From Aestuariivirga litoralis (lineage in GTDB: Bacteria > Pseudomonadota > Alphaproteobacteria > Rhizobiales > Aestuariivirgaceae): DNA of 64,000 bases. Position 1 is the first letter of the stretch, and each line of letters starts with the position of its first letter. A model generated the notes under the pieces. It saw only the letters and a program-made list of their open reading frames with translations. It ran no database searches and was not told the origin of the DNA. The stretch lies in assembly GCF_015714715.1 (NCBI RefSeq), contig NZ_WAHS01000001.1, forward strand, positions 1,860,001 to 1,924,000, written 5' to 3'. The position numbers were made by a program, and so were the translations under genes. This document shows, piece by piece, positions 1-64,000 of this stretch.

Positions 1-456
1 AGGCTCGATGGCAGCGGTTATCACAATGGCGCGCGGGCACAGGCGCTTTCTGCCGAAGCGCGCCTGTTGGCGGCGGCGGAAGCCTATCAGAACAAGATTG
101 AGCCACGGCCACATCGCGCTGCGCTCACGGCCACCTCTGCCGCCGCAGCGCTTGAAAAAGAAGCGCGCGACGGAAAGCTGGATGCCGATGCGGTGAAAGC
201 CGTGCTGACCGCAGCCGGGCAACCTTCCTTTCGGCCCAACCGCAAGACCATGGAGCTAACGCCGCGCGAGCTTGAAACGCTGCGCTGCCTGTGTCGCGGC
301 ATGAGCATGAAGGAAGCGGCGCGTGCGCTGGGCATTTCGCCCAAGACGGTGGACAACCACATTCAGGCCATTCACGCCAAGACGGGCGTTCGCACCCGGG
401 GCGGCCTGATCCTGCATGCGCTGGAACAGGGATGGGTTGGCCTGCCCGAAACATAG
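1..456 (+). CDS. HD-type phosphohydrolase/LuxR-HTH regulator, 3' part
   Basis: The reading frame is open from the first base, so the gene starts upstream of the window; 151 residues are visible. The first part (LDGSGYHNGA, then ARLLAAAEAYQ and EPRPHR) matches the end of an HD-GYP-like domain as found in response-regulator phosphohydrolases. The last 65 residues form a LuxR/FixJ-type helix-turn-helix: LTPRELETLRCLCRGMS, a recognition helix around ISPKTVDNHIQAI, then a short tail ending in GLPET. The fusion suggests a regulator that couples a signal-degrading or sensing HD domain to DNA binding. Whether the HD domain keeps its metal ligands cannot be judged, because they lie outside the window. 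The target genes are unknown; the SnoaL-like gene 67 bp downstream is a candidate. Confidence 0.75.
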   Translation, partial: RLDGSGYHNGARAQALSAEARLLAAAEAYQNKIEPRPHRAALTATSAAAALEKEARDGKLDADAVKAVLTAAGQPSFRPNRKTMELTPRELETLRCLCRGMSMKEAARALGISPKTVDNHIQAIHAKTGVRTRGGLILHALEQGWVGLPET

Positions 457-523
457 GGAATCTTCCTCAGGCGGCGGCCCGGCGGCGGGATTAGGTTTTT
501 TGACGCAACCCAAGGAGGATGAC

Positions 524-958
524 ATGAACCAGAACCTTATCACTCGCGTGCAAGAGATTTATCAGGCTTTCGGACGCGGCGACATTGCCGCTGTGACCGC
601 ACAACTGAGCGACGATGCCAGCTTCGGCATGGTTGGGCGCGCCAAGGATGTGCCGATGGCGGGCCTGCGCAAAGGCAAGAAAGGTGCTGCGGAATTTTTC
701 GGCCTGCTGCATGAAACCCAGGAGCTGCGGAGTTTCAGCCCGCTGAAATTCGCCGCCAATGAAGACATGGTTTTTGTGCTGGGCCACACGCAGTGGACCA
801 TGCGACGCAATGGCGTGGAAGGTGAAAATGCATGGGTGCATGTTTTCACCTTCGACAAGTCTGGTCTATGCACTGGCTTCCAGGGCCATCAGGATACCGG
901 GCTTCTGGCCGAGGCCTATCATTCCGCGCCTGCCGCCCAGCGCGCCGCCGTGGCGTAA
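524..958 (+). CDS. SnoaL/NTF2-like protein
   Basis: This is a 144-residue protein with the size and pattern of the NTF2-like superfamily (SnoaL, ketosteroid isomerase-related): an N-terminal helix (LITRVQEIYQAFGRGDI), a strand with DDASF, and later strands QWTMRRNGV and AWVHVFTFDKSGLCTGFQGHQD. The start is fixed by a strong ribosome binding site (aaggagg, 511-517) six bases before ATG 524. A longer in-frame start at 416 would run back into the preceding gene. Members of this fold act as isomerases, cyclases, dehydratases or plain binding proteins, and no catalytic residue pair is clear here. Function is therefore left open. It may be co-expressed with the FAD oxidase operon that begins 73 bp downstream. 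Confidence 0.8.
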   Translation: MNQNLITRVQEIYQAFGRGDIAAVTAQLSDDASFGMVGRAKDVPMAGLRKGKKGAAEFFGLLHETQELRSFSPLKFAANEDMVFVLGHTQWTMRRNGVEGENAWVHVFTFDKSGLCTGFQGHQDTGLLAEAYHSAPAAQRAAVA

Positions 959-1030
959 TAGACTCAGCCCATCCGTTTCTCAAATGGCGCGCGAAGGCAT
1001 AGAGTGCCTTGTCGAATCAGCGAGGAACGA

Positions 1031-2521
1031 ATGGGCTTCACACGGCGCGGGATTTTGCTGGGAGCGGCTGCCGGTGCGGTGGCCACGCATTATATTGAGA
1101 ATTCATCCATCCCGTCAGGCTTGGCTTTTCCCGAACCGCAGACCGGTGGACCGCTGATCCTGAATGATGCCAGCGAACTTTCGCCGACACCTGTCGCCAA
1201 GCACATCATGCTGGAAGAACCCAGCGCCGATAACATGCTGGCGCGGTTACGTGCCGAGTTGAAAGAAGCGCGAGCCGCCAAGCGCCCGCTGCTGGCGCAT
1301 GCGGCGCGGCATTCGATGGGCGGGCAAAGCCTGGCCCGCGATGGCACGGCAGTGACCATGGCGGAGAGTGTTATCGAGCCTGATACGACGAAGAAGACGT
1401 ATCGCGTTACCGGCGGCACGCGCTGGCGTGAGGTGATTACCAAGCTTGACAGCATCGGCTTCTCGCCAGCCGTAATGCAATCCAACAATGATTTCGGCGT
1501 GGCCTCCACTTACAGTGTGAATGCGCATGGCTGGCCGGTGCCCTTCAGTTCTGGCGGCACTACCGTGCAATCGCTGAAGATGATGTTGGCTTCGGGTGAA
1601 CATATCAATTGTTCGCGCAATGAGAATGCCGACATTTTTTCTGCCGCGATGGGCGGCTATGGGTTGTTCGGGGTGATCACCGAACTTGATGTGGCGATGG
1701 TGCCCAATGCCAATCTGCTGCCCACTTATGAGGTGATGCCGTCAGCGGAATTCGGCACGCGTTTCGTCTCCGCCATTCACGACGACAAATCCGTGAACAT
1801 GGCCTATGGGCGGCTGGATGTGACGATTGGCAGTTTCTTTGAGGAAGCGCTGCTGATCACCTATCGCCCTGCTCCTGACCAGAGTGCGATTGCGCCGCTG
1901 GTGGGTTCCGGTTTCATGAGCCACGTGGCGCGCGAGATTTTCCGCGCGCAAGTGGGCAGCGATCATTGGAAAATGGCGCGGTGGGGTTTTGAAGCGCGGC
2001 TTAATCCGTGGATCAATACGGGCGTTGCCACGCGCAACAGTTTGATGAATGAACCGGTGATCACGCTGGATGACAAGGACCCCGACCGCACGGATATTTT
2101 GCATGAGTATTTCGTCGATGCCAGCCGCTTTGTGGATTTTGTCACTGCGTGCCGCGATGTGATCCCGTCCTCGTTCCAGCAGCTGCTCAACATCACCTTG
2201 CGCTTTGTCGATACTGATCATGACAGCGTGCTCACTTACGCCACCACGCCGCGGGTGGCGGCGGTGCTTTTGTTCTCTCAAGAAAAGTCGCTGCGCGCCG
2301 AGGCCGACATGGCGCGGATGACGCATGAGCTGATCGAGCGCGTGCTGGCGATCGGCGGCAGCTATTACCTGCCCTACCGGCCGCATGCGTCGCTCGATCA
2401 ATTCCAGCGGGCCTATGCGCGGCACGGCGAATTTGCCGCGTTGAAGCGCAAGCTCGACCCGAGTGAAACTTTCCGCCACAACCTGTGGGATCAATATATT
2501 TCGAAAGCCGCCGTGACATGA
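1031..2521 (+). CDS. Secreted FAD-linked oxidase (VAO/FAD_binding_4 type)
   Basis: This is a 496-residue flavoprotein. The start at ATG 1031 is preferred over GTG 1004 because gagga precedes it and the protein then opens with MGFTRRGILLGAAAGA, a twin-arginine-like signal. The FAD-binding PP-loop is near residues 93-105 (RHSMGGQSLARDG). H94 sits where VAO-family oxidases carry covalently bound FAD. A second FAD contact is at 162-170 (SVNAHGWPV), and the C-terminal YISKAAVT follows a typical oxidase cap. The substrate is unknown; relatives oxidise sugars, alditols, lactones or aromatic alcohols. The stop overlaps the next start (ATGA at 2518), so it forms an operon with the next three genes. 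The linkage suggests an oxidation carried out at the periplasmic face with partner membrane proteins. Confidence 0.8.
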   Translation: MGFTRRGILLGAAAGAVATHYIENSSIPSGLAFPEPQTGGPLILNDASELSPTPVAKHIMLEEPSADNMLARLRAELKEARAAKRPLLAHAARHSMGGQSLARDGTAVTMAESVIEPDTTKKTYRVTGGTRWREVITKLDSIGFSPAVMQSNNDFGVASTYSVNAHGWPVPFSSGGTTVQSLKMMLASGEHINCSRNENADIFSAAMGGYGLFGVITELDVAMVPNANLLPTYEVMPSAEFGTRFVSAIHDDKSVNMAYGRLDVTIGSFFEEALLITYRPAPDQSAIAPLVGSGFMSHVAREIFRAQVGSDHWKMARWGFEARLNPWINTGVATRNSLMNEPVITLDDKDPDRTDILHEYFVDASRFVDFVTACRDVIPSSFQQLLNITLRFVDTDHDSVLTYATTPRVAAVLLFSQEKSLRAEADMARMTHELIERVLAIGGSYYLPYRPHASLDQFQRAYARHGEFAALKRKLDPSETFRHNLWDQYISKAAVT

Positions 2522-2925
2522 CAAGCCTGCGCTGGATCTGCTTCGGATTTACTGTGTTCCTCGCCATCGCCGTGCTGGTGGGGCATGTGCCGATGTTTCA
2601 AGACGCAGAAGGGCGCACCTTTGGGATTTTCCGGCTGAACCTGTTTCAAGATTTGCTGCATACGGCATCGGCGCTGTGGGCGCTGGCGGCGGGGTTGACC
2701 TCGCACCGGGCGGCGAAATTTTTCCTCACTTATTTTGGCATACTTTATTTTGCCGATGGGCTGATGGGCGTGGTGACGGGTTCGGGCTATCTTGATCTCG
2801 GCATCATCCGCAATGGCTGGCTGGACCAGCCGCTGTCCTTCAAGATTCTGGCCAGCACGCCGCATCTGTTTCTCGGTGGCGTGGGCCTGCTGGCCTCGCG
2901 GTTCTTTGATTCAAAGCGGGCCTGA
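2518..2925 (+). CDS. Four-helix membrane protein, DUF4383-like
   Basis: This is a 135-residue integral membrane protein with four hydrophobic segments, near residues 5-22, 42-62, 68-88 and 108-127. Size, helix number and the motifs NLFQDLLHTASALWALAAG and FGILYFADGLMGVVTG resemble the DUF4383 family, whose function is unknown. The start codon lies inside the stop of the FAD oxidase gene, and the stop shares one base with the next start (TGATG), so translation is probably coupled on both sides. It may anchor the exported oxidase or pass its electrons on, but there is no direct evidence for a haem or quinone site. No conserved His pair stands out. Confidence 0.75.
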   Translation: MTSLRWICFGFTVFLAIAVLVGHVPMFQDAEGRTFGIFRLNLFQDLLHTASALWALAAGLTSHRAAKFFLTYFGILYFADGLMGVVTGSGYLDLGIIRNGWLDQPLSFKILASTPHLFLGGVGLLASRFFDSKRA

Positions 2926-3995
2926 TGCGGCGTTTGCTGAAATGGCTGGGGATCATTCTGGCCCTCGCGCTGGTGGCGCTGATTGGCCCGGTCATCGGCA
3001 CTGAGCTTTTGTGCCATGGCACAGTGACCCCGCGCAACTACCAACCTATTCTTACTGATGCCGCTGAGCAAAGACCCGCCGCCAATTCCTATATGACCTA
3101 TCCGGAATGGCACATTGTCTACGCCTATGAAGGTTTGGCCGAAACGCTGAAGAATGGGGATGAGTATCAGTTCGCCTATTTCCCCAGCGTGATTGGGTTC
3201 TGGAAAGCGGAATGCCAGTTACTGCAAGCAGCTGACGCGCATGGCGGGGCGGATTTTGACACGCGCTCGACGTCTTATGTGATCGGGCCCAGCTTTGGTT
3301 TGGAGCTGGCGTTCAAGGCGCTTTACGAAGACACGCTGGGCGCGGTGTTTGCGCTGCTGCGTGGTGCGCAGAAGACACCGCAGGATGAAGTGGCGCGCGA
3401 CATGGCGGCTGGTTACGCGGCCTTCCTGCAGCAGACGCCTTGGTATGAGTATGATTTCGCGGCACCCATTGCGGCTTTGTGGGCGGCACCGGTAACTGAT
3501 CCGGTGCGCGGCTGGGAGCGGCGGCTTGCACTGACCGGTGAGTGGAAAGCGAAAATCGCTTACGCGCAGGGCATCAAGTCTCTCGTGGCGGCGACGACGG
3601 GCGATGCCAATCTGGAAATTTTCAGTGTGGTTTCGGGGCTGTCGCGCGATGAGTTGGCTGCGATCAAAGATGTGCAAGTGATGCGTGAGGTGCCGCAGGG
3701 GCTGGTGATCAAGACGCCGCGCTATGCGGCTTACACGGCGATCCTGGTTGAGATCGCGCGGCGGGGTGGCGAGGTGATTGAGATTGCTGGGAATGACAGC
3801 ATTCTCATCACCACGCTGCATGAGCCGGGCGTGGTGGCGGATTTCGGACCCAATGCGCAACGCATCATCACGCTGGACCGCGAAGGCTTCTACGAAGAAC
3901 GCGATCTGATGGATGTGAAGGTGGCAAGGCTGGCTGGAATTTTACGCCAGTTGCAATCAGGCCCGGTGCGGCTGGAGCACGTCTATGATTATTGA
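2925..3995 (+). CDS. Membrane-anchored periplasmic protein, unknown function
   Basis: This 356-residue protein has one N-terminal membrane segment (about residues 7-26, LGIILALALVALIGPVIG) followed by a soluble region expected to be periplasmic. I do not recognise the family. Visible features are a conserved-looking NSYMTYPEWHIVYAYEGLAE stretch near residue 54, several tryptophans, and a C-terminal region (DSILITTLHEPGVVADF, then ITLDREGF). No known catalytic motif is apparent. It is third in the operon that begins with the FAD oxidase, and its start overlaps the preceding stop by one base. This placement suggests it is an accessory or acceptor protein for the same oxidation, which is inference only. 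Confidence 0.7.
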   Translation: MRRLLKWLGIILALALVALIGPVIGTELLCHGTVTPRNYQPILTDAAEQRPAANSYMTYPEWHIVYAYEGLAETLKNGDEYQFAYFPSVIGFWKAECQLLQAADAHGGADFDTRSTSYVIGPSFGLELAFKALYEDTLGAVFALLRGAQKTPQDEVARDMAAGYAAFLQQTPWYEYDFAAPIAALWAAPVTDPVRGWERRLALTGEWKAKIAYAQGIKSLVAATTGDANLEIFSVVSGLSRDELAAIKDVQVMREVPQGLVIKTPRYAAYTAILVEIARRGGEVIEIAGNDSILITTLHEPGVVADFGPNAQRIITLDREGFYEERDLMDVKVARLAGILRQLQSGPVRLEHVYDY

Positions 3996-4299
3996 GCGCG
4001 GATTGCGCGGCGCAGGCGTAACGGCGGCTTTGTTTGCAGGCTGGCTGGTTTCGATCAGCGGATATGCGCTTATTCCCGGTGCTGCGCAGAAGGTGGATGT
4101 GTTGTTGCCGCCGCGACAGTTCTTGCAACAGCTGCCAGATGGAGTGAGCATTGTTGATGCCAATGCGCGGCGGGCGACATTGTTCAGTACACGGAGCGAT
4201 TTGGCGCTGGCTCTGTACCGCGCGGGTGCGCTGCTGGTGCTGCCATCAACGGGCAATGGCTGCGTGGATTTGCGCGTTAGGATCGTGAACCGAACTTAG
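3985..4299 (+). CDS. Small protein of unknown function
   Basis: This 104-residue protein starts 11 bases inside the end of the preceding gene, which points to translational coupling. It has one hydrophobic N-terminal segment (residues 8-28, GAGVTAALFAGWLVSISGYAL), probably an anchor or uncleaved signal. The short soluble tail contains QFLQQLPDGVSIVDANARRATLF and ends in NGCVDLRVRIVNRT. No family is recognised. It is the last gene of the operon 1031-4299; the next gene is on the opposite strand. Codon use resembles that of its operon partners. Confidence 0.6.
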   Translation: MIIERGLRGAGVTAALFAGWLVSISGYALIPGAAQKVDVLLPPRQFLQQLPDGVSIVDANARRATLFSTRSDLALALYRAGALLVLPSTGNGCVDLRVRIVNRT

Positions 4300-4315
4300 G
4301 ATTGATGGCCCAATA

Positions 4316-4948
4316 CTATGGAGCCGTGATGGCCGAACCCATATTCGGCCTCCTATCGCTGTAAATCAGAATAATCTCGGCAAACAAGAGATTGGGAACC
4401 CAGCACAGCCAGGCTACGACCGGGTAAGCATCTTCAAATCCAATACCGAGCGCTCCACTTAATGGCATGTAGATGCGCAACGAAATGGCAGCCGCTGTTA
4501 GCGCGTAACTGCGGATCATCCATCGCCGATGTGAAGAAATTTTGCCACATAGTATGAAAATCACTGCTGCGGAGGTACACGTTATCCAACTCACGCCGAG
4601 CAATAGGAACCCAGCTGAGGCAAGTCTTCCGGTTTCAGCGTGCATGGCCATTGGGATAGAGACAATCCACGCCACAAGGACAGCGGTGCAGTAAATTCGA
4701 CCATTGATACGGTGTAACCAAAGCCGGCGTTGACGCATATTTGGCAAAAATTGCCAAGGGCCAATCAACAAAGCGATAGAAGCCGAAATTGCATGAACAA
4801 TCAGTATCGTTCGGTGCACAACAAAGTTATTCAAGGTGGCAAATGGAACAGTTGGCAATCCATATCGCAGGGAAAAAATAGCAACCAGCGTAGCTAATAG
4901 CATGAACACAGACCAAGAGCTTCGCCAGACGATTGATCTATATTCCAT
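4316..4948 (-). CDS. DUF2306-like multi-span membrane protein
   Basis: This 210-residue protein has six to seven hydrophobic segments. The arrangement of HAISASIALLIGPWQFLPNMR, WLHRINGRIYC and SSHRRWMIRSYALTAAAISLR is typical of the DUF2306 family of bacterial membrane proteins, whose function is unknown. The paired His-Arg motifs at the ends of helices are the family hallmark. Base composition is clearly more AT-rich than in neighbouring genes, and codon choice is less biased to G or C in third position, which suggests recent acquisition or weak expression. It faces the FAD oxidase operon convergently, with only 16 bp between the stops. Confidence 0.7.
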   Translation of the reverse strand: MEYRSIVWRSSWSVFMLLATLVAIFSLRYGLPTVPFATLNNFVVHRTILIVHAISASIALLIGPWQFLPNMRQRRLWLHRINGRIYCTAVLVAWIVSIPMAMHAETGRLASAGFLLLGVSWITCTSAAVIFILCGKISSHRRWMIRSYALTAAAISLRIYMPLSGALGIGFEDAYPVVAWLCWVPNLLFAEIILIYSDRRPNMGSAITAP

Positions 4949-5043
4949 ATCCCGCTTTTCTTTGGCAATTTCGACCGGTCGGCGATCTTACTTCGCGATG
5001 GCAAATCCTACAAGTTGGGCTCTTGAGCAATCCTGCGCAAAGA

Positions 5044-5071
5044 AAAACCCCGCTGTTGCCAGCGGGGTTTT
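5044..5071 (-). terminator. Rho-independent terminator
   Basis: A perfect 11-bp stem (AAAACCCCGCT at 5044-5054 with AGCGGGGTTTT at 5061-5071) closes a 6-base loop, with A and T runs on both flanks. It sits 19 bp after the stop of the MHS transporter gene and most likely ends that minus-strand transcript. The symmetric A/T flanks would let it act in both directions. Confidence 0.85.
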
Positions 5072-5089
5072 CGATTTGCGATCGCCTTA

Positions 5090-6931
5090 TCAGGTTTTGG
5101 CGATGTCCACGTCCTTGGTATCTTTCAAGAAGAAGATGCCGAAGAACACGCAGATCGCGGCGAAGATCACCGGATACCACAGGCCTGCGAAGACATTGCC
5201 CGTATAGGCCACATAGGCGGTGGCGAAGAGCGGCAGCAGCCCGCCGAACCAGCCATTGCCGATGTGATAGGGGAATGACATCGAGGTGTAGCGCACATTC
5301 GACGGGAACATCTCCACCAAGAAGGCGGCGATGGGACCGTAAACCATGGCGACATAGATCATCATGATCCACACGATTCCGATGGCGCCCCAATAGTTCA
5401 TCTTGGCGGGGTCTGCAAAGGAGGTCTTGATCTCCGTCACATTCACCGTCGAGTTGCCATCAGTGTCAACCACCGGGGCTTCGACCATGTTCATCGCAGC
5501 CAGCGGCTTCGATGCGGCATCAACAGCCTTGCGGGCTTCGTTGAGAACCTTCTCAGCATCAGCCGGCTTCTTGGCCGTTTGAGCTGCAACCACGGCTTCC
5601 GTCTGGTCCTTGGTCAGGATGACCTGTGAAGGTGCCGCCTTCATATGCGGATAACCTGCATCAGCCAGGGCCTTGGCCCAGCCGAAGCCGGAGAAGCCTT
5701 CAACCTTGGTGCCGTTGATGTCGAGCGTGGCCTTGCTTCCGGCAGCGCCGTTGGCTGACACGAAGGAGATGCCATTGGACGTGAGCAAAGACTTGCCCTT
5801 GTCGCAATCGCCCTGCGTGGTCCAGCCGGCAATCGGGAAGATGGTGAAGTGGCACTGGGCCGGGTCCGCCGTCACGGTGATTTTCGCCGTGTCGTTGAAG
5901 GTGGCCAGATCAGGGTTCACTTCTTTGGCCAACAGATGGAACAGCGGGAAGTAAGTCAGCACCGCGAGGATGCAGCCCGCCATGATGATCTTCAAACGGC
6001 CAATCCGGTCTGACAGTTGGCCGAAGATCACAAAGAACGGCGTGCCCGCCAGAACGGCGATGGCGACGATCCAGTATTGATCATTCCAGTTGGCCTTGAG
6101 AGGTCCACCGACGAAGAACAGCGCATAGAATTGCGCGGTGTACCAGACAACGCCCTGGCCCATCGTGGCGCCCAGGATGGCGAGAAGCACATATTTGTTG
6201 TTGGGTGCCTTGAAGAATGAATCCCGGATCGGCGAGAGCGAACGCGTACCTTCATTCTTCATCTTCTGGAAGATTGGCGATTCATCCAGCTTCAGACGGA
6301 TCCAGACCGAGAAGACCAGCAGCACGGCGGAGGCCAGGAACGGAACGCGCCAGCCCCAATCCTTGAACACCGCAGGATCCATGTATTTGCGGAGCGCGCC
6401 GATCACCAGCAGCGACAGGAAGAAGCCGATGGTGGCGGTGGTTTGAATCCAGCTCGTGGCATAACCACGGCGGCCATTCTGGGCATGCTCGGCCACGTAA
6501 GTTGCCGCACCACCATATTCACCGCCCAAGGCCAAGCCCTGAATGAGGCGGATCAAGACCAGCAGCAAAGGTGCCAGGCCGCCGATGGAGGCATAGGTTG
6601 GCAGCAGGCCCACCAGGAAGGTGGAAAGGCCCATGACGATGATCGTCACCAGGAAGGTATATTTGCGGCCGAACAGATCGCCGATGCGGCCGAAAAACAA
6701 CGCGCCGAAGGGGCGGACGAGGAAGCCGGCGGCATAGGCAGCAAGCGCGCCGAGCAAGCCCCAGGTGGGGTTGTCGGGCGGGAAAAAGAGTGCGGCGAAG
6801 AACGGCGCCAGCGTGGCGTAGAGATAGAAATCATACCATTCAAAGACGGTGCCGGTGGATGAGGCGAGAATGACGAATCGTTCATTCTTGCTCAGACCGC
6901 GCGCGCCTGCGGAATTTGCAGTCGTGGACAT
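5090..6931 (-). CDS. MHS-family major facilitator transporter with periplasmic insert
   Basis: This 613-residue proton symporter belongs to the metabolite:H+ symporter branch of the MFS (relatives: KgtP, ProP, ShiA). The signature is present: STGTVFEWYDFYLYATLAPF near residue 25, GRIGDLFGRKY in the loop after helix 2, and RLIQGLALGGEYGGAATYVAEHA around 127-150. Relatives are usually about 430-550 residues. The extra length is a hydrophilic segment of about 175 residues (roughly 335-511) between helices 9 and 10, on the periplasmic side. It contains two cysteines (C360 and C376) that could form a disulfide. The substrate is unknown; dicarboxylates, betaines and aromatic acids are typical. Start ATG 6931 is preceded by gggag. 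The gene stands alone and ends at the terminator 5044-5071. Confidence 0.85.
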   Translation of the reverse strand: MSTTANSAGARGLSKNERFVILASSTGTVFEWYDFYLYATLAPFFAALFFPPDNPTWGLLGALAAYAAGFLVRPFGALFFGRIGDLFGRKYTFLVTIIVMGLSTFLVGLLPTYASIGGLAPLLLVLIRLIQGLALGGEYGGAATYVAEHAQNGRRGYATSWIQTTATIGFFLSLLVIGALRKYMDPAVFKDWGWRVPFLASAVLLVFSVWIRLKLDESPIFQKMKNEGTRSLSPIRDSFFKAPNNKYVLLAILGATMGQGVVWYTAQFYALFFVGGPLKANWNDQYWIVAIAVLAGTPFFVIFGQLSDRIGRLKIIMAGCILAVLTYFPLFHLLAKEVNPDLATFNDTAKITVTADPAQCHFTIFPIAGWTTQGDCDKGKSLLTSNGISFVSANGAAGSKATLDINGTKVEGFSGFGWAKALADAGYPHMKAAPSQVILTKDQTEAVVAAQTAKKPADAEKVLNEARKAVDAASKPLAAMNMVEAPVVDTDGNSTVNVTEIKTSFADPAKMNYWGAIGIVWIMMIYVAMVYGPIAAFLVEMFPSNVRYTSMSFPYHIGNGWFGGLLPLFATAYVAYTGNVFAGLWYPVIFAAICVFFGIFFLKDTKDVDIAKT

Positions 6932-7120
6932 TGGTGTTGCTCCCTGTGGGTTGTCATTATGGCCCTCTTGTTGGGGCTTTTTAGAAATGTGGAATCTAAT
7001 CAGGGTTGGCTGATCTGTCCATCACGGAATCGGCCGCGTAAGCTGCCCATCTTTTCATTTGTCACGAGAGAAGCGAGCGCCTATTTTTCGGGCAAGTAAC
7101 AATTGATGATGGACCTTGCC

Positions 7121-7396
7121 ATGCGTTTTACTCTTCCTGCCTTCCTGCTTGCTTCGCTGGTTTTCGTGGCGAGCCCTGCTTTTGCCAAGGACGGCACCAA
7201 TCTCGACACCGGCGACACGGTGAGCGTGGATGATAGTGCCACCTTCAATGTGGGTGACGTGGTGGCGGTGTTTGATGCCGATGGCAATGAAATCGATGTC
7301 GAAATCCAGGCGGTGAAGGACACCGGCGATGCGTTGGACATTGATGTGATCGACCAGGACTCAGGCGAGTCCGCGACGTTCGAGTTTGCGAAGTAA
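7121..7396 (+). CDS. Small exported acidic protein, unknown function
   Basis: This 91-residue protein begins with a clear Sec signal peptide (MRFTLPAFLLASLVFVASPAFA, likely cut after AFA), leaving a mature part of about 69 residues. The mature part is strongly acidic, with many Asp and Glu and repeated Val-containing strands (DTGDTVSVDDSATFNVGD), suggesting a small beta-structured periplasmic protein. ATG 7121 is chosen because it gives a normal signal peptide. In-frame starts at 7103 (TTG), 7106 and 7109 would only add a few residues, and none has a strong ribosome binding site. No family is recognised. It converges on engB with 8 bp between the stops. Confidence 0.65.
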   Translation: MRFTLPAFLLASLVFVASPAFAKDGTNLDTGDTVSVDDSATFNVGDVVAVFDADGNEIDVEIQAVKDTGDALDIDVIDQDSGESATFEFAK

Positions 7397-7404
7397 GCCC
7401 TAGG

Positions 7405-8043
7405 CTAAGAAACCAATCCAGCGATTTCAGCGCGCAGTTCATCCATGCCGAAGCCGCGCTCAGCTGCTGTGAGGTGAACCTGCTGCAAGGCGGCTGCGCG
7501 CTTCTTGATGTGGGCCATGGTTTCGGCTTCCAGCACCGCGAGCTCATGCCGGTTGATCTTGTCGCATTTGGTGATGACCAGTTGGTAGGGCACGGCGGCA
7601 TCATCCAGCATGTCGAACATTTCGAAATCAGGCGTCATGCAGCCATGGCGTGAATCGATCAGTACGAAGGCGCGGGCCAGGCCGACGCGGCCACGCAGAT
7701 AGCCTTTCAGCACGCCCTGCCACTGCTTCACGTCTTTCTTGGCGGCTTTGGCGTAACCATAGCCCGGCATATCGACCAGCGTGAGGGCATCGCCGCCGAG
7801 ATCAAAGTAATTCAGCTCGCGGGTGCGGCCCGGTGTGTTCGACGCGCGGGCGAGGCCGTTCACGCCGGTGAGGCCGTTGATCAGCGATGACTTGCCGACA
7901 TTGGAGCGGCCAGCGAAGGCGATCTCCACCCGGTCCACCGGAGGCAATTGTTCAAGCTGGGCCACGCCCAAACGGAACCGGGCGCTGCCATTGAAAAGGC
8001 GGCGCCCGGCGGCAAGCTGGTCTTCGTTGAAGGTGGCGCTCAC
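7405..8043 (-). CDS. engB: Ribosome biogenesis GTPase EngB/YsxC
   Basis: This 212-residue TRAFAC-class GTPase, called EngB, YihA or YsxC, is needed for assembly of the large ribosomal subunit. The G motifs are complete: G1 GRSNVGKS at residues 45-52, TPGRT, G3 DMPGYGYA, and G4 TKCDK, followed by the G5-like TAAE. It begins with GTG at 8043, overlapping the yidC stop in GTGA, so it is translated by coupling as the last gene of rpmH-rnpA-yidC-engB. The open frame continues upstream to 8352 inside yidC, but that extension has no family similarity. Length is normal for the family. Confidence 0.95.
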   Translation of the reverse strand: MSATFNEDQLAAGRRLFNGSARFRLGVAQLEQLPPVDRVEIAFAGRSNVGKSSLINGLTGVNGLARASNTPGRTRELNYFDLGGDALTLVDMPGYGYAKAAKKDVKQWQGVLKGYLRGRVGLARAFVLIDSRHGCMTPDFEMFDMLDDAAVPYQLVITKCDKINRHELAVLEAETMAHIKKRAAALQQVHLTAAERGFGMDELRAEIAGLVS

Positions 8044-9815
8044 GTCGCGGCAGGTTTCTTTTTCAAGAAGGGAATCGAGTCCTTGATATTGCCGAACAGG
8101 TTCAATTCCGTGCCGTGCTTTTTCATGATGTAGGATTGTTGCAGGATCGAGAGCGTGTTGCTCCAGGCCCAGTAGATCACCAGACCGGCCGGGAAAGTGC
8201 CGAGCGAGAAGGTGAAGATCACCGGCATCCAGTTGAACATCTGCTGCTGGATAGGGTCCGGCGGCGTGGGGTTCAAACGCATCTGCACCCACATGGTGAT
8301 GCCCATGAGCAGCGGCCAGAAGCCGATCATCAAAGCATGCGGCGGCGTCCAAGGGATCAGGCCGAAGAGATTGAACAGAGTGGTCGGATCGGGTGCCGAG
8401 AGATCGTGGATCCAGCCGAAGAACGGCGCATGGCGCAATTCGATGGTGGTGAGGATCACCTTATAAAGTGAGAAGAAGACCGGGATCTGCACGAAGATCG
8501 GCAGGCAGCCGGCCATGGGATTGACCTTGGCTTCCTTGTAGAGCGCCATGGTTTCCTGCTGCTGCTTCATCTTGTCATCAGGATATTTCTCCTTGATGGC
8601 ATCCATCTGCGGCTTCAGGTTCTTCATTTTGCTCATCGACGCGTAAGAGCGATTGGCCAGCGGGAACACCGCGAGCTTGACCAGCAGCGTGACCACCAGA
8701 ATGGCGACGCCGAAATTGCCGACAATCGAATGCACGAAGGAGACGAGATAGAACATGAATTTGGTGATCGGGGCGAACCAGCCCCAGTCGATCATCAAAT
8801 CAAAATGCGCGAATTTGAATTTTTCGAAGATCGAATTGATCACCGACACGATCTTCGCACCGGCATAGACGTGATCTTCATAAGTGGCGCTGCCGCCAGC
8901 GGGCACAGTGATGGGTGCCGTGGCCAGGAAATCAGTCTGGTAGGCATCACGGCCGGGGATTTTCACAAAGCGGTACGAGGCGGCGTAATTGGTCTCCTGA
9001 TCGGGGATCAACATGGCGGCCCAATATTTATCAGTGAAGCCCAGCCAGCCGCCCTTGCTCGGCACGGTGGCCGGCACATCCGGATCCTTTTTCAGCGCGG
9101 CATATTTATGCTCTTCAAGGCCGCCATTCTGAACGCCGAGCGGGCCTTCATAGAACACCCAGTAGCCAGCGACCTGCGGCGTGTCCTGGCGCTGGGCGCG
9201 GCCGTAGGGGATGAGATCAACCGGGGCGGTGCCACTGTTGGTCACGGTTTGCTTCACGGTGAACAGGTAATTGTCGCTGATTGAAATCTCGCGGGCGAAT
9301 TTCAGGCCCTCGCCATTGTCCCAAGTCAAAGTGACGGGTGTTGAAGTGGTGAGGGTTGGCGCGCCTTCCACCTGCCATTCGGTTTTGGAATCCGGCACCT
9401 TGATGGTGCTGCCGGGCTTGGGCACGAAGCCCTGCTCGACGAAATAGGCATTGGGCGCACCCGACGGCGACAGGAGGGTGACGACCGGGCTCTTGTCATC
9501 AATGGTCTCGTGATATTTCGGCAGTTCAAGATCATCAAGCAAGGCGCCCGTGAGGTTGATCGAACCTGCGAGATCCGGCGTATCGATCTTCACGCGCTTG
9601 GTTGCGGCAATGAGGCTGGCGCGGTCTTTCACCTGACCAGCGCCATCGGTGGCGATGGTGGCTTGCACGGTTTCCTGCGTCTGCGTGGCCTCCTGCGCCT
9701 TCTTGGCAGCGGGGCCGGCGTAATAATACTGCCAGCCGAAAACGATCAGCATGGACAGGGCCACCGCCATGATCATGTTCTTGGTGTCAAATTGCGGCTT
9801 CTGGGGCTGGCTCAT
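8040..9815 (-). CDS. yidC: Membrane protein insertase YidC
   Basis: This 591-residue inner-membrane insertase acts with or without SecYEG to fold and insert membrane proteins. It has an N-terminal membrane anchor (residues 14-31), a large periplasmic beta domain of about 300 residues typical of Gram-negative YidC, and the five-helix core near 350-570. The core contains FGVAILVVTLLVKLAVFPLA, NPMAGCLPIFVQIPVFFSLYK and the final WAWSNTLSILQQ. A positively charged tail (KHGT...LKKKPAAT) follows. ATG 9815 overlaps the rnpA stop (ATGA). Gene order is the standard alphaproteobacterial one. Confidence 0.97.
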   Translation of the reverse strand: MSQPQKPQFDTKNMIMAVALSMLIVFGWQYYYAGPAAKKAQEATQTQETVQATIATDGAGQVKDRASLIAATKRVKIDTPDLAGSINLTGALLDDLELPKYHETIDDKSPVVTLLSPSGAPNAYFVEQGFVPKPGSTIKVPDSKTEWQVEGAPTLTTSTPVTLTWDNGEGLKFAREISISDNYLFTVKQTVTNSGTAPVDLIPYGRAQRQDTPQVAGYWVFYEGPLGVQNGGLEEHKYAALKKDPDVPATVPSKGGWLGFTDKYWAAMLIPDQETNYAASYRFVKIPGRDAYQTDFLATAPITVPAGGSATYEDHVYAGAKIVSVINSIFEKFKFAHFDLMIDWGWFAPITKFMFYLVSFVHSIVGNFGVAILVVTLLVKLAVFPLANRSYASMSKMKNLKPQMDAIKEKYPDDKMKQQQETMALYKEAKVNPMAGCLPIFVQIPVFFSLYKVILTTIELRHAPFFGWIHDLSAPDPTTLFNLFGLIPWTPPHALMIGFWPLLMGITMWVQMRLNPTPPDPIQQQMFNWMPVIFTFSLGTFPAGLVIYWAWSNTLSILQQSYIMKKHGTELNLFGNIKDSIPFLKKKPAAT

Positions 9816-10162
9816 TTTGCTTCCGTTTTAGGCAGGGCCTTGGCGTGCAGGCGGTTCGCTGCAGAGATAAGATCAGATTTCAGGATTTCAAAGTCGCTCG
9901 TCTCGGCGGCACTGCGGCCGATCACGACATAATCGAAGGATTTTTGCACCACACTGGCAAGGCCCAACCGGGCGGCTTCCCGCAGGCGGCGCTTGATGCG
10001 GTTGCGGATCACGGCATTGCCAAGCTTCTTGGTGCAGGTGAAACCCACGCGGGGCACACCATCGTCAGAACGCAACCGGGCTTGCAGCAGAAAGGCCGGA
10101 TTGCTCCACGAAACAGCTTTAGCGGCGGCAACGAAATCCTGCCTCCGCGTTATGCGCTGCAT
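9812..10162 (-). CDS. rnpA: Ribonuclease P protein component
   Basis: This 116-residue basic protein subunit of RNase P helps the RNA subunit bind and cleave pre-tRNA 5' leaders. The family signature, the RNR motif, is present at about residues 52-62 (IRNRIKRRLREA), after a strand with VGFTCTKKLGNA. The N-terminus MQRITRRQDF matches the usual substrate-leader-binding start. It lies 18 bp after rpmH and overlaps yidC by four bases, so the three are cotranscribed. Confidence 0.95.
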   Translation of the reverse strand: MQRITRRQDFVAAAKAVSWSNPAFLLQARLRSDDGVPRVGFTCTKKLGNAVIRNRIKRRLREAARLGLASVVQKSFDYVVIGRSAAETSDFEILKSDLISAANRLHAKALPKTEAK

Positions 10163-10180
10163 GCGATTGAATTTAAAGGA

Positions 10181-10321
10181 TTAGGCCGAGAGCCGCTTGC
10201 GGCCCTTGGCGCGGCGACGACGCAGAACGTTGCGGCCACCCACTGTTGCCATGCGCGAACGGAAACCATGGCGGCGCTTACGGACCAGCCTGGAGGGTTG
10301 ATATGTACGTTTTTGTGGCAT
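10181..10321 (-). CDS. rpmH: 50S ribosomal protein L34
   Basis: This short gene encodes a 46-residue, extremely basic protein. It begins [20 protein letters not shown] and continues [20 protein letters not shown], ending in RKRLSA. That is essentially the universal L34 sequence, with the family's usual length of 44-46 residues. L34 binds 23S rRNA in the large subunit. It is the first gene of rpmH-rnpA-yidC-engB, with the stop TAA at 10181-10183 and ATG at 10321. The dnaA gene that lies beside rpmH in many bacteria is not present here. Confidence 0.95.
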
Positions 10322-10578
10322 GACTCGATTCCAACAATCTGCTCAACCTCTTGGAATTATTGTTATAATTTCCGGAAAGACAGAGCAGAACCTAAAGGTT
10401 TTGCATAAGTTGGGGTGCTTATGCGTAAACTCTGGGGAAAAGTCAATCGCGGCCAATACCCTACGGGACAAGTAAATACAGGCCATGAATGTGCACTTTT
10501 ATACCTTCGCTTGCAGCTTTTTTGCGTCTGATCAGAAACCTGTTGGGTGGCGCTAAAATCTTGGGCTAATCAAGGACC
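10322..10578. promoter_or_regulatory. Divergent promoter region of rpmH and a histidine kinase
   Basis: This 257-bp intergenic stretch separates two divergent genes and must hold both promoters. A perfect TATAAT occurs on the plus strand at 10364-10369 and a TATAAC on the minus strand overlaps it (10367-10362), but neither has a convincing -35 box at 17 bp. A 7-bp dyad, GCATAAG (10403-10409) and CTTATGC (10418-10424) separated by 8 bases, could be an operator. No protein-coding frame of convincing quality was seen. Confidence 0.4.
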
Positions 10579-12018
10579 ATGACGGATGATATGGGTTCCA
10601 ACAAATCCCAACACAGCGGCGGGCGATTGACCGGCCTTTCAGGCCAAGTGCTGCTGCTGACCATCATTTTTGTGATGTTGGGCGAAGTCCTGATCTTCCT
10701 GCCGTCGATTGCGAATTTTCGTGTGCAGTGGATGAAGACCCGCATCGCCCAGGCCGAGATTGCGGCTTTGGCACTGGAAGCCTCGCCTACTGAAATGGTG
10801 CCTACCGATCTGAACAACGCTTTGCTGATGGGTGCTGGCGTTGAAGCTGTGGCCGTGATGCGCGCCGACAAGCGCTCGCTCATTTTGAAAAGCGAGAACC
10901 CCGCGCTGGCGGAAGAGACTTTCGATTTGCGCAACGGAAGTTACTACACGGCTGTCATTCCGGCTTTCCGGGCGATGTTCGTCAGCAGCGACCGGTTGAT
11001 CAATGTGATCGACTATCCGCCAGCAATGACCGGTTCTTCCATTGAAATCGCTGTGCATGAATGGCCGCTGCGCGATGCGCTGATCAACTTTGCGCTGCGC
11101 ATCTTGGGCGTGTCCATCGTGCTGTCTTTCATCGTGGCCTGCCTGATTTACGCGGCGTTGAACCGCTTCTTTGTGCGACCGATGCTGAAGCTCTCAGCCA
11201 ATATGATGGCCTTCGGTGAAATGCCGGAAGACAAATCACGGGTGATCGCACCCAGCGGGCGCGGCGACGAATTGGGCATGGCCGAGCGCCAGCTGGAAAG
11301 CATGCAAAAGCAATTGCAGACGTTGCTGCAACAGAAGACGCATCTGGCCGCGCTGGGTCTTGCCGTGAGCAAGGTGAGCCATGATCTGCGCAACATGCTG
11401 ACCTCGGCGCAATTGATTTCGGACCGCCTGGGCGAAGTGAAGGATGCGCGCGTGCAGCGCTTTGCGCCCAAGCTCATCATCTCGCTTAACCGGGCCATCA
11501 CGTTCCTCAACCAGACCCTCACCTATGGGCGGGCGCAGGAATTGCCGCCGCGGCGCGAGGTGTTTGCGTTGAAGCCTTTGGTGACGGATGTGTTTGAAAC
11601 GCTGCAGCTGGAAAACCCGCGCATCTCCCTCAAGCAGTCAGTCCCTGCAGAACTCAGTGTGGATGCCGACCGCGAGCATTTGACCCGCATTCTCACCAAT
11701 CTGGTGCGCAACGCCGCTCAGGCGATTGAATCGCGCCCGCAGGAGAAAGATGTGATTTCGGTTGCCGCCTCGCGTGAAGGCCACGACGTGCGGATTGCAG
11801 TGAAAGATTCCGGCCCCGGCATCCCGCCCGCCGTGCGCGGCAAGCTGTTTCAGGCCTTCCAGACCGCGGCGCGCCCCGGCGGCACGGGGCTGGGCCTCGC
11901 CATATCGGCCGAACTGGTGCAGGCCCATGGCGGCCAGATCAAGGTGGCGTCATCCTCGGAAGAAGGCACCAGCATCGAGATTTGCCTGCCTGACCGCAAC
12001 GGGCAAAACGGCCATTGA
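10579..12018 (+). CDS. HAMP-containing sensor histidine kinase (orphan)
   Basis: This 479-residue membrane kinase has one N-terminal membrane segment (about 22-45), a periplasmic sensor of about 125 residues, and a second membrane segment (about 168-196). A HAMP-like linker, a coiled coil (AERQLESMQKQLQTLLQQK), the HisKA dimerisation helix with the phospho-acceptor H268 in VSHDLRN, and an HATPase domain follow. The ATPase motifs are visible: NLVRNAAQAI (N box), KDSGPGIP (G1) and GGTGLGLAI (G2). ATG 10579 is preceded by caagga. No response regulator gene is adjacent, so its partner must be encoded elsewhere. The signal is unknown. Confidence 0.9.
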   Translation: MTDDMGSNKSQHSGGRLTGLSGQVLLLTIIFVMLGEVLIFLPSIANFRVQWMKTRIAQAEIAALALEASPTEMVPTDLNNALLMGAGVEAVAVMRADKRSLILKSENPALAEETFDLRNGSYYTAVIPAFRAMFVSSDRLINVIDYPPAMTGSSIEIAVHEWPLRDALINFALRILGVSIVLSFIVACLIYAALNRFFVRPMLKLSANMMAFGEMPEDKSRVIAPSGRGDELGMAERQLESMQKQLQTLLQQKTHLAALGLAVSKVSHDLRNMLTSAQLISDRLGEVKDARVQRFAPKLIISLNRAITFLNQTLTYGRAQELPPRREVFALKPLVTDVFETLQLENPRISLKQSVPAELSVDADREHLTRILTNLVRNAAQAIESRPQEKDVISVAASREGHDVRIAVKDSGPGIPPAVRGKLFQAFQTAARPGGTGLGLAISAELVQAHGGQIKVASSSEEGTSIEICLPDRNGQNGH

Positions 12019-12099
12019 GGCGCCTCAAATCTCGTACTTGCATTCACCCCTCCGTCATACTAACAGAACGCCAGTCGGCAGGGTTTAACCCCGCCTTGC

Positions 12100-12177
12100 G
12101 CGCCCGTAGCTCAGCTGGATCAGAGCACTAGACTACGAATCTAGGGGTCAGAGGTTCGAATCCTTTCGGGCGCGCCA
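12100..12177 (+). tRNA. tRNA-Arg (anticodon ACG)
   Basis: A full cloverleaf can be drawn. The acceptor stem pairs GCGCCCG (12100-12106) with CGGGCGC (12167-12173), followed by discriminator G. The anticodon stem CTAGA/TCTAG encloses the loop CTACGAA with anticodon ACG at 12135-12137, and the T arm has GGTTCGAATCC-like sequence. CCA is encoded at 12175-12177. A34 would be converted to inosine by TadA to read CGU, CGC and CGA codons. The gene lies between the histidine kinase and an AT-richer two-gene module. Confidence 0.97.
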
Positions 12178-12225
12178 TTTTCTCATTGATTGAAATGCGT
12201 GAGCCTAAGCTGCGTTCGGAATGGC

Positions 12226-12253
12226 AAAAGAGCCGGCGGAGTGAACCACCGGC
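12226..12253 (-). terminator. Probable rho-independent terminator
   Basis: On the minus strand an 8-bp GC-rich stem with one wobble pair (arms at 12246-12253 and 12232-12239, loop of 6) is followed by TCTTTTG. It lies 32 bp after the stop of the gene at 12285-13496 and probably ends that two-gene transcript. The T run is short, hence moderate confidence. Confidence 0.6.
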
Positions 12254-12284
12254 CAAGTTTGCACACACAAGAAAGTAAAATGCT

Positions 12285-13496
12285 TCAGCGCTGATACAAA
12301 TGCTCCAAGATCATGCGGGCTTGCCCAATGTCTTCCGGATAGAAGCGCACAACTTCATAACCCTGTTTCAACCCCACGACATTGAGATTTGAGTTTCGAC
12401 TGCGTGCGGCGGGGTAGATTTCTATTCGCATGCAGGCCAGCAATTCGGCTGAGCAATCCTTCCTGGCCAACCAGATGGGCTGCGCAGTCAAATTGCTCGT
12501 ATCAACTGCGAAGGGTGATCCATTCGGCGTTACAAAAATGGACAGATATTTGGTTCCAGGGCGTTCGGTGTGACGTTCGAAGCGCGATGAAGCCTCGCGA
12601 AGAATTTGCTCGAGCGTCGCATTGATCGTTTTCGCATCTTCTTTTGTAGCACTCGAAATCGTTGTCTTTGCGGCGGGGATTGATGTGATTTCGTCTGTCA
12701 CGGGTGGCATGATTTTCTCCCTGGCAATGTTTGGGTTGGAAGCCGGGCGATAGCCCGCCGACCTTACTGCTTCATCGGCGAGACGCGCCTTGTGGCCCTG
12801 CCCAGTGCCGTTCCTGGCCATCCAATTGCTGTAGTGATTTCCTGAGGTGCCAGCGCAATGAACGATGTGCACGAACGTCACTATGCCATCGCTGTAAGCC
12901 ACGTCATTTATTCGTTTCAGTGATGGGCGGACTTTGGCGAGCCGTCCGAAGGAGGCCCCCATGTAGTCGGCATCATTCGACATGAGCACGACCAGCTTCG
13001 TGCGCGTTGGCAAGCGTGACAGGTGCTGGTCGATGCATGCAAGTGCCCAGTCATCGCCACTGGCCCTGTTGGCAAGCGCATTGATGACATCGCCGGACTT
13101 TGCCCACTTATCGCCAACCCGTTTCGCCACCGAGCAACGGATCAGCGAGCCGAAAGCGACATCCGTTTCGCGCGCGGTGAACATATCCGCAAACGGACGA
13201 TCTGGCAGGACGCCCAAGGAACGCAATGCCTTTTCGAGACGGCCGCGAAAGCCACCAAAAGCGATTTGGTCGAATGGCATTTCCAGATATTTACCTGTTT
13301 GCCGGGTGCCCTTGGAGAAGCCAAGAACCAGCAGTTCGGGGTTGGTGGAACCCCAAGCCATCGGATTGTTTTCAAGAAGCCAACCATCCTGTTCAATAAC
13401 TGATTTGCCCCAAGTGCCGCACGCGCCAAAGCATCGCGAGCAAGCGATCTTTCCATGAGCTGGCAACACATTGGCATGGTGATCGATGCCAATCAT
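12285..13496 (-). CDS. Uracil-DNA glycosylase superfamily-like protein
   Basis: This 403-residue protein has an N-terminal cysteine cluster (residues 19-26, CSRCFGAC) and then a strand-loop ELLVLGFSKGTRQTGKY. Later it has HIVHCAGTSGNHYSNWMARNG. These resemble motif A (VLGxxPG) and motif B (HPSxxxGN) of the uracil-DNA glycosylase superfamily, and the cysteines recall the Fe-S members, but the catalytic positions are not canonical. The last 130 residues form a separate domain of unknown type (ATLEQILREASSRF, then YEVVRFYPEDIGQARMILEHL). The start overlaps the preceding stop (ATGA at 13493-13496). Assignment is tentative: the fold is suggested by motif order only. Base composition is more AT-rich than in the surrounding genes. 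Confidence 0.5.
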   Translation of the reverse strand: MIGIDHHANVLPAHGKIACSRCFGACGTWGKSVIEQDGWLLENNPMAWGSTNPELLVLGFSKGTRQTGKYLEMPFDQIAFGGFRGRLEKALRSLGVLPDRPFADMFTARETDVAFGSLIRCSVAKRVGDKWAKSGDVINALANRASGDDWALACIDQHLSRLPTRTKLVVLMSNDADYMGASFGRLAKVRPSLKRINDVAYSDGIVTFVHIVHCAGTSGNHYSNWMARNGTGQGHKARLADEAVRSAGYRPASNPNIAREKIMPPVTDEITSIPAAKTTISSATKEDAKTINATLEQILREASSRFERHTERPGTKYLSIFVTPNGSPFAVDTSNLTAQPIWLARKDCSAELLACMRIEIYPAARSRNSNLNVVGLKQGYEVVRFYPEDIGQARMILEHLYQR

Positions 13497-14494
13497 AGGG
13501 CGGTTCCCTCATCCAGCAACTTGTGCAATTCGGACGCTTCCTTGCGGGCCCACTGATATCCAGCCACAATACCCCAATGCCCGTTCTCATTAGGTCGACG
13601 CCAGCTGGGTGTGGGCGCCTTGGCAAGCAGCTTCAAGGCTTCGAAATAATCAGCAATAGGCGCTTCGCTACCCTTGCTGCCGACGGTGTAACCCCGTGCA
13701 TTCCTGCATTCGACCGGATGAAACCAGCTCCCATCGCGAGCTACTGGAACAAATACGACTTCATCCAGCACGCCCGAACCCTTGGCTGCTTCAACCTGGC
13801 CTTCGGTTGCGATGGCGTTCTGGGTGGTCCACCAGATCGATGACTTATAGTCGCCCCTTTTTTTAAGCCACCTTTGCGCATCGGCTGCATCAATCATGCC
13901 ACCGTTGCTTTTCATATCCGGGTCACCAGTCTTGGGTGTGAGAAGATTGCGGATGCTTTTTTCGCCAACGCGGCATAGAGCCGCCAATTGTTCAATGGAA
14001 ACGGGCCGTCCCATATCTGTTGCAATCCGAGCCTCCGCAGCCAGCACCGTCCGTTTGAGTTCGATGTTTTCGCCCCAATCCGCAGGTATGCTGGACAGGA
14101 GTTCACGACCCCGCTGAACAAAACTATGGATCGACCGTGCTAGGGCGTTTTTAGTGAGGCCAATCGTGTTTGCATCGCCTCGCGTGACATGATCCGGGCA
14201 TAGACCAAAGAAGGCAAATTGATTGAGATCCACAAAATAGTCGGAAGCTTTGCTGGCTCCTAGCTCAGACCAGGCACTCAACCAGTTCTCGCGCCAGCCG
14301 CTTTCAAGCGGCGCATCATATCCAACGATTTCATGGTACAGCAGATTCATTGCCTTTCGAGTGGCGTCCGGCTCCCAAGTCACCAGTTCCAGAAACTGGC
14401 CGGCCTTGATTACCAAGCCCACAAGGTCGCTGGTTTCAAAGTCTTGGTAAGTCTTCCTAAATTCTTCAAACCTGACTTCGATCTCGCTGACCAT
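13493..14494 (-). CDS. Protein with putative HTH DNA-binding region
   Basis: This 333-residue protein is of an unrecognised family. A likely helix-turn-helix lies in the middle (SIEQLAALCRVGEKSIRNLL), followed by a region (MIDAADAQRWLKKRGDYKSSIW) of the type seen after excisionase or MerR-like HTH motifs. The N-terminal half is helical, and the C-terminal part has FVPVARDGSWFHP and YFEALKLLAKAP. ATG 14494 is chosen because GGAG lies six bases before it; ATG 14506 and TTG 14551 are possible longer starts. It is coupled to the glycosylase-like gene by a four-base overlap, so the two products probably work together. Composition differs from neighbours and the pair lies near a tRNA gene, suggesting a horizontally acquired module. 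Confidence 0.6.
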   Translation of the reverse strand: MVSEIEVRFEEFRKTYQDFETSDLVGLVIKAGQFLELVTWEPDATRKAMNLLYHEIVGYDAPLESGWRENWLSAWSELGASKASDYFVDLNQFAFFGLCPDHVTRGDANTIGLTKNALARSIHSFVQRGRELLSSIPADWGENIELKRTVLAAEARIATDMGRPVSIEQLAALCRVGEKSIRNLLTPKTGDPDMKSNGGMIDAADAQRWLKKRGDYKSSIWWTTQNAIATEGQVEAAKGSGVLDEVVFVPVARDGSWFHPVECRNARGYTVGSKGSEAPIADYFEALKLLAKAPTPSWRRPNENGHWGIVAGYQWARKEASELHKLLDEGTAL

Positions 14495-14781
14495 GTGAAG
14501 CTCCATAGAACACCAAGGACGTTTCCTTGGCCTCTTTCCTATTCGTAACAAAATTAGCCCGCAAGGTCAACAGGAATATTTCTCATCCTTTATCCTGTTC
14601 GATTATCGATAGATATGGTCAGATGAAGGAACGCCAATATTGAATTATATTTCAGATTCTTAAGTCGATAGACCTGCGCTGATTTTGCCTTTGCTTCCGC
14701 GCCAATCTTCTTCGATTATCATTGAAACGCCTCAGCGCGATGCCCACTTCCGTCAAACAATAAATTGGAAGGTTTAAGGCG
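14495..14781. promoter_or_regulatory. AT-rich divergent intergenic region
   Basis: This 287-bp region is clearly AT-rich and lies between the divergent two-gene module and the aldo/keto reductase gene. On the minus strand TTGACC (14570-14565) stands 17 bp before TACGAA, a weak candidate promoter for the module. No open reading frame with a ribosome binding site was convincing. Confidence 0.35.
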
Positions 14782-15639
14782 ATGAGCACTCCTAACGCAG
14801 CTCTTTCGGGGCAATTCAAACTCGGCAATCTCAACATCAACCGGCTTGGTTATGGCGCGATGCGGATTACCGGGCGCGGGATTTGGGGGCCGCCTGCTGA
14901 TCGCGCTGCGGCCATCGCTACGCTTCGGCGCTTGCCGGAATTGGGCGTGAACTTTATCGATACGGCCGACAGCTATGGACCGGATGTTTCGGAAGAGCTG
15001 ATCCGCGAGGCGCTTCATCCCTATCCCGGTTTGATCGTTGCGACCAAGGCAGGCCTCACGCGCGAAGGGCCTGATCGCTGGACGCCCAAGGGTGATCCCA
15101 AATATCTGATCGAGCGCGCCAAGGGCAGCCTCAAAAAGCTTGGTGTTGAACAGATCGATCTGTGGCAATTGCACCGCATTGATCCCGGCGTGCCTGCGGC
15201 AGAACAATTCGGTGCGGTGCGCCAGCTTCTCGACGAAGGCATCATCCGCCATGCGGGCTTAAGCGAAGTGTCGGTCAATGACATCAAGGCCGCACAGAAA
15301 GTGTTCCCAGTGACCACGGTGCAGAACCTCTACAATCTGACCACGCGCGGCAGCGAAGATGTTCTCAGCTATTGCACGGCGAACGGGATTGGCTTCATTC
15401 CGTGGTATCCACTGGCGGCCGGCAAGCTGACGCAGCCGGGCCAAGTGGTGGACCGCATTGCCAAGGCGCATAGCGCAACCGCCGGCCAAGTGGCGCTGGC
15501 CTGGTTGCTGCAGCACAGCCCGGTGATGTTGCCGATCCCCGGCACATCAAGCATTGCGCATCTGGAAGAGAATGTGGCGGGTGCTGCGGTCAAGCTTTCA
15601 CCAGAAGAAGTAGCCTTGCTGGATTCAGCAAAGGGCTAA
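14782..15639 (+). CDS. Aldo/keto reductase
   Basis: This 285-residue NAD(P)H-dependent oxidoreductase has the (beta/alpha)8 aldo/keto reductase fold. The catalytic tetrad is present: D60 (FIDTADSYG), Y65, K89 (VATKAG) and H131 (WQLHRID). The cofactor-binding C-terminal part is recognisable ([15 protein letters not shown]). Length is short for the family but typical of the bacterial YajO/oxidoreductase-like branch. It probably reduces small aldehydes or ketones; the natural substrate is not evident. ATG 14782 follows ggaaggtttaaggcg. It is monocistronic, ending at the terminator at 15642-15676. Confidence 0.9.
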
Positions 15640-15641
15640 GC

Positions 15642-15676
15642 AAAAGGGGCAGTGGAAAACCACCGCCCCTTTTTTT
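15642..15676 (+). terminator. Rho-independent terminator
   Basis: AAAAGGGGC and GTGG (15642-15655) pair with CCAC and GCCCC (15660-15669) around an AAAA loop, with one mismatch, and T7 follows. It lies 3 bp after the aldo/keto reductase stop. Because the left flank is A-rich it may also serve the convergent metY transcript. Confidence 0.85.
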
Positions 15677-15694
15677 CGCGTCAACAGAGAGAAG

Positions 15695-17029
15695 CTATGC
15701 GGCTTTGACCAGCCGCAAATCTGATTTCGCACCCGATGCCACCTGCAGCGCCTGAGTGATGTCGGCGATGATATCGTCGGGATGCTCGATACCGATGGAC
15801 AAGCGGATGTAACCTGGCGTTACACCGGCGGCAAGTTGCTCGGTCGATGTCAGCTGCTGATGCGTGGTGGAAGCCGGGTGAATGGCGAGGGAGCGCGCAT
15901 CACCGATATTGGCCACGTGATAAAGCAGCTTCAGCGCGTCGATGAAGGCCTTGCCGCCTTCCACGCCTCCCTTGAGCTCGAAGCCCACCAAAGCCCCGTA
16001 ACCGCCTTTCAAATATTTCTTGGCGCGCGCCTTTTGCTTGCCGCCCTGCAGGCCGGGGAAGATGACTTCCTTCACCTGCTTGTGCTTGTTCAGGAAGGTG
16101 GCGATCTTCGCGGCGTTTTCGTTTTGCTGGCGCACGCGCAGCGGCAGCGTTTCCAAGCCTTGAATGAACTGCCAGGCATTGAAGGGCGAAATCGCCGCGC
16201 CAATATCGCGCAGCAGTTTCACGCGGATGCGCAGGATGTAAGCGATGGGGCCGAGCGGCTTGGCCGCTTCCGTCCAGATGGCGCCGTGATAGCCTTCATC
16301 CGGTGTGTTGAGCGTGGGGAAGCGTTCGGCATGTTTGTCCCACGGGAAATTGCCGCCATCGACGATCACGCCGCCAATTGATGTGCCATGGCCACCGATA
16401 TATTTGGTGGCAGAATGCACGACCACTGCAGCACCATGTTCCAGCGGGCGCGCAATCAAAGGTGCGGCGGTATTGTCCACGATCAGCGGAATGCCGATCT
16501 TGCGGCCGATCTCTGCCACTTCAGCAATGGGGAAAACATGCAGCTTGGGGTTCGGCAAAGTTTCCGCATAGTAAGCGCGGGTCTTGTCGTCCGAGGCTTT
16601 GCGGAAATTTTCCGGGTCGGATGGATCGACGAAGCGCACTTCGATGCCGAATTGCTTCAGCGTCTGGGCCAGCAAGGTGACCGTGCCGCCATAGAGATCG
16701 GTGGAGGAAACGATGTTGTCGCCGGACTGCGCCAGGTTAAGAATGGCGAAGGTCGTCGCAGTCTGGCCGGATGCCACCGCAAGGGCTGCCACGCCGCCTT
16801 CAAGGGCAGCGATGCGCTGTTCAAACACATCCTGCGTGGGATTGCCGATGCGGGTATAGATGTTGCCCAGTTCCTGCAGCGCGAACAGACGCCCTGCATG
16901 CGCCGTGTCATTGAACTGGAACGAAGTTGTCTGATGCAGCGGCACGGCGACCGCACCGGTGGCGGGATCGGCACGGTAGCTGCCGCCATGCAAGGCCAAC
17001 GTTTCGAAATTCTTGGATGATGTAGTCAT
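15695..17029 (-). CDS. metY: O-acetylhomoserine sulfhydrylase
   Basis: This 444-residue PLP enzyme of the Cys/Met metabolism family forms homocysteine (or methionine) from O-acetylhomoserine and sulfide (or methanethiol). Family marks are the start ETLALHGG, the segment YTRIGNPTQDVFEQRIAALEGG, and the PLP lysine K209 in HSATKYIGGHGTSIGG. Length and the long insertion are typical of MetY rather than MetB/MetC. ATG 17029 is preceded by AAGGAG; a longer open frame to 17149 crosses the leader and has no family similarity. The gene is divergent from cysE, which makes the cysteine precursor O-acetylserine, so the two sit together as sulfur assimilation genes. A pseudoknot-capable leader covers its ribosome binding site. 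Confidence 0.93.
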   Translation of the reverse strand: MTTSSKNFETLALHGGSYRADPATGAVAVPLHQTTSFQFNDTAHAGRLFALQELGNIYTRIGNPTQDVFEQRIAALEGGVAALAVASGQTATTFAILNLAQSGDNIVSSTDLYGGTVTLLAQTLKQFGIEVRFVDPSDPENFRKASDDKTRAYYAETLPNPKLHVFPIAEVAEIGRKIGIPLIVDNTAAPLIARPLEHGAAVVVHSATKYIGGHGTSIGGVIVDGGNFPWDKHAERFPTLNTPDEGYHGAIWTEAAKPLGPIAYILRIRVKLLRDIGAAISPFNAWQFIQGLETLPLRVRQQNENAAKIATFLNKHKQVKEVIFPGLQGGKQKARAKKYLKGGYGALVGFELKGGVEGGKAFIDALKLLYHVANIGDARSLAIHPASTTHQQLTSTEQLAAGVTPGYIRLSIGIEHPDDIIADITQALQVASGAKSDLRLVKAA

Positions 17030-17063
17030 GGTGATCTCCTTCTGGCGTGAGATCATTTGCCAG
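17030..17063 (-). promoter_or_regulatory. Candidate H-type pseudoknot over the metY ribosome binding site
   Basis: Reading the minus strand, CTGGC (17063-17059) can pair with GCCAG (17046-17042). The loop between them contains TGATCTC (17055-17049), which is fully complementary to GAGATCA (17038-17032) just downstream. The downstream arm includes the GAG of the Shine-Dalgarno sequence AAGGAG (17041-17036) and ends three bases before ATG. The 5-bp stem plus 7-bp loop pairing is the geometry of an H-type pseudoknot, as in small SAM-sensing riboswitches. The conserved core of SAM-II was not recognised. If real, it would block translation when the ligand is bound. Confidence 0.5.
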
Positions 17064-17152
17064 CCGCGCGCGTCCCGCAATTTCCTTCGCTTGCCATGAG
17101 GTTTGAGAAATATTGAAGAGTGGGCGCCCAGCTGCCGCGCTAGGCTCAAGCC

Positions 17153-18067
17153 ATGTCAGCAATCGTAAAGTCATTCCCCGTGCGAAACCCTGAATATGAC
17201 TGGCGCAAGAACGATCTCGTCAGCCAGCTGCGGCTTTCACGCGAGGTGACGCATAATATCCGCCATCAGGGCCAGGTGCGGGAGCTGCCATCGCGGGAAG
17301 CCTTGCAGTTTGTTTTGCACAAGCTGTGCTGCGCGCTGTTTCCCACGCATTTCGGCCAGGCCGTTTTTGCCAATGAGAGCACCGATCTTTATGTGGGCAG
17401 CTGCCTTCAAGACGGATTGGCGGCGCTGGTGGTCCAGGTGCAGCGCAGCTTGCAATTTGATCTCACTGAAAGTGCCAGCGCCAGTAACCGCCAGGTGCGG
17501 GCCGAAGCGATTGTTGACGGATTTGCCAACAACCTGCCCGAAATCCGCAATACTTTGGTGGATGATTTCCGCGCGGCTTACGTTGGCGATCCGGCGGCGG
17601 AAAACGTGGCCGAAGTGGTGCTGGCTTATCGCGGATCAATCGCCATCATTCATCACCGTATCGCTCATGCGCTTTACCAGCGCGGCGTGCGACTGGTGGC
17701 CCGGCTGATTGCCGACATTGCGCTGGAACGCACCGGCATCGACATTCATCCCGGCGCATCCATCGGCGCGGGCTTTTTCATTGATCACGGCAGCGGTGTG
17801 GTGATCGGGCAGACGGCGATCATCGGGCGCAATGTGCGGCTCTATCAGGGTGTGACGCTGGGTGCCAAAAGCTTCAAGCCCAGCGCTGATGGCAGCCTGA
17901 TCAAGGGGGAAGCGCGGCACCCCATCGTGGAAGACCATGTGGTGATCTATGCTGGTGCCACCATTCTGGGCCGGGTGACCATTGGCGAGAATGCGGTGAT
18001 CGGCGGCAATGCCTGGGTGACACGAGATGTTGCACCTGGCAGCGTAGTTACACTTTCTCAATCCTGA
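17153..18067 (+). CDS. cysE: Serine O-acetyltransferase
   Basis: This 304-residue enzyme transfers acetyl from acetyl-CoA to L-serine, the first step of cysteine synthesis. The N-terminal helical domain is followed by the left-handed parallel beta-helix of hexapeptide repeats: TGIDIHPGASIGAGFFIDHG, then VVIGQTAIIGRNVRLYQGVT and ATILGRVTIGENAVIGGNAWV. The catalytic His-Asp pair is expected in IDHGSG and in HRIAH. The longer N-terminus matches the EpsC-like form of about 300 residues. It is divergent from metY and overlaps the LysR gene tail by 10 bp convergently. Confidence 0.92.
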   Translation: MSAIVKSFPVRNPEYDWRKNDLVSQLRLSREVTHNIRHQGQVRELPSREALQFVLHKLCCALFPTHFGQAVFANESTDLYVGSCLQDGLAALVVQVQRSLQFDLTESASASNRQVRAEAIVDGFANNLPEIRNTLVDDFRAAYVGDPAAENVAEVVLAYRGSIAIIHHRIAHALYQRGVRLVARLIADIALERTGIDIHPGASIGAGFFIDHGSGVVIGQTAIIGRNVRLYQGVTLGAKSFKPSADGSLIKGEARHPIVEDHVVIYAGATILGRVTIGENAVIGGNAWVTRDVAPGSVVTLSQS

Positions 18068-19044
18068 GCAAGCGTGAGGGCGGAAGTTCCCGTCTCTCCC
18101 ATATATTGCCCGACCTGTTCCACCAGCTTGTCGCGCGTCATCTCCGTCACGCGCGCCGGGAAATCGCCCAGTTCTCTTTCGCGCGCAACAACGGTGATCG
18201 TGCGGGTGAGCCGTGCTGCGGGCAAGGGCAAGACGCGCAGGGGCATACGCTCGACAAGGCCGTCAATCAGCAGCGTAGGAGTGAGCAGCGTGAAGCCCAT
18301 GCCATTGCAGACGCAGGCCGTGACCATGCTGGAGCGGTCGGCCTGGATCACTTCCTGCGGAGTCAAACGGATGCGCCGCAAGTGCTGGGTGATCAGGCGG
18401 CCCACACCCGTCGTGTCGGCAAAGCGGATCAGCGGCAGGCGCTTCTGGATCGAGTCCAGGCTGTCGGTGGGCCCGCGATAACCCGCAGGCACAACCAGCA
18501 GGAAGGATTCCTGCAGCACGGCATGACGCTCCAAACCCTCCATGTCGTAGAATGGATTTGAGGTGATCGCGAGGTCGGCCTTGCGGGTGCGCAGCAAGGT
18601 TTCATGATCGGTGCTCAAGCCCGCGTGCAGCGTGACATCACGCACACCGAAACCCTTTTTAGCGAGCGCAACCAATCCAGGGGTGAGTGTCGTTGCAATC
18701 GACGCCAGGATGCCGAGGCGCAGCACGCTGATCGGCGTGGGCCCCTGGTGGCGCATTTCGGTTTCGAGATCGTTGACCTCATTGAGAATGCGCGCCGCGT
18801 GACGGTGCAGCAATGTTCCGGCCTGTGTGAGACGCGCAGGCCTGACGCTGCGATCAAACAAGACTGCACCATAGGCCTTCTCCAGCGTCGCGATGTGCTG
18901 CGACGCGGCCGATTGGGTGAGGCCCAGCATGCGTGCTGCTGCCGTCATCTGGCCGGTTTCGGCGACAGCCTCGAAAACTTCCATGCCCTTCAACAGATTT
19001 GAATTGGCATGCGCCTGGCTTTTCAGTTTGGGTTTCTTTGTCAT
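18058..19044 (-). CDS. LysR-family transcriptional regulator
   Basis: This 328-residue LysR-type activator or repressor has the winged HTH near residues 18-77 (MTAAARMLGLTQSAASQHIATLE) and two substrate-binding subdomains after it. ATG 19044 is preferred over ATG 19053 because the latter lies inside the palindrome 19050-19068, the probable operator. It is divergently placed against the mttB-like operon, the normal layout for a LysR protein controlling a catabolic operon with a co-inducer from the pathway. The co-inducer is expected to be the quaternary amine substrate, which is inference. Confidence 0.88.
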   Translation of the reverse strand: MTKKPKLKSQAHANSNLLKGMEVFEAVAETGQMTAAARMLGLTQSAASQHIATLEKAYGAVLFDRSVRPARLTQAGTLLHRHAARILNEVNDLETEMRHQGPTPISVLRLGILASIATTLTPGLVALAKKGFGVRDVTLHAGLSTDHETLLRTRKADLAITSNPFYDMEGLERHAVLQESFLLVVPAGYRGPTDSLDSIQKRLPLIRFADTTGVGRLITQHLRRIRLTPQEVIQADRSSMVTACVCNGMGFTLLTPTLLIDGLVERMPLRVLPLPAARLTRTITVVARERELGDFPARVTEMTRDKLVEQVGQYMGETGTSALTLAQD

Positions 19045-19049
19045 CAACA

Positions 19050-19068
19050 CCATTAGAAATTCTAATGG
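19050..19068. promoter_or_regulatory. Perfect 19-bp palindrome, probable LysR operator
   Basis: CCATTAGAA and TTCTAATGG form nine-base arms around a single A. It contains the LysR core T-N11-A and lies between the divergent LysR gene and the mttB-like operon, 50 bp before the latter's ATG. The position suits both autorepression and activation of the operon. Confidence 0.7.
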
Positions 19069-19117
19069 TAGGTTTTGTCAATTGAGTTTTCGCCGCGCGC
19101 GGGGGAAATTCGCCTCC

Positions 19118-20647
19118 ATGGAGCAAGCACACAATCCGCGCCGTAGACGCGCTTCCAGCACGGAGAAAGTGGAGGCTCCGCGTGCGCCCTATATCAACCG
19201 CAAGCTTTCCACCTTCAGCGTGTTGAGCGAAGAAGGCCTGGCGCTCATTGAAGCCAATGCCGACACGATCCTGCATGACACAGGCATGGAGTTTGTTGGC
19301 GATCCTGAGATCATCGCCATCTTCAAAGCGGCAGGTTGCGACGTGCAGGACACGCGCGTGCGGTTTGAGCGCGGCTTCTGCCGCAAGACCATTCAGGCCA
19401 CGGCGCCGAAGCAATTCACCCAGCATGCGCGCAACCCGGCCAACAATGTGGTGATGGGTGGCAGCAACAGCGTGCTCTGCCCCTCATGGGGGCCACCCTT
19501 TGTGCATGATCTCGACAAGGGCCGGCGCTACGCGACCTATGCCGATTTCACCAATCTGGTGAAGCTGCACCAAACGCTGCCGTGGTTGCATCATTCCGGT
19601 GGCGTGGTGTGCGAGCCGGTGGATCTGCCCGCCAACAAGCGGCATCTCGACATGCTTTATGCCCACATTCGCTGGTCTGACCGGCCGTTTATGGGCGCTT
19701 TCATCGGAGCAGAACGTGCGGGCCATGCGATTGAGATGGCCCGGATTGTTTTCGGTGCGGATTATGTGGCGAACAATCCGGTGCTCTATTGCGTGTCGAA
19801 TACCAATGCGCCGCTGGTTTTGGATTCACATATGTCGGGCGCGCTGAAAACTTATGCGCGCGCCAACCAGCCGGTGGCTTGCACGCCGTGGGTACTGACC
19901 GGTGCGATGAGCCCAACCACTGTGGCGGGGACTCTTGCGCAGGTTTTGGCAGAAGCGACTGCTTGTTTGGCGTTAGTGCAATTGATCAATCCCGGCGCGC
20001 CGTGCCTGATGGGAAGCTTTGCTTCCACCATGTCAATGCAATCGGGCGCGCCTACATTTGGCACGCCGGAGGCAGGCTTGATGGTGCTGGCGGCGGGGCA
20101 ACTCGCGCGGCGTCTGGGTGTGCCGCTACATACTGTGGGCACATTGTCTGCATCGAAACTTCCTGATGCGCAGAGCGAGCAGGAGGCGACTTGGGGCTTG
20201 CTGATGTCGATGTTCGCAGGCGCCAACCTGATCAACCACGCCACGGGCTGGCTGGAAGGCGGGCTGGTCACTTCGTTTGAGAAGACCATCATTGATCATG
20301 ATCTCTGCGGCAAGGTTGCGCGGTTCTTCGACGGCATTGACCTCAGCGAAAATGCCCAGGCGATGAGCGCCATTGCCGAAACAGGGCCGGGCCAACATTT
20401 CCTTGGCAGCGATCATACGCGGCTGAATTTCATGGGCGCATTGTTCCGGCCGCTGACACCCGACAATAATTCATTCGAGCAATGGCAGGCTGAAGGCGGC
20501 GTTGATGCCGCCACGCGCGCCAACCGAATCTGGAAACGGAACCTGGAGCAATATCAGGACCCGGGACTTGATCCGGCAATTGACGAAGCGCTGCAGGCCT
20601 ATATCGCCAAGGTGAAATCCTTGCAGCCTGACCAGAATTATTACTGA
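19118..20647 (+). CDS. Non-pyrrolysine MttB-family methyltransferase
   Basis: This 509-residue member of the trimethylamine methyltransferase superfamily (COG5598) is expected to form a TIM barrel. Recognisable stretches are VLSEEGLALIEANADTILHD, a central NPVLYCVSNTNAPLVLD and the C-terminal GSDHTRLNFMGALFRP. Archaeal MttB carries pyrrolysine through an in-frame TAG; this gene has no internal stop and so belongs to the larger branch lacking pyrrolysine. Characterised members demethylate quaternary amines such as glycine betaine, proline betaine or carnitine, giving the methyl group to a corrinoid protein. No corrinoid protein, MtrH-like methyltransferase or RamA-like activator is encoded nearby, so a carrier must come from elsewhere. 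ATG 19118 lacks a strong ribosome binding site. It is the first gene of the operon 19118-27492. Confidence 0.85.
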   Translation: MEQAHNPRRRRASSTEKVEAPRAPYINRKLSTFSVLSEEGLALIEANADTILHDTGMEFVGDPEIIAIFKAAGCDVQDTRVRFERGFCRKTIQATAPKQFTQHARNPANNVVMGGSNSVLCPSWGPPFVHDLDKGRRYATYADFTNLVKLHQTLPWLHHSGGVVCEPVDLPANKRHLDMLYAHIRWSDRPFMGAFIGAERAGHAIEMARIVFGADYVANNPVLYCVSNTNAPLVLDSHMSGALKTYARANQPVACTPWVLTGAMSPTTVAGTLAQVLAEATACLALVQLINPGAPCLMGSFASTMSMQSGAPTFGTPEAGLMVLAAGQLARRLGVPLHTVGTLSASKLPDAQSEQEATWGLLMSMFAGANLINHATGWLEGGLVTSFEKTIIDHDLCGKVARFFDGIDLSENAQAMSAIAETGPGQHFLGSDHTRLNFMGALFRPLTPDNNSFEQWQAEGGVDAATRANRIWKRNLEQYQDPGLDPAIDEALQAYIAKVKSLQPDQNYY

Positions 20648-23040
20648 TGAAAAAGATCATCATCATTGGTGGCGGTGCGGTGGGCCTGAGCGTGGCCTAT
20701 CATCTGGCACGGCGTGGCGAAGGCGATGTGACATTGCTGGAGCGCAACCAATTGACCTCCGGCACCAGCTGGCATGCGGCAGGCATTGTGGGCCCGTTGC
20801 GCGCCACCGCCAGCATGACGCGGATCGCCTCGCATGCGCTGACACTGTTTCCGGAACTGGAAGCCGAGACGGGCATGAGCACAGGCTATCGCCGCACTGG
20901 CGGCTATTGGTTGGCGCGCCAGCCGGAACGCATGGATGAGCTGCACCGGATTGCCGCCGTGGGGCGGCATATGGGTTTGACGCCGCAGGTTTTTGCGCCG
21001 CGTGATGTGCAGGTGCCGCAGCTTGATCTTTCCGGCCATGTCGGCGCGCTGATGGTGCCCGAAGATGCCAATGTGAATCCGGTTGATCTCTGCATGGCTT
21101 ATGCACGCGCGGCGAAAAATCGCGGCGTGAAAATCCGTGAAGGTGTTGAGGTGAGCCGCATCACCACGCGTGAAGCCCGCGTCACCGGTGTTGCGCTGGC
21201 GGATGACACTGAGATGGCGGCGGACTGTGTGGTGCTGTGCGCCGGAGCATGGTCGAGGAAACTGGCCGACGAAATTGGCGTTGCCTTGCCGCTGCAGGCG
21301 GTGGAGCACATGTATATTGTAACCGAGCCGATTGCAGGTCTGCCCAACCCCTTCCCCGTGGTGCGCGATCTTGATGCTGGGATCTATGTGAAGGGCGATG
21401 CGGGGCGTTTGGTGATCGGCGGGTTTGAGCCCAATGCCAAAGCCTGGAACGCTTATGGCCCGGAAGGCAACCGCGCTTTTCTGGAAATGCCGGAGGACTG
21501 GGAGCAATTCGGCCCCTTCATGGAAGCGGCACTAGCACTGATCCCGCAACTCGCTGAAGTGGGCATCCAGCGCTTCATGAATGGGCCGGAAAGCTTCACC
21601 GCCGACACGCGGCCACTGGTAGGAGAAACGCCGGAAGTGGACGGGTTGTTCGTGGCGGCGGGGATGAATTCGGTGGGCATCATGAGCTCGGCAGGCATCG
21701 GCGCCGTGCTGGCCGACTGGATCGCCGCGGGTGCCGAGCCGCGCGATTTGTGGGGCATTGATATTGCACGCGTGGATGCGGCGACGGCTGCGCCTGAACA
21801 TATGAAGGAGCGGATGAAGGAAGCCGTGTCCGATCTGTTCGCGATGCATTGGCCGTTCAAGCAGCCCACCGCCGGGCGCGGTTTGCGCAAGTCGGCACTG
21901 CATGACCACTGGGCTGCGCAAGGTGCTGTGTTCGGATTGACAGTGGGTTGGGAGCGTGGGCTTTGGTATGCGCGCAGCAATGACGAGCGTGACCTGCCCT
22001 ATTCCGCTGGTGATCAGCCATGGCAGGCGATTGCCGAAAGCGAGGCCGCGCAGATGAAAGACGGTACGGCGCTGCTTGATCTTTCACCCTTCAGCAAGAT
22101 TGATGTGAGCGGGCCTGGTGCGTTGCGCCTGTTGAACCAGATGGCCACGGCGCAGATGGATGTGACGCAGGGCCGCGCGGTCTATACGCTGATGCTGAAC
22201 GCGAAGGGCGGCATTGAAGCGGATGTGACGATCACGCGGCTGGGCGACAGCGCGTTCCGCATCGTGTCGGCTGCCGCAACCCGCCGCCGTGATCTGGCGC
22301 TGCTGCGGCGCGCGGCGCGGGGTCTTGATGTTGTAATTGCGGATCGCACGGAAGAATTCTGCGTGATCGGCGTGATGGGCGCTGGCTCGCGTGGCACGCT
22401 TGCTGCGCTGTCCAAGGATGACTGGAACGCGTTTGCGTTCAGCACGGCGCGCGATGTGACGATTGCGGGCGTGCGCTGTTCCGCCACGCGGATTTCCTAT
22501 GTCGGTGATCTGGGCTGGGAGATCACCGTTGCGAATGACAGTGCTGGCAAAGCGTTTGATGCGTTGATCGGCGCGGGCGCCAGACCCATGGGGCATTATG
22601 CGTTGAATGGATGCCGCATCGAAAAGGGCTATCGCCATTGGGGGCATGATCTGGGGCCGGAGATTACACCGCTGGAAGCCGGGCTTGGATTTGCAGTGGA
22701 TTGGAAGAAAGACTTCAATGGCAAAGCCGCTTTGCTGAAGCAGAAACAAGATGGCATCAGCCAGCGTTTGGTGTTGCTGGATGTGGAGGGCCATCCGCTG
22801 ATTGTGCATGATGAGCCAGTCACAGAGAATGGCGCTGTTGTTGGCCTCACGACTTCCGGTGCCAAGGGTGCGCGGACGGGCCTCACACTGGCGCTGGCGT
22901 TGGTGAGCGTGAAGAAAAATGAAATGCTGGCCGAAACAGCTGCGCGATCTTTCATGGTCGATGTCGCCGGGAAATCTTACCAAACGAAAGTGCTGAGCAA
23001 AGTACCCTTCGATCCGGCGGGTGAAAGGATGAGGGGATGA
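20647..23040 (+). CDS. FAD-dependent N-demethylating dehydrogenase fused to GcvT domain (1)
   Basis: This 797-residue enzyme resembles dimethylglycine and sarcosine dehydrogenases. Residues 1 to about 380 form the DAO-type FAD domain: the dinucleotide fold IIGGGAVGLSVAYHLA, H43 in GTSWHAAG (the site of covalent FAD in this family), and GLFVAAGMNSVGIMSSAG. Residues from about 430 onward form a GcvT-like domain that binds tetrahydrofolate (ISYVGDLGWEI, RIEKGYRHWGHDLGPEITPLEAG), so the methyl group is released as methylene-THF. The one-base overlap with the mttB-like stop indicates coupled translation. The second copy downstream differs in sequence, suggesting different substrates, probably successive demethylation steps. 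Confidence 0.9.
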   Translation: MKKIIIIGGGAVGLSVAYHLARRGEGDVTLLERNQLTSGTSWHAAGIVGPLRATASMTRIASHALTLFPELEAETGMSTGYRRTGGYWLARQPERMDELHRIAAVGRHMGLTPQVFAPRDVQVPQLDLSGHVGALMVPEDANVNPVDLCMAYARAAKNRGVKIREGVEVSRITTREARVTGVALADDTEMAADCVVLCAGAWSRKLADEIGVALPLQAVEHMYIVTEPIAGLPNPFPVVRDLDAGIYVKGDAGRLVIGGFEPNAKAWNAYGPEGNRAFLEMPEDWEQFGPFMEAALALIPQLAEVGIQRFMNGPESFTADTRPLVGETPEVDGLFVAAGMNSVGIMSSAGIGAVLADWIAAGAEPRDLWGIDIARVDAATAAPEHMKERMKEAVSDLFAMHWPFKQPTAGRGLRKSALHDHWAAQGAVFGLTVGWERGLWYARSNDERDLPYSAGDQPWQAIAESEAAQMKDGTALLDLSPFSKIDVSGPGALRLLNQMATAQMDVTQGRAVYTLMLNAKGGIEADVTITRLGDSAFRIVSAAATRRRDLALLRRAARGLDVVIADRTEEFCVIGVMGAGSRGTLAALSKDDWNAFAFSTARDVTIAGVRCSATRISYVGDLGWEITVANDSAGKAFDALIGAGARPMGHYALNGCRIEKGYRHWGHDLGPEITPLEAGLGFAVDWKKDFNGKAALLKQKQDGISQRLVLLDVEGHPLIVHDEPVTENGAVVGLTTSGAKGARTGLTLALALVSVKKNEMLAETAARSFMVDVAGKSYQTKVLSKVPFDPAGERMRG

Positions 23041-25442
23041 GTGAGTTTCAGGTGGTGATCATTGGTGGCGGCGCGATGGGCGTCTCGCTGCTCTATCACC
23101 TCACCAAGCTGGGCTGGCGCGATGTGGCGCTGGTCGAGAAGAATGATCTCACCCATGGCTCCACCTGGCATGCGGCGGGGCTGTGCACGCATTTCGCGCA
23201 TAACCCGACCATCCAGGAATTGCGTGCCACATCAGTGCGGCTCTACCGTGATATTCTGCCGGAAGAGACGGGTGAATCCTGCGGCTTCCACCGCAGCGGC
23301 GCGATGCGGGTGACGCGCAATCCGGAGCGCATGGATGAATTCCGCCATGTGGCGGGGCTGTCGGAATTCACTGGCTATCCGCTTGAAATTTTGACGCGTG
23401 AGCGCATCGCGGAATTGCATCCACTGGCGACGCTGGATGAATTGATCGGCGGCATTTATGAGCCGGATGATGGGCATGTTGATCCTTCGCTCGCAACCAA
23501 TGCTATGGCGAAGGTGGCGATGAGAAATGGTGCTACCATCCAACGTTACAATCCGGTTCACGCTATCAGGCGCGAAGATGATGTGTGGATCATTGAAACC
23601 GCCAAGGGCGTGCTGAAGGCGAAGCACATCGTCAATGCCGCCGGCACATGGGGTTTCGAAGTGGGCCGGATGATGGGCGTCAATGTGCCATCGGTGCCGG
23701 TGCTGCATCAATATTTGGTCACCGATACGGTGCCCGAAATTGCAGCGCGCCAGAAGGCCGGGCTGGCCGAGCTTCCGATCATCCGCGACCCGGAAGAAAG
23801 CTGGTATTGCCGGCAAGAGCGCGATGGTTTCATTCTTGGGCCTTACGAGAAGCAGGCGCAGGTGTGGTCAGTCGATGGCGTGCCGCCGGAGTTTGGTGCT
23901 GAGCTAATGCCACCTGATCTTGAACGCGTCGAACATATTATCGAAGCCGCGATGGCGCGCGTCCCGGCGCTGGGTACGGCAGGCGTGAAGACGGCGATCA
24001 ATGGTCCGATCACCTTCACGCCCGATGCCAACCCGCTGATCGGGCCTGCCTTTGGCGTGCCGGGTGCGTGGCTGCTGACCGGGTCTTCCATGGGTGTGAT
24101 GGAAGGTGGCGGTGCGGGGAAATTCCTGGCGCATTGGATGGTGCATGGCGCGCCGCCGATGGATGCGTTGGCGGTGGATAGCCGCCGCTTCGGGCCATGG
24201 GCTGACCGCGATTTCCGCGTGGCGAAGGCGGTGGAATGTTTCGGCTTGCAATTCGGCGTGCATTATCCATTCGAGGAGCGGCCTGCGGGGCGCAAGATCC
24301 GCATGTCGCCGCTTTATGATCTGATGATTGAGCGTGGCGCGGTGATGGGTGCGGCCCATGGCGCCGAGCGACCCAACTGGTTCTCGGACAAGCCCGGTGA
24401 TGAGACGAAGGATAGTTTCCGCCACACCAACTGGTTTTCCGCCGTGGCGCGCGAAGTGGATGCGGTGAGCAACCGCGTGGCGCTGGCTGATCTTTCGGTG
24501 TTTTCAAAGTTTGAAATCACCGGCGTGGATACGATCCGCTTCCTCAATGCGCTGGGGGCCAATGCGCCGCCGAAGTTGGGGCGCATCGGCCTGACGCATG
24601 CGCTCACGCCTGCGGGTGGTGTGGCAAGTGAATTTACCGTGGCAGTGCTGACGGAGCAGCGTGCCTATTTGAACTCTGCGGCCGCGGCCGAAGAGATGGA
24701 TTTCGATCTGCTGCGCGAACGTGCTGCGGGTTTTGATGTCAGCATCCGCAACCTGACCGATGAATGGGCTGTCATCGGCCTGATGGGCCCGCGTTCTGCT
24801 GATGTGCTCAAGGCATTGACCTCCCAGGACTTGGGAAAGTGGCTCACAGTGCAGGACATCACCATTGCGGGCATTTCCTTGATGGCGATCCGCGTCTCCT
24901 ATGTCGGCGAGCTCGGTTGGGAATTGCATCTGCCGCGTCCTCAGGCGGCGCAGCTTTTCCGCGCGCTTGAAGATGCGGGAAAACCATTCGGCATCGGATA
25001 TTACGGGTCCTATGCCGCCAACAGCATGCGGCTTGAAAAGGGCTATCGCGGCTGGGGCATGGACTTGACCACCGAGCGCACGCCGCTGGAAAGTGGATTG
25101 GCATTCCTAGTGAAATCGGAAGGCCGCAGCTTTGTGGGCCGCGATGCGATGCTGAAGCGCCAGCCAGGCTGGGACATGGTGCTGCTTGAAATCGATACTG
25201 ATGGCGAAGTGGAGCCGTTCTATTCGCATACAGTATTCGCACAGGGTCGACCGATTGGTGTCGTCACCTCCGGCGCCTATGGGCACCGGGTGAAGAAATC
25301 ACTGGCGCTGGCCTTCCTGCGCGAGCCGCAGATCCGTGATGGGTTCACCGTCAAGCTGCTGGGCCGCGAGCGCGCCGCGCGCATTCTTTCCACGCCGCCT
25401 TACGATCCGCAGAATTTACGCCTCAAAGGAGTTGCCCCATGA
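23037..25442 (+). CDS. FAD-dependent N-demethylating dehydrogenase fused to GcvT domain (2)
   Basis: This 801-residue paralogue of the preceding gene has the same two-domain plan. The FAD fold IIGGGAMGVSLLYHL and H45 in GSTWHAAGL (covalent FAD site) are followed by the loop INGPITFTPDANPLIGPAFG. The C-terminal GcvT part has VSYVGELGWELHLP and MRLEKGYRGWGMDLTTERTPLESG. The linkage by ATGA overlap on both sides shows it is made together with copy 1. The natural reading is that one copy removes the second methyl group and the other the third, each giving methylene-THF. Which does which cannot be told from sequence. Electrons probably go to ETF or the respiratory chain. Confidence 0.9.
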   Translation: MSEFQVVIIGGGAMGVSLLYHLTKLGWRDVALVEKNDLTHGSTWHAAGLCTHFAHNPTIQELRATSVRLYRDILPEETGESCGFHRSGAMRVTRNPERMDEFRHVAGLSEFTGYPLEILTRERIAELHPLATLDELIGGIYEPDDGHVDPSLATNAMAKVAMRNGATIQRYNPVHAIRREDDVWIIETAKGVLKAKHIVNAAGTWGFEVGRMMGVNVPSVPVLHQYLVTDTVPEIAARQKAGLAELPIIRDPEESWYCRQERDGFILGPYEKQAQVWSVDGVPPEFGAELMPPDLERVEHIIEAAMARVPALGTAGVKTAINGPITFTPDANPLIGPAFGVPGAWLLTGSSMGVMEGGGAGKFLAHWMVHGAPPMDALAVDSRRFGPWADRDFRVAKAVECFGLQFGVHYPFEERPAGRKIRMSPLYDLMIERGAVMGAAHGAERPNWFSDKPGDETKDSFRHTNWFSAVAREVDAVSNRVALADLSVFSKFEITGVDTIRFLNALGANAPPKLGRIGLTHALTPAGGVASEFTVAVLTEQRAYLNSAAAAEEMDFDLLRERAAGFDVSIRNLTDEWAVIGLMGPRSADVLKALTSQDLGKWLTVQDITIAGISLMAIRVSYVGELGWELHLPRPQAAQLFRALEDAGKPFGIGYYGSYAANSMRLEKGYRGWGMDLTTERTPLESGLAFLVKSEGRSFVGRDAMLKRQPGWDMVLLEIDTDGEVEPFYSHTVFAQGRPIGVVTSGAYGHRVKKSLALAFLREPQIRDGFTVKLLGRERAARILSTPPYDPQNLRLKGVAP

Positions 25443-26749
25443 GCAAGGAACTTGAAACCGATTGGTCACTCGCCGCCACCGCTGCACGGCGCGACAAATT
25501 CTATGCCGCCTCACAGCGCAAATTTGTACCCTTCAAGGAACCGGTGGTTTTCAAGAAAGGCTCGATGCAATATCTCTGGGATGTGGACGGCAAGAAATAT
25601 ACTGATCTGCTGGGCATGAATGTCTGCGTGTCGGTTGGTCATGCGCATCCGAAAGTGGTCAGCGCTGCGATGGCGCAGGCGCAGGAGCTCACGCATTGTA
25701 CCACCATGTTCTATCACCCCACCCCGGCGCATTTTGCCGAGGAGCTGGCGGCTACCATGCCGAAGGGCCATGAATGGGTGGTGCATTTCACCAATTCGGG
25801 TTCAGAGGCCATCGACCTCGCGATGGTGATGGCGCGCACTTATACCGGCCATATGGATTTGCTGGCGCTGCGCACCGCTTATCACGGGCCTACATCAGCG
25901 GCGCAATCGATCACGGGCATCGCGGGTTTCCGCCATCCGGGCATGCCGGGCAATGTGTCTTTCGTGGCGGAGCCCAACCAGTATCGCGGCATATTCGGCG
26001 CGGGAACCGAGCCCTATCTTGACGAGATTGATCGCACCATTTCCAGCACGACGACAGGCAAGGTGGCCGGCATTTTTGTGGAAAGTGTGCAGGGCTATGG
26101 CGGCATTGTTGAAATGCCAAAAGGTTATATGTCAGGTGCAGCAGAACGCGTGCGCGCAGCGGGCGGGCTCTATGTGGCCGATGAAGTGCAAACTGGCTTT
26201 GGCCGCACAGGTGACCACATGTGGGGCTTTGAGGCCGATGGCGTGGTGCCGGATATTGTCGTCATGGCCAAGGGCATCGGCAATGGCTTTCCGCTGGGTG
26301 CCGTTGTGGCGCGCAAGGCGATTGGCGATGTGATGGCCGACAAGTTCATGTTCCACACTTATGGTGCCAACCCCACAAGCTGCGCAGCTGGGCGCGCTGT
26401 TCTGCAAGTGATCCGCGAGGAGAAGACGCAGGAGAATTCCAAGAAGGTGGGTGCCGCACTTCTGTTGCGCTTGAAGGATTTGCAGCAGCGCCACAAGTCG
26501 ATCGGCGATGTACGCGGGCGTGGGCTGATGCTGGCGATCGAAATGGTGAAGGACCGCAAGACCAAGGAGCCGGATGCAGGCATCACCGCCGCCGTGTTTG
26601 AAAGCTGCCGCGACCAGGGACTTATCCTGTCGAAATCCGGGCCTGATCGCTCGGTGCTGCGCATGGTGCCGCCGATGTGCCTGTCGCTGGACGATGTGGA
26701 CCAGGTGGCCAATGGCATCGACCGTGCCTTCACCGAGGCCACGGCATGA
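25439..26749 (+). CDS. Class III aminotransferase (AGXT2/omega-amino acid type)
   Basis: This 436-residue PLP-dependent aminotransferase is of subgroup III. Visible marks are FTNSGSEAIDLAMVMAR (phosphate-binding helix), D248 in YVADEVQTGFGRTG, and the PLP lysine K278 in VVMAKGIGNGFPLGAVV. Overall it resembles AGXT2-like alanine-glyoxylate/beta-amino acid aminotransferases. Such enzymes act on a terminal or beta amino group (beta-alanine, beta-aminoisobutyrate, GABA), which in this operon would be the primary amine left after full demethylation. The overlap with the preceding gene (ATGA) supports one pathway. Confidence 0.9.
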   Translation: MSKELETDWSLAATAARRDKFYAASQRKFVPFKEPVVFKKGSMQYLWDVDGKKYTDLLGMNVCVSVGHAHPKVVSAAMAQAQELTHCTTMFYHPTPAHFAEELAATMPKGHEWVVHFTNSGSEAIDLAMVMARTYTGHMDLLALRTAYHGPTSAAQSITGIAGFRHPGMPGNVSFVAEPNQYRGIFGAGTEPYLDEIDRTISSTTTGKVAGIFVESVQGYGGIVEMPKGYMSGAAERVRAAGGLYVADEVQTGFGRTGDHMWGFEADGVVPDIVVMAKGIGNGFPLGAVVARKAIGDVMADKFMFHTYGANPTSCAAGRAVLQVIREEKTQENSKKVGAALLLRLKDLQQRHKSIGDVRGRGLMLAIEMVKDRKTKEPDAGITAAVFESCRDQGLILSKSGPDRSVLRMVPPMCLSLDDVDQVANGIDRAFTEATA

Positions 26750-27492
26750 GCCATGCAATAATAGCGCTGTGGTCGCATCCGCGTTCGATGTCGACCGCGT
26801 TCGAGCGCATCATGCGAGCGCGTGGCGATCTGGAATGCCTGCATGAGCCTTTCATGTATGATTATTATATCAACCGCTCGAAGCGCGAGATGCCGCATTT
26901 CGATGCGATGGATAATCATCCGCGCAGCTATGAGGGCATCCGCGACATGATCCTCGCCAAGGCGGAGGCAGGCCCGGTGTTCTTCAAGGACATGAGCTAT
27001 TATGTGATGCCGCATATCATGCAGGATGAAGCTTTCCTGCGCCGCGTGACGCATAGTTTTCTGGTGCGCAATCCGAAGGCCTCGCTCACCTCCTATGCGA
27101 AGCTTGATCCGGAATTCACCAGCGAGGAACTGGGCATTGAAGCGCAGTGGCAGCAGTTGAGCGGATTGTCCGGGCGCGGGGTCGTGATCCAGAGCGAGCG
27201 GGTGCAGGTTGATCCGCAGGGCGAGATGCGGCGCTATTGGCAGGCAGTGGGGCTGGCCGACAAACCCGAAGCGTTGGAATGGGGCGATGAGAAGCCGGCC
27301 GATTGGCAACAAGTTGCAGGCTGGCATCAGGATGTGCTTTCGAGCAAAGGGGTGAAGCCGCTGACGGCGGAGAAGCTGCGCGAAATCGACGATGGTTTCG
27401 AAAAGCTGGTGGAGAGCCAGCCGCGCTTCAAGGCGATGTTCGAGCAGCATTTGCCCGCGTACGAAAAGCTCGTAGCGCAGAGTGAACGCTAG
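26746..27492 (+). CDS. Sulfotransferase-like P-loop protein
   Basis: This 248-residue protein begins with ALWSHPRSMSTAFERIMRAR, which resembles the 5'-phosphosulfate loop of sulfotransferases (pattern SxPRSGSTxxxxxL). ECLHEPF follows, and SFLVRNPKASLTSY lies where the 3'-phosphate-binding RxPxxxxxS motif is expected. It is of the small group sometimes annotated as branched-chain-aminotransferase-like in fungi, which lacks tested function. It may use PAPS or another nucleotide. It ends the demethylation operon, with ATGA overlap to the aminotransferase, and its tail overlaps a convergent gene by four bases. Its role in amine catabolism is not obvious. Confidence 0.7.
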   Translation: MSHAIIALWSHPRSMSTAFERIMRARGDLECLHEPFMYDYYINRSKREMPHFDAMDNHPRSYEGIRDMILAKAEAGPVFFKDMSYYVMPHIMQDEAFLRRVTHSFLVRNPKASLTSYAKLDPEFTSEELGIEAQWQQLSGLSGRGVVIQSERVQVDPQGEMRRYWQAVGLADKPEALEWGDEKPADWQQVAGWHQDVLSSKGVKPLTAEKLREIDDGFEKLVESQPRFKAMFEQHLPAYEKLVAQSER

Positions 27493-28310
27493 CGATCCAA
27501 AAACAGATCGCGCATCGGGGTGCTGCCGGGAACTCCAGAGTAGCCTGACAAATCAGTGATGCCTTCCTTGGCCAGCACTTCGTCGTCGATGAAGAAATTG
27601 CCGGTGCATTCGCGTGCGAGTTTCGTCAGGATCGCATGCGCCGCATCGGCGACGATGTCGGGCTTGCGGCAATGTTCTGGCTTGATGATGCCGCCCAGCA
27701 TGGCGAGGGCTGCGGTTTCAATGATGGTGCGGGGCCAGAGTGCGTTGGCGGCGATGCCGATGTCGCGGAATTCTTCGGCCCAGCCCAGCACGCACAGGCT
27801 CATTCCCATTTTTGAAATCGTATAGGCCACATGTGGGCCGAACCATTTGGGATCAAGCGAAGGTGGCGGCGACAGCGTGAGGATATGCGGGTTCGCCGCT
27901 TTCTTCAGGTAAGGCAGGCAGGCTTGGGTCACCGCGAAGGTGCCGCGGATGTTCACCTGCATCATCAGGTCATAGCGGCGCATTGGCGTTTGCGCGGTGC
28001 CGGTGAGGTTGATGGCGCTGGCATTGTTGATCACGATGTCGATGCCGCCGAAAGTCTCTGCGGCTTTTTCTGTGGCGGCCTTGATGCTCTCTTCATCGCG
28101 CACATCGACGATGACGGGCAGCGCGTTGCCGCCGGCGGATTTGATCTCGTCAGCAGCGGAATAAATGGTGCCGGGCAGTTTGGCATGTTCTTCCGCCGTC
28201 TTGGCGGCGACCACTATATTGGCGCCATCACGCGCTGCGCGCAGGGCGATGGCTTTGCCGATGCCACGGCTGGCGCCGGTGATGAATAGTGTCGTGCCTT
28301 TGAGACTCAT
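27489..28310 (-). CDS. Short-chain dehydrogenase/reductase (HSDL2-like)
   Basis: This 273-residue SDR has the cofactor motif TGASRGIGKAIAL (residues 11-23), NNAS in the middle, and the catalytic YxxxK in AYTISKMG. The end HILTLSPPPSLDPKWFG is characteristic of the HSDL2-like branch that acts on acyl-CoA or related lipids. It is the last gene of the eight-gene beta-oxidation operon; ATG 28310 overlaps the thioesterase stop. The long upstream frame (to 28472) runs through the preceding gene and is not real. The substrate is not known. Confidence 0.88.
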   Translation of the reverse strand: MSLKGTTLFITGASRGIGKAIALRAARDGANIVVAAKTAEEHAKLPGTIYSAADEIKSAGGNALPVIVDVRDEESIKAATEKAAETFGGIDIVINNASAINLTGTAQTPMRRYDLMMQVNIRGTFAVTQACLPYLKKAANPHILTLSPPPSLDPKWFGPHVAYTISKMGMSLCVLGWAEEFRDIGIAANALWPRTIIETAALAMLGGIIKPEHCRKPDIVADAAHAILTKLARECTGNFFIDDEVLAKEGITDLSGYSGVPGSTPMRDLFLDR

Positions 28311-28837
28311 GATTTCCCCTTGCCGCCTGCGGCGAGTTCCGCTTGCTGCCATTGCACGATCCAGTCCGGCAGCGGCGGTGATGTTTCTTCGTGCCCCAGT
28401 GATTTTGCCATTTCTGCCGGGGGCATGGTGCCACCCTTCTTGACGAAGGCGGCCTTGACGATGGATTGGCACATCAGCTCGCCTTCACGCTCGATGCGAT
28501 GTTCGATGAACATCCATTTTGCGTCCCAGCACAACACCTGCGTGGCCAGTGTGATGCGCTGAAACGGCTGGATGGGGCGGCGGAAGCGGATCATGCTGCC
28601 AGCAATCACCGGCATCAATCCATCGCGGCGCATCAGCTTGCCGAGGCCGCCGCGCACGATCAACTCCATTCGGCCCAGATCCATCAGCGCGAAATAGCGC
28701 GCGTTGGTCATGTGCAGGTTGAAGTCCAGGTCGGACGGCCAGCAGCGGAAATGCTGAATGATTTTCTCATTCCAGCGCATCGGCGGCGCGCGCAAGCTGG
28801 CGAGCACCACCCAGATGAGGCGGAACCACAGATTCAT
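28307..28837 (-). CDS. Hot-dog fold acyl-CoA thioesterase (THEM6-like)
   Basis: This 176-residue protein has the motif DLDFNLHMTNARYFALMDLGR typical of 4-hydroxybenzoyl-CoA thioesterase-type hot-dog proteins, in the version found in THEM6-like bacterial proteins. A hydrophobic N-terminus (NLWFRLIWVVLASL) may bind the membrane. It would hydrolyse acyl-CoAs, giving release or recycling of CoA in the operon's fatty acid degradation. The three-base gap to the acyl-CoA dehydrogenase stop and overlap with the SDR indicate cotranscription. Confidence 0.82.
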   Translation of the reverse strand: MNLWFRLIWVVLASLRAPPMRWNEKIIQHFRCWPSDLDFNLHMTNARYFALMDLGRMELIVRGGLGKLMRRDGLMPVIAGSMIRFRRPIQPFQRITLATQVLCWDAKWMFIEHRIEREGELMCQSIVKAAFVKKGGTMPPAEMAKSLGHEETSPPLPDWIVQWQQAELAAGGKGKS

Positions 28838-28840
28838 GAT

Positions 28841-30628
28841 TCAGAAATGCGCATCGTCAAAGGCCATCATGGTCTTGCCACCGGCCATCACCGCCTGGAA
28901 ATGCGCGGTGGCTTGCGGCAACAGACGCTCCATGAAGAAGCGCGCGGTGGACAGCTTCGCCTTGTAGAAACCTTCCGGATCATCCGTGCCGACCTTGGCG
29001 AGGCTGAGTTCCGCCATCTGCGTCCACATATAGGCGACTACTGTGTAGCCCATCAGGCGCAGATAATCGGTGGCAGCGGCCCCGGCTTCTTCAGGCTTCG
29101 AAAGCCCAACAGTCGCCACCTGCGCGGTGGCCTGCTGCAGGCGGCCGAAAGCTTTTGCGAGAGGCTCGACAAATTCTGTCATGCCGTCCTTTTCGATCTT
29201 CGCTTCAATATAATTGGAGATCGGGTGGAAGACGCTGCGCAGATAGCGGCCGGCATGGGCGGGCATTTTGCGGCCCACGAGATCTAACGCCTGTACACCG
29301 TTGGTGCCTTCGTAAATCTGGGTGATGCGGGCATCGCGCACATATTGCTCCATGCCATTATCATGGATGTAGCCGTGGCCGCCGAAGACCTGCACGCCGA
29401 GATTGGTGACTTCAAAACCCATGTCGGTCATCATCGCCTTTACCACCGGCGTGATGACTGCGACGCGGTCTTCGGCCTTGATGCGTTCGACTTCATCTGG
29501 GTGATGCTTGCTTTCGTCGAGTGCCTTGGCGGCCCAGCCGGAGAGTGCGCGGCAGCCTTCAATCCAGGCGCGCTGGGTGAGCAGCATGCGGCGGATATCG
29601 GGATGGACGATGAGCGGGTCGGCCGGCTTGTCGGGATATTTGGCACCCGAAAGCGCCCTGCCCTGCAGGCGTTCCTTCGCATAGGCCACGGCATTCTGGT
29701 AAGAAACCTCAGCTAAACCAAGGCCTTGCACGCCCACCGAGACACGCTCGGTATTCATCATGGCGAACATAGCACGCATGCCCTTGTGCGGCTCGCCGAC
29801 GAGGTAGCCGACCGCATCTTCGAACACGAGCATGCAGGAGGCCGACGCCTTGATGCCCATCTTGTGTTCGATCGACGCGCAGGTGACGCCATTGCGCATG
29901 CCCGGCGTGCCATCAGCCTTGGGCATGAATTTCGGAACGAGAAAAAGGCTGATGCCTTTCACGCCCTTGGGCGCATCCGGCAGCTTGGCCAGAACCAAAT
30001 GGATAATGTTTTCAGTGAGATCGTGCTCACCCGAAGTGATGAAAATCTTGGTGCCGCTGATCTTGTAGCTGCCGTCATCCTGCGGCACGGCCTTGGTGCG
30101 CAGCAGGCCCAGATCGGTGCCACAATGCGGCTCGGTGAGGCACATTGTGCCGGACCAGGTGCCTTCCACCATCTTGGGCAGATAGGCGTTTTTCAGCTCG
30201 TCGCTGGCATAGCCATGCAGTGCCGTATAGGCACCGTGGGTGAGGCCGGGATACATGCCGAAGGACAGATTGGCGGAGCAAATCATTTCTTCCATCAACA
30301 GGTTAACCGATTTCGGCATGCCCTGGCCGCCGTAAGCCGGATCGCTGGCGAGAGACGGCCAGCCGCCTTCGCGGAACAGATTATAGGCTTCCTTGAAGCC
30401 CTTCGGCGTGCGGACGACGCCATTGTCCCAATGGCAGCCTTCGTCGTCGGCTGGGAGATTGAGCGGGTGCAGAACTTCCTGGCAGAGCTTGGCGGCTTCA
30501 TTCAGGACGGGATCAATCACATCCGGCGTAAAGTCATTGAAGTCATTGAGCTTGGCGAGATCGCCACCATTATGAAGCTCATAGAGGACGAAGCGCATGT
30601 CGCGCAGGGGGGCCTGATAGGTGGGCAT
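28841..30628 (-). CDS. Acyl-CoA dehydrogenase (FadE-type, ~595 aa form)
   Basis: This 595-residue FAD enzyme belongs to the longer acyl-CoA dehydrogenase group that includes B. subtilis FadE and the DMSP enzyme DmdC. Motifs: MCLTEPHCGTDLG (FAD contact), GIKASASCMLVFEDA, and the active-site base E440 in ITQIYEGTNGVQALDLVGRK. The C-terminal extension (from about 460, with YMWTQMAELSLAK) is normal for this form. It carries out the first oxidation of fatty acid beta-oxidation, with ETF as acceptor. The DmdC function is possible but not favoured, since the operon holds a full fatty acid set. Confidence 0.9.
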   Translation of the reverse strand: MPTYQAPLRDMRFVLYELHNGGDLAKLNDFNDFTPDVIDPVLNEAAKLCQEVLHPLNLPADDEGCHWDNGVVRTPKGFKEAYNLFREGGWPSLASDPAYGGQGMPKSVNLLMEEMICSANLSFGMYPGLTHGAYTALHGYASDELKNAYLPKMVEGTWSGTMCLTEPHCGTDLGLLRTKAVPQDDGSYKISGTKIFITSGEHDLTENIIHLVLAKLPDAPKGVKGISLFLVPKFMPKADGTPGMRNGVTCASIEHKMGIKASASCMLVFEDAVGYLVGEPHKGMRAMFAMMNTERVSVGVQGLGLAEVSYQNAVAYAKERLQGRALSGAKYPDKPADPLIVHPDIRRMLLTQRAWIEGCRALSGWAAKALDESKHHPDEVERIKAEDRVAVITPVVKAMMTDMGFEVTNLGVQVFGGHGYIHDNGMEQYVRDARITQIYEGTNGVQALDLVGRKMPAHAGRYLRSVFHPISNYIEAKIEKDGMTEFVEPLAKAFGRLQQATAQVATVGLSKPEEAGAAATDYLRLMGYTVVAYMWTQMAELSLAKVGTDDPEGFYKAKLSTARFFMERLLPQATAHFQAVMAGGKTMMAFDDAHF

Positions 30629-30639
30629 GGAATGCTCCT

Positions 30640-32949
30640 CTAGTTTCGCAAGGGCTTGCCGGTTTCCAGCATCTGGGTGATGCGGTCCAGCGTGCCGGTG
30701 TTGCGCACCAATTGCATGAAGCGGGTGCGTTCAAGTTCCAGAATCTCTGTGTCTTTCATGGATTTAAGCATGTCTGTCTTACCGCCCGAAAGGACTTCGG
30801 CCAGCTCGGCGAGGACGACTTTGTCATAGGGTGTCGCCTTGCCGGCGCGGGCGAAACCATCGACCGCCATGTCCATCGCCACGCGGCCGGTGGGGCCGGG
30901 GAGATTGAAAGTTGGCGGCTCCGGTGCTTTGTAATCAACTGATAAGGCTAAAGCTTTTGCCTTGGCATCGGCCAGCAGGCGGTAGCGGTTCATGGTGATA
31001 CTGTCACCCGGTCGCATGAACAGATATTCCTTGGCCTCGGCGGCGGATTTGGAAACTGTCGCTACTGATATGATTTCAAAGGCTTTAATCACCGCTGGCA
31101 TGGGGCCTTGGGGGAGTTTTCCGAGTGTTCCCCAGCGATGCAGCATTTCCTTGCAGCCGCCCCAGCCGGGGATGAGGCCGACGCCGACTTCGACGAGGCC
31201 GGTATAGGTTTCGGCATGAGCTTGCACGGCATCGGAGGCGAGCAAGATTTCGCAACCGCCACCCAGCGCCATGCCGGAAGGCGCGCTAACTACTGGAAAA
31301 GGCGCGTATTTCAGGGCGCGGTAGGCATCCTGGCCGGAAGCGACGAGGCGCTCGATTTCGCCCCAAGCTGCGATGTTGGCAGCGAAGGCGGCGAGGCCGA
31401 GATTGGCACCGGCGGAGAAATGCGTGCCTTCATTATAGATGACCAGCGCTTTGAAATCCTTCTGCACCAGCTTGATGGTTTTGCTAATCAGCGCCATCGT
31501 ATCGGCGTCCAAGCTGTTCATTTTGCTGGTAAATTCGAAGCAGGCCACGCCATCGCCAATGTCCCAGACGGCAGCTGAGCCGTTCTTAAGAACCGGTTGC
31601 GCGGTGCGCTTGATGTCTTCCAGCATGATGACGCCTTCAGAACGTTTCACATCGTGATAGGCACCATCCAAACCGAGCACCTGGCGGTGGCCGTTTTCGA
31701 TGCGGTAGAGGCTGCGGCCTGCAGCAATTTGCAGATATTTCGGAGCTGGCTGCAGATTTTTGCTTAGCCACTCGGTGCCCAGCTGATCTATCAGTTCGAA
31801 GGGGCCGAATTTCCAGTTGAAGCCGAGGCGCATCGCCTCGTCGATGGCGCTTGGATCGTCCGACACTTCACCGACGAGAGAGGCTGCGTAAGCCAAGGTG
31901 CGGCTCATTACGTCCCACGCATATTTGCCGTGCTTGCTGTCATGGCTCAAAAGTTTCGCGAGGCTGCGGCCTGACTCGTTGATCGCGTCAATCGAGGGGC
32001 GTTGCTGGTCGCGGTAGTCGCCCGTGGTGAGATCAATCGCTTCCTTGCGTTTGCCCTTCTCGCGGTTGAGGCGGTAGAAGCCGCCCTTGCCCTTGCGACC
32101 TGTATAGCCTTCCTTGATCATTCTCTCGATCAAGGGCATCGGCTGGTTGGCGGCGTGGAAGGGATCCTCTTTAGGCAGCAGCGATGTCATGCTGGCATTG
32201 ATATGCGGCATGAGGTCGAGGCCGACGAGGTCAATGAGTCCGAACACGCCGGTCTTCGGCACACCGATAGGCTTGGACAGAATAGCGTCTGCCTCTTCGA
32301 CCGTGATGCCCTGCGCGATGGCTTCGGTGACGGCTACCTGCATCCAATAGATGCCGAGACGATTGCCGATGAAGCCGGGGCGGTCTTTGCAGACCACGAT
32401 GCTTTTGCCGAGCTGCATGTCTGCGAATTGCGATACGGCGGCCAGTGCCTCCTTAGAAGTCTTGTTGCTGGTGACGACTTCAAGAAGGCGCATATAACGC
32501 GGTGGGTTGAAGAAGTGAGTGATGAGGAAGCTCTTGGCGAATTCCTCCGATGCGCCCTTGGTCAATTCCACAAGCGGAATGGTTGAGGTGTTAGACGAGA
32601 CAACACAGCCCTTCTTCTTCACTTTATCAATGCGGGCATAGAGCGCCTGCTTGATGTCGAGCCGTTCGATGACGGCTTCGATGATCCAGTCGCAATCCTT
32701 GAGCAGATCAAAATGATCTTCGGTGTTGCCGGTGGTGACGAGCCGCGCTGCGCCCTTGCTCATGAAGGGGGCAGGATCGGTCCTCAACATTTTCTCAACA
32801 GCGCTCTCGGCGATCACGCTGCGGTTGGTGGCATCCTTCGGCACGATGTCGAGCAGGATGACGGGCACGCCCGCATTGGCAACATGGGCGGCGATTGCCG
32901 CGCCCATCACGCCGGCGCCAATGACGGCGACTTTTTTGATCTCGCTCAT
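30640..32949 (-). CDS. 3-hydroxyacyl-CoA dehydrogenase/enoyl-CoA hydratase (FadN-like)
   Basis: This 769-residue bifunctional enzyme has the dehydrogenase half first: NAD fold VIGAGVMGAAIAAHVANAG near residues 8-26, then IVSSNTSTIPLVEL-like and FFNPPRYMRLLEV segments. The C-terminal part holds an enoyl-CoA hydratase domain (HFSAGANLGL, GGGCEILLASD, GLIPGWGG). This order is the reverse of E. coli FadB and is that of B. subtilis FadN. ATG 32949 shares a base with the thiolase stop. It catalyses hydration of the double bond and oxidation of the 3-hydroxy group in beta-oxidation. Confidence 0.92.
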   Translation of the reverse strand: MSEIKKVAVIGAGVMGAAIAAHVANAGVPVILLDIVPKDATNRSVIAESAVEKMLRTDPAPFMSKGAARLVTTGNTEDHFDLLKDCDWIIEAVIERLDIKQALYARIDKVKKKGCVVSSNTSTIPLVELTKGASEEFAKSFLITHFFNPPRYMRLLEVVTSNKTSKEALAAVSQFADMQLGKSIVVCKDRPGFIGNRLGIYWMQVAVTEAIAQGITVEEADAILSKPIGVPKTGVFGLIDLVGLDLMPHINASMTSLLPKEDPFHAANQPMPLIERMIKEGYTGRKGKGGFYRLNREKGKRKEAIDLTTGDYRDQQRPSIDAINESGRSLAKLLSHDSKHGKYAWDVMSRTLAYAASLVGEVSDDPSAIDEAMRLGFNWKFGPFELIDQLGTEWLSKNLQPAPKYLQIAAGRSLYRIENGHRQVLGLDGAYHDVKRSEGVIMLEDIKRTAQPVLKNGSAAVWDIGDGVACFEFTSKMNSLDADTMALISKTIKLVQKDFKALVIYNEGTHFSAGANLGLAAFAANIAAWGEIERLVASGQDAYRALKYAPFPVVSAPSGMALGGGCEILLASDAVQAHAETYTGLVEVGVGLIPGWGGCKEMLHRWGTLGKLPQGPMPAVIKAFEIISVATVSKSAAEAKEYLFMRPGDSITMNRYRLLADAKAKALALSVDYKAPEPPTFNLPGPTGRVAMDMAVDGFARAGKATPYDKVVLAELAEVLSGGKTDMLKSMKDTEILELERTRFMQLVRNTGTLDRITQMLETGKPLRN

Positions 32950-34085
32950 CAGAGCGCCTCCAGGATGGTGGCGATGCCCTGGCCGCCGCCGATGCACTGG
33001 GTGGCGAGCGCATATTTACCCTTTTCGCGCTTCAGCAAGGTTGCGGCCTTGCCGACGATGCGAGCGCCAGTGGCACCCAGCGGATGGCCGATGGCGATGG
33101 CACCGCCATCGAGATTCACTTTCGATGCATCAAGCCCAATGTCACGGATCGAAGCCAGTGACTGGGACGAGAAAGCTTCGTTGAGTTCGATCACATCGAG
33201 TTGCTTGGCGTCGATACCGGCGCGGGCCAGTGCTTTCTTCGATGCGCCCACGGGGCCTACACCCATGATATCCGGTGCGCAGCCTGACACCGCGACTGAC
33301 TTTACCGCGGCGATCATGTCCAGCTTGTTGCGCTTGGCATAATCTTCCGAGCAGACCAGCAGGGCTGCCGCACCATCGGTGAGCGGCGAAGAGGTGCCGG
33401 CGGTCACGACGCCGTTCACATTGAAGGCTGGCTTCAATTCAGCCAGCGCTTCTAGTGTGGTTTCAGGACGGATGCAGCCATCTTCAGAGATCACGCCCTT
33501 CCTGGTGGTGATCGCGATGATCTCATCCTTCAGCTTGCCGGCGGCGCGGGCGGCATTGGCCTTGGCATGCGAGGCAACGGCGAATTCTTCCTGTTCCTTG
33601 CGGCTGATCTTCCAGCGGGCGGCGACGTTCTCTGCCGTGTCACCCATCGGGATATAAGCATCCGGCATGGTCTTGATGAGTTCAGGATTGGGCATGGGGT
33701 TGAAGCCCATCATCGGCACGCGCGACATGCTTTCCACGCCTGCACAGATGAAAGCCTCGCCAGCGCCCAACGCAATGGCACCCGCTGCAATGTGAACCGA
33801 AGTCATCGACGAGCCGCAGAAGCGGTTGATGGTGGCGGCACCCAGCGATATGGGCAGGCCGGCCATCAGGCTGATGAGGCGGGCGACGTTGAAGCCCTGC
33901 TCTGCTTCCGGGAAGGCGCAGCCCAGCAGCAGATCTTCGATATCGGCCGGGTTGATCTTGCTGTTCTTGACCAGAGCCGCGATCACTTGCGCGGCCAGAT
34001 CATCGGGGCGGACGGAGGCGAGTTCGCCTTTTCTGGCGGGCGTGAAGGGGGAGCGGGCGTAGGCTGCGATTACAGTGCGGGTCAT
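32949..34085 (-). CDS. Acetyl-CoA C-acyltransferase (thiolase, FadA type)
   Basis: This 378-residue thiolase cleaves 3-ketoacyl-CoA with CoA. Catalytic residues are C90 (INRFCGSSM), the His in AIAIGHPLGATGARI, and the C-terminal Cys in TQCIGGGQG. ATG 34085 has GGAG upstream and gives the usual N-terminus; a TTG at 34097 would add four residues. It lies between merR and the FadN-like gene. The order fadA-fadN-fadE matches the composition of the B. subtilis fadNAE group. Confidence 0.93.
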   Translation of the reverse strand: MTRTVIAAYARSPFTPARKGELASVRPDDLAAQVIAALVKNSKINPADIEDLLLGCAFPEAEQGFNVARLISLMAGLPISLGAATINRFCGSSMTSVHIAAGAIALGAGEAFICAGVESMSRVPMMGFNPMPNPELIKTMPDAYIPMGDTAENVAARWKISRKEQEEFAVASHAKANAARAAGKLKDEIIAITTRKGVISEDGCIRPETTLEALAELKPAFNVNGVVTAGTSSPLTDGAAALLVCSEDYAKRNKLDMIAAVKSVAVSGCAPDIMGVGPVGASKKALARAGIDAKQLDVIELNEAFSSQSLASIRDIGLDASKVNLDGGAIAIGHPLGATGARIVGKAATLLKREKGKYALATQCIGGGQGIATILEAL

Positions 34086-34099
34086 CTTGTTCTCCAAAT

Positions 34100-34528
34100 T
34101 TAGTTGGCGTTGGCGCCCTTGGCGCGCAGAGCCTCAATTGAAATCTGTTCCATATTGCGAAGTTCGCTGATGCTTGTTTCAACCGCGTGAAGCTGTTCTT
34201 CCAGCAAGGTGATGCGGCCGCGCACCTTCTTCAAGAGATGCTGCATCTGCTTCACATTGGAATGATCAGCATCATAGAGATCGAGGAATTCCTTGATCTC
34301 ACGCAGCGAGAAACCCATGCGCTTGCCGCGCAGGATCAAAATCATCCGCACCCGGTCGCGGCGCGTATAGGCGCGCGTGTTGCCGAGACGCTGCGGCATC
34401 AGGAGGCCCTTGTCTTCATAGAAACGCAGCGTGCGCGGCGTGATACCGAGATCGCGCGCCAGCTCGGTGACCGAATAGAGCTTGTCGGGCGTGTGGTCTT
34501 TTTCCTGGGCTTCGATCTGCATGGTCAT
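34100..34528 (-). CDS. MerR-family transcriptional regulator of beta-oxidation genes
   Basis: This 142-residue regulator has the MerR HTH (LYSVTELARDLGITPRTLRFYEDKGLL) at residues 17-43, a wing with NTRAYTRRDRVRM, and a coiled dimerisation helix (VKQMQHLLKKVRGRITLLEEQL). It has no metal-binding cysteines, so it is likely to sense an acyl-CoA-type ligand, as LiuR-like MerR proteins do. It lies inside the operon and so is probably autoregulated. The start ATG 34528 overlaps the ligase stop (ATGA). Its expected target is the 20-bp-spacer promoter at 36602-36633. Confidence 0.88.
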   Translation of the reverse strand: MTMQIEAQEKDHTPDKLYSVTELARDLGITPRTLRFYEDKGLLMPQRLGNTRAYTRRDRVRMILILRGKRMGFSLREIKEFLDLYDADHSNVKQMQHLLKKVRGRITLLEEQLHAVETSISELRNMEQISIEALRAKGANAN

Positions 34529-36219
34529 GCGGCTGCCTTGGCCTTCTCTTCTTCGAGAAGCGCCTTCTTCGACAGTTTGCCCACTGCGGTCTTGGGCAGT
34601 TCCGTGCGGAATTCGATGACATGCGGCATTTCGAGTTTCGACAAATGCTCGGCCAGATGTGTTTTCAATTCATCTGACGTGCAGGACGTGCCGTCCTTCA
34701 GCTTCACGAAGGCCTTGGGCGCCTGGCCGCGATACGCATCGGCGATGCCGACCACCACGGCTTCCGCCACGCAAGGATGCGCGTAGAGCGCATCCTCGAT
34801 CACGCGCGGATAGACATTGTAACCCGAGCAGATGATGAGATCCTTGATCCGGTCCACGATGTAACCGAAGCCATTTTCATCGAGGAAGCCCACGTCTCCG
34901 GTCCGCAGCGCGCCATCGATCATCACAGCTTTGGTTTCTTCCGGCTTGTTCCAATAGCCCTGCATCACTTGAGGGCCCCGCACGCAGACTTCACCTTTTT
35001 CGCCGGGTGGCATCAATTTGCGCGGATTTTCCAGCGACCGGATTTCAATGGCCGTGCCGGGCAGCGGCAGACCGATCGAACCATCAGGGAAAGGCTGGAA
35101 GAAAGGATTGCAAGTGGCAACGGGCGAGGATTCCGACAGGCCGAAACCTTCCACCAATTGGCAGCCGGTGATGCGTTCGAATTCGCTGCGCACTTCATGC
35201 GGCAAGGCCGCGCCACCGGAGACGCATTTGCGGATCGAATGGCAATCCAGCTTGCCGCCACGCTCTGCCACCGCACGATTGATGGCGATGTAAAGCGTGG
35301 GCACGCCGGGGAACATGGTGGGCTTTTTCTTCTCCATCATGTTCAGCACCTGCTTGATTTCAAAGCGGGGCAGCAGAATGAGTTCGGCGTGATTGGCAAT
35401 GCCGACCAGCATCGCAACCGTCATGCCGAAGACGTGGAAGAACGGCAGCACGCAGAGCATCTTGTCTTCACGCTCATCGAGCTGGCCCATCCACTGCACC
35501 AGCTGCTCGACATTGGCGGAAACATTGGCATGGGTGAGAACAGCGCCCTTGGGCACGCCGGTGGTGCCGCCGGTATATTGCAGCACGGCGATTTCGGTTT
35601 CGGGGTTGATGGGCTTTGGGGCTTCGGTCTTGCCGGAGCTGATGAGCTTGTCGAAGGAGATTTGCCTATCGTCCTCGACGAACTTAATCTGTTCCTTGCG
35701 CTTCAAAAGCTTGAACAGCATGCCTTTGGCAGATGGCAGGATTTCATGCATCTTGCAGACAACGAGCTTCTTCAGCGGCGTCTTGCCAATGAGAGATGCG
35801 ACCTTGGAATGCAGCTGGACCAGATCCATGGTGACCATGATCGAGGTTTCGCTGTCCTTGATCTGGTGGGCGAGTTCACGCTCCACATAAAGCGGGTTGT
35901 AATTCACGATGATGCCGCCCGCCTTCAGGATGGCGAAGTAGCACACGATATAATAGGGGCAGTTGGGCAGATGCAGGCCGACCTTGACGCCGGGGCCTAC
36001 GCCGATAGAGCGAAAGCCGGCGGCGGCTTTATCCACCAGCGCGCCGAGTTCGGCATAGGTCCAGTGGCGGTCGAGGAAATCAATCGCGCGCCTGCTACCT
36101 GCCGCGGCCACTGCTTCATCGAGGATGGCATAGACTGGCTTGACCGGAATGTGTTGCAGCTTGGGGGCTGCATTCTTTGCGGCGGGTTTGGCTGATTTCT
36201 TGACAGCGGCTTTTGCCAT
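34525..36219 (-). CDS. fadD: Long-chain fatty acid-CoA ligase
   Basis: This 564-residue ANL-family adenylate-forming enzyme activates fatty acids by AMP ligation then CoA transfer. Motifs: P-loop YTGGTTGVPKGA (residues 215-226), GFGLSESSP, YIVDRIKDLIICSGYNVYP (FACS motif) and the catalytic Lys in LPKTAVGKLSKKAL. A lysine/alanine-rich N-terminal extension (first 20 residues, MAKAAVKKSAKPAAK) is unusual and resembles the basic tails of proteins that bind polyhydroxyalkanoate or nucleic acid. It is the second gene of the operon after the SCP2-like gene. Confidence 0.92.
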   Translation of the reverse strand: MAKAAVKKSAKPAAKNAAPKLQHIPVKPVYAILDEAVAAAGSRRAIDFLDRHWTYAELGALVDKAAAGFRSIGVGPGVKVGLHLPNCPYYIVCYFAILKAGGIIVNYNPLYVERELAHQIKDSETSIMVTMDLVQLHSKVASLIGKTPLKKLVVCKMHEILPSAKGMLFKLLKRKEQIKFVEDDRQISFDKLISSGKTEAPKPINPETEIAVLQYTGGTTGVPKGAVLTHANVSANVEQLVQWMGQLDEREDKMLCVLPFFHVFGMTVAMLVGIANHAELILLPRFEIKQVLNMMEKKKPTMFPGVPTLYIAINRAVAERGGKLDCHSIRKCVSGGAALPHEVRSEFERITGCQLVEGFGLSESSPVATCNPFFQPFPDGSIGLPLPGTAIEIRSLENPRKLMPPGEKGEVCVRGPQVMQGYWNKPEETKAVMIDGALRTGDVGFLDENGFGYIVDRIKDLIICSGYNVYPRVIEDALYAHPCVAEAVVVGIADAYRGQAPKAFVKLKDGTSCTSDELKTHLAEHLSKLEMPHVIEFRTELPKTAVGKLSKKALLEEEKAKAAA

Positions 36220-36277
36220 TCGTTTTTCCTCTGCAATCGGCGGCTTCTCGCCACTCTTGTTGTTTTGGATTTTGAAT

Positions 36278-36583
36278 TTATGAGGCGATGGCCTTCACCA
36301 GTTTCATCGCCACGCCCATATCGCCTTGCACCTTGATGCGGCCCAGTGTGTAAGCCAGCATCGGGTCCATATCGCCATTGATCAGCTTCACCATGTTTTC
36401 GCGGCTCACCTTGATGGTGCAATCCGGTTCGATGCTGCCATCTTCGACGAGTGCGGCTTTGCCGTCGCGCGCGTCAATTGTGTAGCCCTCGTCATCGCCT
36501 ATCGCGAAGCGCAGGACGGAATTCATCCGTGTGAGCTTCGGCAGGTTTTCCTGCAGGATTTCAAGTTCTGGAGTGTCGGCCAT
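36278..36583 (-). CDS. SCP2 sterol-transfer family protein
   Basis: This 101-residue protein is the single-domain SCP2 (sterol carrier) fold: VLRFAIGDDEGYTIDARDGK, then DCTIKVSRENMVKLINGDMDPMLAYTLGRIKVQGDMGVAMKL. Such small proteins bind acyl-CoA or other lipids and may present them to beta-oxidation enzymes. ATG 36583 is favoured, with GGTGG five bases before it; the GTG at 36592 is an alternative adding three residues. It is the first gene of the eight-gene operon 36583-27489. Confidence 0.85.
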   Translation of the reverse strand: MADTPELEILQENLPKLTRMNSVLRFAIGDDEGYTIDARDGKAALVEDGSIEPDCTIKVSRENMVKLINGDMDPMLAYTLGRIKVQGDMGVAMKLVKAIAS

Positions 36584-36601
36584 GATTTCCACCTAATCTA
36601 A

Positions 36602-36633
36602 CCTATAAGTCCGTTAGTTAACGTATAGGTAAA
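36602..36633 (-). promoter_or_regulatory. MerR-type promoter with 20-bp spacer and nested dyads
   Basis: On the minus strand TTTACC (36633-36628) is followed after 20 bp by TATAGG (36607-36602), the overlong spacer typical of MerR-activated promoters. Within the region are two inverted repeats: ACCTATA with TATAGGT (36601-36607 and 36624-36630) and CGTTA with TAACG (36612-36616 and 36619-36623). It lies 19 bp before the SCP2-like start and probably drives the whole operon. Confidence 0.6.
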
Positions 36634-36699
36634 CTTGGGGCGCTGATTTGTCAAGATGGCCCCTTTGGGCTTCAACTTTGTGGGGAAGAGATTGTTCCG

Positions 36700-37491
36700 T
36701 TAAGCGGGCGTGAAGGCCTGACGGAAGGCGGCAAGGGCTGCTTCGGCATCGCCTGAAGCGTGAGCTTCCATGCAGACCGGGCCCTTATAGCCCATGGCCA
36801 CGAGGGCACGGGCCACGCCGGTATAGTTGATCTCACCGGTGCCAGGCTCTTTACGGCCGGGCACATCGGCCACCTGGATTTCACCGATCCAGGGCTGGCA
36901 CTTCCGGCACCATTCGATCAGGTTCCCCTCGCCGATCTGCACGTGATAGAGATCGAGGTTCAGTCTCACGCGCGGGTGGTTGACAGCGGAGACCAGCGCC
37001 AATGTGTCTTCGATGGTGGCGAAGGGCACGCCAGGGTGATCGACCGGCAGATTGAGGTTTTCCAGCATGAAGGTGACGTCATGCTTGTCGGCCAGATCAG
37101 CGATGCGGCGCAGCGTGTCTTCAGCTTTCAGCCACATGGCACCGGTGACGGTTTCAACCGGAGTAACGGGGAGGCCGCGATCACCGAGGCCGGTGCCATG
37201 CAGATTGAGTCGCGCCACATTGAGGCGCTTGCCGATTTTGATCGCTTCAACAGCCGTATGCAGCAGGTCGTCCGCACCTTCAGCGTCAGAAAGCCGGCCA
37301 GTGATGTAACCCGTCATCGAGGAGAATTTCGCGCCGGATTTTTCGAGCTGGGCCACATCGTGATTGCCCCAGTTCCAGATGCCGCATTCATAACCCAGCT
37401 CCGTGAGACACTGGAGGCGCCAGAGCATCGGCTTGTCCGGCCAAAGCATTTCAGCGCAGGCAGACAGGGTAAATGGGCTGGGTAAAGGCAT
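36700..37491 (-). CDS. hyi: Hydroxypyruvate isomerase-like TIM barrel
   Basis: This 263-residue protein has the xylose-isomerase-like TIM barrel of the Hyi family. Visible are FMLENLNLPVDHPG, VRLNLDLYHVQIGEGNL and GEIQVADVPGRKEPGTGEINY, which carry the acidic and His metal ligands of the family. It interconverts hydroxypyruvate and tartronate semialdehyde in glyoxylate and glycerate metabolism. Other members isomerise 2-oxo-tetronate. ATG 37491 gives the normal length; the upstream frame to 37662 overlaps the divergent glycerol kinase gene and is not real. Confidence 0.85.
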   Translation of the reverse strand: MPLPSPFTLSACAEMLWPDKPMLWRLQCLTELGYECGIWNWGNHDVAQLEKSGAKFSSMTGYITGRLSDAEGADDLLHTAVEAIKIGKRLNVARLNLHGTGLGDRGLPVTPVETVTGAMWLKAEDTLRRIADLADKHDVTFMLENLNLPVDHPGVPFATIEDTLALVSAVNHPRVRLNLDLYHVQIGEGNLIEWCRKCQPWIGEIQVADVPGRKEPGTGEINYTGVARALVAMGYKGPVCMEAHASGDAEAALAAFRQAFTPA

Positions 37492-37571
37492 GATAACGTC
37501 CTGAAGGGTTTGAACCGGTTTAGCAGGCCGGATATATCCGATGAAGCTGAAACTGAAAGTGTGACTTCGAC

Positions 37572-39059
37572 ATGCCGGATTATCTGCTTTCGATTGACCA
37601 GGGCACCACCTCCACCCGCGCGCTGGTGTTTGATGCCAAGCTGCAAGTGAAGGCTTCGGCACAGAAGGAATTCAAGCAGTTCTTCCCAGCGTCGGGCTGG
37701 GTCGAGCATGACGCCGATGAAATCTGGGCTTCGGTGCTTTCCACCTGCAAAAGCGTGATCAAAAAATTCAAGGCGGCCAGCATCAAGGCCATCGGCATTA
37801 CCAACCAGCGTGAAACCGTGGTGATGTGGGACCGCAAGACGGGAAAACCGCTGCACAAAGCCATCGTCTGGCAGGACCGGCGCACGGCGGAATTTTGCGA
37901 GAGGCTGAAGGCGGCGGGCCACGAGAAGATGGTGAGCGCGAAAACAGGCCTGCTGCTGGACCCGTATTTCTCCGGCACCAAGCTGGCCTGGCTGCTGGAC
38001 AATGTGAAAGGCGCACGGGCACGCGCTGAAGCGGGCGAGCTTTGTTTTGGCACGATTGACAGCTTCCTCATCTGGCGGCTGACGAGCGGCAAGGTTCACG
38101 CCACTGATGCCACCAATGCGTCGCGCACTTTGCTGTTCAACATTCATACGGGAAAATGGGATGCTGAATTGCTGGCACTGCTCAAGATTCCGCGCGGCAT
38201 TTTGCCGGAAGTGAAAAACTGCGCCGATGATTTCGGTAAGACTGACAAGAAATTGTTCGGGGCTGAAATCAAAATCGGCGGCGTGGCTGGGGACCAGCAC
38301 GCGGCCTTGATCGGGCAGGCGTGTTTCACGCCGGGGATGGTGAAATCCACCTATGGCACCGGCTGCTTTGCGATGTTGAATACCGGTGCTGAAGCCGTGC
38401 CCTCGCACAACCGGCTGCTCACCACCATCGCCTATCAGCTCGATGGCGAGAAGACTTATGCTCTCGAAGGGTCGATCTTCATTGCGGGCGCTGCGGTGCA
38501 GTGGCTGCGTGATGGTTTGCAGCTGATCAAGAGTGCTGGGGAAACAGGCGCACTGGCGCAGGCGGCTGACCCGGCGCAGCAGGTTTATCTGGTGCCGGCC
38601 TTCGTGGGGCTGGGGGCGCCCTATTGGAAGCCGGATATTCGCGGTGCGATTTTCGGACTCACGCGTGGCACGACGAAAAAGGAAATGGCAAAGGCGGCTT
38701 TGGAATCCGTGTGCTTCCAGACCTTCGATCTGCTGGACGCGATGAAGAAGGATTGGCCCGGCCTGCAGAACACCGTGCTGCGAGTGGATGGCGGGATGAC
38801 GGCCTCCGACTGGACGATGCAGGCCCTGGCGGACATTCTCGGCGCCCCGGTGGACAGGCCGCGCGTACTGGAAACGACAGCTTTGGGCGCTGCCTATCTC
38901 GCCGGGCTTTCAGCCGGTCTGGTGCCGAAGCCTTCCAGCTTTGCCAAGCAGTGGAAATCCGATCGGCGCTTCAAGGCGAAGATGAAGCCTGCCATGCGGG
39001 ATGCGAAAATCCGTGGCTGGCAGATATGCATCAAGAGTTTGCTGAGTGCCGAGGCTTAG
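37572..39059 (+). CDS. glpK: Glycerol kinase
   Basis: This 495-residue FGGY-family kinase forms glycerol 3-phosphate from glycerol and ATP. The start [21 protein letters not shown] matches the ATP-binding loop. Later motifs are [43 protein letters not shown] and [19 protein letters not shown]. Length is normal. It is monocistronic and divergent from hyi. No glycerol facilitator or GlpD is in the window. The end overlaps the desaturase tail by four bases, convergently. Confidence 0.95.
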
Positions 39060-40123
39060 CGTTTCGGCGCGCAGCGTGCCGTGTTGTCGGCTTTCATGGC
39101 CGCATTACGCCGTGAGGGGCTGAAATCGGCCCGCACATGGCGGAGCCAGAGCTGGGCATAATTCAGCGGATTCTGCCGGTTGAAAATGCCCGGCGCACCA
39201 CGCCGCAGACCAGGCAAATTCACCCAGGCCACATTGGGGAATGTGTGATGTTCGTTATGGTAGCCGGTATTGAACAGGATCAGGTTCTGCGCGCGGTAAT
39301 CCGAGAAGGTGGGCGCTGCGTCATTGTCGCCTTCATGTTCGCTGAGCGACTGGCCGAGATTGGAGATGCCCATCTTGCCGAGAAAGATCGACAGCGACCA
39401 ATTGTGATAGAGCCAGCCCAGAAAACCAAAGGCCCAGAACAGAAACACATTCAGCACGATGGTGGTCAGGACAAAGGCGAGGCGCAGGTTCTTCGGCACC
39501 TGGCGCGCGCGGATGTTGCGCGCATGATCCTTTGCTCCGCGGCCTGACTGGCCTTCATAGAGACGAGGCAAAACATAATCGCCCAAAAGAAATCCGAATG
39601 GCAGCAGGCCGAACAGCAAGGTGACGCCAGTAAGCAGGTTTTGCATGCGCGGATTTTCACTACGGATTTTCTGACGCGCGCCAAATGCGCAGACATCCTC
39701 GTGCTCATAGTCACGTTCATAGTCGCCCAGATGCGCGTGATGGCTGGTGACGTGTTCAAACTGATAGGTGAGCTGCTTGCCGAAGGAGCCCAGCAGAAGT
39801 TCCAGCGCCAGATCAAACACCAGCTTCGGCCTGTCGCGGTGGAAGACCAAGCGGTGCGCCGTTTCATGCAGAAGGGCACCTCCGGAATGGATGATGAATT
39901 GCCCTACGCAAAAGGCGGCGAGAAAGCAGATCAGCAGATTGGTTTGGCCTACGACCCAAGCAACTGACCAATGCAAAGCCAGCAACACGGGCAAAGCCAA
40001 TGCAGTTGGCGCAAAGGCGCCGGGCAAGGCGCTCAAGCGCGGGTTTTCACGCAAAGCCGCCTTGCGCATATGATTATGCGTTGAGGCCTGTGCAGAAATC
40101 CTTGCCGGTGCTGGGGAATTCAT
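39056..40123 (-). CDS. Fatty acid/sphingolipid delta-4 desaturase-like protein
   Basis: This 355-residue membrane-bound di-iron desaturase has three histidine boxes: HETAH at 86-90, HVTSHH at 124-129 and HNEHH at 289-293 ([12 protein letters not shown]). The third box, GYHNEHHxFP, and the general layout are those of the DES1/sphingolipid delta-4 desaturase branch. Four or so hydrophobic helices lie at 40-80 and 160-240. In bacteria the lipid substrate of these relatives is mostly unknown; a ceramide-like or fatty acyl chain is plausible. ATG 40123 is preferred over GTG 40213, which would add 30 residues without hydrophobic character. Confidence 0.8.
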
Positions 40124-40239
40124 TGTCACGATGCGATTTTGTAACGTGCTGCATGGGCCGCAGCAAGCGCCGATCTCCGGCTCACACGCAATTTTAACCA
40201 GTCTGAGCCACACTGGCCGATAGTAAACTGGGGTAAGTG

Positions 40240-40863
40240 ATGCGTAAATTTGTTCTGGCCGTGAGTTTGGCCACGAGTGCGGCAGCGGTTTCCGGCTGCA
40301 GTACCAATCCCTTTACCGGCGAAAGCCAAATGTCAGATACGGTGATCGGCGCAGGCGCCGGGGCGGCCGTGGGTGCAGGTGCGGGCGCGGCAGTGGGTTC
40401 AATCACCCATGCGGATGTGGCCACTTCGGCCTTGATCGGTGCAGGCGTTGGCGCCGTGGCAGGTGCCGGGACCGGCATGTATATGGATAACCAGCAGGCC
40501 AAGAAGCGCGAGCAGATGCAGGCCACCGGTGTTTCGGTGACGCGATCCGGCAGCACGGTGGCGCTGAACCTCGACAGGGATGTGACCTTTGCCAGCGGGC
40601 AATCGGCCTTGAGCCCGGCTGATGCCAAGACACTGGATTCGGTGGCCATGGTGCTGAAGAAATATCCCAAGACCAAGCTTGATGTGATTGGCTATGCCGA
40701 TCCGTTTGAAGGCTCCAGCCTGTCCAAGCAGCGCGCCGAAGCGGTGGTGGCTTATCTTACAACCAAAGGCATTGCGCCGAAGCGCCTGATGGCCGTTGGC
40801 ACATCAAGCATGATGGCGACTGCGAGCCGCAGGGTTGAGCTGAATCTGCAGCCGCTGGGCTAG
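40240..40863 (+). CDS. OmpA-family lipoprotein
   Basis: This 207-residue outer membrane lipoprotein has the signal MRKFVLAVSLATSAAAVSG ending in the lipobox VSGC (C20). A glycine-rich zipper region follows (residues 33-75, GAGAGAAVGAGAGAAVG), then an OmpA C-terminal peptidoglycan-binding domain from about 100 (FASGQSALSPADAKTLDSVA, LDVIGYADPF, and RAEAVVAYL). It would tether the outer membrane to peptidoglycan. ATG 40240 has ggggtaag upstream. It converges on the NicO gene, overlapping its tail by four bases. Confidence 0.88.
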   Translation: MRKFVLAVSLATSAAAVSGCSTNPFTGESQMSDTVIGAGAGAAVGAGAGAAVGSITHADVATSALIGAGVGAVAGAGTGMYMDNQQAKKREQMQATGVSVTRSGSTVALNLDRDVTFASGQSALSPADAKTLDSVAMVLKKYPKTKLDVIGYADPFEGSSLSKQRAEAVVAYLTTKGIAPKRLMAVGTSSMMATASRRVELNLQPLG

Positions 40864-41966
40864 AACGAATCCGGCATCGAGCCGCTCAGGGCTCCAATCG
40901 ACAAGATAATTCCCAATCCCAGAATCATCGCGCCGCCGCACAGGCGGAGTGCGATGTTGAGGCGTTGCATCCATGCGTCGTTGCGTGACGCCATGCGGTT
41001 GGCGAGCTTCTTGGAATAGACGGCGATGGAGGCAATCGCGGCCACCGTGGCAAATGTGCCCAGCGCCATGACAAAAGTGGCGGCAATGCCGGCCCAATAG
41101 ATGCCGAGCGCATTGGCGAACAACAGAACCAGAAGGGCTCCGGTGCAAGGCCGCACACCCACCGCGAAAGACAGCGACAGCGCACGCTTCCATGACCAGT
41201 CACTCGTCACATCCTTCGGTGAAGGCGCATGGGCGTGACCGCAATCGCAATCGGCTCCGTCAATGTGGCTGTGCACATGACTGGCCGGCAGCGGATTGAC
41301 GATTTCAAAATGATGCGTTTGCGCCACTGCTGCTGCGCCGACTGACACGGGCTTGCGGCTCACGCGCGGCAGGAGGGCGAGAAGGCCCGTCCACAACAAA
41401 TAAGCACCCATGATGGCGATGAGGCCATAGCTCAGGCTTTCGAGATAGCCCGCCATGTTCTTGGCCGCTGAAGTGGCACCCTCCAGCAACAACAGCGCGC
41501 CTGACACCACGATGATCGCCACCAGCGCCTGCACGATGGCGCTCATGAAGGCAACCAAGATGCCGCGGCGCAATTGTGTTTCGGTGGCCAGCAGCCAGCC
41601 GGAAATCACCGTCTTGCCATGGCCGGGGCCTGCCGCATGGAACACGCCGTAACCCAGGCTGAGCCAGAGCAGGAACCAGGCCGCCTGGTGGCTGCCGCCT
41701 TGCTTCATATCCTTCATGGCTTTCGACATGCCGCCATAGAAATTCTGTTGCTGGTCCCTGATCCACAAAACCGGATCTTCAAAGAAAGGCGTGACCTTGA
41801 TCGTGCCATCGGCATTTTTCGGTGGCACCATCAGGCGCCTGCGATTCAGGGGCTGTGAATCCTGTTGTTGGGTCACCGCCGGCTGATCCTGAGGCTGCAC
41901 CTGTGCAAATCCGGGTGCGGCCCAGAGGCCGGCCAGCATGCACAGGCAAAAAAGCAGATGTCTCAT
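40860..41966 (-). CDS. NicO/RcnA-family nickel-cobalt transporter
   Basis: This 368-residue membrane protein has an N-terminal signal or anchor, then six or seven membrane helices. HAAGPGHGKTVISGW (residues 110-124) is the NicO/RcnA signature, and VGVRPCTGALLVLLFANAL is the second. A His-rich loop (SHVHSHIDGADCDCGHAHA) around 230 can bind metal. It is probably an efflux or uptake carrier for Ni2+, Co2+ or a related ion. ATG 41966 overlaps the DUF1007 stop (ATGA), so the two are translated together. This pairing is common in alphaproteobacteria. Confidence 0.88.
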   Translation of the reverse strand: MRHLLFCLCMLAGLWAAPGFAQVQPQDQPAVTQQQDSQPLNRRRLMVPPKNADGTIKVTPFFEDPVLWIRDQQQNFYGGMSKAMKDMKQGGSHQAAWFLLWLSLGYGVFHAAGPGHGKTVISGWLLATETQLRRGILVAFMSAIVQALVAIIVVSGALLLLEGATSAAKNMAGYLESLSYGLIAIMGAYLLWTGLLALLPRVSRKPVSVGAAAVAQTHHFEIVNPLPASHVHSHIDGADCDCGHAHAPSPKDVTSDWSWKRALSLSFAVGVRPCTGALLVLLFANALGIYWAGIAATFVMALGTFATVAAIASIAVYSKKLANRMASRNDAWMQRLNIALRLCGGAMILGLGIILSIGALSGSMPDSF

Positions 41967-42625
41967 GGCGTACATTTCACCTCGGCAGCTTGCGCGAAGA
42001 GCGATCCGAAATCCTCACCATTTTCAGGCTTCCAGCTCTTGTCTTTGGTGGCCAGCATGTCCTTGGTCTGCTGCAGGCCAGCGTCACCCACGATGGGCAA
42101 GAGTTCGGCGGTGCAGCCCGGCGGAATGGCCTTGGAGATCAGCAGAGGCTTGTCGTCGATATATTCGAAATCGATGTAGAATTCCGGGTCATAGACCTTA
42201 AGGTCGATGATGCCTTTGCGCGGGTCCAGCGACGTTTCCAGCGGCACGGTGAAATACAGGGTCAATTGCTTTTCCGTTGTATCATAGGTCTGCGCGCCCT
42301 CTACGGGGGCGCCGATCTTCTGTGGCGCACCATTGAAGCGGAAGAAAATGAAATAGCCGTAATCCTTCAGTGCATCGAGATTCTCGTCGGTGAGCTTCTT
42401 CATGTCTTCAGCACTGTAAGTGCCATCGGCCAGAGGGGTAAATCCATCAAGCGCATCCAGCGCATAGGCCTTGTCGGTGGTCCATTGCACCCGCACGCCA
42501 GTGACCATGCCGTCATCGGAAATCAGCAATTGCGAGCGCATATCAGCCCAGACATGGGGGTGTGCTGCGGCGGGCAATGCCTGCAACAGCACGAAGCCTA
42601 GAAGCAGCACGACGCGCTTCAGCAC
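41963..42625 (-). CDS. DUF1007 periplasmic protein, metal-transporter partner
   Basis: This 220-residue DUF1007 protein has a signal peptide (KRVVLLLGFVLLQALPAAA, likely cut after AAA). The mature N-terminus HPHVWADM carries two histidines that could bind metal as in other metal-handling proteins. No ATG is available; the start is GTG 42625. It lies directly before the NicO gene with an ATGA overlap. The family is usually found next to NicO and may deliver metal to the transporter in the periplasm, which is inference. Confidence 0.85.
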   Translation of the reverse strand: MLKRVVLLLGFVLLQALPAAAHPHVWADMRSQLLISDDGMVTGVRVQWTTDKAYALDALDGFTPLADGTYSAEDMKKLTDENLDALKDYGYFIFFRFNGAPQKIGAPVEGAQTYDTTEKQLTLYFTVPLETSLDPRKGIIDLKVYDPEFYIDFEYIDDKPLLISKAIPPGCTAELLPIVGDAGLQQTKDMLATKDKSWKPENGEDFGSLFAQAAEVKCTP

Positions 42626-42715
42626 TTTGGCAAATCACTCATGGAAGCCCCAATTTGGACGGCGCAGTCATCACCGTCAAATGAGGTAAAATCAAGGTTC
42701 GGGACATTAAGAAGG

Positions 42716-42763
42716 GTGCGTGACCGGGCGCAAAACCGGCGTCCACTTTTGCTGGTCACGCAC
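42716..42763. repeat. Long interrupted inverted repeat after znuA
   Basis: GTGCGTGACC (42716-42725) pairs perfectly with GGTCACGCAC (42754-42763), and inside it GCAAAA (42730-42735) pairs with TTTTGC (42747-42752). The repeat touches the znuA stop codon. There is no T run after it on the minus strand, so it is not a classic terminator; it could be an mRNA-stabilising hairpin or an interspersed palindromic element. Confidence 0.7.
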
Positions 42764-43647
42764 TAGGCCGGCCCGCTCATGGCGGCCACCAGCAGCTTCA
42801 CATTATGGCGGAAGAATTCGAGGTAGCTGCCGCCGCCCTCGTCCTGCGACAGGGCATCGGCGAAAAGCTTGCCGCCGGGGTTGACGCCAGTTTCGCGGCC
42901 GATCTGTTCGATCAGGCGTGGGTCTGACATGTTCTCGAAAAATAATGCCGTGGCGTGCTGCGCCTTGATCTGGGTGATCAGCTTGGCCACGTCACCCGCT
43001 GCGGCTTCGCTCTCGGTGGAGAAGCCTTCCGGCGCTTCGAATTTCACCCCGTAAGCGGCACCGAAATAGCCGAAGGCATCATGGGTGGTGATGACGAGGC
43101 GCTTTTGCACTTCCACCTTGGCGATGGCGGCTTTGACTTCGGTATCCAGTGCCGTGATTTCGGCCGAATAGGCATCGGCATTCTGCTTGAAGGTGCCGCA
43201 ATCGGTGGGGTCTGCCGCGCACAAGCCGAGCTCGATGTTGCGCACATAGATCAGTCCGTTGGCGAGATTCTGCCAGGCATGCGGGTCGGTGATTTCCTTT
43301 CCGTCATCTTCCATCTGGCGCGAGGCCACGCCGGCGCTGACAGTGACCACCTGGCCCTTGAAGCCGGAGGAATCCACAAAGCGGGTCATCCAGCCTTCAA
43401 AGCCCAGACCATTGACGAACAGCACTTGCGATTTGGAGATCAGCTGCACATCGGCGGGCTTCGGCTCGTAAACATGCGTATCGGCGTCGGGGCCGACAAT
43501 GGTTGACACATCGACGAGATCACCGCCGACGCGCTTCACCATGTCACCCAGAATCGAGAAGCTGGCGGTGACGTGGAGCTTGGCATCGGCAATGGCGGGG
43601 GCCGCCAAGGCTGCGAGAGACAGGCCGATGAGAATGAGCTTTTTCAT
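42763..43647 (-). CDS. znuA: Zinc ABC transporter substrate-binding protein
   Basis: This 294-residue periplasmic cluster A-I binding protein has a signal peptide (MKKLILIGLSLAALAAPAIA). The expected metal ligands are visible: H58 (DTHVYEP), H123 (DPHAWQ), H189 (THDAFGYFG) and D264 (LFADALS). Three His plus one acidic residue with the DPHAW motif fit Zn or Mn; zinc is preferred because the operon carries a Zur box and zur itself. The long His-rich loop of enterobacterial ZnuA is absent. It is the last gene of zur-smORF-znuC-znuB-znuA. Confidence 0.9.
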   Translation of the reverse strand: MKKLILIGLSLAALAAPAIADAKLHVTASFSILGDMVKRVGGDLVDVSTIVGPDADTHVYEPKPADVQLISKSQVLFVNGLGFEGWMTRFVDSSGFKGQVVTVSAGVASRQMEDDGKEITDPHAWQNLANGLIYVRNIELGLCAADPTDCGTFKQNADAYSAEITALDTEVKAAIAKVEVQKRLVITTHDAFGYFGAAYGVKFEAPEGFSTESEAAAGDVAKLITQIKAQHATALFFENMSDPRLIEQIGRETGVNPGGKLFADALSQDEGGGSYLEFFRHNVKLLVAAMSGPA

Positions 43648-43650
43648 GAT

Positions 43651-44523
43651 CTAGGCTCTCTTGTGATGATGCGGCTTGGCCTGCCCTGCCAGCACGCCCT
43701 TGGGCGCAAAGAGCAGCGAGGCGATGTAGATCAGCCCGGCAACGAGGATGACCGAAGGGCCGGTGGCCAGATTGAAATGATAGGAGGCGAGCAAGCCGAC
43801 ATAGCTCGACACGACGCCGATGGTGGCGGCGAGCAGGCACATGGGTTCCAGCCGGTGCACCCAGAAGCGGGCGGAGACGGCGGGCACGATGATCAGGCCC
43901 ACGGCGAGAAGCGTACCCAGCGCCTGAAAGCCGGCAACGAGGTTGAGTGCGACGAGTCCGAGGAACGCGAAATGCGCGTAGCCACCGGATTTGCTCACTG
44001 AGCGCAAGAAAGAAGGATCGAGGCATTCAAGGAACAGCGCGCGCCAGATCACCGCCAGCACCAGCATGGTGACGGTGGCGACAGCACCGATCAGTGCCAT
44101 GGCCTGATCATTCAGCGCCAGCACGCTGCCGAAGAGAATGTGGACAAGATCCACGCTGGTGCCCTTCACCGAGATGAGCAGCACGCCGAAGGCCAGTGAC
44201 ATTAAGTAGAAAGCCGCGAGGCTGGCATCTTCACGCAAGAGCGTGAGGCGCGAGACGGCGCCGGCGAGGAAGGCCACGATCAGGCCCGCGATGAGACCGC
44301 CGAACGTCATCGGCAGGATTTGCAATCCGAACAGCAGGAAGCACACGGCCATGCCGGGCAGGATGGCATGCGACATGCCATCGGCGGCGAGGCTCATCCG
44401 GCGCAGAACGAGGAACACGCCCACCGGGCCTGCGCTGAGCGAGAGCACCACGCTGCCTGCCAATGCGCGGCGCATGAAATCGAAATCCACAAACGGCGCG
44501 ATCAAAAGATCGTAGAGGATCAT
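43651..44523 (-). CDS. znuB: Zinc ABC transporter permease
   Basis: This 290-residue membrane permease of the ABC-3 family has about eight hydrophobic helices. The sequence GVFLVLRRMSLAADGMSHAILPGMAV and the later VHILFGSVLALN are family hallmarks. ATG 44523 overlaps the znuC stop (ATGA at 44520-44523); a GTG at 44532 is a less likely alternative. It forms the transmembrane channel for zinc taken from the binding protein. Confidence 0.92.
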   Translation of the reverse strand: MILYDLLIAPFVDFDFMRRALAGSVVLSLSAGPVGVFLVLRRMSLAADGMSHAILPGMAVCFLLFGLQILPMTFGGLIAGLIVAFLAGAVSRLTLLREDASLAAFYLMSLAFGVLLISVKGTSVDLVHILFGSVLALNDQAMALIGAVATVTMLVLAVIWRALFLECLDPSFLRSVSKSGGYAHFAFLGLVALNLVAGFQALGTLLAVGLIIVPAVSARFWVHRLEPMCLLAATIGVVSSYVGLLASYHFNLATGPSVILVAGLIYIASLLFAPKGVLAGQAKPHHHKRA

Positions 44524-45251
44524 GCGGCGCACTCTTCGGCATTGTCATCCCAGGCTTCGGTCATGGTGCGGGCCTGGAGAAGATTCGCGGGAGCGATCAC
44601 ACTTCTTGTATCACCCCAAGCCACCGGTTCACGCGCCATCAGCAAGGTTTCAGGGAAATGCGCCTTGATCAGTTCGAAATCATGCAGCACAGCCAGCACG
44701 GTGCGCTTTTCGTTGTGCCACCGCGCGATGAGCTTCAGGAGATCAGCAGTTGTTTTGCCGTCAATGGCAGTGAAGGGTTCATCGAGCAGAATGAGCTTCG
44801 CGTCCTGTAGCAATACGCGGGCGAAGAGCGCGCGTTGGAATTGGCCGCCGGAAAGCGTTCCGATGTCGCGGCGTTCGAAACCGCGCAGGCCGACATGTTC
44901 CAGCGCGTGATGTACATCGTGGCGGTCAGCGTTAGTGAGTGCTGCGAAATTGCCACGGCGGTGCCAGAGGCCGGATTGTACGAGATCACCCACTGTTGCA
45001 GGGAAGCTGCGGTCAATGTCATGGGCCTGGGGCAGATAGGCAATGTCGCGCGCCGCGCAGCCGCTGCGGGTGATGTGGCCGCCGAGCGGGGAGAGAATGC
45101 CGGCGAGGCCCTTCATTAAGGTGGATTTGCCGGAGCCATTGGGGCCGGCAATCGCCGTCAGCGAACCTGAGGCGAAGGTGCCCTTCAAATGGTGGACGGC
45201 GGGGTGGCCGTCATAACCGAGCGTGACATCGTCGAGCGTGATGGAGGCCAT
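44520..45251 (-). CDS. znuC: Zinc ABC transporter ATP-binding protein
   Basis: This 243-residue ATPase has Walker A GPNGSGKST (residues 36-44), signature LSGGQFQRALFARVLL, Walker B LILLDEPF and the switch His in VLHDFE. It powers zinc import with ZnuB. A strong ribosome binding site (GGAGG) overlaps the end of the small ORF just upstream. The length is normal. Confidence 0.93.
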   Translation of the reverse strand: MASITLDDVTLGYDGHPAVHHLKGTFASGSLTAIAGPNGSGKSTLMKGLAGILSPLGGHITRSGCAARDIAYLPQAHDIDRSFPATVGDLVQSGLWHRRGNFAALTNADRHDVHHALEHVGLRGFERRDIGTLSGGQFQRALFARVLLQDAKLILLDEPFTAIDGKTTADLLKLIARWHNEKRTVLAVLHDFELIKAHFPETLLMAREPVAWGDTRSVIAPANLLQARTMTEAWDDNAEECAA

Positions 45252-45252
45252 G

Positions 45253-45357
45253 TTACCTCCAGGCCAGAAAGAGAATGGCCCAGATCAGGGCCACGGCGAT
45301 GGCGGCGGTGCCGAGGCGCGCACCGATACTCAATTGCCAGAAATTGATTTGCCGCAT
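45253..45357 (-). CDS. 34-residue single-span membrane protein in zur-znu operon
   Basis: Reading the minus strand from ATG 45357 to TAA 45255-45253 gives a 34-residue peptide starting MRQINFWQLSIGARLG. It is followed by a hydrophobic stretch TAAIAVALIWAILFLAW and ends in R. The start follows the zur stop by two bases (TGATCATG), and the stop lies one base before the znuC ATG with its GGAGG inside the peptide's last codons. Such tight placing and one clear membrane segment suggest a real microprotein, perhaps an accessory subunit of the transporter. A leader-peptide role cannot be excluded. Confidence 0.6.
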   Translation of the reverse strand: MRQINFWQLSIGARLGTAAIAVALIWAILFLAWR

Positions 45358-45359
45358 GA

Positions 45360-45761
45360 TCAAGCGCCCTTCTGCAGGCACTTCTGGCATTTGCCAGAAA
45401 TCTCGACATTGGTGGCTTCAATGACAAAGCCAGGCGGGCGGTGGCGCGCGGCGCGTTCAAGGCTGCCCGCATCAAATTCCGAAACCGTGCCGCAGCCGGT
45501 GCAAACCAGAAAGCCAGGTGGTGTTCCATCATGCGCGCAACGGCAGGGCACGAAGGCGTTGAGCGAAGCCACCTTGTGCACTTCGCCCTGTTTCATCAGG
45601 CGCTCCAGCGCACGGTAGACCTGCACGGGCGCCTTGAATTTTGCAGCCGGGCCGTGCGCCTGAAGTTGGTGCATCAGGTCATAGGCCGAGAGTGGCTTCT
45701 TTGATGAGGTGAGAACCTTGCTCACTTCCAGATCGCTCTTGCGGGTATTGTCTGCGTTCAT
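45360..45761 (-). CDS. zur: Zinc uptake regulator, Fur family
   Basis: This 133-residue Fur-family repressor has a winged helix with APVQVYRALERLMKQG and a metal-binding C-terminal part. Two Cys pairs (C87/C90 in CTGC and C125/C128 in CQKC) make the structural zinc site, and CRCAHD lies in the regulatory region. With Zn2+ bound it represses zinc uptake. A Zur box lies 13 bp before ATG 45761, so it is self-regulated along with smORF-znuCBA. It is the first gene of that operon. Confidence 0.92.
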   Translation of the reverse strand: MNADNTRKSDLEVSKVLTSSKKPLSAYDLMHQLQAHGPAAKFKAPVQVYRALERLMKQGEVHKVASLNAFVPCRCAHDGTPPGFLVCTGCGTVSEFDAGSLERAARHRPPGFVIEATNVEISGKCQKCLQKGA

Positions 45762-45774
45762 GATCGGCACTCAT

Positions 45775-45791
45775 ATGTTATAACATAACAT
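45775..45791. promoter_or_regulatory. Zur box
   Basis: ATGTTAT and ATAACAT form seven-base inverted arms around AAC. Both the sequence (TGTTAT-N-ATAACA core) and its place directly before zur match the Zur operator known from alphaproteobacteria. It would repress the zur-znu operon when zinc is sufficient; the divergent UDP-xylose synthase gene starts 106 bp away and could also be touched. Confidence 0.9.
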
Positions 45792-45896
45792 TGGTCAACC
45801 CCCGGATTTGTGACAAATCGGCAAGGCCATGCCTATTCCTTCGCAGTGCAACACGCGCTATGGCTCGTGGCGAAACAAATCAGGACTGACTGAACG

Positions 45897-46853
45897 ATGG
45901 TTACAAGCACCGGCAAAAAGGCGTTGGTCACAGGGGCGGCGGGATTTCTCGGCTCGCATCTGGTGGACAAGCTGCTGGGCGATGGCTGGCAGGTGACCGG
46001 GCTGGACAATCTGCAGACCGGCGCGATGCAGAACCTGGCTCACCTTTCCGGCAATGCCAAGTTCAACTTCATCAAGCATGATGTGACTGAACCTGCCGAG
46101 ATTGAAACCGATATGATTTTCAACCTGGCTTGCCCCGCTTCGCCTCCGGCCTATCAGGCTGATCCGATCCGCACGCTGAAGACTTCCGTTCTCGGTGCAA
46201 TGCATTTTCTCGAACTGGCCGCGCGACAGAAGGCAATTTTCGTGCAGGCTTCGACCAGCGAAGTTTATGGCGACCCCTTGGTGCATCCGCAGCGCGAAGA
46301 TTATTGGGGCCATGTGAACCCGATCGGCATCCGCTCTTGCTATGATGAAGGCAAGCGCGCGGCGGAGACGCTGTGCTTTGACTATCGCCGCAAGGAAAAT
46401 GTCGATGTGAAGGTGGCGCGCATCTTCAATACCTATGGCCCGCGCATGGACCCCAATGACGGGCGGGTGGTGTCCAATTTCATCGTGCAGGCGCTGAAAG
46501 GTGAACCGATCACCGTTTATGGCGATGGGCTGCAGACGCGCTCGTTCTGTTTTGTGGATGACCTGATTGGCGCCATCCATGGCTTGAGCAAGTTGCCGCC
46601 GGGTGAAGCGGGCCCAGTGAATATCGGCAATCCGGGCGAGTTCACCATGCTGGAACTGGCCGAGCAGGTGCTGGCGCTTACTGGCTCAAAATCCAGGCTC
46701 ATCTACAACCCGCTGCCGCAGGATGACCCGAAGCAGCGCAAACCCGATATCAGCCGCGCGCAGGCACTGATGGGCTGGGAGCCGAAGGTTGGGCTGCATG
46801 AAGGTCTGCAGAAGACGATTGCCTATTTCAGCCAGCGGCTGAAGGCGGCCTGA
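45897..46853 (+). CDS. uxs: UDP-glucuronate decarboxylase (UDP-xylose synthase)
   Basis: This 318-residue extended SDR has NAD-binding GAAGFLGSH (residues 13-21) and the catalytic Y149-x3-K153 in [13 protein letters not shown]. The fingerprint of UDP-xylose synthase is present: [45 protein letters not shown] and [20 protein letters not shown]. It makes UDP-xylose from UDP-glucuronate. The next gene on the opposite strand is UDP-glucose dehydrogenase, its substrate supplier, with a three-base gap between the stops. The promoter is in the 135 bp after the zur region. Confidence 0.93.
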
Positions 46854-46856
46854 AAC

Positions 46857-48257
46857 TCAAGCGCTGTGGATCTTGAGCTTGCTCTTGGCGAGCTTGGCCT
46901 TCACTTCTGATTCCAGCGAGGGGAACGGCAGCACATCCGGCCTTTCCTGCTCATCTTCATCGTGGCCACGACCGACGCTGTAGAGGCTCACACCGGCTGC
47001 GGCAAAACTTTCCACTGAGAACGTGTGACGGAAATCAAACACCAGCGGCTGGCGCATCGTGGATTTGAAATCGCTGGGGCCGAGTGTCCTGAATTCCGGC
47101 CATTCCGTCAGGATTAAAGCGGCATCAGCGCCATGCAGCGCAGATTGCACATCCTTGGAAAATTCAGTCTCTGTCAGCAAGGGCCTGGCCTGTTCGAAGG
47201 CCTTGGGGTCGAACGCCGCAATCTTGGCACCACGCGCTTCAAGGGCCGGAATGATCGAGAGGGCCGGGGCTTCGCGCATGTCATCAGTGCCGGCCTTGAA
47301 GGCCAGGCCGAGGATTGCAATGCGCTTGCCCACAAGGCTGCCGCCCAAGGCTTCTGCGACCTTGGTGGCCACATTGGCTTTTCGCGCTTCGTTGGAGGCG
47401 ATGGTGGCTTCCACCAATTGCATCGGGCTTCCGGCTTTCGACGCGGATGCCGCCAGCGCCGCCGTATCCTTGGGGAAACAAGAACCGCCATAGCCAGGGC
47501 CTGCCTGCAGGAAGCGGTTGCCGATGCGCGGATCAAGACCCATGCCTTGCGCCACTTCGGCCACATCACCATTCACGGCTTCGCACAGATCGGCCATTTC
47601 GTTGATGAAGGCTACTTTCATGGCGAGGAAGGCGTTGGCGGCGTATTTGATCAGCTCGCTGTTGCGGCGGCGGGTGAAGAGCAGAGGAATATCGCCCATC
47701 GGGGCATAGATCGCCGTCATCACGCTTCTGGCACGGTCGTTTTCGAGGCCGATGACCACCCGGTCGGGCTGCATGAAATCCTGAATGGCGGCACCTTCGC
47801 GCAGGAATTCCGGATTGGATATCACGGCAAATTCAACGCCGGGATTTTCGCGCGCGACAAGCGCCTCCAGTGCATCACCCGTGCCCACTGGCACAGTTGA
47901 TTTGGTGATGATGGTGAGGAAGCCCTTGGCATTGCGCGCCACTTCGGCGGCGGCGGCATTGAGATAAGTGAGGTTGGCGCTGCCATCTTCGCTTTGCGGC
48001 GTGCCGACGGCGAGGAACACAGCGCTGGCACCCTGCATCGCTTCGGCCACATTGGTGGTGAAGTGGATGCGGCCGGCATTGATGTTGGTTTCGAGAAGTT
48101 CTTCCAGGCCCGGTTCATAAATCGGGGACACTGATTTCTTAAGGGCTTCGATGCGCGCTGCATTGGTGTCAACACAAGTGATGTGATGGCCCAGCTCCGC
48201 TAGGCAGGTGCCTGTGACGAGGCCCACATATCCACAGCCAATAACAGTAATGCGCAA
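46857..48257 (-). CDS. ugd: UDP-glucose 6-dehydrogenase
   Basis: This 466-residue enzyme oxidises UDP-glucose to UDP-glucuronate with two NAD+. Motifs: GCGYVGLVTGTCLAELGH (NAD fold), TKSTVPVGTGD, NPEFLREGAAIQDF, and the catalytic C260 in GPGYGGSCFPKDT. An acidic linker (SVGRGHDEDEQERPD) and a basic tail extend the C-terminus. It is the third gene of the operon repeat protein-GT41-ugd, two bases after the glycosyltransferase stop. Together with the convergent uxs it gives UDP-glucuronate and UDP-xylose. Confidence 0.95.
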   Translation of the reverse strand: MRITVIGCGYVGLVTGTCLAELGHHITCVDTNAARIEALKKSVSPIYEPGLEELLETNINAGRIHFTTNVAEAMQGASAVFLAVGTPQSEDGSANLTYLNAAAAEVARNAKGFLTIITKSTVPVGTGDALEALVARENPGVEFAVISNPEFLREGAAIQDFMQPDRVVIGLENDRARSVMTAIYAPMGDIPLLFTRRRNSELIKYAANAFLAMKVAFINEMADLCEAVNGDVAEVAQGMGLDPRIGNRFLQAGPGYGGSCFPKDTAALAASASKAGSPMQLVEATIASNEARKANVATKVAEALGGSLVGKRIAILGLAFKAGTDDMREAPALSIIPALEARGAKIAAFDPKAFEQARPLLTETEFSKDVQSALHGADAALILTEWPEFRTLGPSDFKSTMRQPLVFDFRHTFSVESFAAAGVSLYSVGRGHDEDEQERPDVLPFPSLESEVKAKLAKSKLKIHSA

Positions 48258-48259
48258 AG

Positions 48260-50293
48260 TTAAGCTACCCGGCGTTGCTCCAGCGGGGCAGCGGGGGCAG
48301 AATCACCTTTTGCTGCACTTGCGAGAGGATTTGAATCAGGCGTGGTTTCGCCCGTCCAAAGCCGCGAGTCAAGCTGCAGGGGGTAGAAGTCATTCCAGGC
48401 TGCCAGGGCCGCCTGATAGGAGGGTGCGTCAACCGGGCCGGACTGGGCCTGATGTGCGAGTGCAATATCCTCATAGATATCAAGATTGCGCAGATCAGGC
48501 TGGGGAAGATTGCCGGAGGCAAAGTCTTCCCACATCTGGTCGTAGAGGCTTTCGAGGCTGCTGACCAAGAGATTGGTGTCAAACAGCACACACAAGTCAC
48601 GGCTGGCGCGCAGGCGCACTTTGAAGTCCTGCACCTCGCTGGGGTTCAGGCCCAGACGTGTAGCGGTGGCTATATAGGTTGCGAGATCCGGTACGATCAA
48701 TTCCGGCGTGCCGGCGGCGCGCACCAGGCTGGCGCAGACGCGGCTGGCGAAGCTCTGGCCCGGCATGGTGAGCACTGGGGTTCCGACCCACATGGCATCC
48801 GACGAAGTGGTGTGGGCGCCATAGGGGAATGTATCGAGGAACAGATCAGCCAGTTGATAGCGGGCCAGATGCAGCGGGTTGGGGCGCTTGGGCGCAAAGC
48901 ACAAGCGGTTCTCATCAACGCCGAGCTTGGTGGCGATCGCTTTCAGGCGGGCATGGGTTTCAGCGACTGAATCCAGCAGCCACAACACGCTGCCCGGCAC
49001 ATTGCGCAGGATTTCCATCCAGGCGGTGAACAGCGGCTCGGTAATCTTTTGCGTGCCGTTGAGGCAGCAGAACACGAAGCCCTGCTCCGGCAGGTTCTCG
49101 TCCGCGCGCTTGGGCATCTCGGCGGAAATCTTGCGCTTGCGGTCATTGGGTTGATAGACCGGAATGCGCAAAACCTTTTCGGTGAAATAGGCTTCGCTTT
49201 CACGCGGGATCGTCACTTCATCGGCGATCAGATAGTGATGATAGGGAGTGGCCATGCTGCCAGGGAAGCCGTACCAGTTCACTTGGACGGGTGCGGGGCG
49301 GCGTGCGAAGACGGCGGTGCGAGCATCGCGGGTATAGCCGTTGAGATCAATCAGGATGTCGATCTTGGCAGCGTGAATGAGCGCTGCCGCATCATCATCG
49401 CTCATGCCGGTGATGTTGGTCCAGCTGTCAACGCTGTTCTTGATGCGCTGCTTGGTGGCATCATCATGGGCAATGCCACAATAGAAGGCGTGGATTTCAT
49501 AACGCTCGCGGTCATGCAGTTCGAGTGCTTCCGACATGCCGAAGCCCACGGCGTGCTCACGCAGGTCTGACGAAACATAGCCGATGCGCAGCTTTTCAGC
49601 GCGTGGCTGCATGCGATCTTCAAATTTGCCGAAGGATTGCGGCGGGCGCTTCACCAGGGTCTTGGCGTAGGAATAGGCGCGGCCCAATTGCATCACCGCG
49701 TCGTCATACATCACAGACGTAGAGAGTGGCGAAATGTGCTTCAGCAGATCACGCGTGGTAACACCTTCCCAGGCTTCCATCACCGGCCACTTGCATTGCT
49801 TCTGGCGCAGCGCGATCCAGTGCTGCACGACTTCCGGCTGGTCGGGCTTGATGTCGATTGACTGGCGCAGCACGTCTTCAGCCGGTACGTCGAGGTGATT
49901 GCCTTCCAGCACGCGGCCGGCCTGTTGCTGGGCCATCAGCTTGTGGCGGATGTTTTCGCCGGTCACTTCAGGAAGCTTCTTGCTCAGTTCGAGCCATTGC
50001 GAAATGGCCGAGCCGGCCTGGCCGCAATCTTCAAGCAGGCGGCCCAGATTGATATAGGGCGGCAGGAAATCAGGCTTCAGGCGGATGCAATCGCGCATCA
50101 CATTGATGGCGCCAGCGGAGTCGCCATGGCGGGCCATCACTACAGCGTAGTTAAACATGGCGGCATGCAGATGCGGATTATCCGCATTGAAGGCCACCCA
50201 GTTCTTGTAGAGATTGACGGCGCCTGCTCCGTCTCCCCCCTTCTCCAATGACTCAGCTGCTTTGAACAGTTCGACGATAGAAATCTGAGTCAT
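48260..50293 (-). CDS. TPR-containing OGT-like glycosyltransferase (GT41)
   Basis: This 677-residue protein has TPR-like helical repeats in residues 1-160 (AMFNYAVVMARHGDSAGAI, and INLGRLLEDCGQAGSAI), then a GT41 catalytic domain of the OGT/SPINDLY type. Catalytic-domain marks are IGYVSSDLREHAVGF, DLNGYTRDARTAVFARRPAP, the segment FVFCCLNGTQKITEPLF, and FLDTFPYGAHTTSSDAMWVG with QSFASRV. Known GT41 enzymes transfer GlcNAc, fucose or other sugars from nucleotide donors to Ser/Thr in cytoplasmic proteins, and alphaproteobacterial relatives (FlmG) modify flagellins. It lies 18 bp after the Ser/Thr-rich repeat protein gene and two bases before ugd, so the repeat protein is the likely substrate. 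Donor specificity is unknown. Confidence 0.88.
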   Translation of the reverse strand: MTQISIVELFKAAESLEKGGDGAGAVNLYKNWVAFNADNPHLHAAMFNYAVVMARHGDSAGAINVMRDCIRLKPDFLPPYINLGRLLEDCGQAGSAISQWLELSKKLPEVTGENIRHKLMAQQQAGRVLEGNHLDVPAEDVLRQSIDIKPDQPEVVQHWIALRQKQCKWPVMEAWEGVTTRDLLKHISPLSTSVMYDDAVMQLGRAYSYAKTLVKRPPQSFGKFEDRMQPRAEKLRIGYVSSDLREHAVGFGMSEALELHDRERYEIHAFYCGIAHDDATKQRIKNSVDSWTNITGMSDDDAAALIHAAKIDILIDLNGYTRDARTAVFARRPAPVQVNWYGFPGSMATPYHHYLIADEVTIPRESEAYFTEKVLRIPVYQPNDRKRKISAEMPKRADENLPEQGFVFCCLNGTQKITEPLFTAWMEILRNVPGSVLWLLDSVAETHARLKAIATKLGVDENRLCFAPKRPNPLHLARYQLADLFLDTFPYGAHTTSSDAMWVGTPVLTMPGQSFASRVCASLVRAAGTPELIVPDLATYIATATRLGLNPSEVQDFKVRLRASRDLCVLFDTNLLVSSLESLYDQMWEDFASGNLPQPDLRNLDIYEDIALAHQAQSGPVDAPSYQAALAAWNDFYPLQLDSRLWTGETTPDSNPLASAAKGDSAPAAPLEQRRVA

Positions 50294-50311
50294 GGGGCCT
50301 TGCTTGTTTTA

Positions 50312-53300
50312 TCAGGGATTGCTGACGGTGATGAGGGCGGCGATCTGATCGGTGGTCATTGCGCCTACCTGAGTCGAGGTGAACGCACCAGCCTGATCGG
50401 TGGAGAGCGCTGCGATCTGTGCGGTGGTCATCGCCGTAATGGCGGTGGTACTCAGATTGGGCAGGCCGGTCGTGGCGCTCAGAGCCGCAAACTTGGTGGT
50501 GCTCAAGTTGAGGATCTGGACAGCGGTCAGAGCCGAGGCCTGGGCCGTAGTCAGAGCGCCAAATTCGTCGGTGGAGAGCGCGTTCAGGGCCGTGGTCGAG
50601 AGTGCCGTCACCTGGCTTGCAGCGAAGGCGCCGAACTGCGTGGAGGTGAGCGCTCCCGCCGCCGTGGCGGTGAGGCCGGCAACCTGTGCGGTCGAAAGCT
50701 TGGTCGCGTCCAGCGCGTTCAACTGGGTGGTGCCCAGCGTGTTGACCTGGGTGGTGGTCAGCCCCTGGACCTGGACCGTGCTCAAGGCGCCCAGCTGGGT
50801 ATCGGAGAAGTGCGAGAAGGCCGTGGTGGTGAGGGCCGACAGCTGTTTGGTGCTGAGGGCGCCCAACTGTGCCGTGCTCCAGGCCTGCAGGGCGTCCGAG
50901 GCGATGCCGCCGATCGCGGTGGAGGACAGTGCCGCCACCTGTGCGGTGTTGAAGCCCGAAGCCTGTACGGTGGTCAGAGCGCCCACACCGGTTGCGTCCA
51001 GCCCGCCCACTTGGGTGGTCGACAGATTGGTGATGGTGATGGCGTTCAGCTGGGTGGTGCCCAGGCCGTTAAGCTGCGTGGCGGTGAGTCCGCCAAGCTG
51101 CGAGGTGGTGAGAGCGGCAAACTGCGTATCCGAGAAGTCGCCCAGATCCGTGGTCGAGAGGCCGCCGATTTGAGTGGTGGTGAGGGCGGCAAGTTGCGCC
51201 GTGCCCCAGCCCTGGATTTCGTCCGAGCTCAAAGCGCCCACGCCCGCTGCCGTCAGCACGCCGATTTCGGCGGTGGTCAGCGATTGGGCCTGGGTGGTCG
51301 AGAGGGCTTCCAGTGCAACAGTGGTCATGCCCTTGATCTGGGCAGTGGACAGCTTGGTCACATCCAGCGCGTTGAGCTGAGCAGTGGCAAGTCCATTGAG
51401 CTGGGTTGCGGTCAGACCCTGCGTCTGCGCCGTGGTCAAGGCACCCAGCTGGGTATCCGAGAATTTGGCGATGTCGGCGGTGGTGAGTGTTGAAAGCTGC
51501 TTCGTGGTGATGGCGCCCATCTGCGCCGTGCTCCAGGCCTGGAGTTCGTCCGAGGTCAGGGCTTCGAGTGCGCCGGTGGAGAGCAGGCCGATCTGACCGG
51601 TGGTCAGAGCGTTGGCTTGCGTCGTCGAGATGGTGCCGAAGACGGCGGTGGTCATGCCGGTGAGCTGCAGCGTGGACAACTTGGTGATGTCCAGCGCGTT
51701 GAGCTGGGTAGTCGCCAGGCCATTGACCTGCGTGGTGGTCAGGCTCTGGGTCTGCGCCGTGGTCAGGCCGCCCAATTGCGTATCGGAGAAGTGAGCGATG
51801 GCAGAGGTGGTGAGCGCGGAGAGCTGCTTGGTGCTGATCGCACCGAGCTGTGCCGTGCTCCAGGCCTGCACATTGTCCGACGCGATGGCGCCGAGTGCGG
51901 TGGCGCTCAGGGCCGCGATATTGGTGGTCGAGAGACCGGTGGCCTGGGTGGTCGAGAGGTTGCCGATGCCGGTGGCGTTCAGCGCGCCGACCTGCAGGGT
52001 GGAAAGGTTGGTCAGATTGAGTGCCGCCATCTGCGTGCTGCCGATGCCGTTCAGCTGGGCTGCCGTGAGGCCGCGCAGCTGGGTGGAGCTCAAGGCGCCA
52101 AGCTGGGTGTCAGAGAAGTTGGCAAGTGCTGCGGTCGAAAGGCCGGAAAGCTGCTTTGATGACAGGGCAGCCATCTGTGCTGTGCCCCAGCCCTGGAGTT
52201 CATCCGAGTTGAGGGCCTGCAGGTCATCGGTGCTGAGGCTGCTGATCTGCGTGGTGGTCAGCGACTGGCTCTGGGTGGTGGAGAGTGCTCCGAAGGCGGT
52301 GGCCGTCATGCCCTTGATTTGAACCGTAGAGAGCTTGGTGGCGTCGAGCGCGTTGAGCTGGGTGGTGCCCAAGCCGTTCAATTGCGCGGTAGTCAGACCC
52401 TGCACCTGTGCGGTGGTCAAGGCGCCCAATTGCGTATCTGAGAAGTTGGCAATCGCGACGGTGGTGAGTGCCGAGAGCTGCTTGGTGGTGATGGCACCCA
52501 TCTGTGCCGTGCTCCAGGCCTGCACATTGTCAGACGAGAGCGCGCCGAGCGCCGTGGTGGTCAATACTGCGATGTTGGTGGTGGAGAGGCCGGTGGCCTG
52601 GGTGGTGGACAATGCACCGATGCCGGTGGCGTTCAGGCCACTGATTTGTAGGGTGGAAAGGTTGGTGAGGTTCAGGGCGCCCATCTGGGTGGAGCCGAGG
52701 CTGTTGAGCTGACCGGCGGTGAGGCCCTTCAGCTGAGTGGCGCTGAGGCCGCCCAACTGCGTGTCAGAGAAATCCGCAATGTCGGTGGCGTTGAGGCCAG
52801 CGATCTGGCTGGAGGTGAGGGCCGCGAGCTGGGCGGTGCCCCAGCCCTGCAACTCATCCGAGCTCAGGGCGGCAATGTCTGCTGCCGACATCACGCCGAT
52901 CGAAGCGGCGGTGAGCGATTGGGCCTGGGTGGTCGAGAGTGCTTCAACGGCGGTCGCCGTCATGCCCTTGACCTGGACGGTCGAAAGCTTGGTGACATCC
53001 AGCGCGTTAAGCTGAGCCGTGGCCAGTGTGTTGAGCTGGGTGGTGGTGAGCGACTGCGTCTGTGCCGTGGTCAAGGCGCCAAGCTGCGTGTCGGAGAAGT
53101 TGGCGAGCGCGGAGGTGCTCAAGGCAGAAAGCTGCTTGGTGGTGATCGCACCCAACTGCGCCGTGCTCCAGGCCTGCACATTGTCGGACGAAAGAGCGCC
53201 AAGTTCGGTGCTGGTCAGAACGGCGACTTGGCCGGTGGTCAAGGCGCCAACCTGGGTGGACGAAAGCGTGCCGAAGACGGTGGCGGTCATGCCGGTGATT

Positions 53301-55135
53301 TGGGTGTTGGAAATCTTGGTCACGTCGAGCGCGTTGAGCTGGGCGGTGCCCAAGCTGTTCAACTGTGCCGTGGTGAGGCCCTGGGTCTGCGCCGTGGTGA
53401 GCGCGCCGAGCTGCGTATCCGAGAAATGGCTGATCGCCGTGGTGGTCAAGGTTGAGAGCTGCTTGGTCGATATGGCGCCAAGCTGAGCAGTGCTCCAGGC
53501 CTGCACATTGTCGCTGGAAAGAGCGCCCAGAGCGGCCGTGCTGAGGACGGCGATATTGGTGGTGGACAGCCCGGTGGCCTGGGTGGTGGAGAGAGCGGCG
53601 ATGCCGGTTTCGTTCAGCGCACCGATCTGCAGCGTAGACAAGCTGGACAGATTGAGGGCGGCCATCTGCGTGGAGCCGAGGCTGTTGAGCTGGCCAGCCG
53701 TGAGGCCGCGCAGCTGCGTCGAGCTCAGGCCACCCAGCTGGGTGTCTGAGAATTTGGCAATGTCAGTCGCGTTGAGGCCGGAGAGCTGCTTCGACGACAG
53801 AGCGCCAAGCTGGGCTGTACCCCAGCCCTGCAACTCGTCGGAATTCAAGGCCTTCAGGTCATCGGTGGTCAGAACCGCGATCTGGGCGGTGGTAAGGGAC
53901 TGGCTCTGGGTGGTCGAAAGAGCGCCGAAGGCTACCGTGGTCATGCCCTTGATCTGGGTGACCGACAGCTTGGTTGCATCGAGCGCGTTAAGCTGGGCCG
54001 TATCCAGCGTGTTGAGCTGGGTGGTGGTGAGGCCCTGAACCTGCGCAGTGGTCAGCCCATTCAATTGGGTGTCGGAGAAATGCGCGAGCGCCGTGGTCGA
54101 CAAGCCGGACAATTGCTTTGTGGTGATGGCGCCGAGCTGAGCGGTGCTCCAGGTCTGGAGATTGTCGGAAGCAATGGCACCCAAAGCGGCATTGCTTAGC
54201 GAAGCGATCTGCGTGGTGGTGAAAGCAGCGGATTGCGTGGCGGAGAGAGCGGCAACGCCGGTTTCGTTCAGACCACTGATTTGCAATGTGGACAGATTGG
54301 TCACGTCGATGGCGTTGAGCTGCGTGGTGCCCAGGCCGTTCAACTGGCCAGCGGTCAAACCGCGCAGCTGGGTTGAAGAAAGCCCGCCGAATTGCGTGTC
54401 AGAGAAATTGCCGAGGGCTGCCGTCGAAAGGCCCGACAGCTGCTTGGAGGTCAACGCCGCCAATTGGGCGGTGCCCCAGCCCTGCACTTCTTCCGAGCTC
54501 AAGGCTGCGAGATCCTGGGTGGTCAACGCACCGATCTGGGTGGCGGTGAGGGATTGCGCCTGGGTGGTGGAAAGGTTGCCGACGGCAGTTGCAGTCATGC
54601 CCTTGATCTGGGTGACCGACAGCTTGGTCGTATCGAGCGCGTTGAGCTGGGCCGTATCGAGCGTATTGAGCTGGGTGGTGGTCAGGCTCTGGGCCTGGGT
54701 GGTGGTGAGGCCGTTGAGCTGGGTATCAGAAAAGTGCGCCAGTGCCGCGGTAGAAAGCGTGGAGAGCTGCTTGGTGGTGATGGCGGCGAGCTGCGTTGCA
54801 TCCCAGCTTTGCACATCGGTTGCGCTGAGCGAGGCCATTGCGGCGGCCTGAATGTTCGAAATCTGTGATGCAGTGAAGCTTGGCGTCTGCGTATCGGTGA
54901 GGGCGATCAGTGTATCTCCGATGAGGCCGCTCATCGCTACCGTGGATATGCCCTTGATCTGGTCGGTGCCCATCGCCTGGAGATCAGTTGTCTCCATCGC
55001 GTTGATCTGGGTTGCCGAAAGTGCCCCCACCTGCGTGGTGGAGAGTGACTGCACATCAGATGAGGAGAGCTGCTTGATGGCCGTGGTGGTAAGGGCCGCA
55101 ATCTGACGGGTGGTCAGGCTTGATACGATCGACAT
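50312..55135 (-). CDS. Giant Ser/Thr-rich nested-repeat protein
   Basis: This 1607-residue protein is built almost entirely from an 8-residue motif of the form L-[ST]-[ST]-x-Q-[LIV]-x-x (for example LTTAQIAV, LSSKQLSG). Thirteen octads plus five residues give a 109-residue unit with one Trp each. In the unit after the tenth Trp, 35 of 109 residues are Ser or Thr. No Cys was seen, and only three Pro, all outside the array. There is no signal peptide, LPXTG, RTX motif or membrane segment. The ending DQIAALITVSNP gives no known secretion signal. ATG 55135 has GGAG ten bases before it; the ORF could start 54 bases earlier. The S/T-x-x-Q pattern is like helix N-caps, so a helical solenoid is possible. 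The gene lies in an operon with the GT41 gene. The family is not recognised. Confidence 0.9.
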   Translation of the reverse strand: MSIVSSLTTRQIAALTTTAIKQLSSSDVQSLSTTQVGALSATQINAMETTDLQAMGTDQIKGISTVAMSGLIGDTLIALTDTQTPSFTASQISNIQAAAMASLSATDVQSWDATQLAAITTKQLSTLSTAALAHFSDTQLNGLTTTQAQSLTTTQLNTLDTAQLNALDTTKLSVTQIKGMTATAVGNLSTTQAQSLTATQIGALTTQDLAALSSEEVQGWGTAQLAALTSKQLSGLSTAALGNFSDTQFGGLSSTQLRGLTAGQLNGLGTTQLNAIDVTNLSTLQISGLNETGVAALSATQSAAFTTTQIASLSNAALGAIASDNLQTWSTAQLGAITTKQLSGLSTTALAHFSDTQLNGLTTAQVQGLTTTQLNTLDTAQLNALDATKLSVTQIKGMTTVAFGALSTTQSQSLTTAQIAVLTTDDLKALNSDELQGWGTAQLGALSSKQLSGLNATDIAKFSDTQLGGLSSTQLRGLTAGQLNSLGSTQMAALNLSSLSTLQIGALNETGIAALSTTQATGLSTTNIAVLSTAALGALSSDNVQAWSTAQLGAISTKQLSTLTTTAISHFSDTQLGALTTAQTQGLTTAQLNSLGTAQLNALDVTKISNTQITGMTATVFGTLSSTQVGALTTGQVAVLTSTELGALSSDNVQAWSTAQLGAITTKQLSALSTSALANFSDTQLGALTTAQTQSLTTTQLNTLATAQLNALDVTKLSTVQVKGMTATAVEALSTTQAQSLTAASIGVMSAADIAALSSDELQGWGTAQLAALTSSQIAGLNATDIADFSDTQLGGLSATQLKGLTAGQLNSLGSTQMGALNLTNLSTLQISGLNATGIGALSTTQATGLSTTNIAVLTTTALGALSSDNVQAWSTAQMGAITTKQLSALTTVAIANFSDTQLGALTTAQVQGLTTAQLNGLGTTQLNALDATKLSTVQIKGMTATAFGALSTTQSQSLTTTQISSLSTDDLQALNSDELQGWGTAQMAALSSKQLSGLSTAALANFSDTQLGALSSTQLRGLTAAQLNGIGSTQMAALNLTNLSTLQVGALNATGIGNLSTTQATGLSTTNIAALSATALGAIASDNVQAWSTAQLGAISTKQLSALTTSAIAHFSDTQLGGLTTAQTQSLTTTQVNGLATTQLNALDITKLSTLQLTGMTTAVFGTISTTQANALTTGQIGLLSTGALEALTSDELQAWSTAQMGAITTKQLSTLTTADIAKFSDTQLGALTTAQTQGLTATQLNGLATAQLNALDVTKLSTAQIKGMTTVALEALSTTQAQSLTTAEIGVLTAAGVGALSSDEIQGWGTAQLAALTTTQIGGLSTTDLGDFSDTQFAALTTSQLGGLTATQLNGLGTTQLNAITITNLSTTQVGGLDATGVGALTTVQASGFNTAQVAALSSTAIGGIASDALQAWSTAQLGALSTKQLSALTTTAFSHFSDTQLGALSTVQVQGLTTTQVNTLGTTQLNALDATKLSTAQVAGLTATAAGALTSTQFGAFAASQVTALSTTALNALSTDEFGALTTAQASALTAVQILNLSTTKFAALSATTGLPNLSTTAITAMTTAQIAALSTDQAGAFTSTQVGAMTTDQIAALITVSNP
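50555..54805 (-). repeat. Thirteen 327-bp tandem units within the giant gene
   Basis: Taking the single Trp of each unit as a landmark, its codon occurs on the plus strand as CCA at 54803, 54476, 54149, 53822, 53495, 53168, 52841, 52514, 52187, 51860, 51533, 51206 and 50879. Every step is exactly 327 bp, so no indel has accumulated. The Trp contexts alternate between type A (AWSTAQ-like) and type B (GWGTAQ) in the order ABABA-ABABA-ABA. This reveals a higher-order unit of five (1635 bp, 545 residues). Confidence 0.9.
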
Positions 55136-55448
55136 CGGGGCAAATTCTCCATTCGGACACGGGTGAACACGGCCTAAAAACGCACACACCTCTGGCCAAA
55201 CAGATGGCTTCAGCTTGACGGATGTTAATTAAGACAACTTGTGTGAAACTGGCTGAGCTACCCGAGACTTACGACCCGCTATTATCAAATCAGCTGGCAG
55301 ATCACAGGGGTAACGCACTTCATTGCTGCGCCGCAAGCGTGAATTCCGTCACAATTCTTAATTCTGAAGTTGGACTTCCTCCCTGGACTGGCGTTCTTGC
55401 CGGACTGCACCATGGATGCAATAGTGCCGCATCACTAAGGTCCCCGCC
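55136..55448. other. Intergenic region between repeat protein and soeA
   Basis: This 313-bp region must hold the divergent promoters of the repeat-protein operon and soeABC. A TTGACG (55215-55220) lacks a matching -10 box. The AT-rich segment ttaattaagacaacttgtgtg stands out, but no operator, small ORF or RNA structure is convincing. Confidence 0.5.
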
Positions 55449-58259
55449 ATGACGGCCGAACCCAAGATCAATCTTTCGCCCAAAGGCTGGGACGAAATCA
55501 AAACTACCACTTGCTATATGTGCGCCTGCCGCTGCGGCATCCGGGTGCATCTGAAAGACGGCAAGGTTACTTACATCGACGGTAACGCCGACCATCCGGT
55601 GAACAAAGGCATTATCTGCGGCAAGGGTGCCGCTGGCATCAAGCAGCATTATTCGCCGGCGCGTTTGTCCAAACCCTTGCTACGGGTGGGTGAGCGTGGT
55701 TCGGGCGAATTCCGCGAGATTGAATGGGACGATGCGCTGACCATGGCCACGCAATGGCTGTCTGACGTGCGCAATTCCGATCCGAAGAAACTGGCCTTCT
55801 TCACCGGCCGCGATCAGAGCCAGGGATTGACGGGCTGGTGGGCCTCGCAATTCGGCACGCCGAATTATGCCGCACATGGCGGCTTCTGCTCGGTGAACAT
55901 GGCGGCGGCGGGGCTTTACACCTATGGCGGCGCGTTCTGGGAATTCGGCGAACCCGATTGGAAGCACACCAAATATTTCCTGCTGTTCGGCGTGGCGGAG
56001 GATCACGGCTCCAACCCGATCAAGGCGGGCCTGGGCAAGCTGAAGGCGCGAGGCGCCAAGATCGTTTCGATCAATCCGGTGAAGACGGGTTACTCCGCCA
56101 TTGCTGATGAATGGATCGGAATCACGCCCGGCACCGATGGGTTGTTTGTGGGGGCATTGATCCACTGCCTGCTGGCGGCACAGAAGATCGATGCGGAATA
56201 TCTGTCGCGCTACACCAATGCTTCGTGGCTGGTGATCGAGAACCCGGGCGGGGCGGATGATGGCCTCATCCTGCGCAATCCTGCGGGCACGCCGTTGGTG
56301 TGGGACAAGCAGGGCAGCGGCACCAAGGCTGGGCCATTCGGCGCAACGCCTGCATTGTTGGGCCGCTTCAACCTGCCCGATGGCCGCAAGGTGGTGACCA
56401 GCTTCACGCTGATCGCCGAGCGCTTTGCTGGCGATGAGTATTCGCCAGAGCGCGTCGCCGAAAAATGCGGCGTGCCGCCGGAGACGACGCGGCGCATTGC
56501 GGCCGAGTTGGCGCATACGGCGTTCAATGAAACCATCGAGCTTGATATTCCATGGACGGATTATCTGGGCCGGCGCCATGAAAAGACTTTGGGCCGCCCG
56601 GTTTCGATGCATGCAATGCGCGGGATCAGTGCGCATTCCAATGGCTTTCACACCTGCCGCAGCATTCACGTGCTGCAGATCATGCTAGGCACCATCGATG
56701 TGCCGGGCGGCTCGCGCTACAAGCCGCCCTTCCCCAAATCCATTCCGCCGCATGTGAAGCCCGCCGGAAAGCCGGGGCAAGTGCAGCCCGGCAAGCCCCT
56801 ACCCGGCCCGCCGCTGGGTTTTGTCTCAGGGCCGGAAGATTTGCTGGTGGATTCAGTTGGCACGCCGCAGCGCATCGACAAGGCTTATTCCTGGGATGCG
56901 CCGCTTGCTGCGCATGGCTTGATGCACATGGTCATCAACAATGCCAGCAAGGGCGACCCTTACACTATCGACGTGCTGTTCATGTATATGGCGAATATGA
57001 GCTGGAATTCGGCGATGAATGTGCCGGATACGCTCAAGGCCCTGACCGCGAAGAAGCCTGACGGCTCTTACGTGATCCCCAAGATTATCTATTCCGATGC
57101 TTATGCTTCGGAGACGGTGCAGTATGCAGATCTCGTTTTGCCCGATACCACTTACCTTGAACGCTGGGACTGCATCTCGATGCTGGACCGGCCGATATCG
57201 GAAGCTGATGGCCCGGCGGATTCGATCCGTCAGCCGGTGGTGGAGCCTGACCGCGATGTGCGGCCGTTCCAGACTGTGCTGCTCGATCTCGGCCACCGCC
57301 TCGGCCTGCCCGCCATGACCAATGCTGAAGGTGGGCCGCGTTATCCGGGCGGCTATCCTGATTACATTGTGAATCATGAACGTGCGCCGGGACTTGGGCC
57401 TCTGGCGGGTTTCCGCGGCAAGGATGGCAAGGCCGCAGGGCGCGGGGCAGTGAACCCCAATCAGCTGCAGGCCTATATCGACAATGGCAGTCACTGGTAT
57501 CAGGAACTCAGTGACAACATGAAATACTATAGGCATGTGAACTGGGATTATCTGGACTGGGCCACGTTCTTTGGCTTCCTGCCGCGCCCCGAACCGATCA
57601 TCCACCAGGTCTATTCCGAGACGCTGCAGAAATTCCGCCTCGCGGCGCAGGGCCATGGCAAGGTGGTGGTGCCGGAGCAGCACCGGAAGCGCATCGCAAC
57701 TTATTTCGATCCGATCCCGTTCTGGTATGCGCCGTTTGAAGGCGAGATGGTGAGTGATGAAGACTTCCCCATCCATGCGATCACCCAGCGGCCGATGGCG
57801 ATGTATCACTCCTGGGGTTCACAGAATTCCTGGCTGCGGCAGATTCTCGGGCGCAACTGGCTTTACATGCACAAGGCGAAGGCGGAGAAACTCGGCATCG
57901 CCGATGGTGACTGGGTGGATGTGACCTCGCATCACGGCACGATCAAAGCCCAAGTGAAATTCTCCGATGGGCAGAATGAGCATACTGTGTGGACGTGGAA
58001 TGCTATCGGCAAGCGCAAGGGTGCCTGGGCGCTGACACCGGATTCACCTGAGGGGGAGAAGGGTTTTCTGCTGAACCATCTGATCAGTGATCTTTTGCCG
58101 GAACGCGAGGGCGGTTACCGCTATTCCAATTCCGATCCAGTGACTGGGCAAGCGGCGTGGTATGATTTGAAAGTGCGGATCAGCAAGAGTGCGGACCAGA
58201 AGCCAGAAAGCGCACCGCAATTTCCGGTGCTGAAGTCAACGAAAAGGAAGCGCGCATGA
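55449..58259 (+). CDS. soeA: Molybdopterin oxidoreductase, SoeA-like sulfite dehydrogenase subunit
   Basis: This 936-residue catalytic subunit belongs to the DMSO reductase family. The N-terminus has the 4Fe-4S motif with C22, C25, C29 and C57 (CYMCACRC, GIICGKG) and no Tat signal, so it works in the cytoplasm. C147 in HGGFCSVNM is the probable Mo ligand. The later segments (YADLVLPDTTYLERWD, ITQRPMAMYHSWGSQN, LGIADGDWVDVTSHHG) are typical. Size, missing Tat signal and linkage to a ferredoxin-type and a DmsC-like gene match SoeABC, which oxidises sulfite to sulfate on the cytoplasmic side. It could instead act on another sulfur or nitrogen compound; sulfite is most likely. Confidence 0.82.
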   Translation: MTAEPKINLSPKGWDEIKTTTCYMCACRCGIRVHLKDGKVTYIDGNADHPVNKGIICGKGAAGIKQHYSPARLSKPLLRVGERGSGEFREIEWDDALTMATQWLSDVRNSDPKKLAFFTGRDQSQGLTGWWASQFGTPNYAAHGGFCSVNMAAAGLYTYGGAFWEFGEPDWKHTKYFLLFGVAEDHGSNPIKAGLGKLKARGAKIVSINPVKTGYSAIADEWIGITPGTDGLFVGALIHCLLAAQKIDAEYLSRYTNASWLVIENPGGADDGLILRNPAGTPLVWDKQGSGTKAGPFGATPALLGRFNLPDGRKVVTSFTLIAERFAGDEYSPERVAEKCGVPPETTRRIAAELAHTAFNETIELDIPWTDYLGRRHEKTLGRPVSMHAMRGISAHSNGFHTCRSIHVLQIMLGTIDVPGGSRYKPPFPKSIPPHVKPAGKPGQVQPGKPLPGPPLGFVSGPEDLLVDSVGTPQRIDKAYSWDAPLAAHGLMHMVINNASKGDPYTIDVLFMYMANMSWNSAMNVPDTLKALTAKKPDGSYVIPKIIYSDAYASETVQYADLVLPDTTYLERWDCISMLDRPISEADGPADSIRQPVVEPDRDVRPFQTVLLDLGHRLGLPAMTNAEGGPRYPGGYPDYIVNHERAPGLGPLAGFRGKDGKAAGRGAVNPNQLQAYIDNGSHWYQELSDNMKYYRHVNWDYLDWATFFGFLPRPEPIIHQVYSETLQKFRLAAQGHGKVVVPEQHRKRIATYFDPIPFWYAPFEGEMVSDEDFPIHAITQRPMAMYHSWGSQNSWLRQILGRNWLYMHKAKAEKLGIADGDWVDVTSHHGTIKAQVKFSDGQNEHTVWTWNAIGKRKGAWALTPDSPEGEKGFLLNHLISDLLPEREGGYRYSNSDPVTGQAAWYDLKVRISKSADQKPESAPQFPVLKSTKRKRA

Positions 58260-59053
58260 CGATGCTTCCGGCAACGACGACCAAAAAGCTCGGACTGGTC
58301 ATTGATCTTGATACCTGCGTGGGGTGCCAGGCTTGCGCCACATCCTGCAAGGAATGGAACGCGCAAGGCGACAGCGGGCCGCTGACGGATACTGATCCGC
58401 AAGGAGCGGATGTATCGGGCCCATGGTTCAACCGCATTCATGGTTATGAAGTGTTGGAAGAAGGCCGCAGCGATTCACGCATCGTGAATTTTCCGCGCTC
58501 ATGTCTGCATTGCGAGGAGCCGGCTTGCGTGACCGTGTGCCCCACGGGTGCGTCCTACAAGCGCGCCGAAGACGGCATCGTGCTGGTGAACCCTGAAACA
58601 TGCATCGGCTGCAAGCTGTGTTCCTGGGCCTGCCCTTATGGTGCGCGCGAATATGATTACATGCAGGGCGTGATGAAGAAATGCACCTTGTGTGTGGACC
58701 GCATCTATAATGACAATCTGGTCGAGGAAGACCGTGTGCCAGCCTGCGTGCGTGCGTGCCCCACGGGGGCGCGACACTTTGGTGATTTGGCCGATGAAAG
58801 TTCTGAAGTTTCCATTCTGGTGAAGGAGCGTGGCGGTTTCGATCTGTTGCCGGAGATGGGCTACAAACCCACCAACAAATATCTGCCACCACGCGCGCGC
58901 CGGGAGAATTATGCGGCAGGTGTGGAAGCACTGCCCAAGGGGGACGGATCGGTGATGGAAATGTTGTTCGCCTGGGCGGACAAGCTGCTTACGCCTTCGG
59001 CGGTGACTGCAGCGGCGAACCCGGACGATCATTCGGACAAGTTGGAAGGCTGA
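58256..59053 (+). CDS. soeB: 4Fe-4S ferredoxin subunit SoeB-like
   Basis: This 265-residue electron-transfer subunit has four cysteine clusters typical of DmsB/PsrB-like proteins: CVGCQACATSC, CLHCEEPACVTVCPTG, CIGCKLCSWACPYG, and CTLC with CVRACPTG. They would hold four [4Fe-4S] centres linking the Mo subunit to the membrane anchor. ATGA overlap with soeA and TGATG overlap with the next gene show an operon. ATG 58262 is an alternative start two codons later. Confidence 0.88.
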   Translation: MTMLPATTTKKLGLVIDLDTCVGCQACATSCKEWNAQGDSGPLTDTDPQGADVSGPWFNRIHGYEVLEEGRSDSRIVNFPRSCLHCEEPACVTVCPTGASYKRAEDGIVLVNPETCIGCKLCSWACPYGAREYDYMQGVMKKCTLCVDRIYNDNLVEEDRVPACVRACPTGARHFGDLADESSEVSILVKERGGFDLLPEMGYKPTNKYLPPRARRENYAAGVEALPKGDGSVMEMLFAWADKLLTPSAVTAAANPDDHSDKLEG

Positions 59054-59988
59054 TGAACCCCGCCTATTCTGTCATCTTCTTTACTGTCTCTTCAGGCGCT
59101 GGCTATGGCTTGCTGGCTTTGGCTGGGCTTGTGGGTAACGCACATGGCAAGGCGTCTTCGCCCGGCTTTGCGATCACCACGATGGTTTTGGCTTTGGTGC
59201 TGATCACAGCAGGGCTGCTGTCTTCGACTGCCCATCTGGGGCGGCCGGAACGCGCATGGCGGGCGTTCTCACAATGGCGGTCAAGCTGGCTGTCGCGCGA
59301 GGGCGTGGCTTCGGTGGTGACTTATCCCATCGCAATTGCTTTCGGCGCGGTGTGGTCGGGGCTGATCGACGTGCCGCAATTGATCGGGCCGTTGGGGATT
59401 GCCACGTCTCTCATGTGTGCCGTCACTGTGGTCTGCACGGCGATGATCTATGCCTCGCTGAAAACCATTCCGGCCTGGTACAGCCGCTTCACGCTGCCGA
59501 CCTATCTGGCCTTTGCGCTGGCCACTGGCTCTGCGTTGCTCTCAGTTGTGAGTGTGATCTTCGGGCGGTTTCAGGCAGGGGCTGCAAATTTCCAGGCACT
59601 GCTGAGCGTCATTCTGATCTTCATCGTGATCGTGCTGAAATGGCTGTACTGGCGGCATCGGCGGCGGGCACGGCGGGAGTTCAGCATGGGCCAGGCCACA
59701 GGCCTTGGCGAAGGTGTGCGGCAATGGGAAGTGCCGCATACGGCGAGCAACTTCATCATGAAGGAAATGGGCTTTGCGGTGGCGCGCAAACATGCGCGGC
59801 GGTTGCAGTTCCTGTGCACGCTGCTGCTCGACATTGCTTTTTTTCTCACGCTTTTCAGCCCGAAGGTGCCGTATCTGGTGATGCTGGTAGCGCCGCTTCT
59901 GCTGTTGGCAGCCTGGGTGGAACGCTGGCTGTTTTTTGCAGAAGCCGAACATGTCTCCGCGCTGTTCTACGGCAAGCCTGCGGTCTGA
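59053..59988 (+). CDS. soeC: DmsC-type membrane anchor SoeC-like
   Basis: This 311-residue membrane protein has about eight hydrophobic helices of the DmsC family (start NPAYSVIFFTVSSGAGYGLLALAGL, then STAHLGRPERAWRAFSQWRSSWLSREG). The anchor binds the SoeA/B pair to the membrane and passes electrons to quinone. It has the STAHLGRPERAW motif conserved in DmsC-type proteins. The overlap by one base with soeB, and the terminator 25 bp after its stop, mark the operon's end. Confidence 0.85.
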   Translation: MNPAYSVIFFTVSSGAGYGLLALAGLVGNAHGKASSPGFAITTMVLALVLITAGLLSSTAHLGRPERAWRAFSQWRSSWLSREGVASVVTYPIAIAFGAVWSGLIDVPQLIGPLGIATSLMCAVTVVCTAMIYASLKTIPAWYSRFTLPTYLAFALATGSALLSVVSVIFGRFQAGAANFQALLSVILIFIVIVLKWLYWRHRRRARREFSMGQATGLGEGVRQWEVPHTASNFIMKEMGFAVARKHARRLQFLCTLLLDIAFFLTLFSPKVPYLVMLVAPLLLLAAWVERWLFFAEAEHVSALFYGKPAV

Positions 59989-60012
59989 TTCCCGGCCAGC
60001 TTGCCCAAAATC

Positions 60013-60039
60013 CGGGCAGAAAAATTTTGCCCGATTTTT
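60013..60039 (+). terminator. Rho-independent terminator
   Basis: CGGGCA (60013-60018) pairs with TGCCCG (60028-60033), and A then T5 follow (60034-60039). It lies 24 bp after the soeC stop and most likely ends the soeABC transcript. Confidence 0.75.
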
Positions 60040-60086
60040 GCGCTTGCGCATCGCAGTGCAGCGAGGCAACGTCTTAAACGAGTATC

Positions 60087-61502
60087 ATGCCAGCGTTTTT
60101 CGACGAGATGAACAGCACGGGGGCCAAGCTTCGAGAGCCCTATGACCGGATTTCCGAGTGGCTATCCGGCCTAAGCCCTGCCGACGTGGCCAAAGCCTCA
60201 GCTGATGCTGAAGCGATTTTCCGCCGCCAAGGCATTACCTTTGCCGTCTATGGCAGCGGCGAAGCTTCCGAGCGCCTGATCCCGTTTGACATTGTGCCTC
60301 GTATTTTTGCCGCGCAGGAATGGCGCCGGCTTTCACGCGGGATCGAGCAGCGAGTGCGCACGCTGAATGCCTTCCTGCATGACATCTATCACCGGCAGGA
60401 AATCATCCGGGCGGGCAAAATTCCGCGCGAGGCAATCATCAACAACGAAGCCTTCGTGCCGGAAATGATGGGGCTTGATCCGGCGCGGGGCATCTATTCG
60501 CACATCATCGGCATCGACATTGTACGCACCGGCGAGAATGATTTCTTCGTGCTGGAAGACAATTGCCGCACGCCGTCGGGTGTTTCCTACATGCTCGAAG
60601 ACCGGGAAGCGATGATGTATCTCTTCCCGCAGCTGTTCGCGCAGCAGCGCGTGGCGCCGGTCGATCATTATCCATCCATGTTGCGCTCCACCATGGAGAG
60701 TGTTGCGCCGCCGGCCTGCAAGGGCGACCCGGTGATTGTGGTGTTGACCCCCGGCATCCACAATTCAGCATTTTTTGAGCACGCGTTTCTCGCTGATGAA
60801 ATGGGCGCTGAGCTTTGCGAAGGCCATGATCTCTTTGTGTCTGATGGCTGGCTTTACATGCGCACCACGCAAGAGCCGAAGCGCGTGGACATTGTGTACC
60901 GCCGCATTGATGATGCCTATCTTGATCCCTTGACCTTCCGGCCTGATTCCGCTTTGGGTGTACCGGGGGTTTTCGATGTGTACCGCGCGGGCCGCGTGAC
61001 GCTGGTCAATGCGCCGGGCACGGGCCTGGCCGATGACAAGTCGATCTACTCTTATATTCCCGACATGATTTCGTTCTACACAGGCGAGAAGCCGCTGCTG
61101 CAGAATGTGCCGACCTATCGCTGCGGCGATGCTGACAGTTTGAAATATGTGCTGGATCATCTGAAAGAACTGGTGGTGAAGGAAGTCCACGGCTCCGGAG
61201 GCTACGGCATGCTGGTGGGGCCCGCTTCGACCAAGGCGCAGATTGAAGATTTCCGCGCAAGGCTGATCGCGCGGCCCGGCAATTACATTGCCCAGCCTAC
61301 GCTGGCGCTGTCCACCGTCCCGACTTTCACCGAGAGTGGCGTGGCGCCGCGCCATGTGGACCTTCGCCCCTTCGTGCTTTCGGGAGATAAGATCAGGATC
61401 ACGCCGGGCGGCTTGACGCGCGTGGCGCTGAAGGAAGGCTCGCTGGTGGTGAATTCATCGCAGGGCGGCGGCACCAAAGACACCTGGGTTCTGGAGGACT
61501 GA
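60087..61502 (+). CDS. Circularly permuted ATP-grasp protein (CP_ATPgrasp)
   Basis: This 471-residue protein belongs to the circularly permuted ATP-grasp type 2 family (formerly DUF404/DUF407). Motifs: FAVYGSGEASERLIPFDIVPR, NNEAFVPEMMGLDPARGIYSH, the segment VLEDNCRTPSGVSYMLEDRE, and VVKEVHGSGGYGMLVGP in the ATP-binding part. Members probably ligate an amino acid or amine to a peptide or protein, using ATP; the true substrate is not known. It forms a transcription unit with the alpha-E, transglutaminase-like and Anbu genes, with gaps of 6, 4 and 29 bp. Confidence 0.9.
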   Translation: MPAFFDEMNSTGAKLREPYDRISEWLSGLSPADVAKASADAEAIFRRQGITFAVYGSGEASERLIPFDIVPRIFAAQEWRRLSRGIEQRVRTLNAFLHDIYHRQEIIRAGKIPREAIINNEAFVPEMMGLDPARGIYSHIIGIDIVRTGENDFFVLEDNCRTPSGVSYMLEDREAMMYLFPQLFAQQRVAPVDHYPSMLRSTMESVAPPACKGDPVIVVLTPGIHNSAFFEHAFLADEMGAELCEGHDLFVSDGWLYMRTTQEPKRVDIVYRRIDDAYLDPLTFRPDSALGVPGVFDVYRAGRVTLVNAPGTGLADDKSIYSYIPDMISFYTGEKPLLQNVPTYRCGDADSLKYVLDHLKELVVKEVHGSGGYGMLVGPASTKAQIEDFRARLIARPGNYIAQPTLALSTVPTFTESGVAPRHVDLRPFVLSGDKIRITPGGLTRVALKEGSLVVNSSQGGGTKDTWVLED

Positions 61503-61508
61503 TCCGGA

Positions 61509-62456
61509 ATGCTGGGGCGCACCGCAGGATCACTCTATTGGATGAGCCGCTATGTCGAGCGGGCCGAGAACATGGCGCGCCTGCTGGAAGTGGGTTATCG
61601 CATTTCGCTGATGCCCGGCACGCTGGAAGGGCATCGTGACGACTGGCGTGCCACACTGCTGGGTGCGGCCTGCGCCTTTGGTTATGACGAGAAATACAAG
61701 GAACTGACGGCAGAGAACGTCATCAACTATCTGCTGTTTGATCTAGACAATACATCTTCCATCAAATCCTGTCTGATGACAGCGCGCAACAATGCCCGCG
61801 CGGTGCGCACAGCACTCACGCGCGATGTGTGGGAGAGTATCAATTCCACCTGGAATGATTTTGACCAGATCACGCCGGAAAGCATCAGCACCACAAGGCT
61901 GCCGGAATTTCTGGAATGGATCAGGCAGCGCTCCATGGCGTTCCGCGGTGCGCTGCTGGGCACCATGTTGCGCACCGACAATTATTATTTCAGCCAGCTT
62001 GGCAATTTTGTCGAACGTGCCGATTCCACTGCGCGCATCCTTGATGTGAAATATTTTATTCTGCTGCCGCGCCCCAGCGATGTGGGCAGTGATCTTGATC
62101 TGCAGCAATGGGGCACAATTCTGCGCTCAGTTTCGGCGCATCGCTCCTATCGCTGGTTCTACCGCGACTCGAGCTACAAGCCCTGGCAGGTGGCGGAATT
62201 CCTGATCTTGCGCGAGGAAATGCCGCGTTCGCTCACTTTCTCGTATCAGTGGATCAACACAGCACTGGGCGGCCTCGAAGAGCTTTATGGCAAGCGCTAT
62301 GATTGCCACAACACTGCCGATCAAAGACTGCAGCAATTGCGCGGCAGCAACATGGATGAAATCTTCCGGCATGGCCTGCACGAATTCCTGCAGGATTTTC
62401 TGTTCACCAACCAGCAGCTGTCGCAGTCCATCGCGCAGACGTTCAACTTCCCGTAA
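61509..62456 (+). CDS. Alpha-E domain protein
   Basis: This 315-residue all-helical protein (formerly DUF403) starts MLGRTAGSLYWMSRYVERAENMARLLEVG, the family hallmark. FSQLGNFVERADSTARILDVKYF and SYKPWQVAEFLILREEMPRS follow. Function is unknown, but the family is nearly always found with the CP-ATPgrasp protein and a transglutaminase-like partner, as here. It probably cooperates in forming or breaking an isopeptide-like bond. Confidence 0.92.
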   Translation: MLGRTAGSLYWMSRYVERAENMARLLEVGYRISLMPGTLEGHRDDWRATLLGAACAFGYDEKYKELTAENVINYLLFDLDNTSSIKSCLMTARNNARAVRTALTRDVWESINSTWNDFDQITPESISTTRLPEFLEWIRQRSMAFRGALLGTMLRTDNYYFSQLGNFVERADSTARILDVKYFILLPRPSDVGSDLDLQQWGTILRSVSAHRSYRWFYRDSSYKPWQVAEFLILREEMPRSLTFSYQWINTALGGLEELYGKRYDCHNTADQRLQQLRGSNMDEIFRHGLHEFLQDFLFTNQQLSQSIAQTFNFP

Positions 62457-62460
62457 ACCC

Positions 62461-63264
62461 ATGCGCCTCATCGTCACCCACAGCACGCATTACACCTATC
62501 AGTCGAGTGTCGACTATTCGGTCCAGCGCCTGCTGCTCACGCCGCTGTCCTTCAAGGGCCAGAAGGTTGAGAGCTGGCGCGTCACTGCGCCGGGCATTGA
62601 AGGCGCGATGCAATACCGCGATGCGTTTGGCAATCAAGTGCATCTGATCACCGCGATCAAGCCCAAGGGTTCTTATTCCATCGTGGCCGAAGGTGTTGTC
62701 GATGTGCAGGACATGACCGGTCTGGTGCAGGGCCTTTCCAACATGGTGCCGGATTATGTTTATCTGCGGCAGGTGCCGAATACCAAACCCAGCGATGCGA
62801 TGCTGGACATGCAGGCGCAATTCAAGACCAAGCCGGGAGACACGCTGGCCTTCCTGCATGAATTGATGGCGGCGGTGCATGGTGCGGTGGCTTATGAAAC
62901 CGGCACAACCGATTCATTGACCACAGGGGCTGAAGCCTTCGCGCAGGGGCGCGGCGTGTGCCAGGATCATGCGCATATTTTTATTGGCTTGGCGCGGGCC
63001 AGTGGCATTCCGACGCGCTATGTGACTGGCTATCTGATTGCCGAGGGCACGGCATCAGCATCGCACGCCTGGGCCGAAGCGATGGTGCCCAATCTGGGCT
63101 GGGTGGGCTTTGATGCCGCCAATGACACCTGCCCCACCGATCATTATATCCGCGTGGCCTGCGGACTGGACGCGGCGGGCACAGCACCAGTGCGCGGCAG
63201 CCGCAGGGGCGGCAATATCGAGCAAATGACAGTTGAAGTGCGCGTGGAAATGGCACAACAGTAG
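62461..63264 (+). CDS. Transglutaminase-like cysteine protease/ligase
   Basis: This 267-residue protein has an N-terminal beta-rich Bact_transglu_N domain and a transglutaminase core. The triad is visible: Cys in GRGVCQDHAHIFIGLAR, His in SASHAWAEAMV and Asp in VGFDAANDTC. ATG 62461 follows the alpha-E stop by four bases; an upstream in-frame start would overlap the preceding gene. It may reverse or trim the product of the ATP-grasp ligase. Confidence 0.92.
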   Translation: MRLIVTHSTHYTYQSSVDYSVQRLLLTPLSFKGQKVESWRVTAPGIEGAMQYRDAFGNQVHLITAIKPKGSYSIVAEGVVDVQDMTGLVQGLSNMVPDYVYLRQVPNTKPSDAMLDMQAQFKTKPGDTLAFLHELMAAVHGAVAYETGTTDSLTTGAEAFAQGRGVCQDHAHIFIGLARASGIPTRYVTGYLIAEGTASASHAWAEAMVPNLGWVGFDAANDTCPTDHYIRVACGLDAAGTAPVRGSRRGGNIEQMTVEVRVEMAQQ

Positions 63265-63293
63265 CGCCGAAATTTGACTGCCTTGGGGATTCG

Positions 63294-64000
63294 ATGACTT
63301 ACTGCGTGGGGCTGCTGATTGACGAAGGCCTGGTGATGGCTGCTGATACGCGCACCAATGCCGGCCTGGACAATGTGGGCAAATTCAAAAAACTTCACAC
63401 TTGGGCCAAGCCCGGCGAGCGGGTTTTCGTGCTGCTGACCGCAGGCAATCTGGCGGTGACGCAAGCGGTGACCAGCCTGCTCGAAGAATCGATGCTGGGG
63501 CCGAAGGCCACTAAAAATCCCGACAGCTTGTTCGCGGCGAAGACCATGTTTCAGGCGGCGCGCATCATCGGCAAGGCGATCCGCGAAGTGCGCCGCATTG
63601 ATGGCGAACATCTGGGCGCGCGCGGCGAAGCGTTTTCCGCCAGCTTCATTTTCGGCGGGCAGATCGGCAAGGAGCGGCCGCGCTTGTTCCAGATTTATAC
63701 TGAAGGTAATTTCATTGAGGCCACGGTGGACACGCCCTTCTTCCAGATCGGGGAGCATAAATATGGCAAGCCCATCCTTGACCGGGTGGCTGATGCCAAG
63801 ATGCCGCTCGGTGAAGCGGCCAAGATGATCCTGATTTCGTTTGATTCCACCTTGCGCTCAAACCTGAGCGTAGGCCTGCCGATTGACATGCTGACTTATG
63901 AGAACGGCAGTTTGAAATTCGAGCATGTGAAGCGCATCGGGCAGGACGACCCGTATTTCCGCATGGTGTCGGGCGAATGGTCGAAGGCGCTCAGGGTCGC
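63294..64000 (+). CDS. Anbu proteasome-like peptidase, 3' truncated
   Basis: The frame from ATG 63294 is open to the window end (at least 235 residues). The start MTYCVGLLIDEGLVMAADTR is that of Anbu, the ancestral beta-subunit of the Ntn-hydrolase family related to HslV and the 20S proteasome. T2 would be the N-terminal nucleophile after Met removal, with D18 and K33 as partners. Family members form self-assembled rings and are almost always encoded with the ATP-grasp, alpha-E and transglutaminase-like genes. The substrate is not known. The remaining C-terminal residues lie beyond the window. Confidence 0.92.
   Translation, partial: MTYCVGLLIDEGLVMAADTRTNAGLDNVGKFKKLHTWAKPGERVFVLLTAGNLAVTQAVTSLLEESMLGPKATKNPDSLFAAKTMFQAARIIGKAIREVRRIDGEHLGARGEAFSASFIFGGQIGKERPRLFQIYTEGNFIEATVDTPFFQIGEHKYGKPILDRVADAKMPLGEAAKMILISFDSTLRSNLSVGLPIDMLTYENGSLKFEHVKRIGQDDPYFRMVSGEWSKALRV

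Follow-up and report, generated by a model that had tools for sequence, protein, structure and literature searches.

The serine-rich repeat (SRR) adhesins of Gram-positive bacteria are glycosylated by the cytoplasmic enzymes GtfA and GtfB. For many bacterial enzymes of glycosyltransferase family GT41, we know of no substrate. In Caulobacter crescentus, FlmG O-glycosylates flagellins in the cytoplasm with a pseudaminic acid as donor, and its TPR part governs the choice of substrate (PMC7591256). In Haemophilus, the GT41 enzyme HMW1C is encoded with the large surface protein HMW1, which is glycosylated in the cytoplasm (PMC3012730). A pairing of GT41 enzymes with ALTTAQ octad-repeat proteins, the subject of this analysis, was not found described in open-licence PubMed Central, nor did any paper on ALTTAQ turn up there.

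In the window, the 64,000-nucleotide stretch of Aestuariivirga litoralis DNA analysed here, a repeat protein, a GT41 transferase and a UDP-glucose dehydrogenase are encoded consecutively on the minus strand, 18 and then 2 bases apart (Table 1); the open reading frames confirmed this trio as the first-pass annotation had described it. The repeat protein is read from the ATG at 55135, and a GTG 54 bases upstream is likewise open; the dehydrogenase gene starts with TTG. A convergent UDP-glucuronate decarboxylase gene, absent from that annotation, ends 3 bases from the dehydrogenase gene.

Table 1. Features of the repeat-protein locus in window coordinates.
Feature	Position	Strand	Basis
ALTTAQ octad-repeat protein, 1,607 aa, proposed substrate	50312-55135	-	PF20080; model of residues 1-300
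Tandem array within the repeat-protein gene, 327-bp (109-residue) period, 6.9 copies	51323-53593	-	TRF; super-repeats in protein
GT41 glycosyltransferase, short TPR region, 677 aa, proposed enzyme	48260-50293	-	PF13844; solved relatives
UDP-glucose/GDP-mannose dehydrogenase family (UDP-glucose 6-dehydrogenase), nucleotide-sugar supply	46857-48257	-	PF03721/PF00984/PF03720; TIGR03026
UDP-glucuronate decarboxylase (UDP-xylose synthase), convergent, likely sugar supply	45897-46853	+	4gll, 2b69; homologues at 15/86 loci

The linked GT41 type and ALTTAQ proteins co-occur near-exclusively. Among 61 relatives, this enzyme type is present in 12, and ALTTAQ was found in the same 12/12 and in 0/49 of the others (Fisher 5.7e-13). 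The enzyme has at least 500 relatives, of which the best 80, all in named genomes, were examined: ALTTAQ lay in the fetched DNA at 75/80 and elsewhere in the genome in the remaining 5/5, giving 80/80 overall. Likewise, in a class sample of 387 genomes, ALTTAQ was present in 5/5 with the linked type and in 2/382 others. Plasmid records matching more than 80% of the enzyme numbered 49, and all five plasmid loci examined carried ALTTAQ. With the window, these make 86 loci (80 named, 5 plasmid and the window), 81 of them with ALTTAQ (75 + 5 + 1); the loci include some from tractable bacteria such as Caulobacter segnis, Rhizobium, Methylobacterium and A. litoralis. ALTTAQ was found at 0/9 distant GT41 control loci, a set that includes very distant GT41-like genes of 22–26% identity (L132-L134) and four loci from two genomes, G001 and G046, that hold the linked pair elsewhere. 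Other GT41 lineages are independently adjacent to ALTTAQ genes. Because the enzyme type is almost only found with ALTTAQ-like repeat proteins, we think it quite probable, from gene content, that it modifies the repeat protein by glycosylation. The dedicated repeat protein/GT41 pair suggested by the first-pass annotation is thus strongly supported by the 12/12 against 0/49 relatives, the 80/80 named genomes and the Ser/Thr pattern described below; we also looked for its opposite, genes that are consistently unlinked, and did not find it for the linked GT41 type.

The transferase matches Pfam PF13844 (E 7.6e-76, 255.9 bits, cut-off 25), and among solved structures its closest relatives are O-GlcNAc transferases (E 6.2e-80). 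Its N-terminal TPR region is short, with TPR_14 reaching 26.2 bits (cut-off 23.5) and no stretch passing alone. Its initial description as an OGT-type transferase with TPRs is borne out by these two Pfam matches. The enzyme was aligned with human OGT, and H247, K416, H494, T496 and D499 are invariant across 9/9 aligned enzymes; we take them to form the GT41 active site (His, Lys, His-x-Thr, Asp). An assignment as HMW1C-type N-glucosyltransferase (NCBIfam NF049992) was rejected: the enzyme scores 21 bits where the cut-off is 1000. The transferase may, as predicted from its sequence, attach sugar onto protein Ser/Thr, and in our proposal it would do so in the cytoplasm, on many Ser/Thr side chains of the neighbouring repeat protein.

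What is the sugar donor? Here it would most likely be UDP-glucuronate-derived, UDP-xylose first, and be made by the adjacent dehydrogenase and decarboxylase, a reading that we advance tentatively and rate somewhat short of even. The dehydrogenase (PF03721, PF00984 and PF03720; TIGR03026 above cut-off) is the genome's sole match at E 1e-20. The best solved relatives of the decarboxylase are themselves UDP-glucuronate decarboxylases, namely 4gll, 2b69, 4m55 and 4lk3 (E 1.6e-115 to 2e-116; 4gll and 2b69, UDP-glucuronate decarboxylase 1, at 2e-116), the next-best solved match lying at 1.8e-43. A sugar gene in the operon had been claimed at the outset: the adjacency holds here, but the dehydrogenase is rejected as a conserved partner, the window being the 1/86 loci at which it is linked. 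UDP-glucuronate decarboxylase is the sugar gene that recurs instead, at 15/86 loci, and is absent near 71/86. It lies directly after the GT41 gene (L046, L074) or directly before it (L043, L044, L080, L088), before the ALTTAQ gene (L058, L059), or in convergent orientation (L051, L065, L066 and the window). UDP-galactopyranose mutase takes its place at 24/85 loci. Thus, because the decarboxylase is often missing and this mutase occurs instead, the donor may vary. Moreover, the window genome holds one match each for the dehydrogenase and the decarboxylase, so both may also serve envelope sugars. Alternatively, the enzyme may use UDP-GlcNAc or UDP-glucose while the adjacent dehydrogenase and decarboxylase serve another pathway. 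O-GlcNAc transferases make up most of the solved GT41 relatives, and most loci lack these two sugar genes, as this alternative would have it; yet the decarboxylase recurs in varied arrangements among unrelated taxa and is commoner in ALTTAQ-bearing relatives (10/12 vs 14/49 others, p 8e-4; missing in 2/12). We give UDP-GlcNAc or UDP-glucose a nearly even chance.

Where would the glycoprotein go? In lineages with an adjacent type I ABC/HlyD pair, we propose that it would then be exported as a surface or matrix fibre. ABC/HlyD genes adjoin the pair at L043, L044, L056, L063 and L064 (5/86 loci; ABC of at least 50% identity) and the ALTTAQ gene at L215, L216 and L219 (3/20 stretches); in some other lineages, then, the neighbouring genes support export. 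Proteins secreted by type I systems tend to lack cysteine and to be more acidic than basic. Consistent with this, 46 of the 59 complete ALTTAQ frames of at least 900 aa are without cysteine and 58 are more acidic than basic. The C-terminal ends of ALTTAQ proteins are alike within lineages and share no motif common to all; the clade comparison drew on picked loci (9 + 4 + 10 + 8 + 7), not all. The glycosylated protein could instead remain inside the cell, serving in the cytoplasm as a fibre or as a store of sugar, a somewhat doubtful alternative given the ABC/HlyD neighbours in separate lineages and the type I-like composition. In its favour, no N-terminal signal peptide was visible when the sequence and model were read, as originally noted, and ABC genes of that identity occur at so few loci. 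Reading of the window frames of 38000-64000 also revealed no dedicated ABC/HlyD genes beside the repeat gene, and no close relative of the linked ABC protein was found in the window genome, whose best match to the L043 ABC has 34% identity and is without the C39-like part in the aligned region. In the 61 relatives, the best matches to the L043 ABC were in G046 (44%, with ALTTAQ), G040 (41%) and G033 (37%), the last two without ALTTAQ. Because best matches occur in genomes with and without ALTTAQ, the linked ABC protein does not track ALTTAQ in these relatives. From these sequence features, export appears reasonably probable in the family at large and evenly poised in the window genome.

The repeat protein belongs to the ALTTAQ family by its match to Pfam PF20080 (E 2.3e-211, 683.6 bits, cut-off 26.4, 51 stretches). 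From its ATG it contains 169 Ser and 305 Thr (474 Ser/Thr), 0 Cys, 35 Lys+Arg and 74 Asp+Glu, and it is organized in super-repeats (Table 1). A structure model of residues 1-300 is an alpha-solenoid with one short helix per octad (pLDDT 92), in which helices start at octad position 3 in 24/28 octads and position 2 precedes them; the protein would thus be a long rod, turning out one short helix every eight residues. Weak Pfam matches (CAAP1, EndoS LRR, DUF4351 and others) were set aside as compositional, no stretch passing alone. Foldseek matches to solved structures (mesothelin, E 1.4e-4, TM ~0.3; designed armadillo and crystal proteins) and to viral proteins (no query-length TM above 0.27 in the 50 matches listed) were dismissed as general helical-repeat resemblance. 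HeliScrew4 (PDB 9zem) matched at E 4.4e-8, or 8.9e-11 using the whole repeat protein. Compared by sequence and entry name, it shares the ALTTAQ octad, in which Leu, Ser/Thr and a hydrophobic residue fall in register, but the alignment shows mainly Pro and Asp/Glu at positions 3/4, which hold Ser/Thr in GT41-linked proteins. No HeliScrew paper was found in open-licence PubMed Central.

Which Ser/Thr could be acceptors? Comparison of proteins with and without a linked GT41 gene brought out several features: (i) the Ser/Thr fraction at position 3 has a median of 0.80 in 82 linked proteins, many of them near-copies, vs 0.28 in 6 unlinked proteins (p 2.6e-4), and 44 less redundant linked proteins of an earlier 75-protein set gave p 4e-6 (one-sided); (ii) position 4 alone does not differ significantly (p 0.38); (iii) positions 2, 7 and 8 are alike in both sets, position 2 standing at 0.86 and 0.87 in the two; and (iv) unlinked proteins have Ala, Thr, Pro and others at positions 3/4. 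The two genomes that have ALTTAQ but no GT41 match at E 1e-15 rank below all 82 linked proteins. The sole exception is L168, an unlinked paralogue in a genome with the linked type, which has linked-like Ser/Thr (0.65/0.62). For this test, 6/81 loci without a protein of at least 20 chained octads were omitted, leaving 75 proteins, to which 7 were later added. L215 and L216 counted as linked because a GT41 gene lies just past the fetched end. L135-L137, L167, L169 and L171 were omitted as genomes of a kind already counted or re-fetched. L212, with 15 octads and a position-3 value of 0.07, was kept out of the unlinked set because its array is not clear. The multi-copy family f199 contributed nine proteins (L202, L204-L209, L217, L218) that were counted on neither side: they have no GT41 in the fetched stretch but GT41 matches in their genomes, and their position-3 values are 0.51-0.75.

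In the model, position 2 is a structural helix cap whether or not a GT41 partner is present, so not all Ser/Thr are candidate sites. The hundreds of regular Ser/Thr first put forward as sites therefore stand as a count, 474 in the whole protein, but not as acceptors throughout. The extra Ser/Thr at positions 3/4, the first helix residues, mark GT41-linked proteins and are the likely candidates for acceptor sites, while co-inheritance of linked genes would give correlated Ser/Thr patterns without causation. That the Ser/Thr are wholly structural (caps, polar helix face), with GT41 acting instead on flagellin, envelope proteins or some other target and the repeat protein serving it as scaffold, carrier or binding partner, seems quite unlikely: much of the Ser/Thr richness is indeed structural, because position 2 is GT41-independent and precedes helices, and flagellins are the substrates of FlmG, a TPR-GT enzyme of Caulobacter (PMC7591256), but Ser/Thr richness at positions 3/4 is confined to linked proteins, L168 excepted, and the GT41 type never occurs without ALTTAQ in the genomes sampled.

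We therefore favour glycosylation of the repeat protein. The proposal as a whole, in which the GT41 enzyme would sugar-coat a rod-like ALTTAQ protein at positions 3/4 from a UDP-glucuronate-derived donor, with export in some lineages, is in our judgement fairly likely. A bolder version, which we consider rather improbable as it stands, is a glycoprotein-fibre system that moves horizontally: each octad of a screw-like solenoid would present one or two Ser/Thr in the first turn of its helix, and on these GT41 would build a dense, regular, helical sugar coat, of xylose or another UDP-glucuronate-derived sugar here and perhaps galactofuranose-containing in rhizobia, with enzyme clades preferring position 3 or 4 and type I export in some lineages.

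A whole GT41 branch can be tied by gene content to one substrate family with predicted acceptor positions, and the regular octads offer a simple scaffold for studying site choice of TPR-bearing glycosyltransferases. If the proposal is true, a helical-solenoid glycoprotein joins the known dedicated glycosylation systems. By analogy, the ALTTAQ/GT41 pair looks like a widespread functional relative of the sugar-coated repeat proteins of other bacteria. It resembles the SRR adhesins in that a long repeat protein rich in Ser/Thr is paired with a dedicated enzyme at the same locus and, on the proposal for ALTTAQ, would be glycosylated inside the cell before export. SRR adhesins, however, use GtfA/GtfB and accessory Sec export, whereas the ALTTAQ-linked enzyme is a GT41, the repeat a helical solenoid and the exporter, where linked, a type I ABC/HlyD pair. 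FlmG, likened here by description, is also soluble, combines N-terminal TPRs with a GT-B domain and modifies an exported protein before export, but it acts on flagellin with pseudaminic acid, in contrast to a solenoid repeat protein and a proposed UDP-glucuronate-derived donor (PMC7591256). The likeness to HMW1C lies in a GT41 enzyme encoded with its large protein; HMW1C modifies asparagine and is without TPRs, and HMW1 is exported by two-partner secretion (PMC3012730).

The repeat of the window protein is the ALTTAQ octad (Pfam PF20080), and the window enzyme belongs to the glycosyltransferase family GT41 (PF13844); an assignment of this enzyme to the HMW1C type was tried and rejected. As the first-pass annotation had stated, the genes for the repeat protein, the GT41 enzyme and a UDP-glucose dehydrogenase are consecutive on the minus strand, and the gaps of 18 and 2 bases are confirmed. 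A decarboxylase gene converges on this three-gene set at a distance of 3 bases. In the window's genome, the decarboxylase has a single match at E 1e-70 and the dehydrogenase a single match at E 1e-20. On the other side, the divergent neighbour of the repeat gene is a molybdopterin oxidoreductase, followed by an apparent iron-sulphur subunit and an apparent membrane subunit (by reading). Further along, an ATP-grasp gene is followed by two genes resembling the usual neighbours of such genes, the last transglutaminase-like (by reading).

Features of the window around the ALTTAQ-GT41 pair
Feature	Position	Strand	Basis
Repeat protein (ALTTAQ) gene	50312-55135	minus	Pfam match
GT41 glycosyltransferase gene	48260-50293	minus	
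UDP-glucose dehydrogenase family gene	46857-48257	minus	
UDP-glucuronate decarboxylase gene	45897-46853	plus	by sequence
Molybdopterin oxidoreductase and the apparent subunits after it	55449-59988		PF00384
Circularly permuted ATP-grasp protein and the two genes after it	60087-63264		PF14403
Apparent zinc-type ABC uptake system and Fur-family regulator	42763-45770		by reading

Does the repeat family accompany GT41 elsewhere, as had been proposed? Near-full-length relatives of the window enzyme were found in 12 of 61 related genomes (at least 48% identity and at least 629 bits; next best, 344 bits). An ALTTAQ reading frame adjoined the GT41 gene in all 12, and an ALTTAQ family search of the same 61 genomes returned exactly those 12; its distribution within the genus group is scattered (the pair occurs in 11/37 genomes). 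A class-wide sample of 387 genomes contained the window GT41 type in five (at least 628 bits), all five with ALTTAQ, which was also present in two of the remaining 382 (G092 and G181). The Fisher values for co-occurrence, 5.7e-13 among the relatives and 3.0e-10 in the class sample, overstate the case because genomes are not independent. For the best 80 loci, out of at least 500 GT41 relatives found in named genomes, ALTTAQ was always present in the genome, 75 times inside the fetched DNA and five times elsewhere (L080, L088, L094, L100 and L104). It lay directly upstream on the same strand at 51 loci, upstream and divergent at 17, downstream at six and further away at one, with none at five. 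It was also found at all five plasmid loci inspected, out of 49 candidate records, and was absent from nine loci with distant GT41 genes (14–20 kb each). Seventeen additional ALTTAQ genomes comprised G092, G181 and 15 from a phylum sample of 397, in which 17 had been found, the window's own and G588 being omitted; GT41 matches at E 1e-15 occurred in 15 of these additional genomes, whereas G181 and G737 had none. The genetic association of ALTTAQ and GT41 is very strong. No account of the pair came up in the open-licence PubMed Central literature searched.

Several loci have features of their own. Genomes of family f199 (L202–L209, L217, L218) carry several giant ALTTAQ frames, the longest open frame reaching 6,436 aa, and are rich in GT41 matches, one genome having as many as 40 matched stretches. 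At L165:8068-11490, a short array of about 19 octads lies within a larger protein and adjoins a frame of 2,003 aa whose repeats look RTX-like (by reading); a search of that genome for GT41 at E 1e-15 gave no match. On a Rhizobium plasmid, the surroundings of the pair include genes annotated as curlin and CsgH (L041:14868-21220).

The ALTTAQ unit reads hydrophobic, Ser/Thr, x, x, mostly Gln, hydrophobic, x, Ala/Gly, and the window protein groups its octads into 109-residue super-repeats. A structure model of residues 1–300, built from an alignment of 12 sequences (mean pLDDT 92, pTM 0.80), contains 38 helices of at least three residues. In the model, octad position 2 is the helix cap, because Ser or Thr directly precedes 26 of the 38 helices and, of 28 recognised octads, 24 have position 3 as their first helical residue. 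The octad is shared with HeliScrew4, a solved protein. The top solved Foldseek match was mesothelin, for which we claim no kinship as a TM of about 0.3 is too weak. Among the matches listed against viral models, a model of window 54236-55135 matched phage protein A0A6J7X2V1 (32% identity over 116 columns); the octad is perhaps also present in phages.

We compared Ser/Thr frequency by octad position between 82 ALTTAQ proteins with a GT41 partner gene and six without. Median frequencies, linked versus unlinked, were 0.86 and 0.87 at position 2, 0.80 and 0.28 at position 3 (p 2.6e-4), and 0.59 and 0.34 at position 4 (p 0.38); the two sets did not differ at positions 7 and 8 (p 0.48 and 0.27). Taking whichever of positions 3 and 4 had the higher value gave 0.84 versus 0.34 (p 9e-5), with a linked minimum of 0.50. 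The two proteins whose genomes lack a GT41 match ranked below all 82 linked proteins, and L168, an unlinked paralogue whose genome also carries the linked type, was linked-like at 0.65. Among picked loci, Rhizobiaceae-type proteins (nine loci) load position 3 (0.80–0.95) and mostly spare position 4 (0.13–0.43), a Caulobacter/Acetobacteraceae group (four loci) shows the opposite pattern (0.33–0.45 and 0.70–0.92), and the Roseomonas/Methylobacterium group (eight loci) is loaded at both; the window protein has 0.68 and 0.45. Acceptor sites adapted to different enzymes would be expected to show such lineage-specific loading. Alternatively, joint inheritance of neighbouring genes would give the same correlation.

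In a rapidly built tree of 47 GT41 proteins, with SH-aLRT as the sole support measure, the main linked type forms one branch of 33 rows (support 100) on which taxa are mixed: two Verrucomicrobiota fall inside an alphaproteobacterial branch (support 99), and a Roseomonas groups with a Methylobacterium (support 94, not starred). Such mixing points to joint transfer of the two genes from lineage to lineage. At ALTTAQ loci of other families (L201; L203 and L219), the adjoining GT41 genes fall elsewhere in the tree, those of L203 and L219 clustering with an unlinked control (support 96); thus, ALTTAQ and GT41 may have become partners repeatedly. A second GT41 gene, on a separate branch, directly follows the first at L043 (11917-13746; PF13844), L044 and L088.

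Which sugar might be attached? By known family chemistry, the dehydrogenase and decarboxylase would convert UDP-glucose to UDP-glucuronate and then UDP-xylose. The nucleotide-sugar gene proposed for the set stands for the window, where the dehydrogenase is consecutive, but this gene is linked to the pair at no other of 86 loci. The decarboxylase (at least 50% identity) recurs at 15 of the 86: the window, two of five plasmid loci and 12 of the best 80 named loci. It lies immediately after GT41 (L046, L074), immediately before it (L043, L044, L080, L088), before ALTTAQ (L058, L059; on the other strand in L054, L125), or downstream on the opposite strand (L051, L064, L065, L066, window). Among the relatives, it is present in 10/12 genomes with ALTTAQ versus 14/49 without (p 8e-4). 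A family represented by a UDP-galactopyranose mutase occurs near 24 of 85 loci, almost all of them from rhizobia. Because the decarboxylase recurs and the mutase lies near rhizobial loci, our first, tentative choice for the window organism is a UDP-glucuronate-derived sugar, and different lineages probably use different sugars. A roughly 427-aa protein, with PF12248 as sole Pfam match, often follows GT41 in rhizobial loci (L106:3106-4386 and 12 others); a sugar-extending role beside the mutase is a guess.

Candidate export genes, encoding ABC transporters that carry a C39-like domain together with HlyD proteins, adjoin the pair at L043, L044, L056, L063 and L064; at L215, L216 and L219 they adjoin ALTTAQ, with GT41 slightly further on. 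The top-scoring relative of the linked ABC protein in the window's genome has 34% identity, in a match without the C39-like part. Of 59 complete ALTTAQ frames of at least 900 aa, linked and unlinked, 46 are cysteine-free, and acidic residues outnumber basic ones in 58.

The window pair would work like HMW1C with HMW1, a dedicated cytoplasmic glycosylation system whose enzyme is of another type. It would likewise resemble the dedicated cytoplasmic glycosylation systems of serine-rich repeat adhesins and of FlmG with flagellin.
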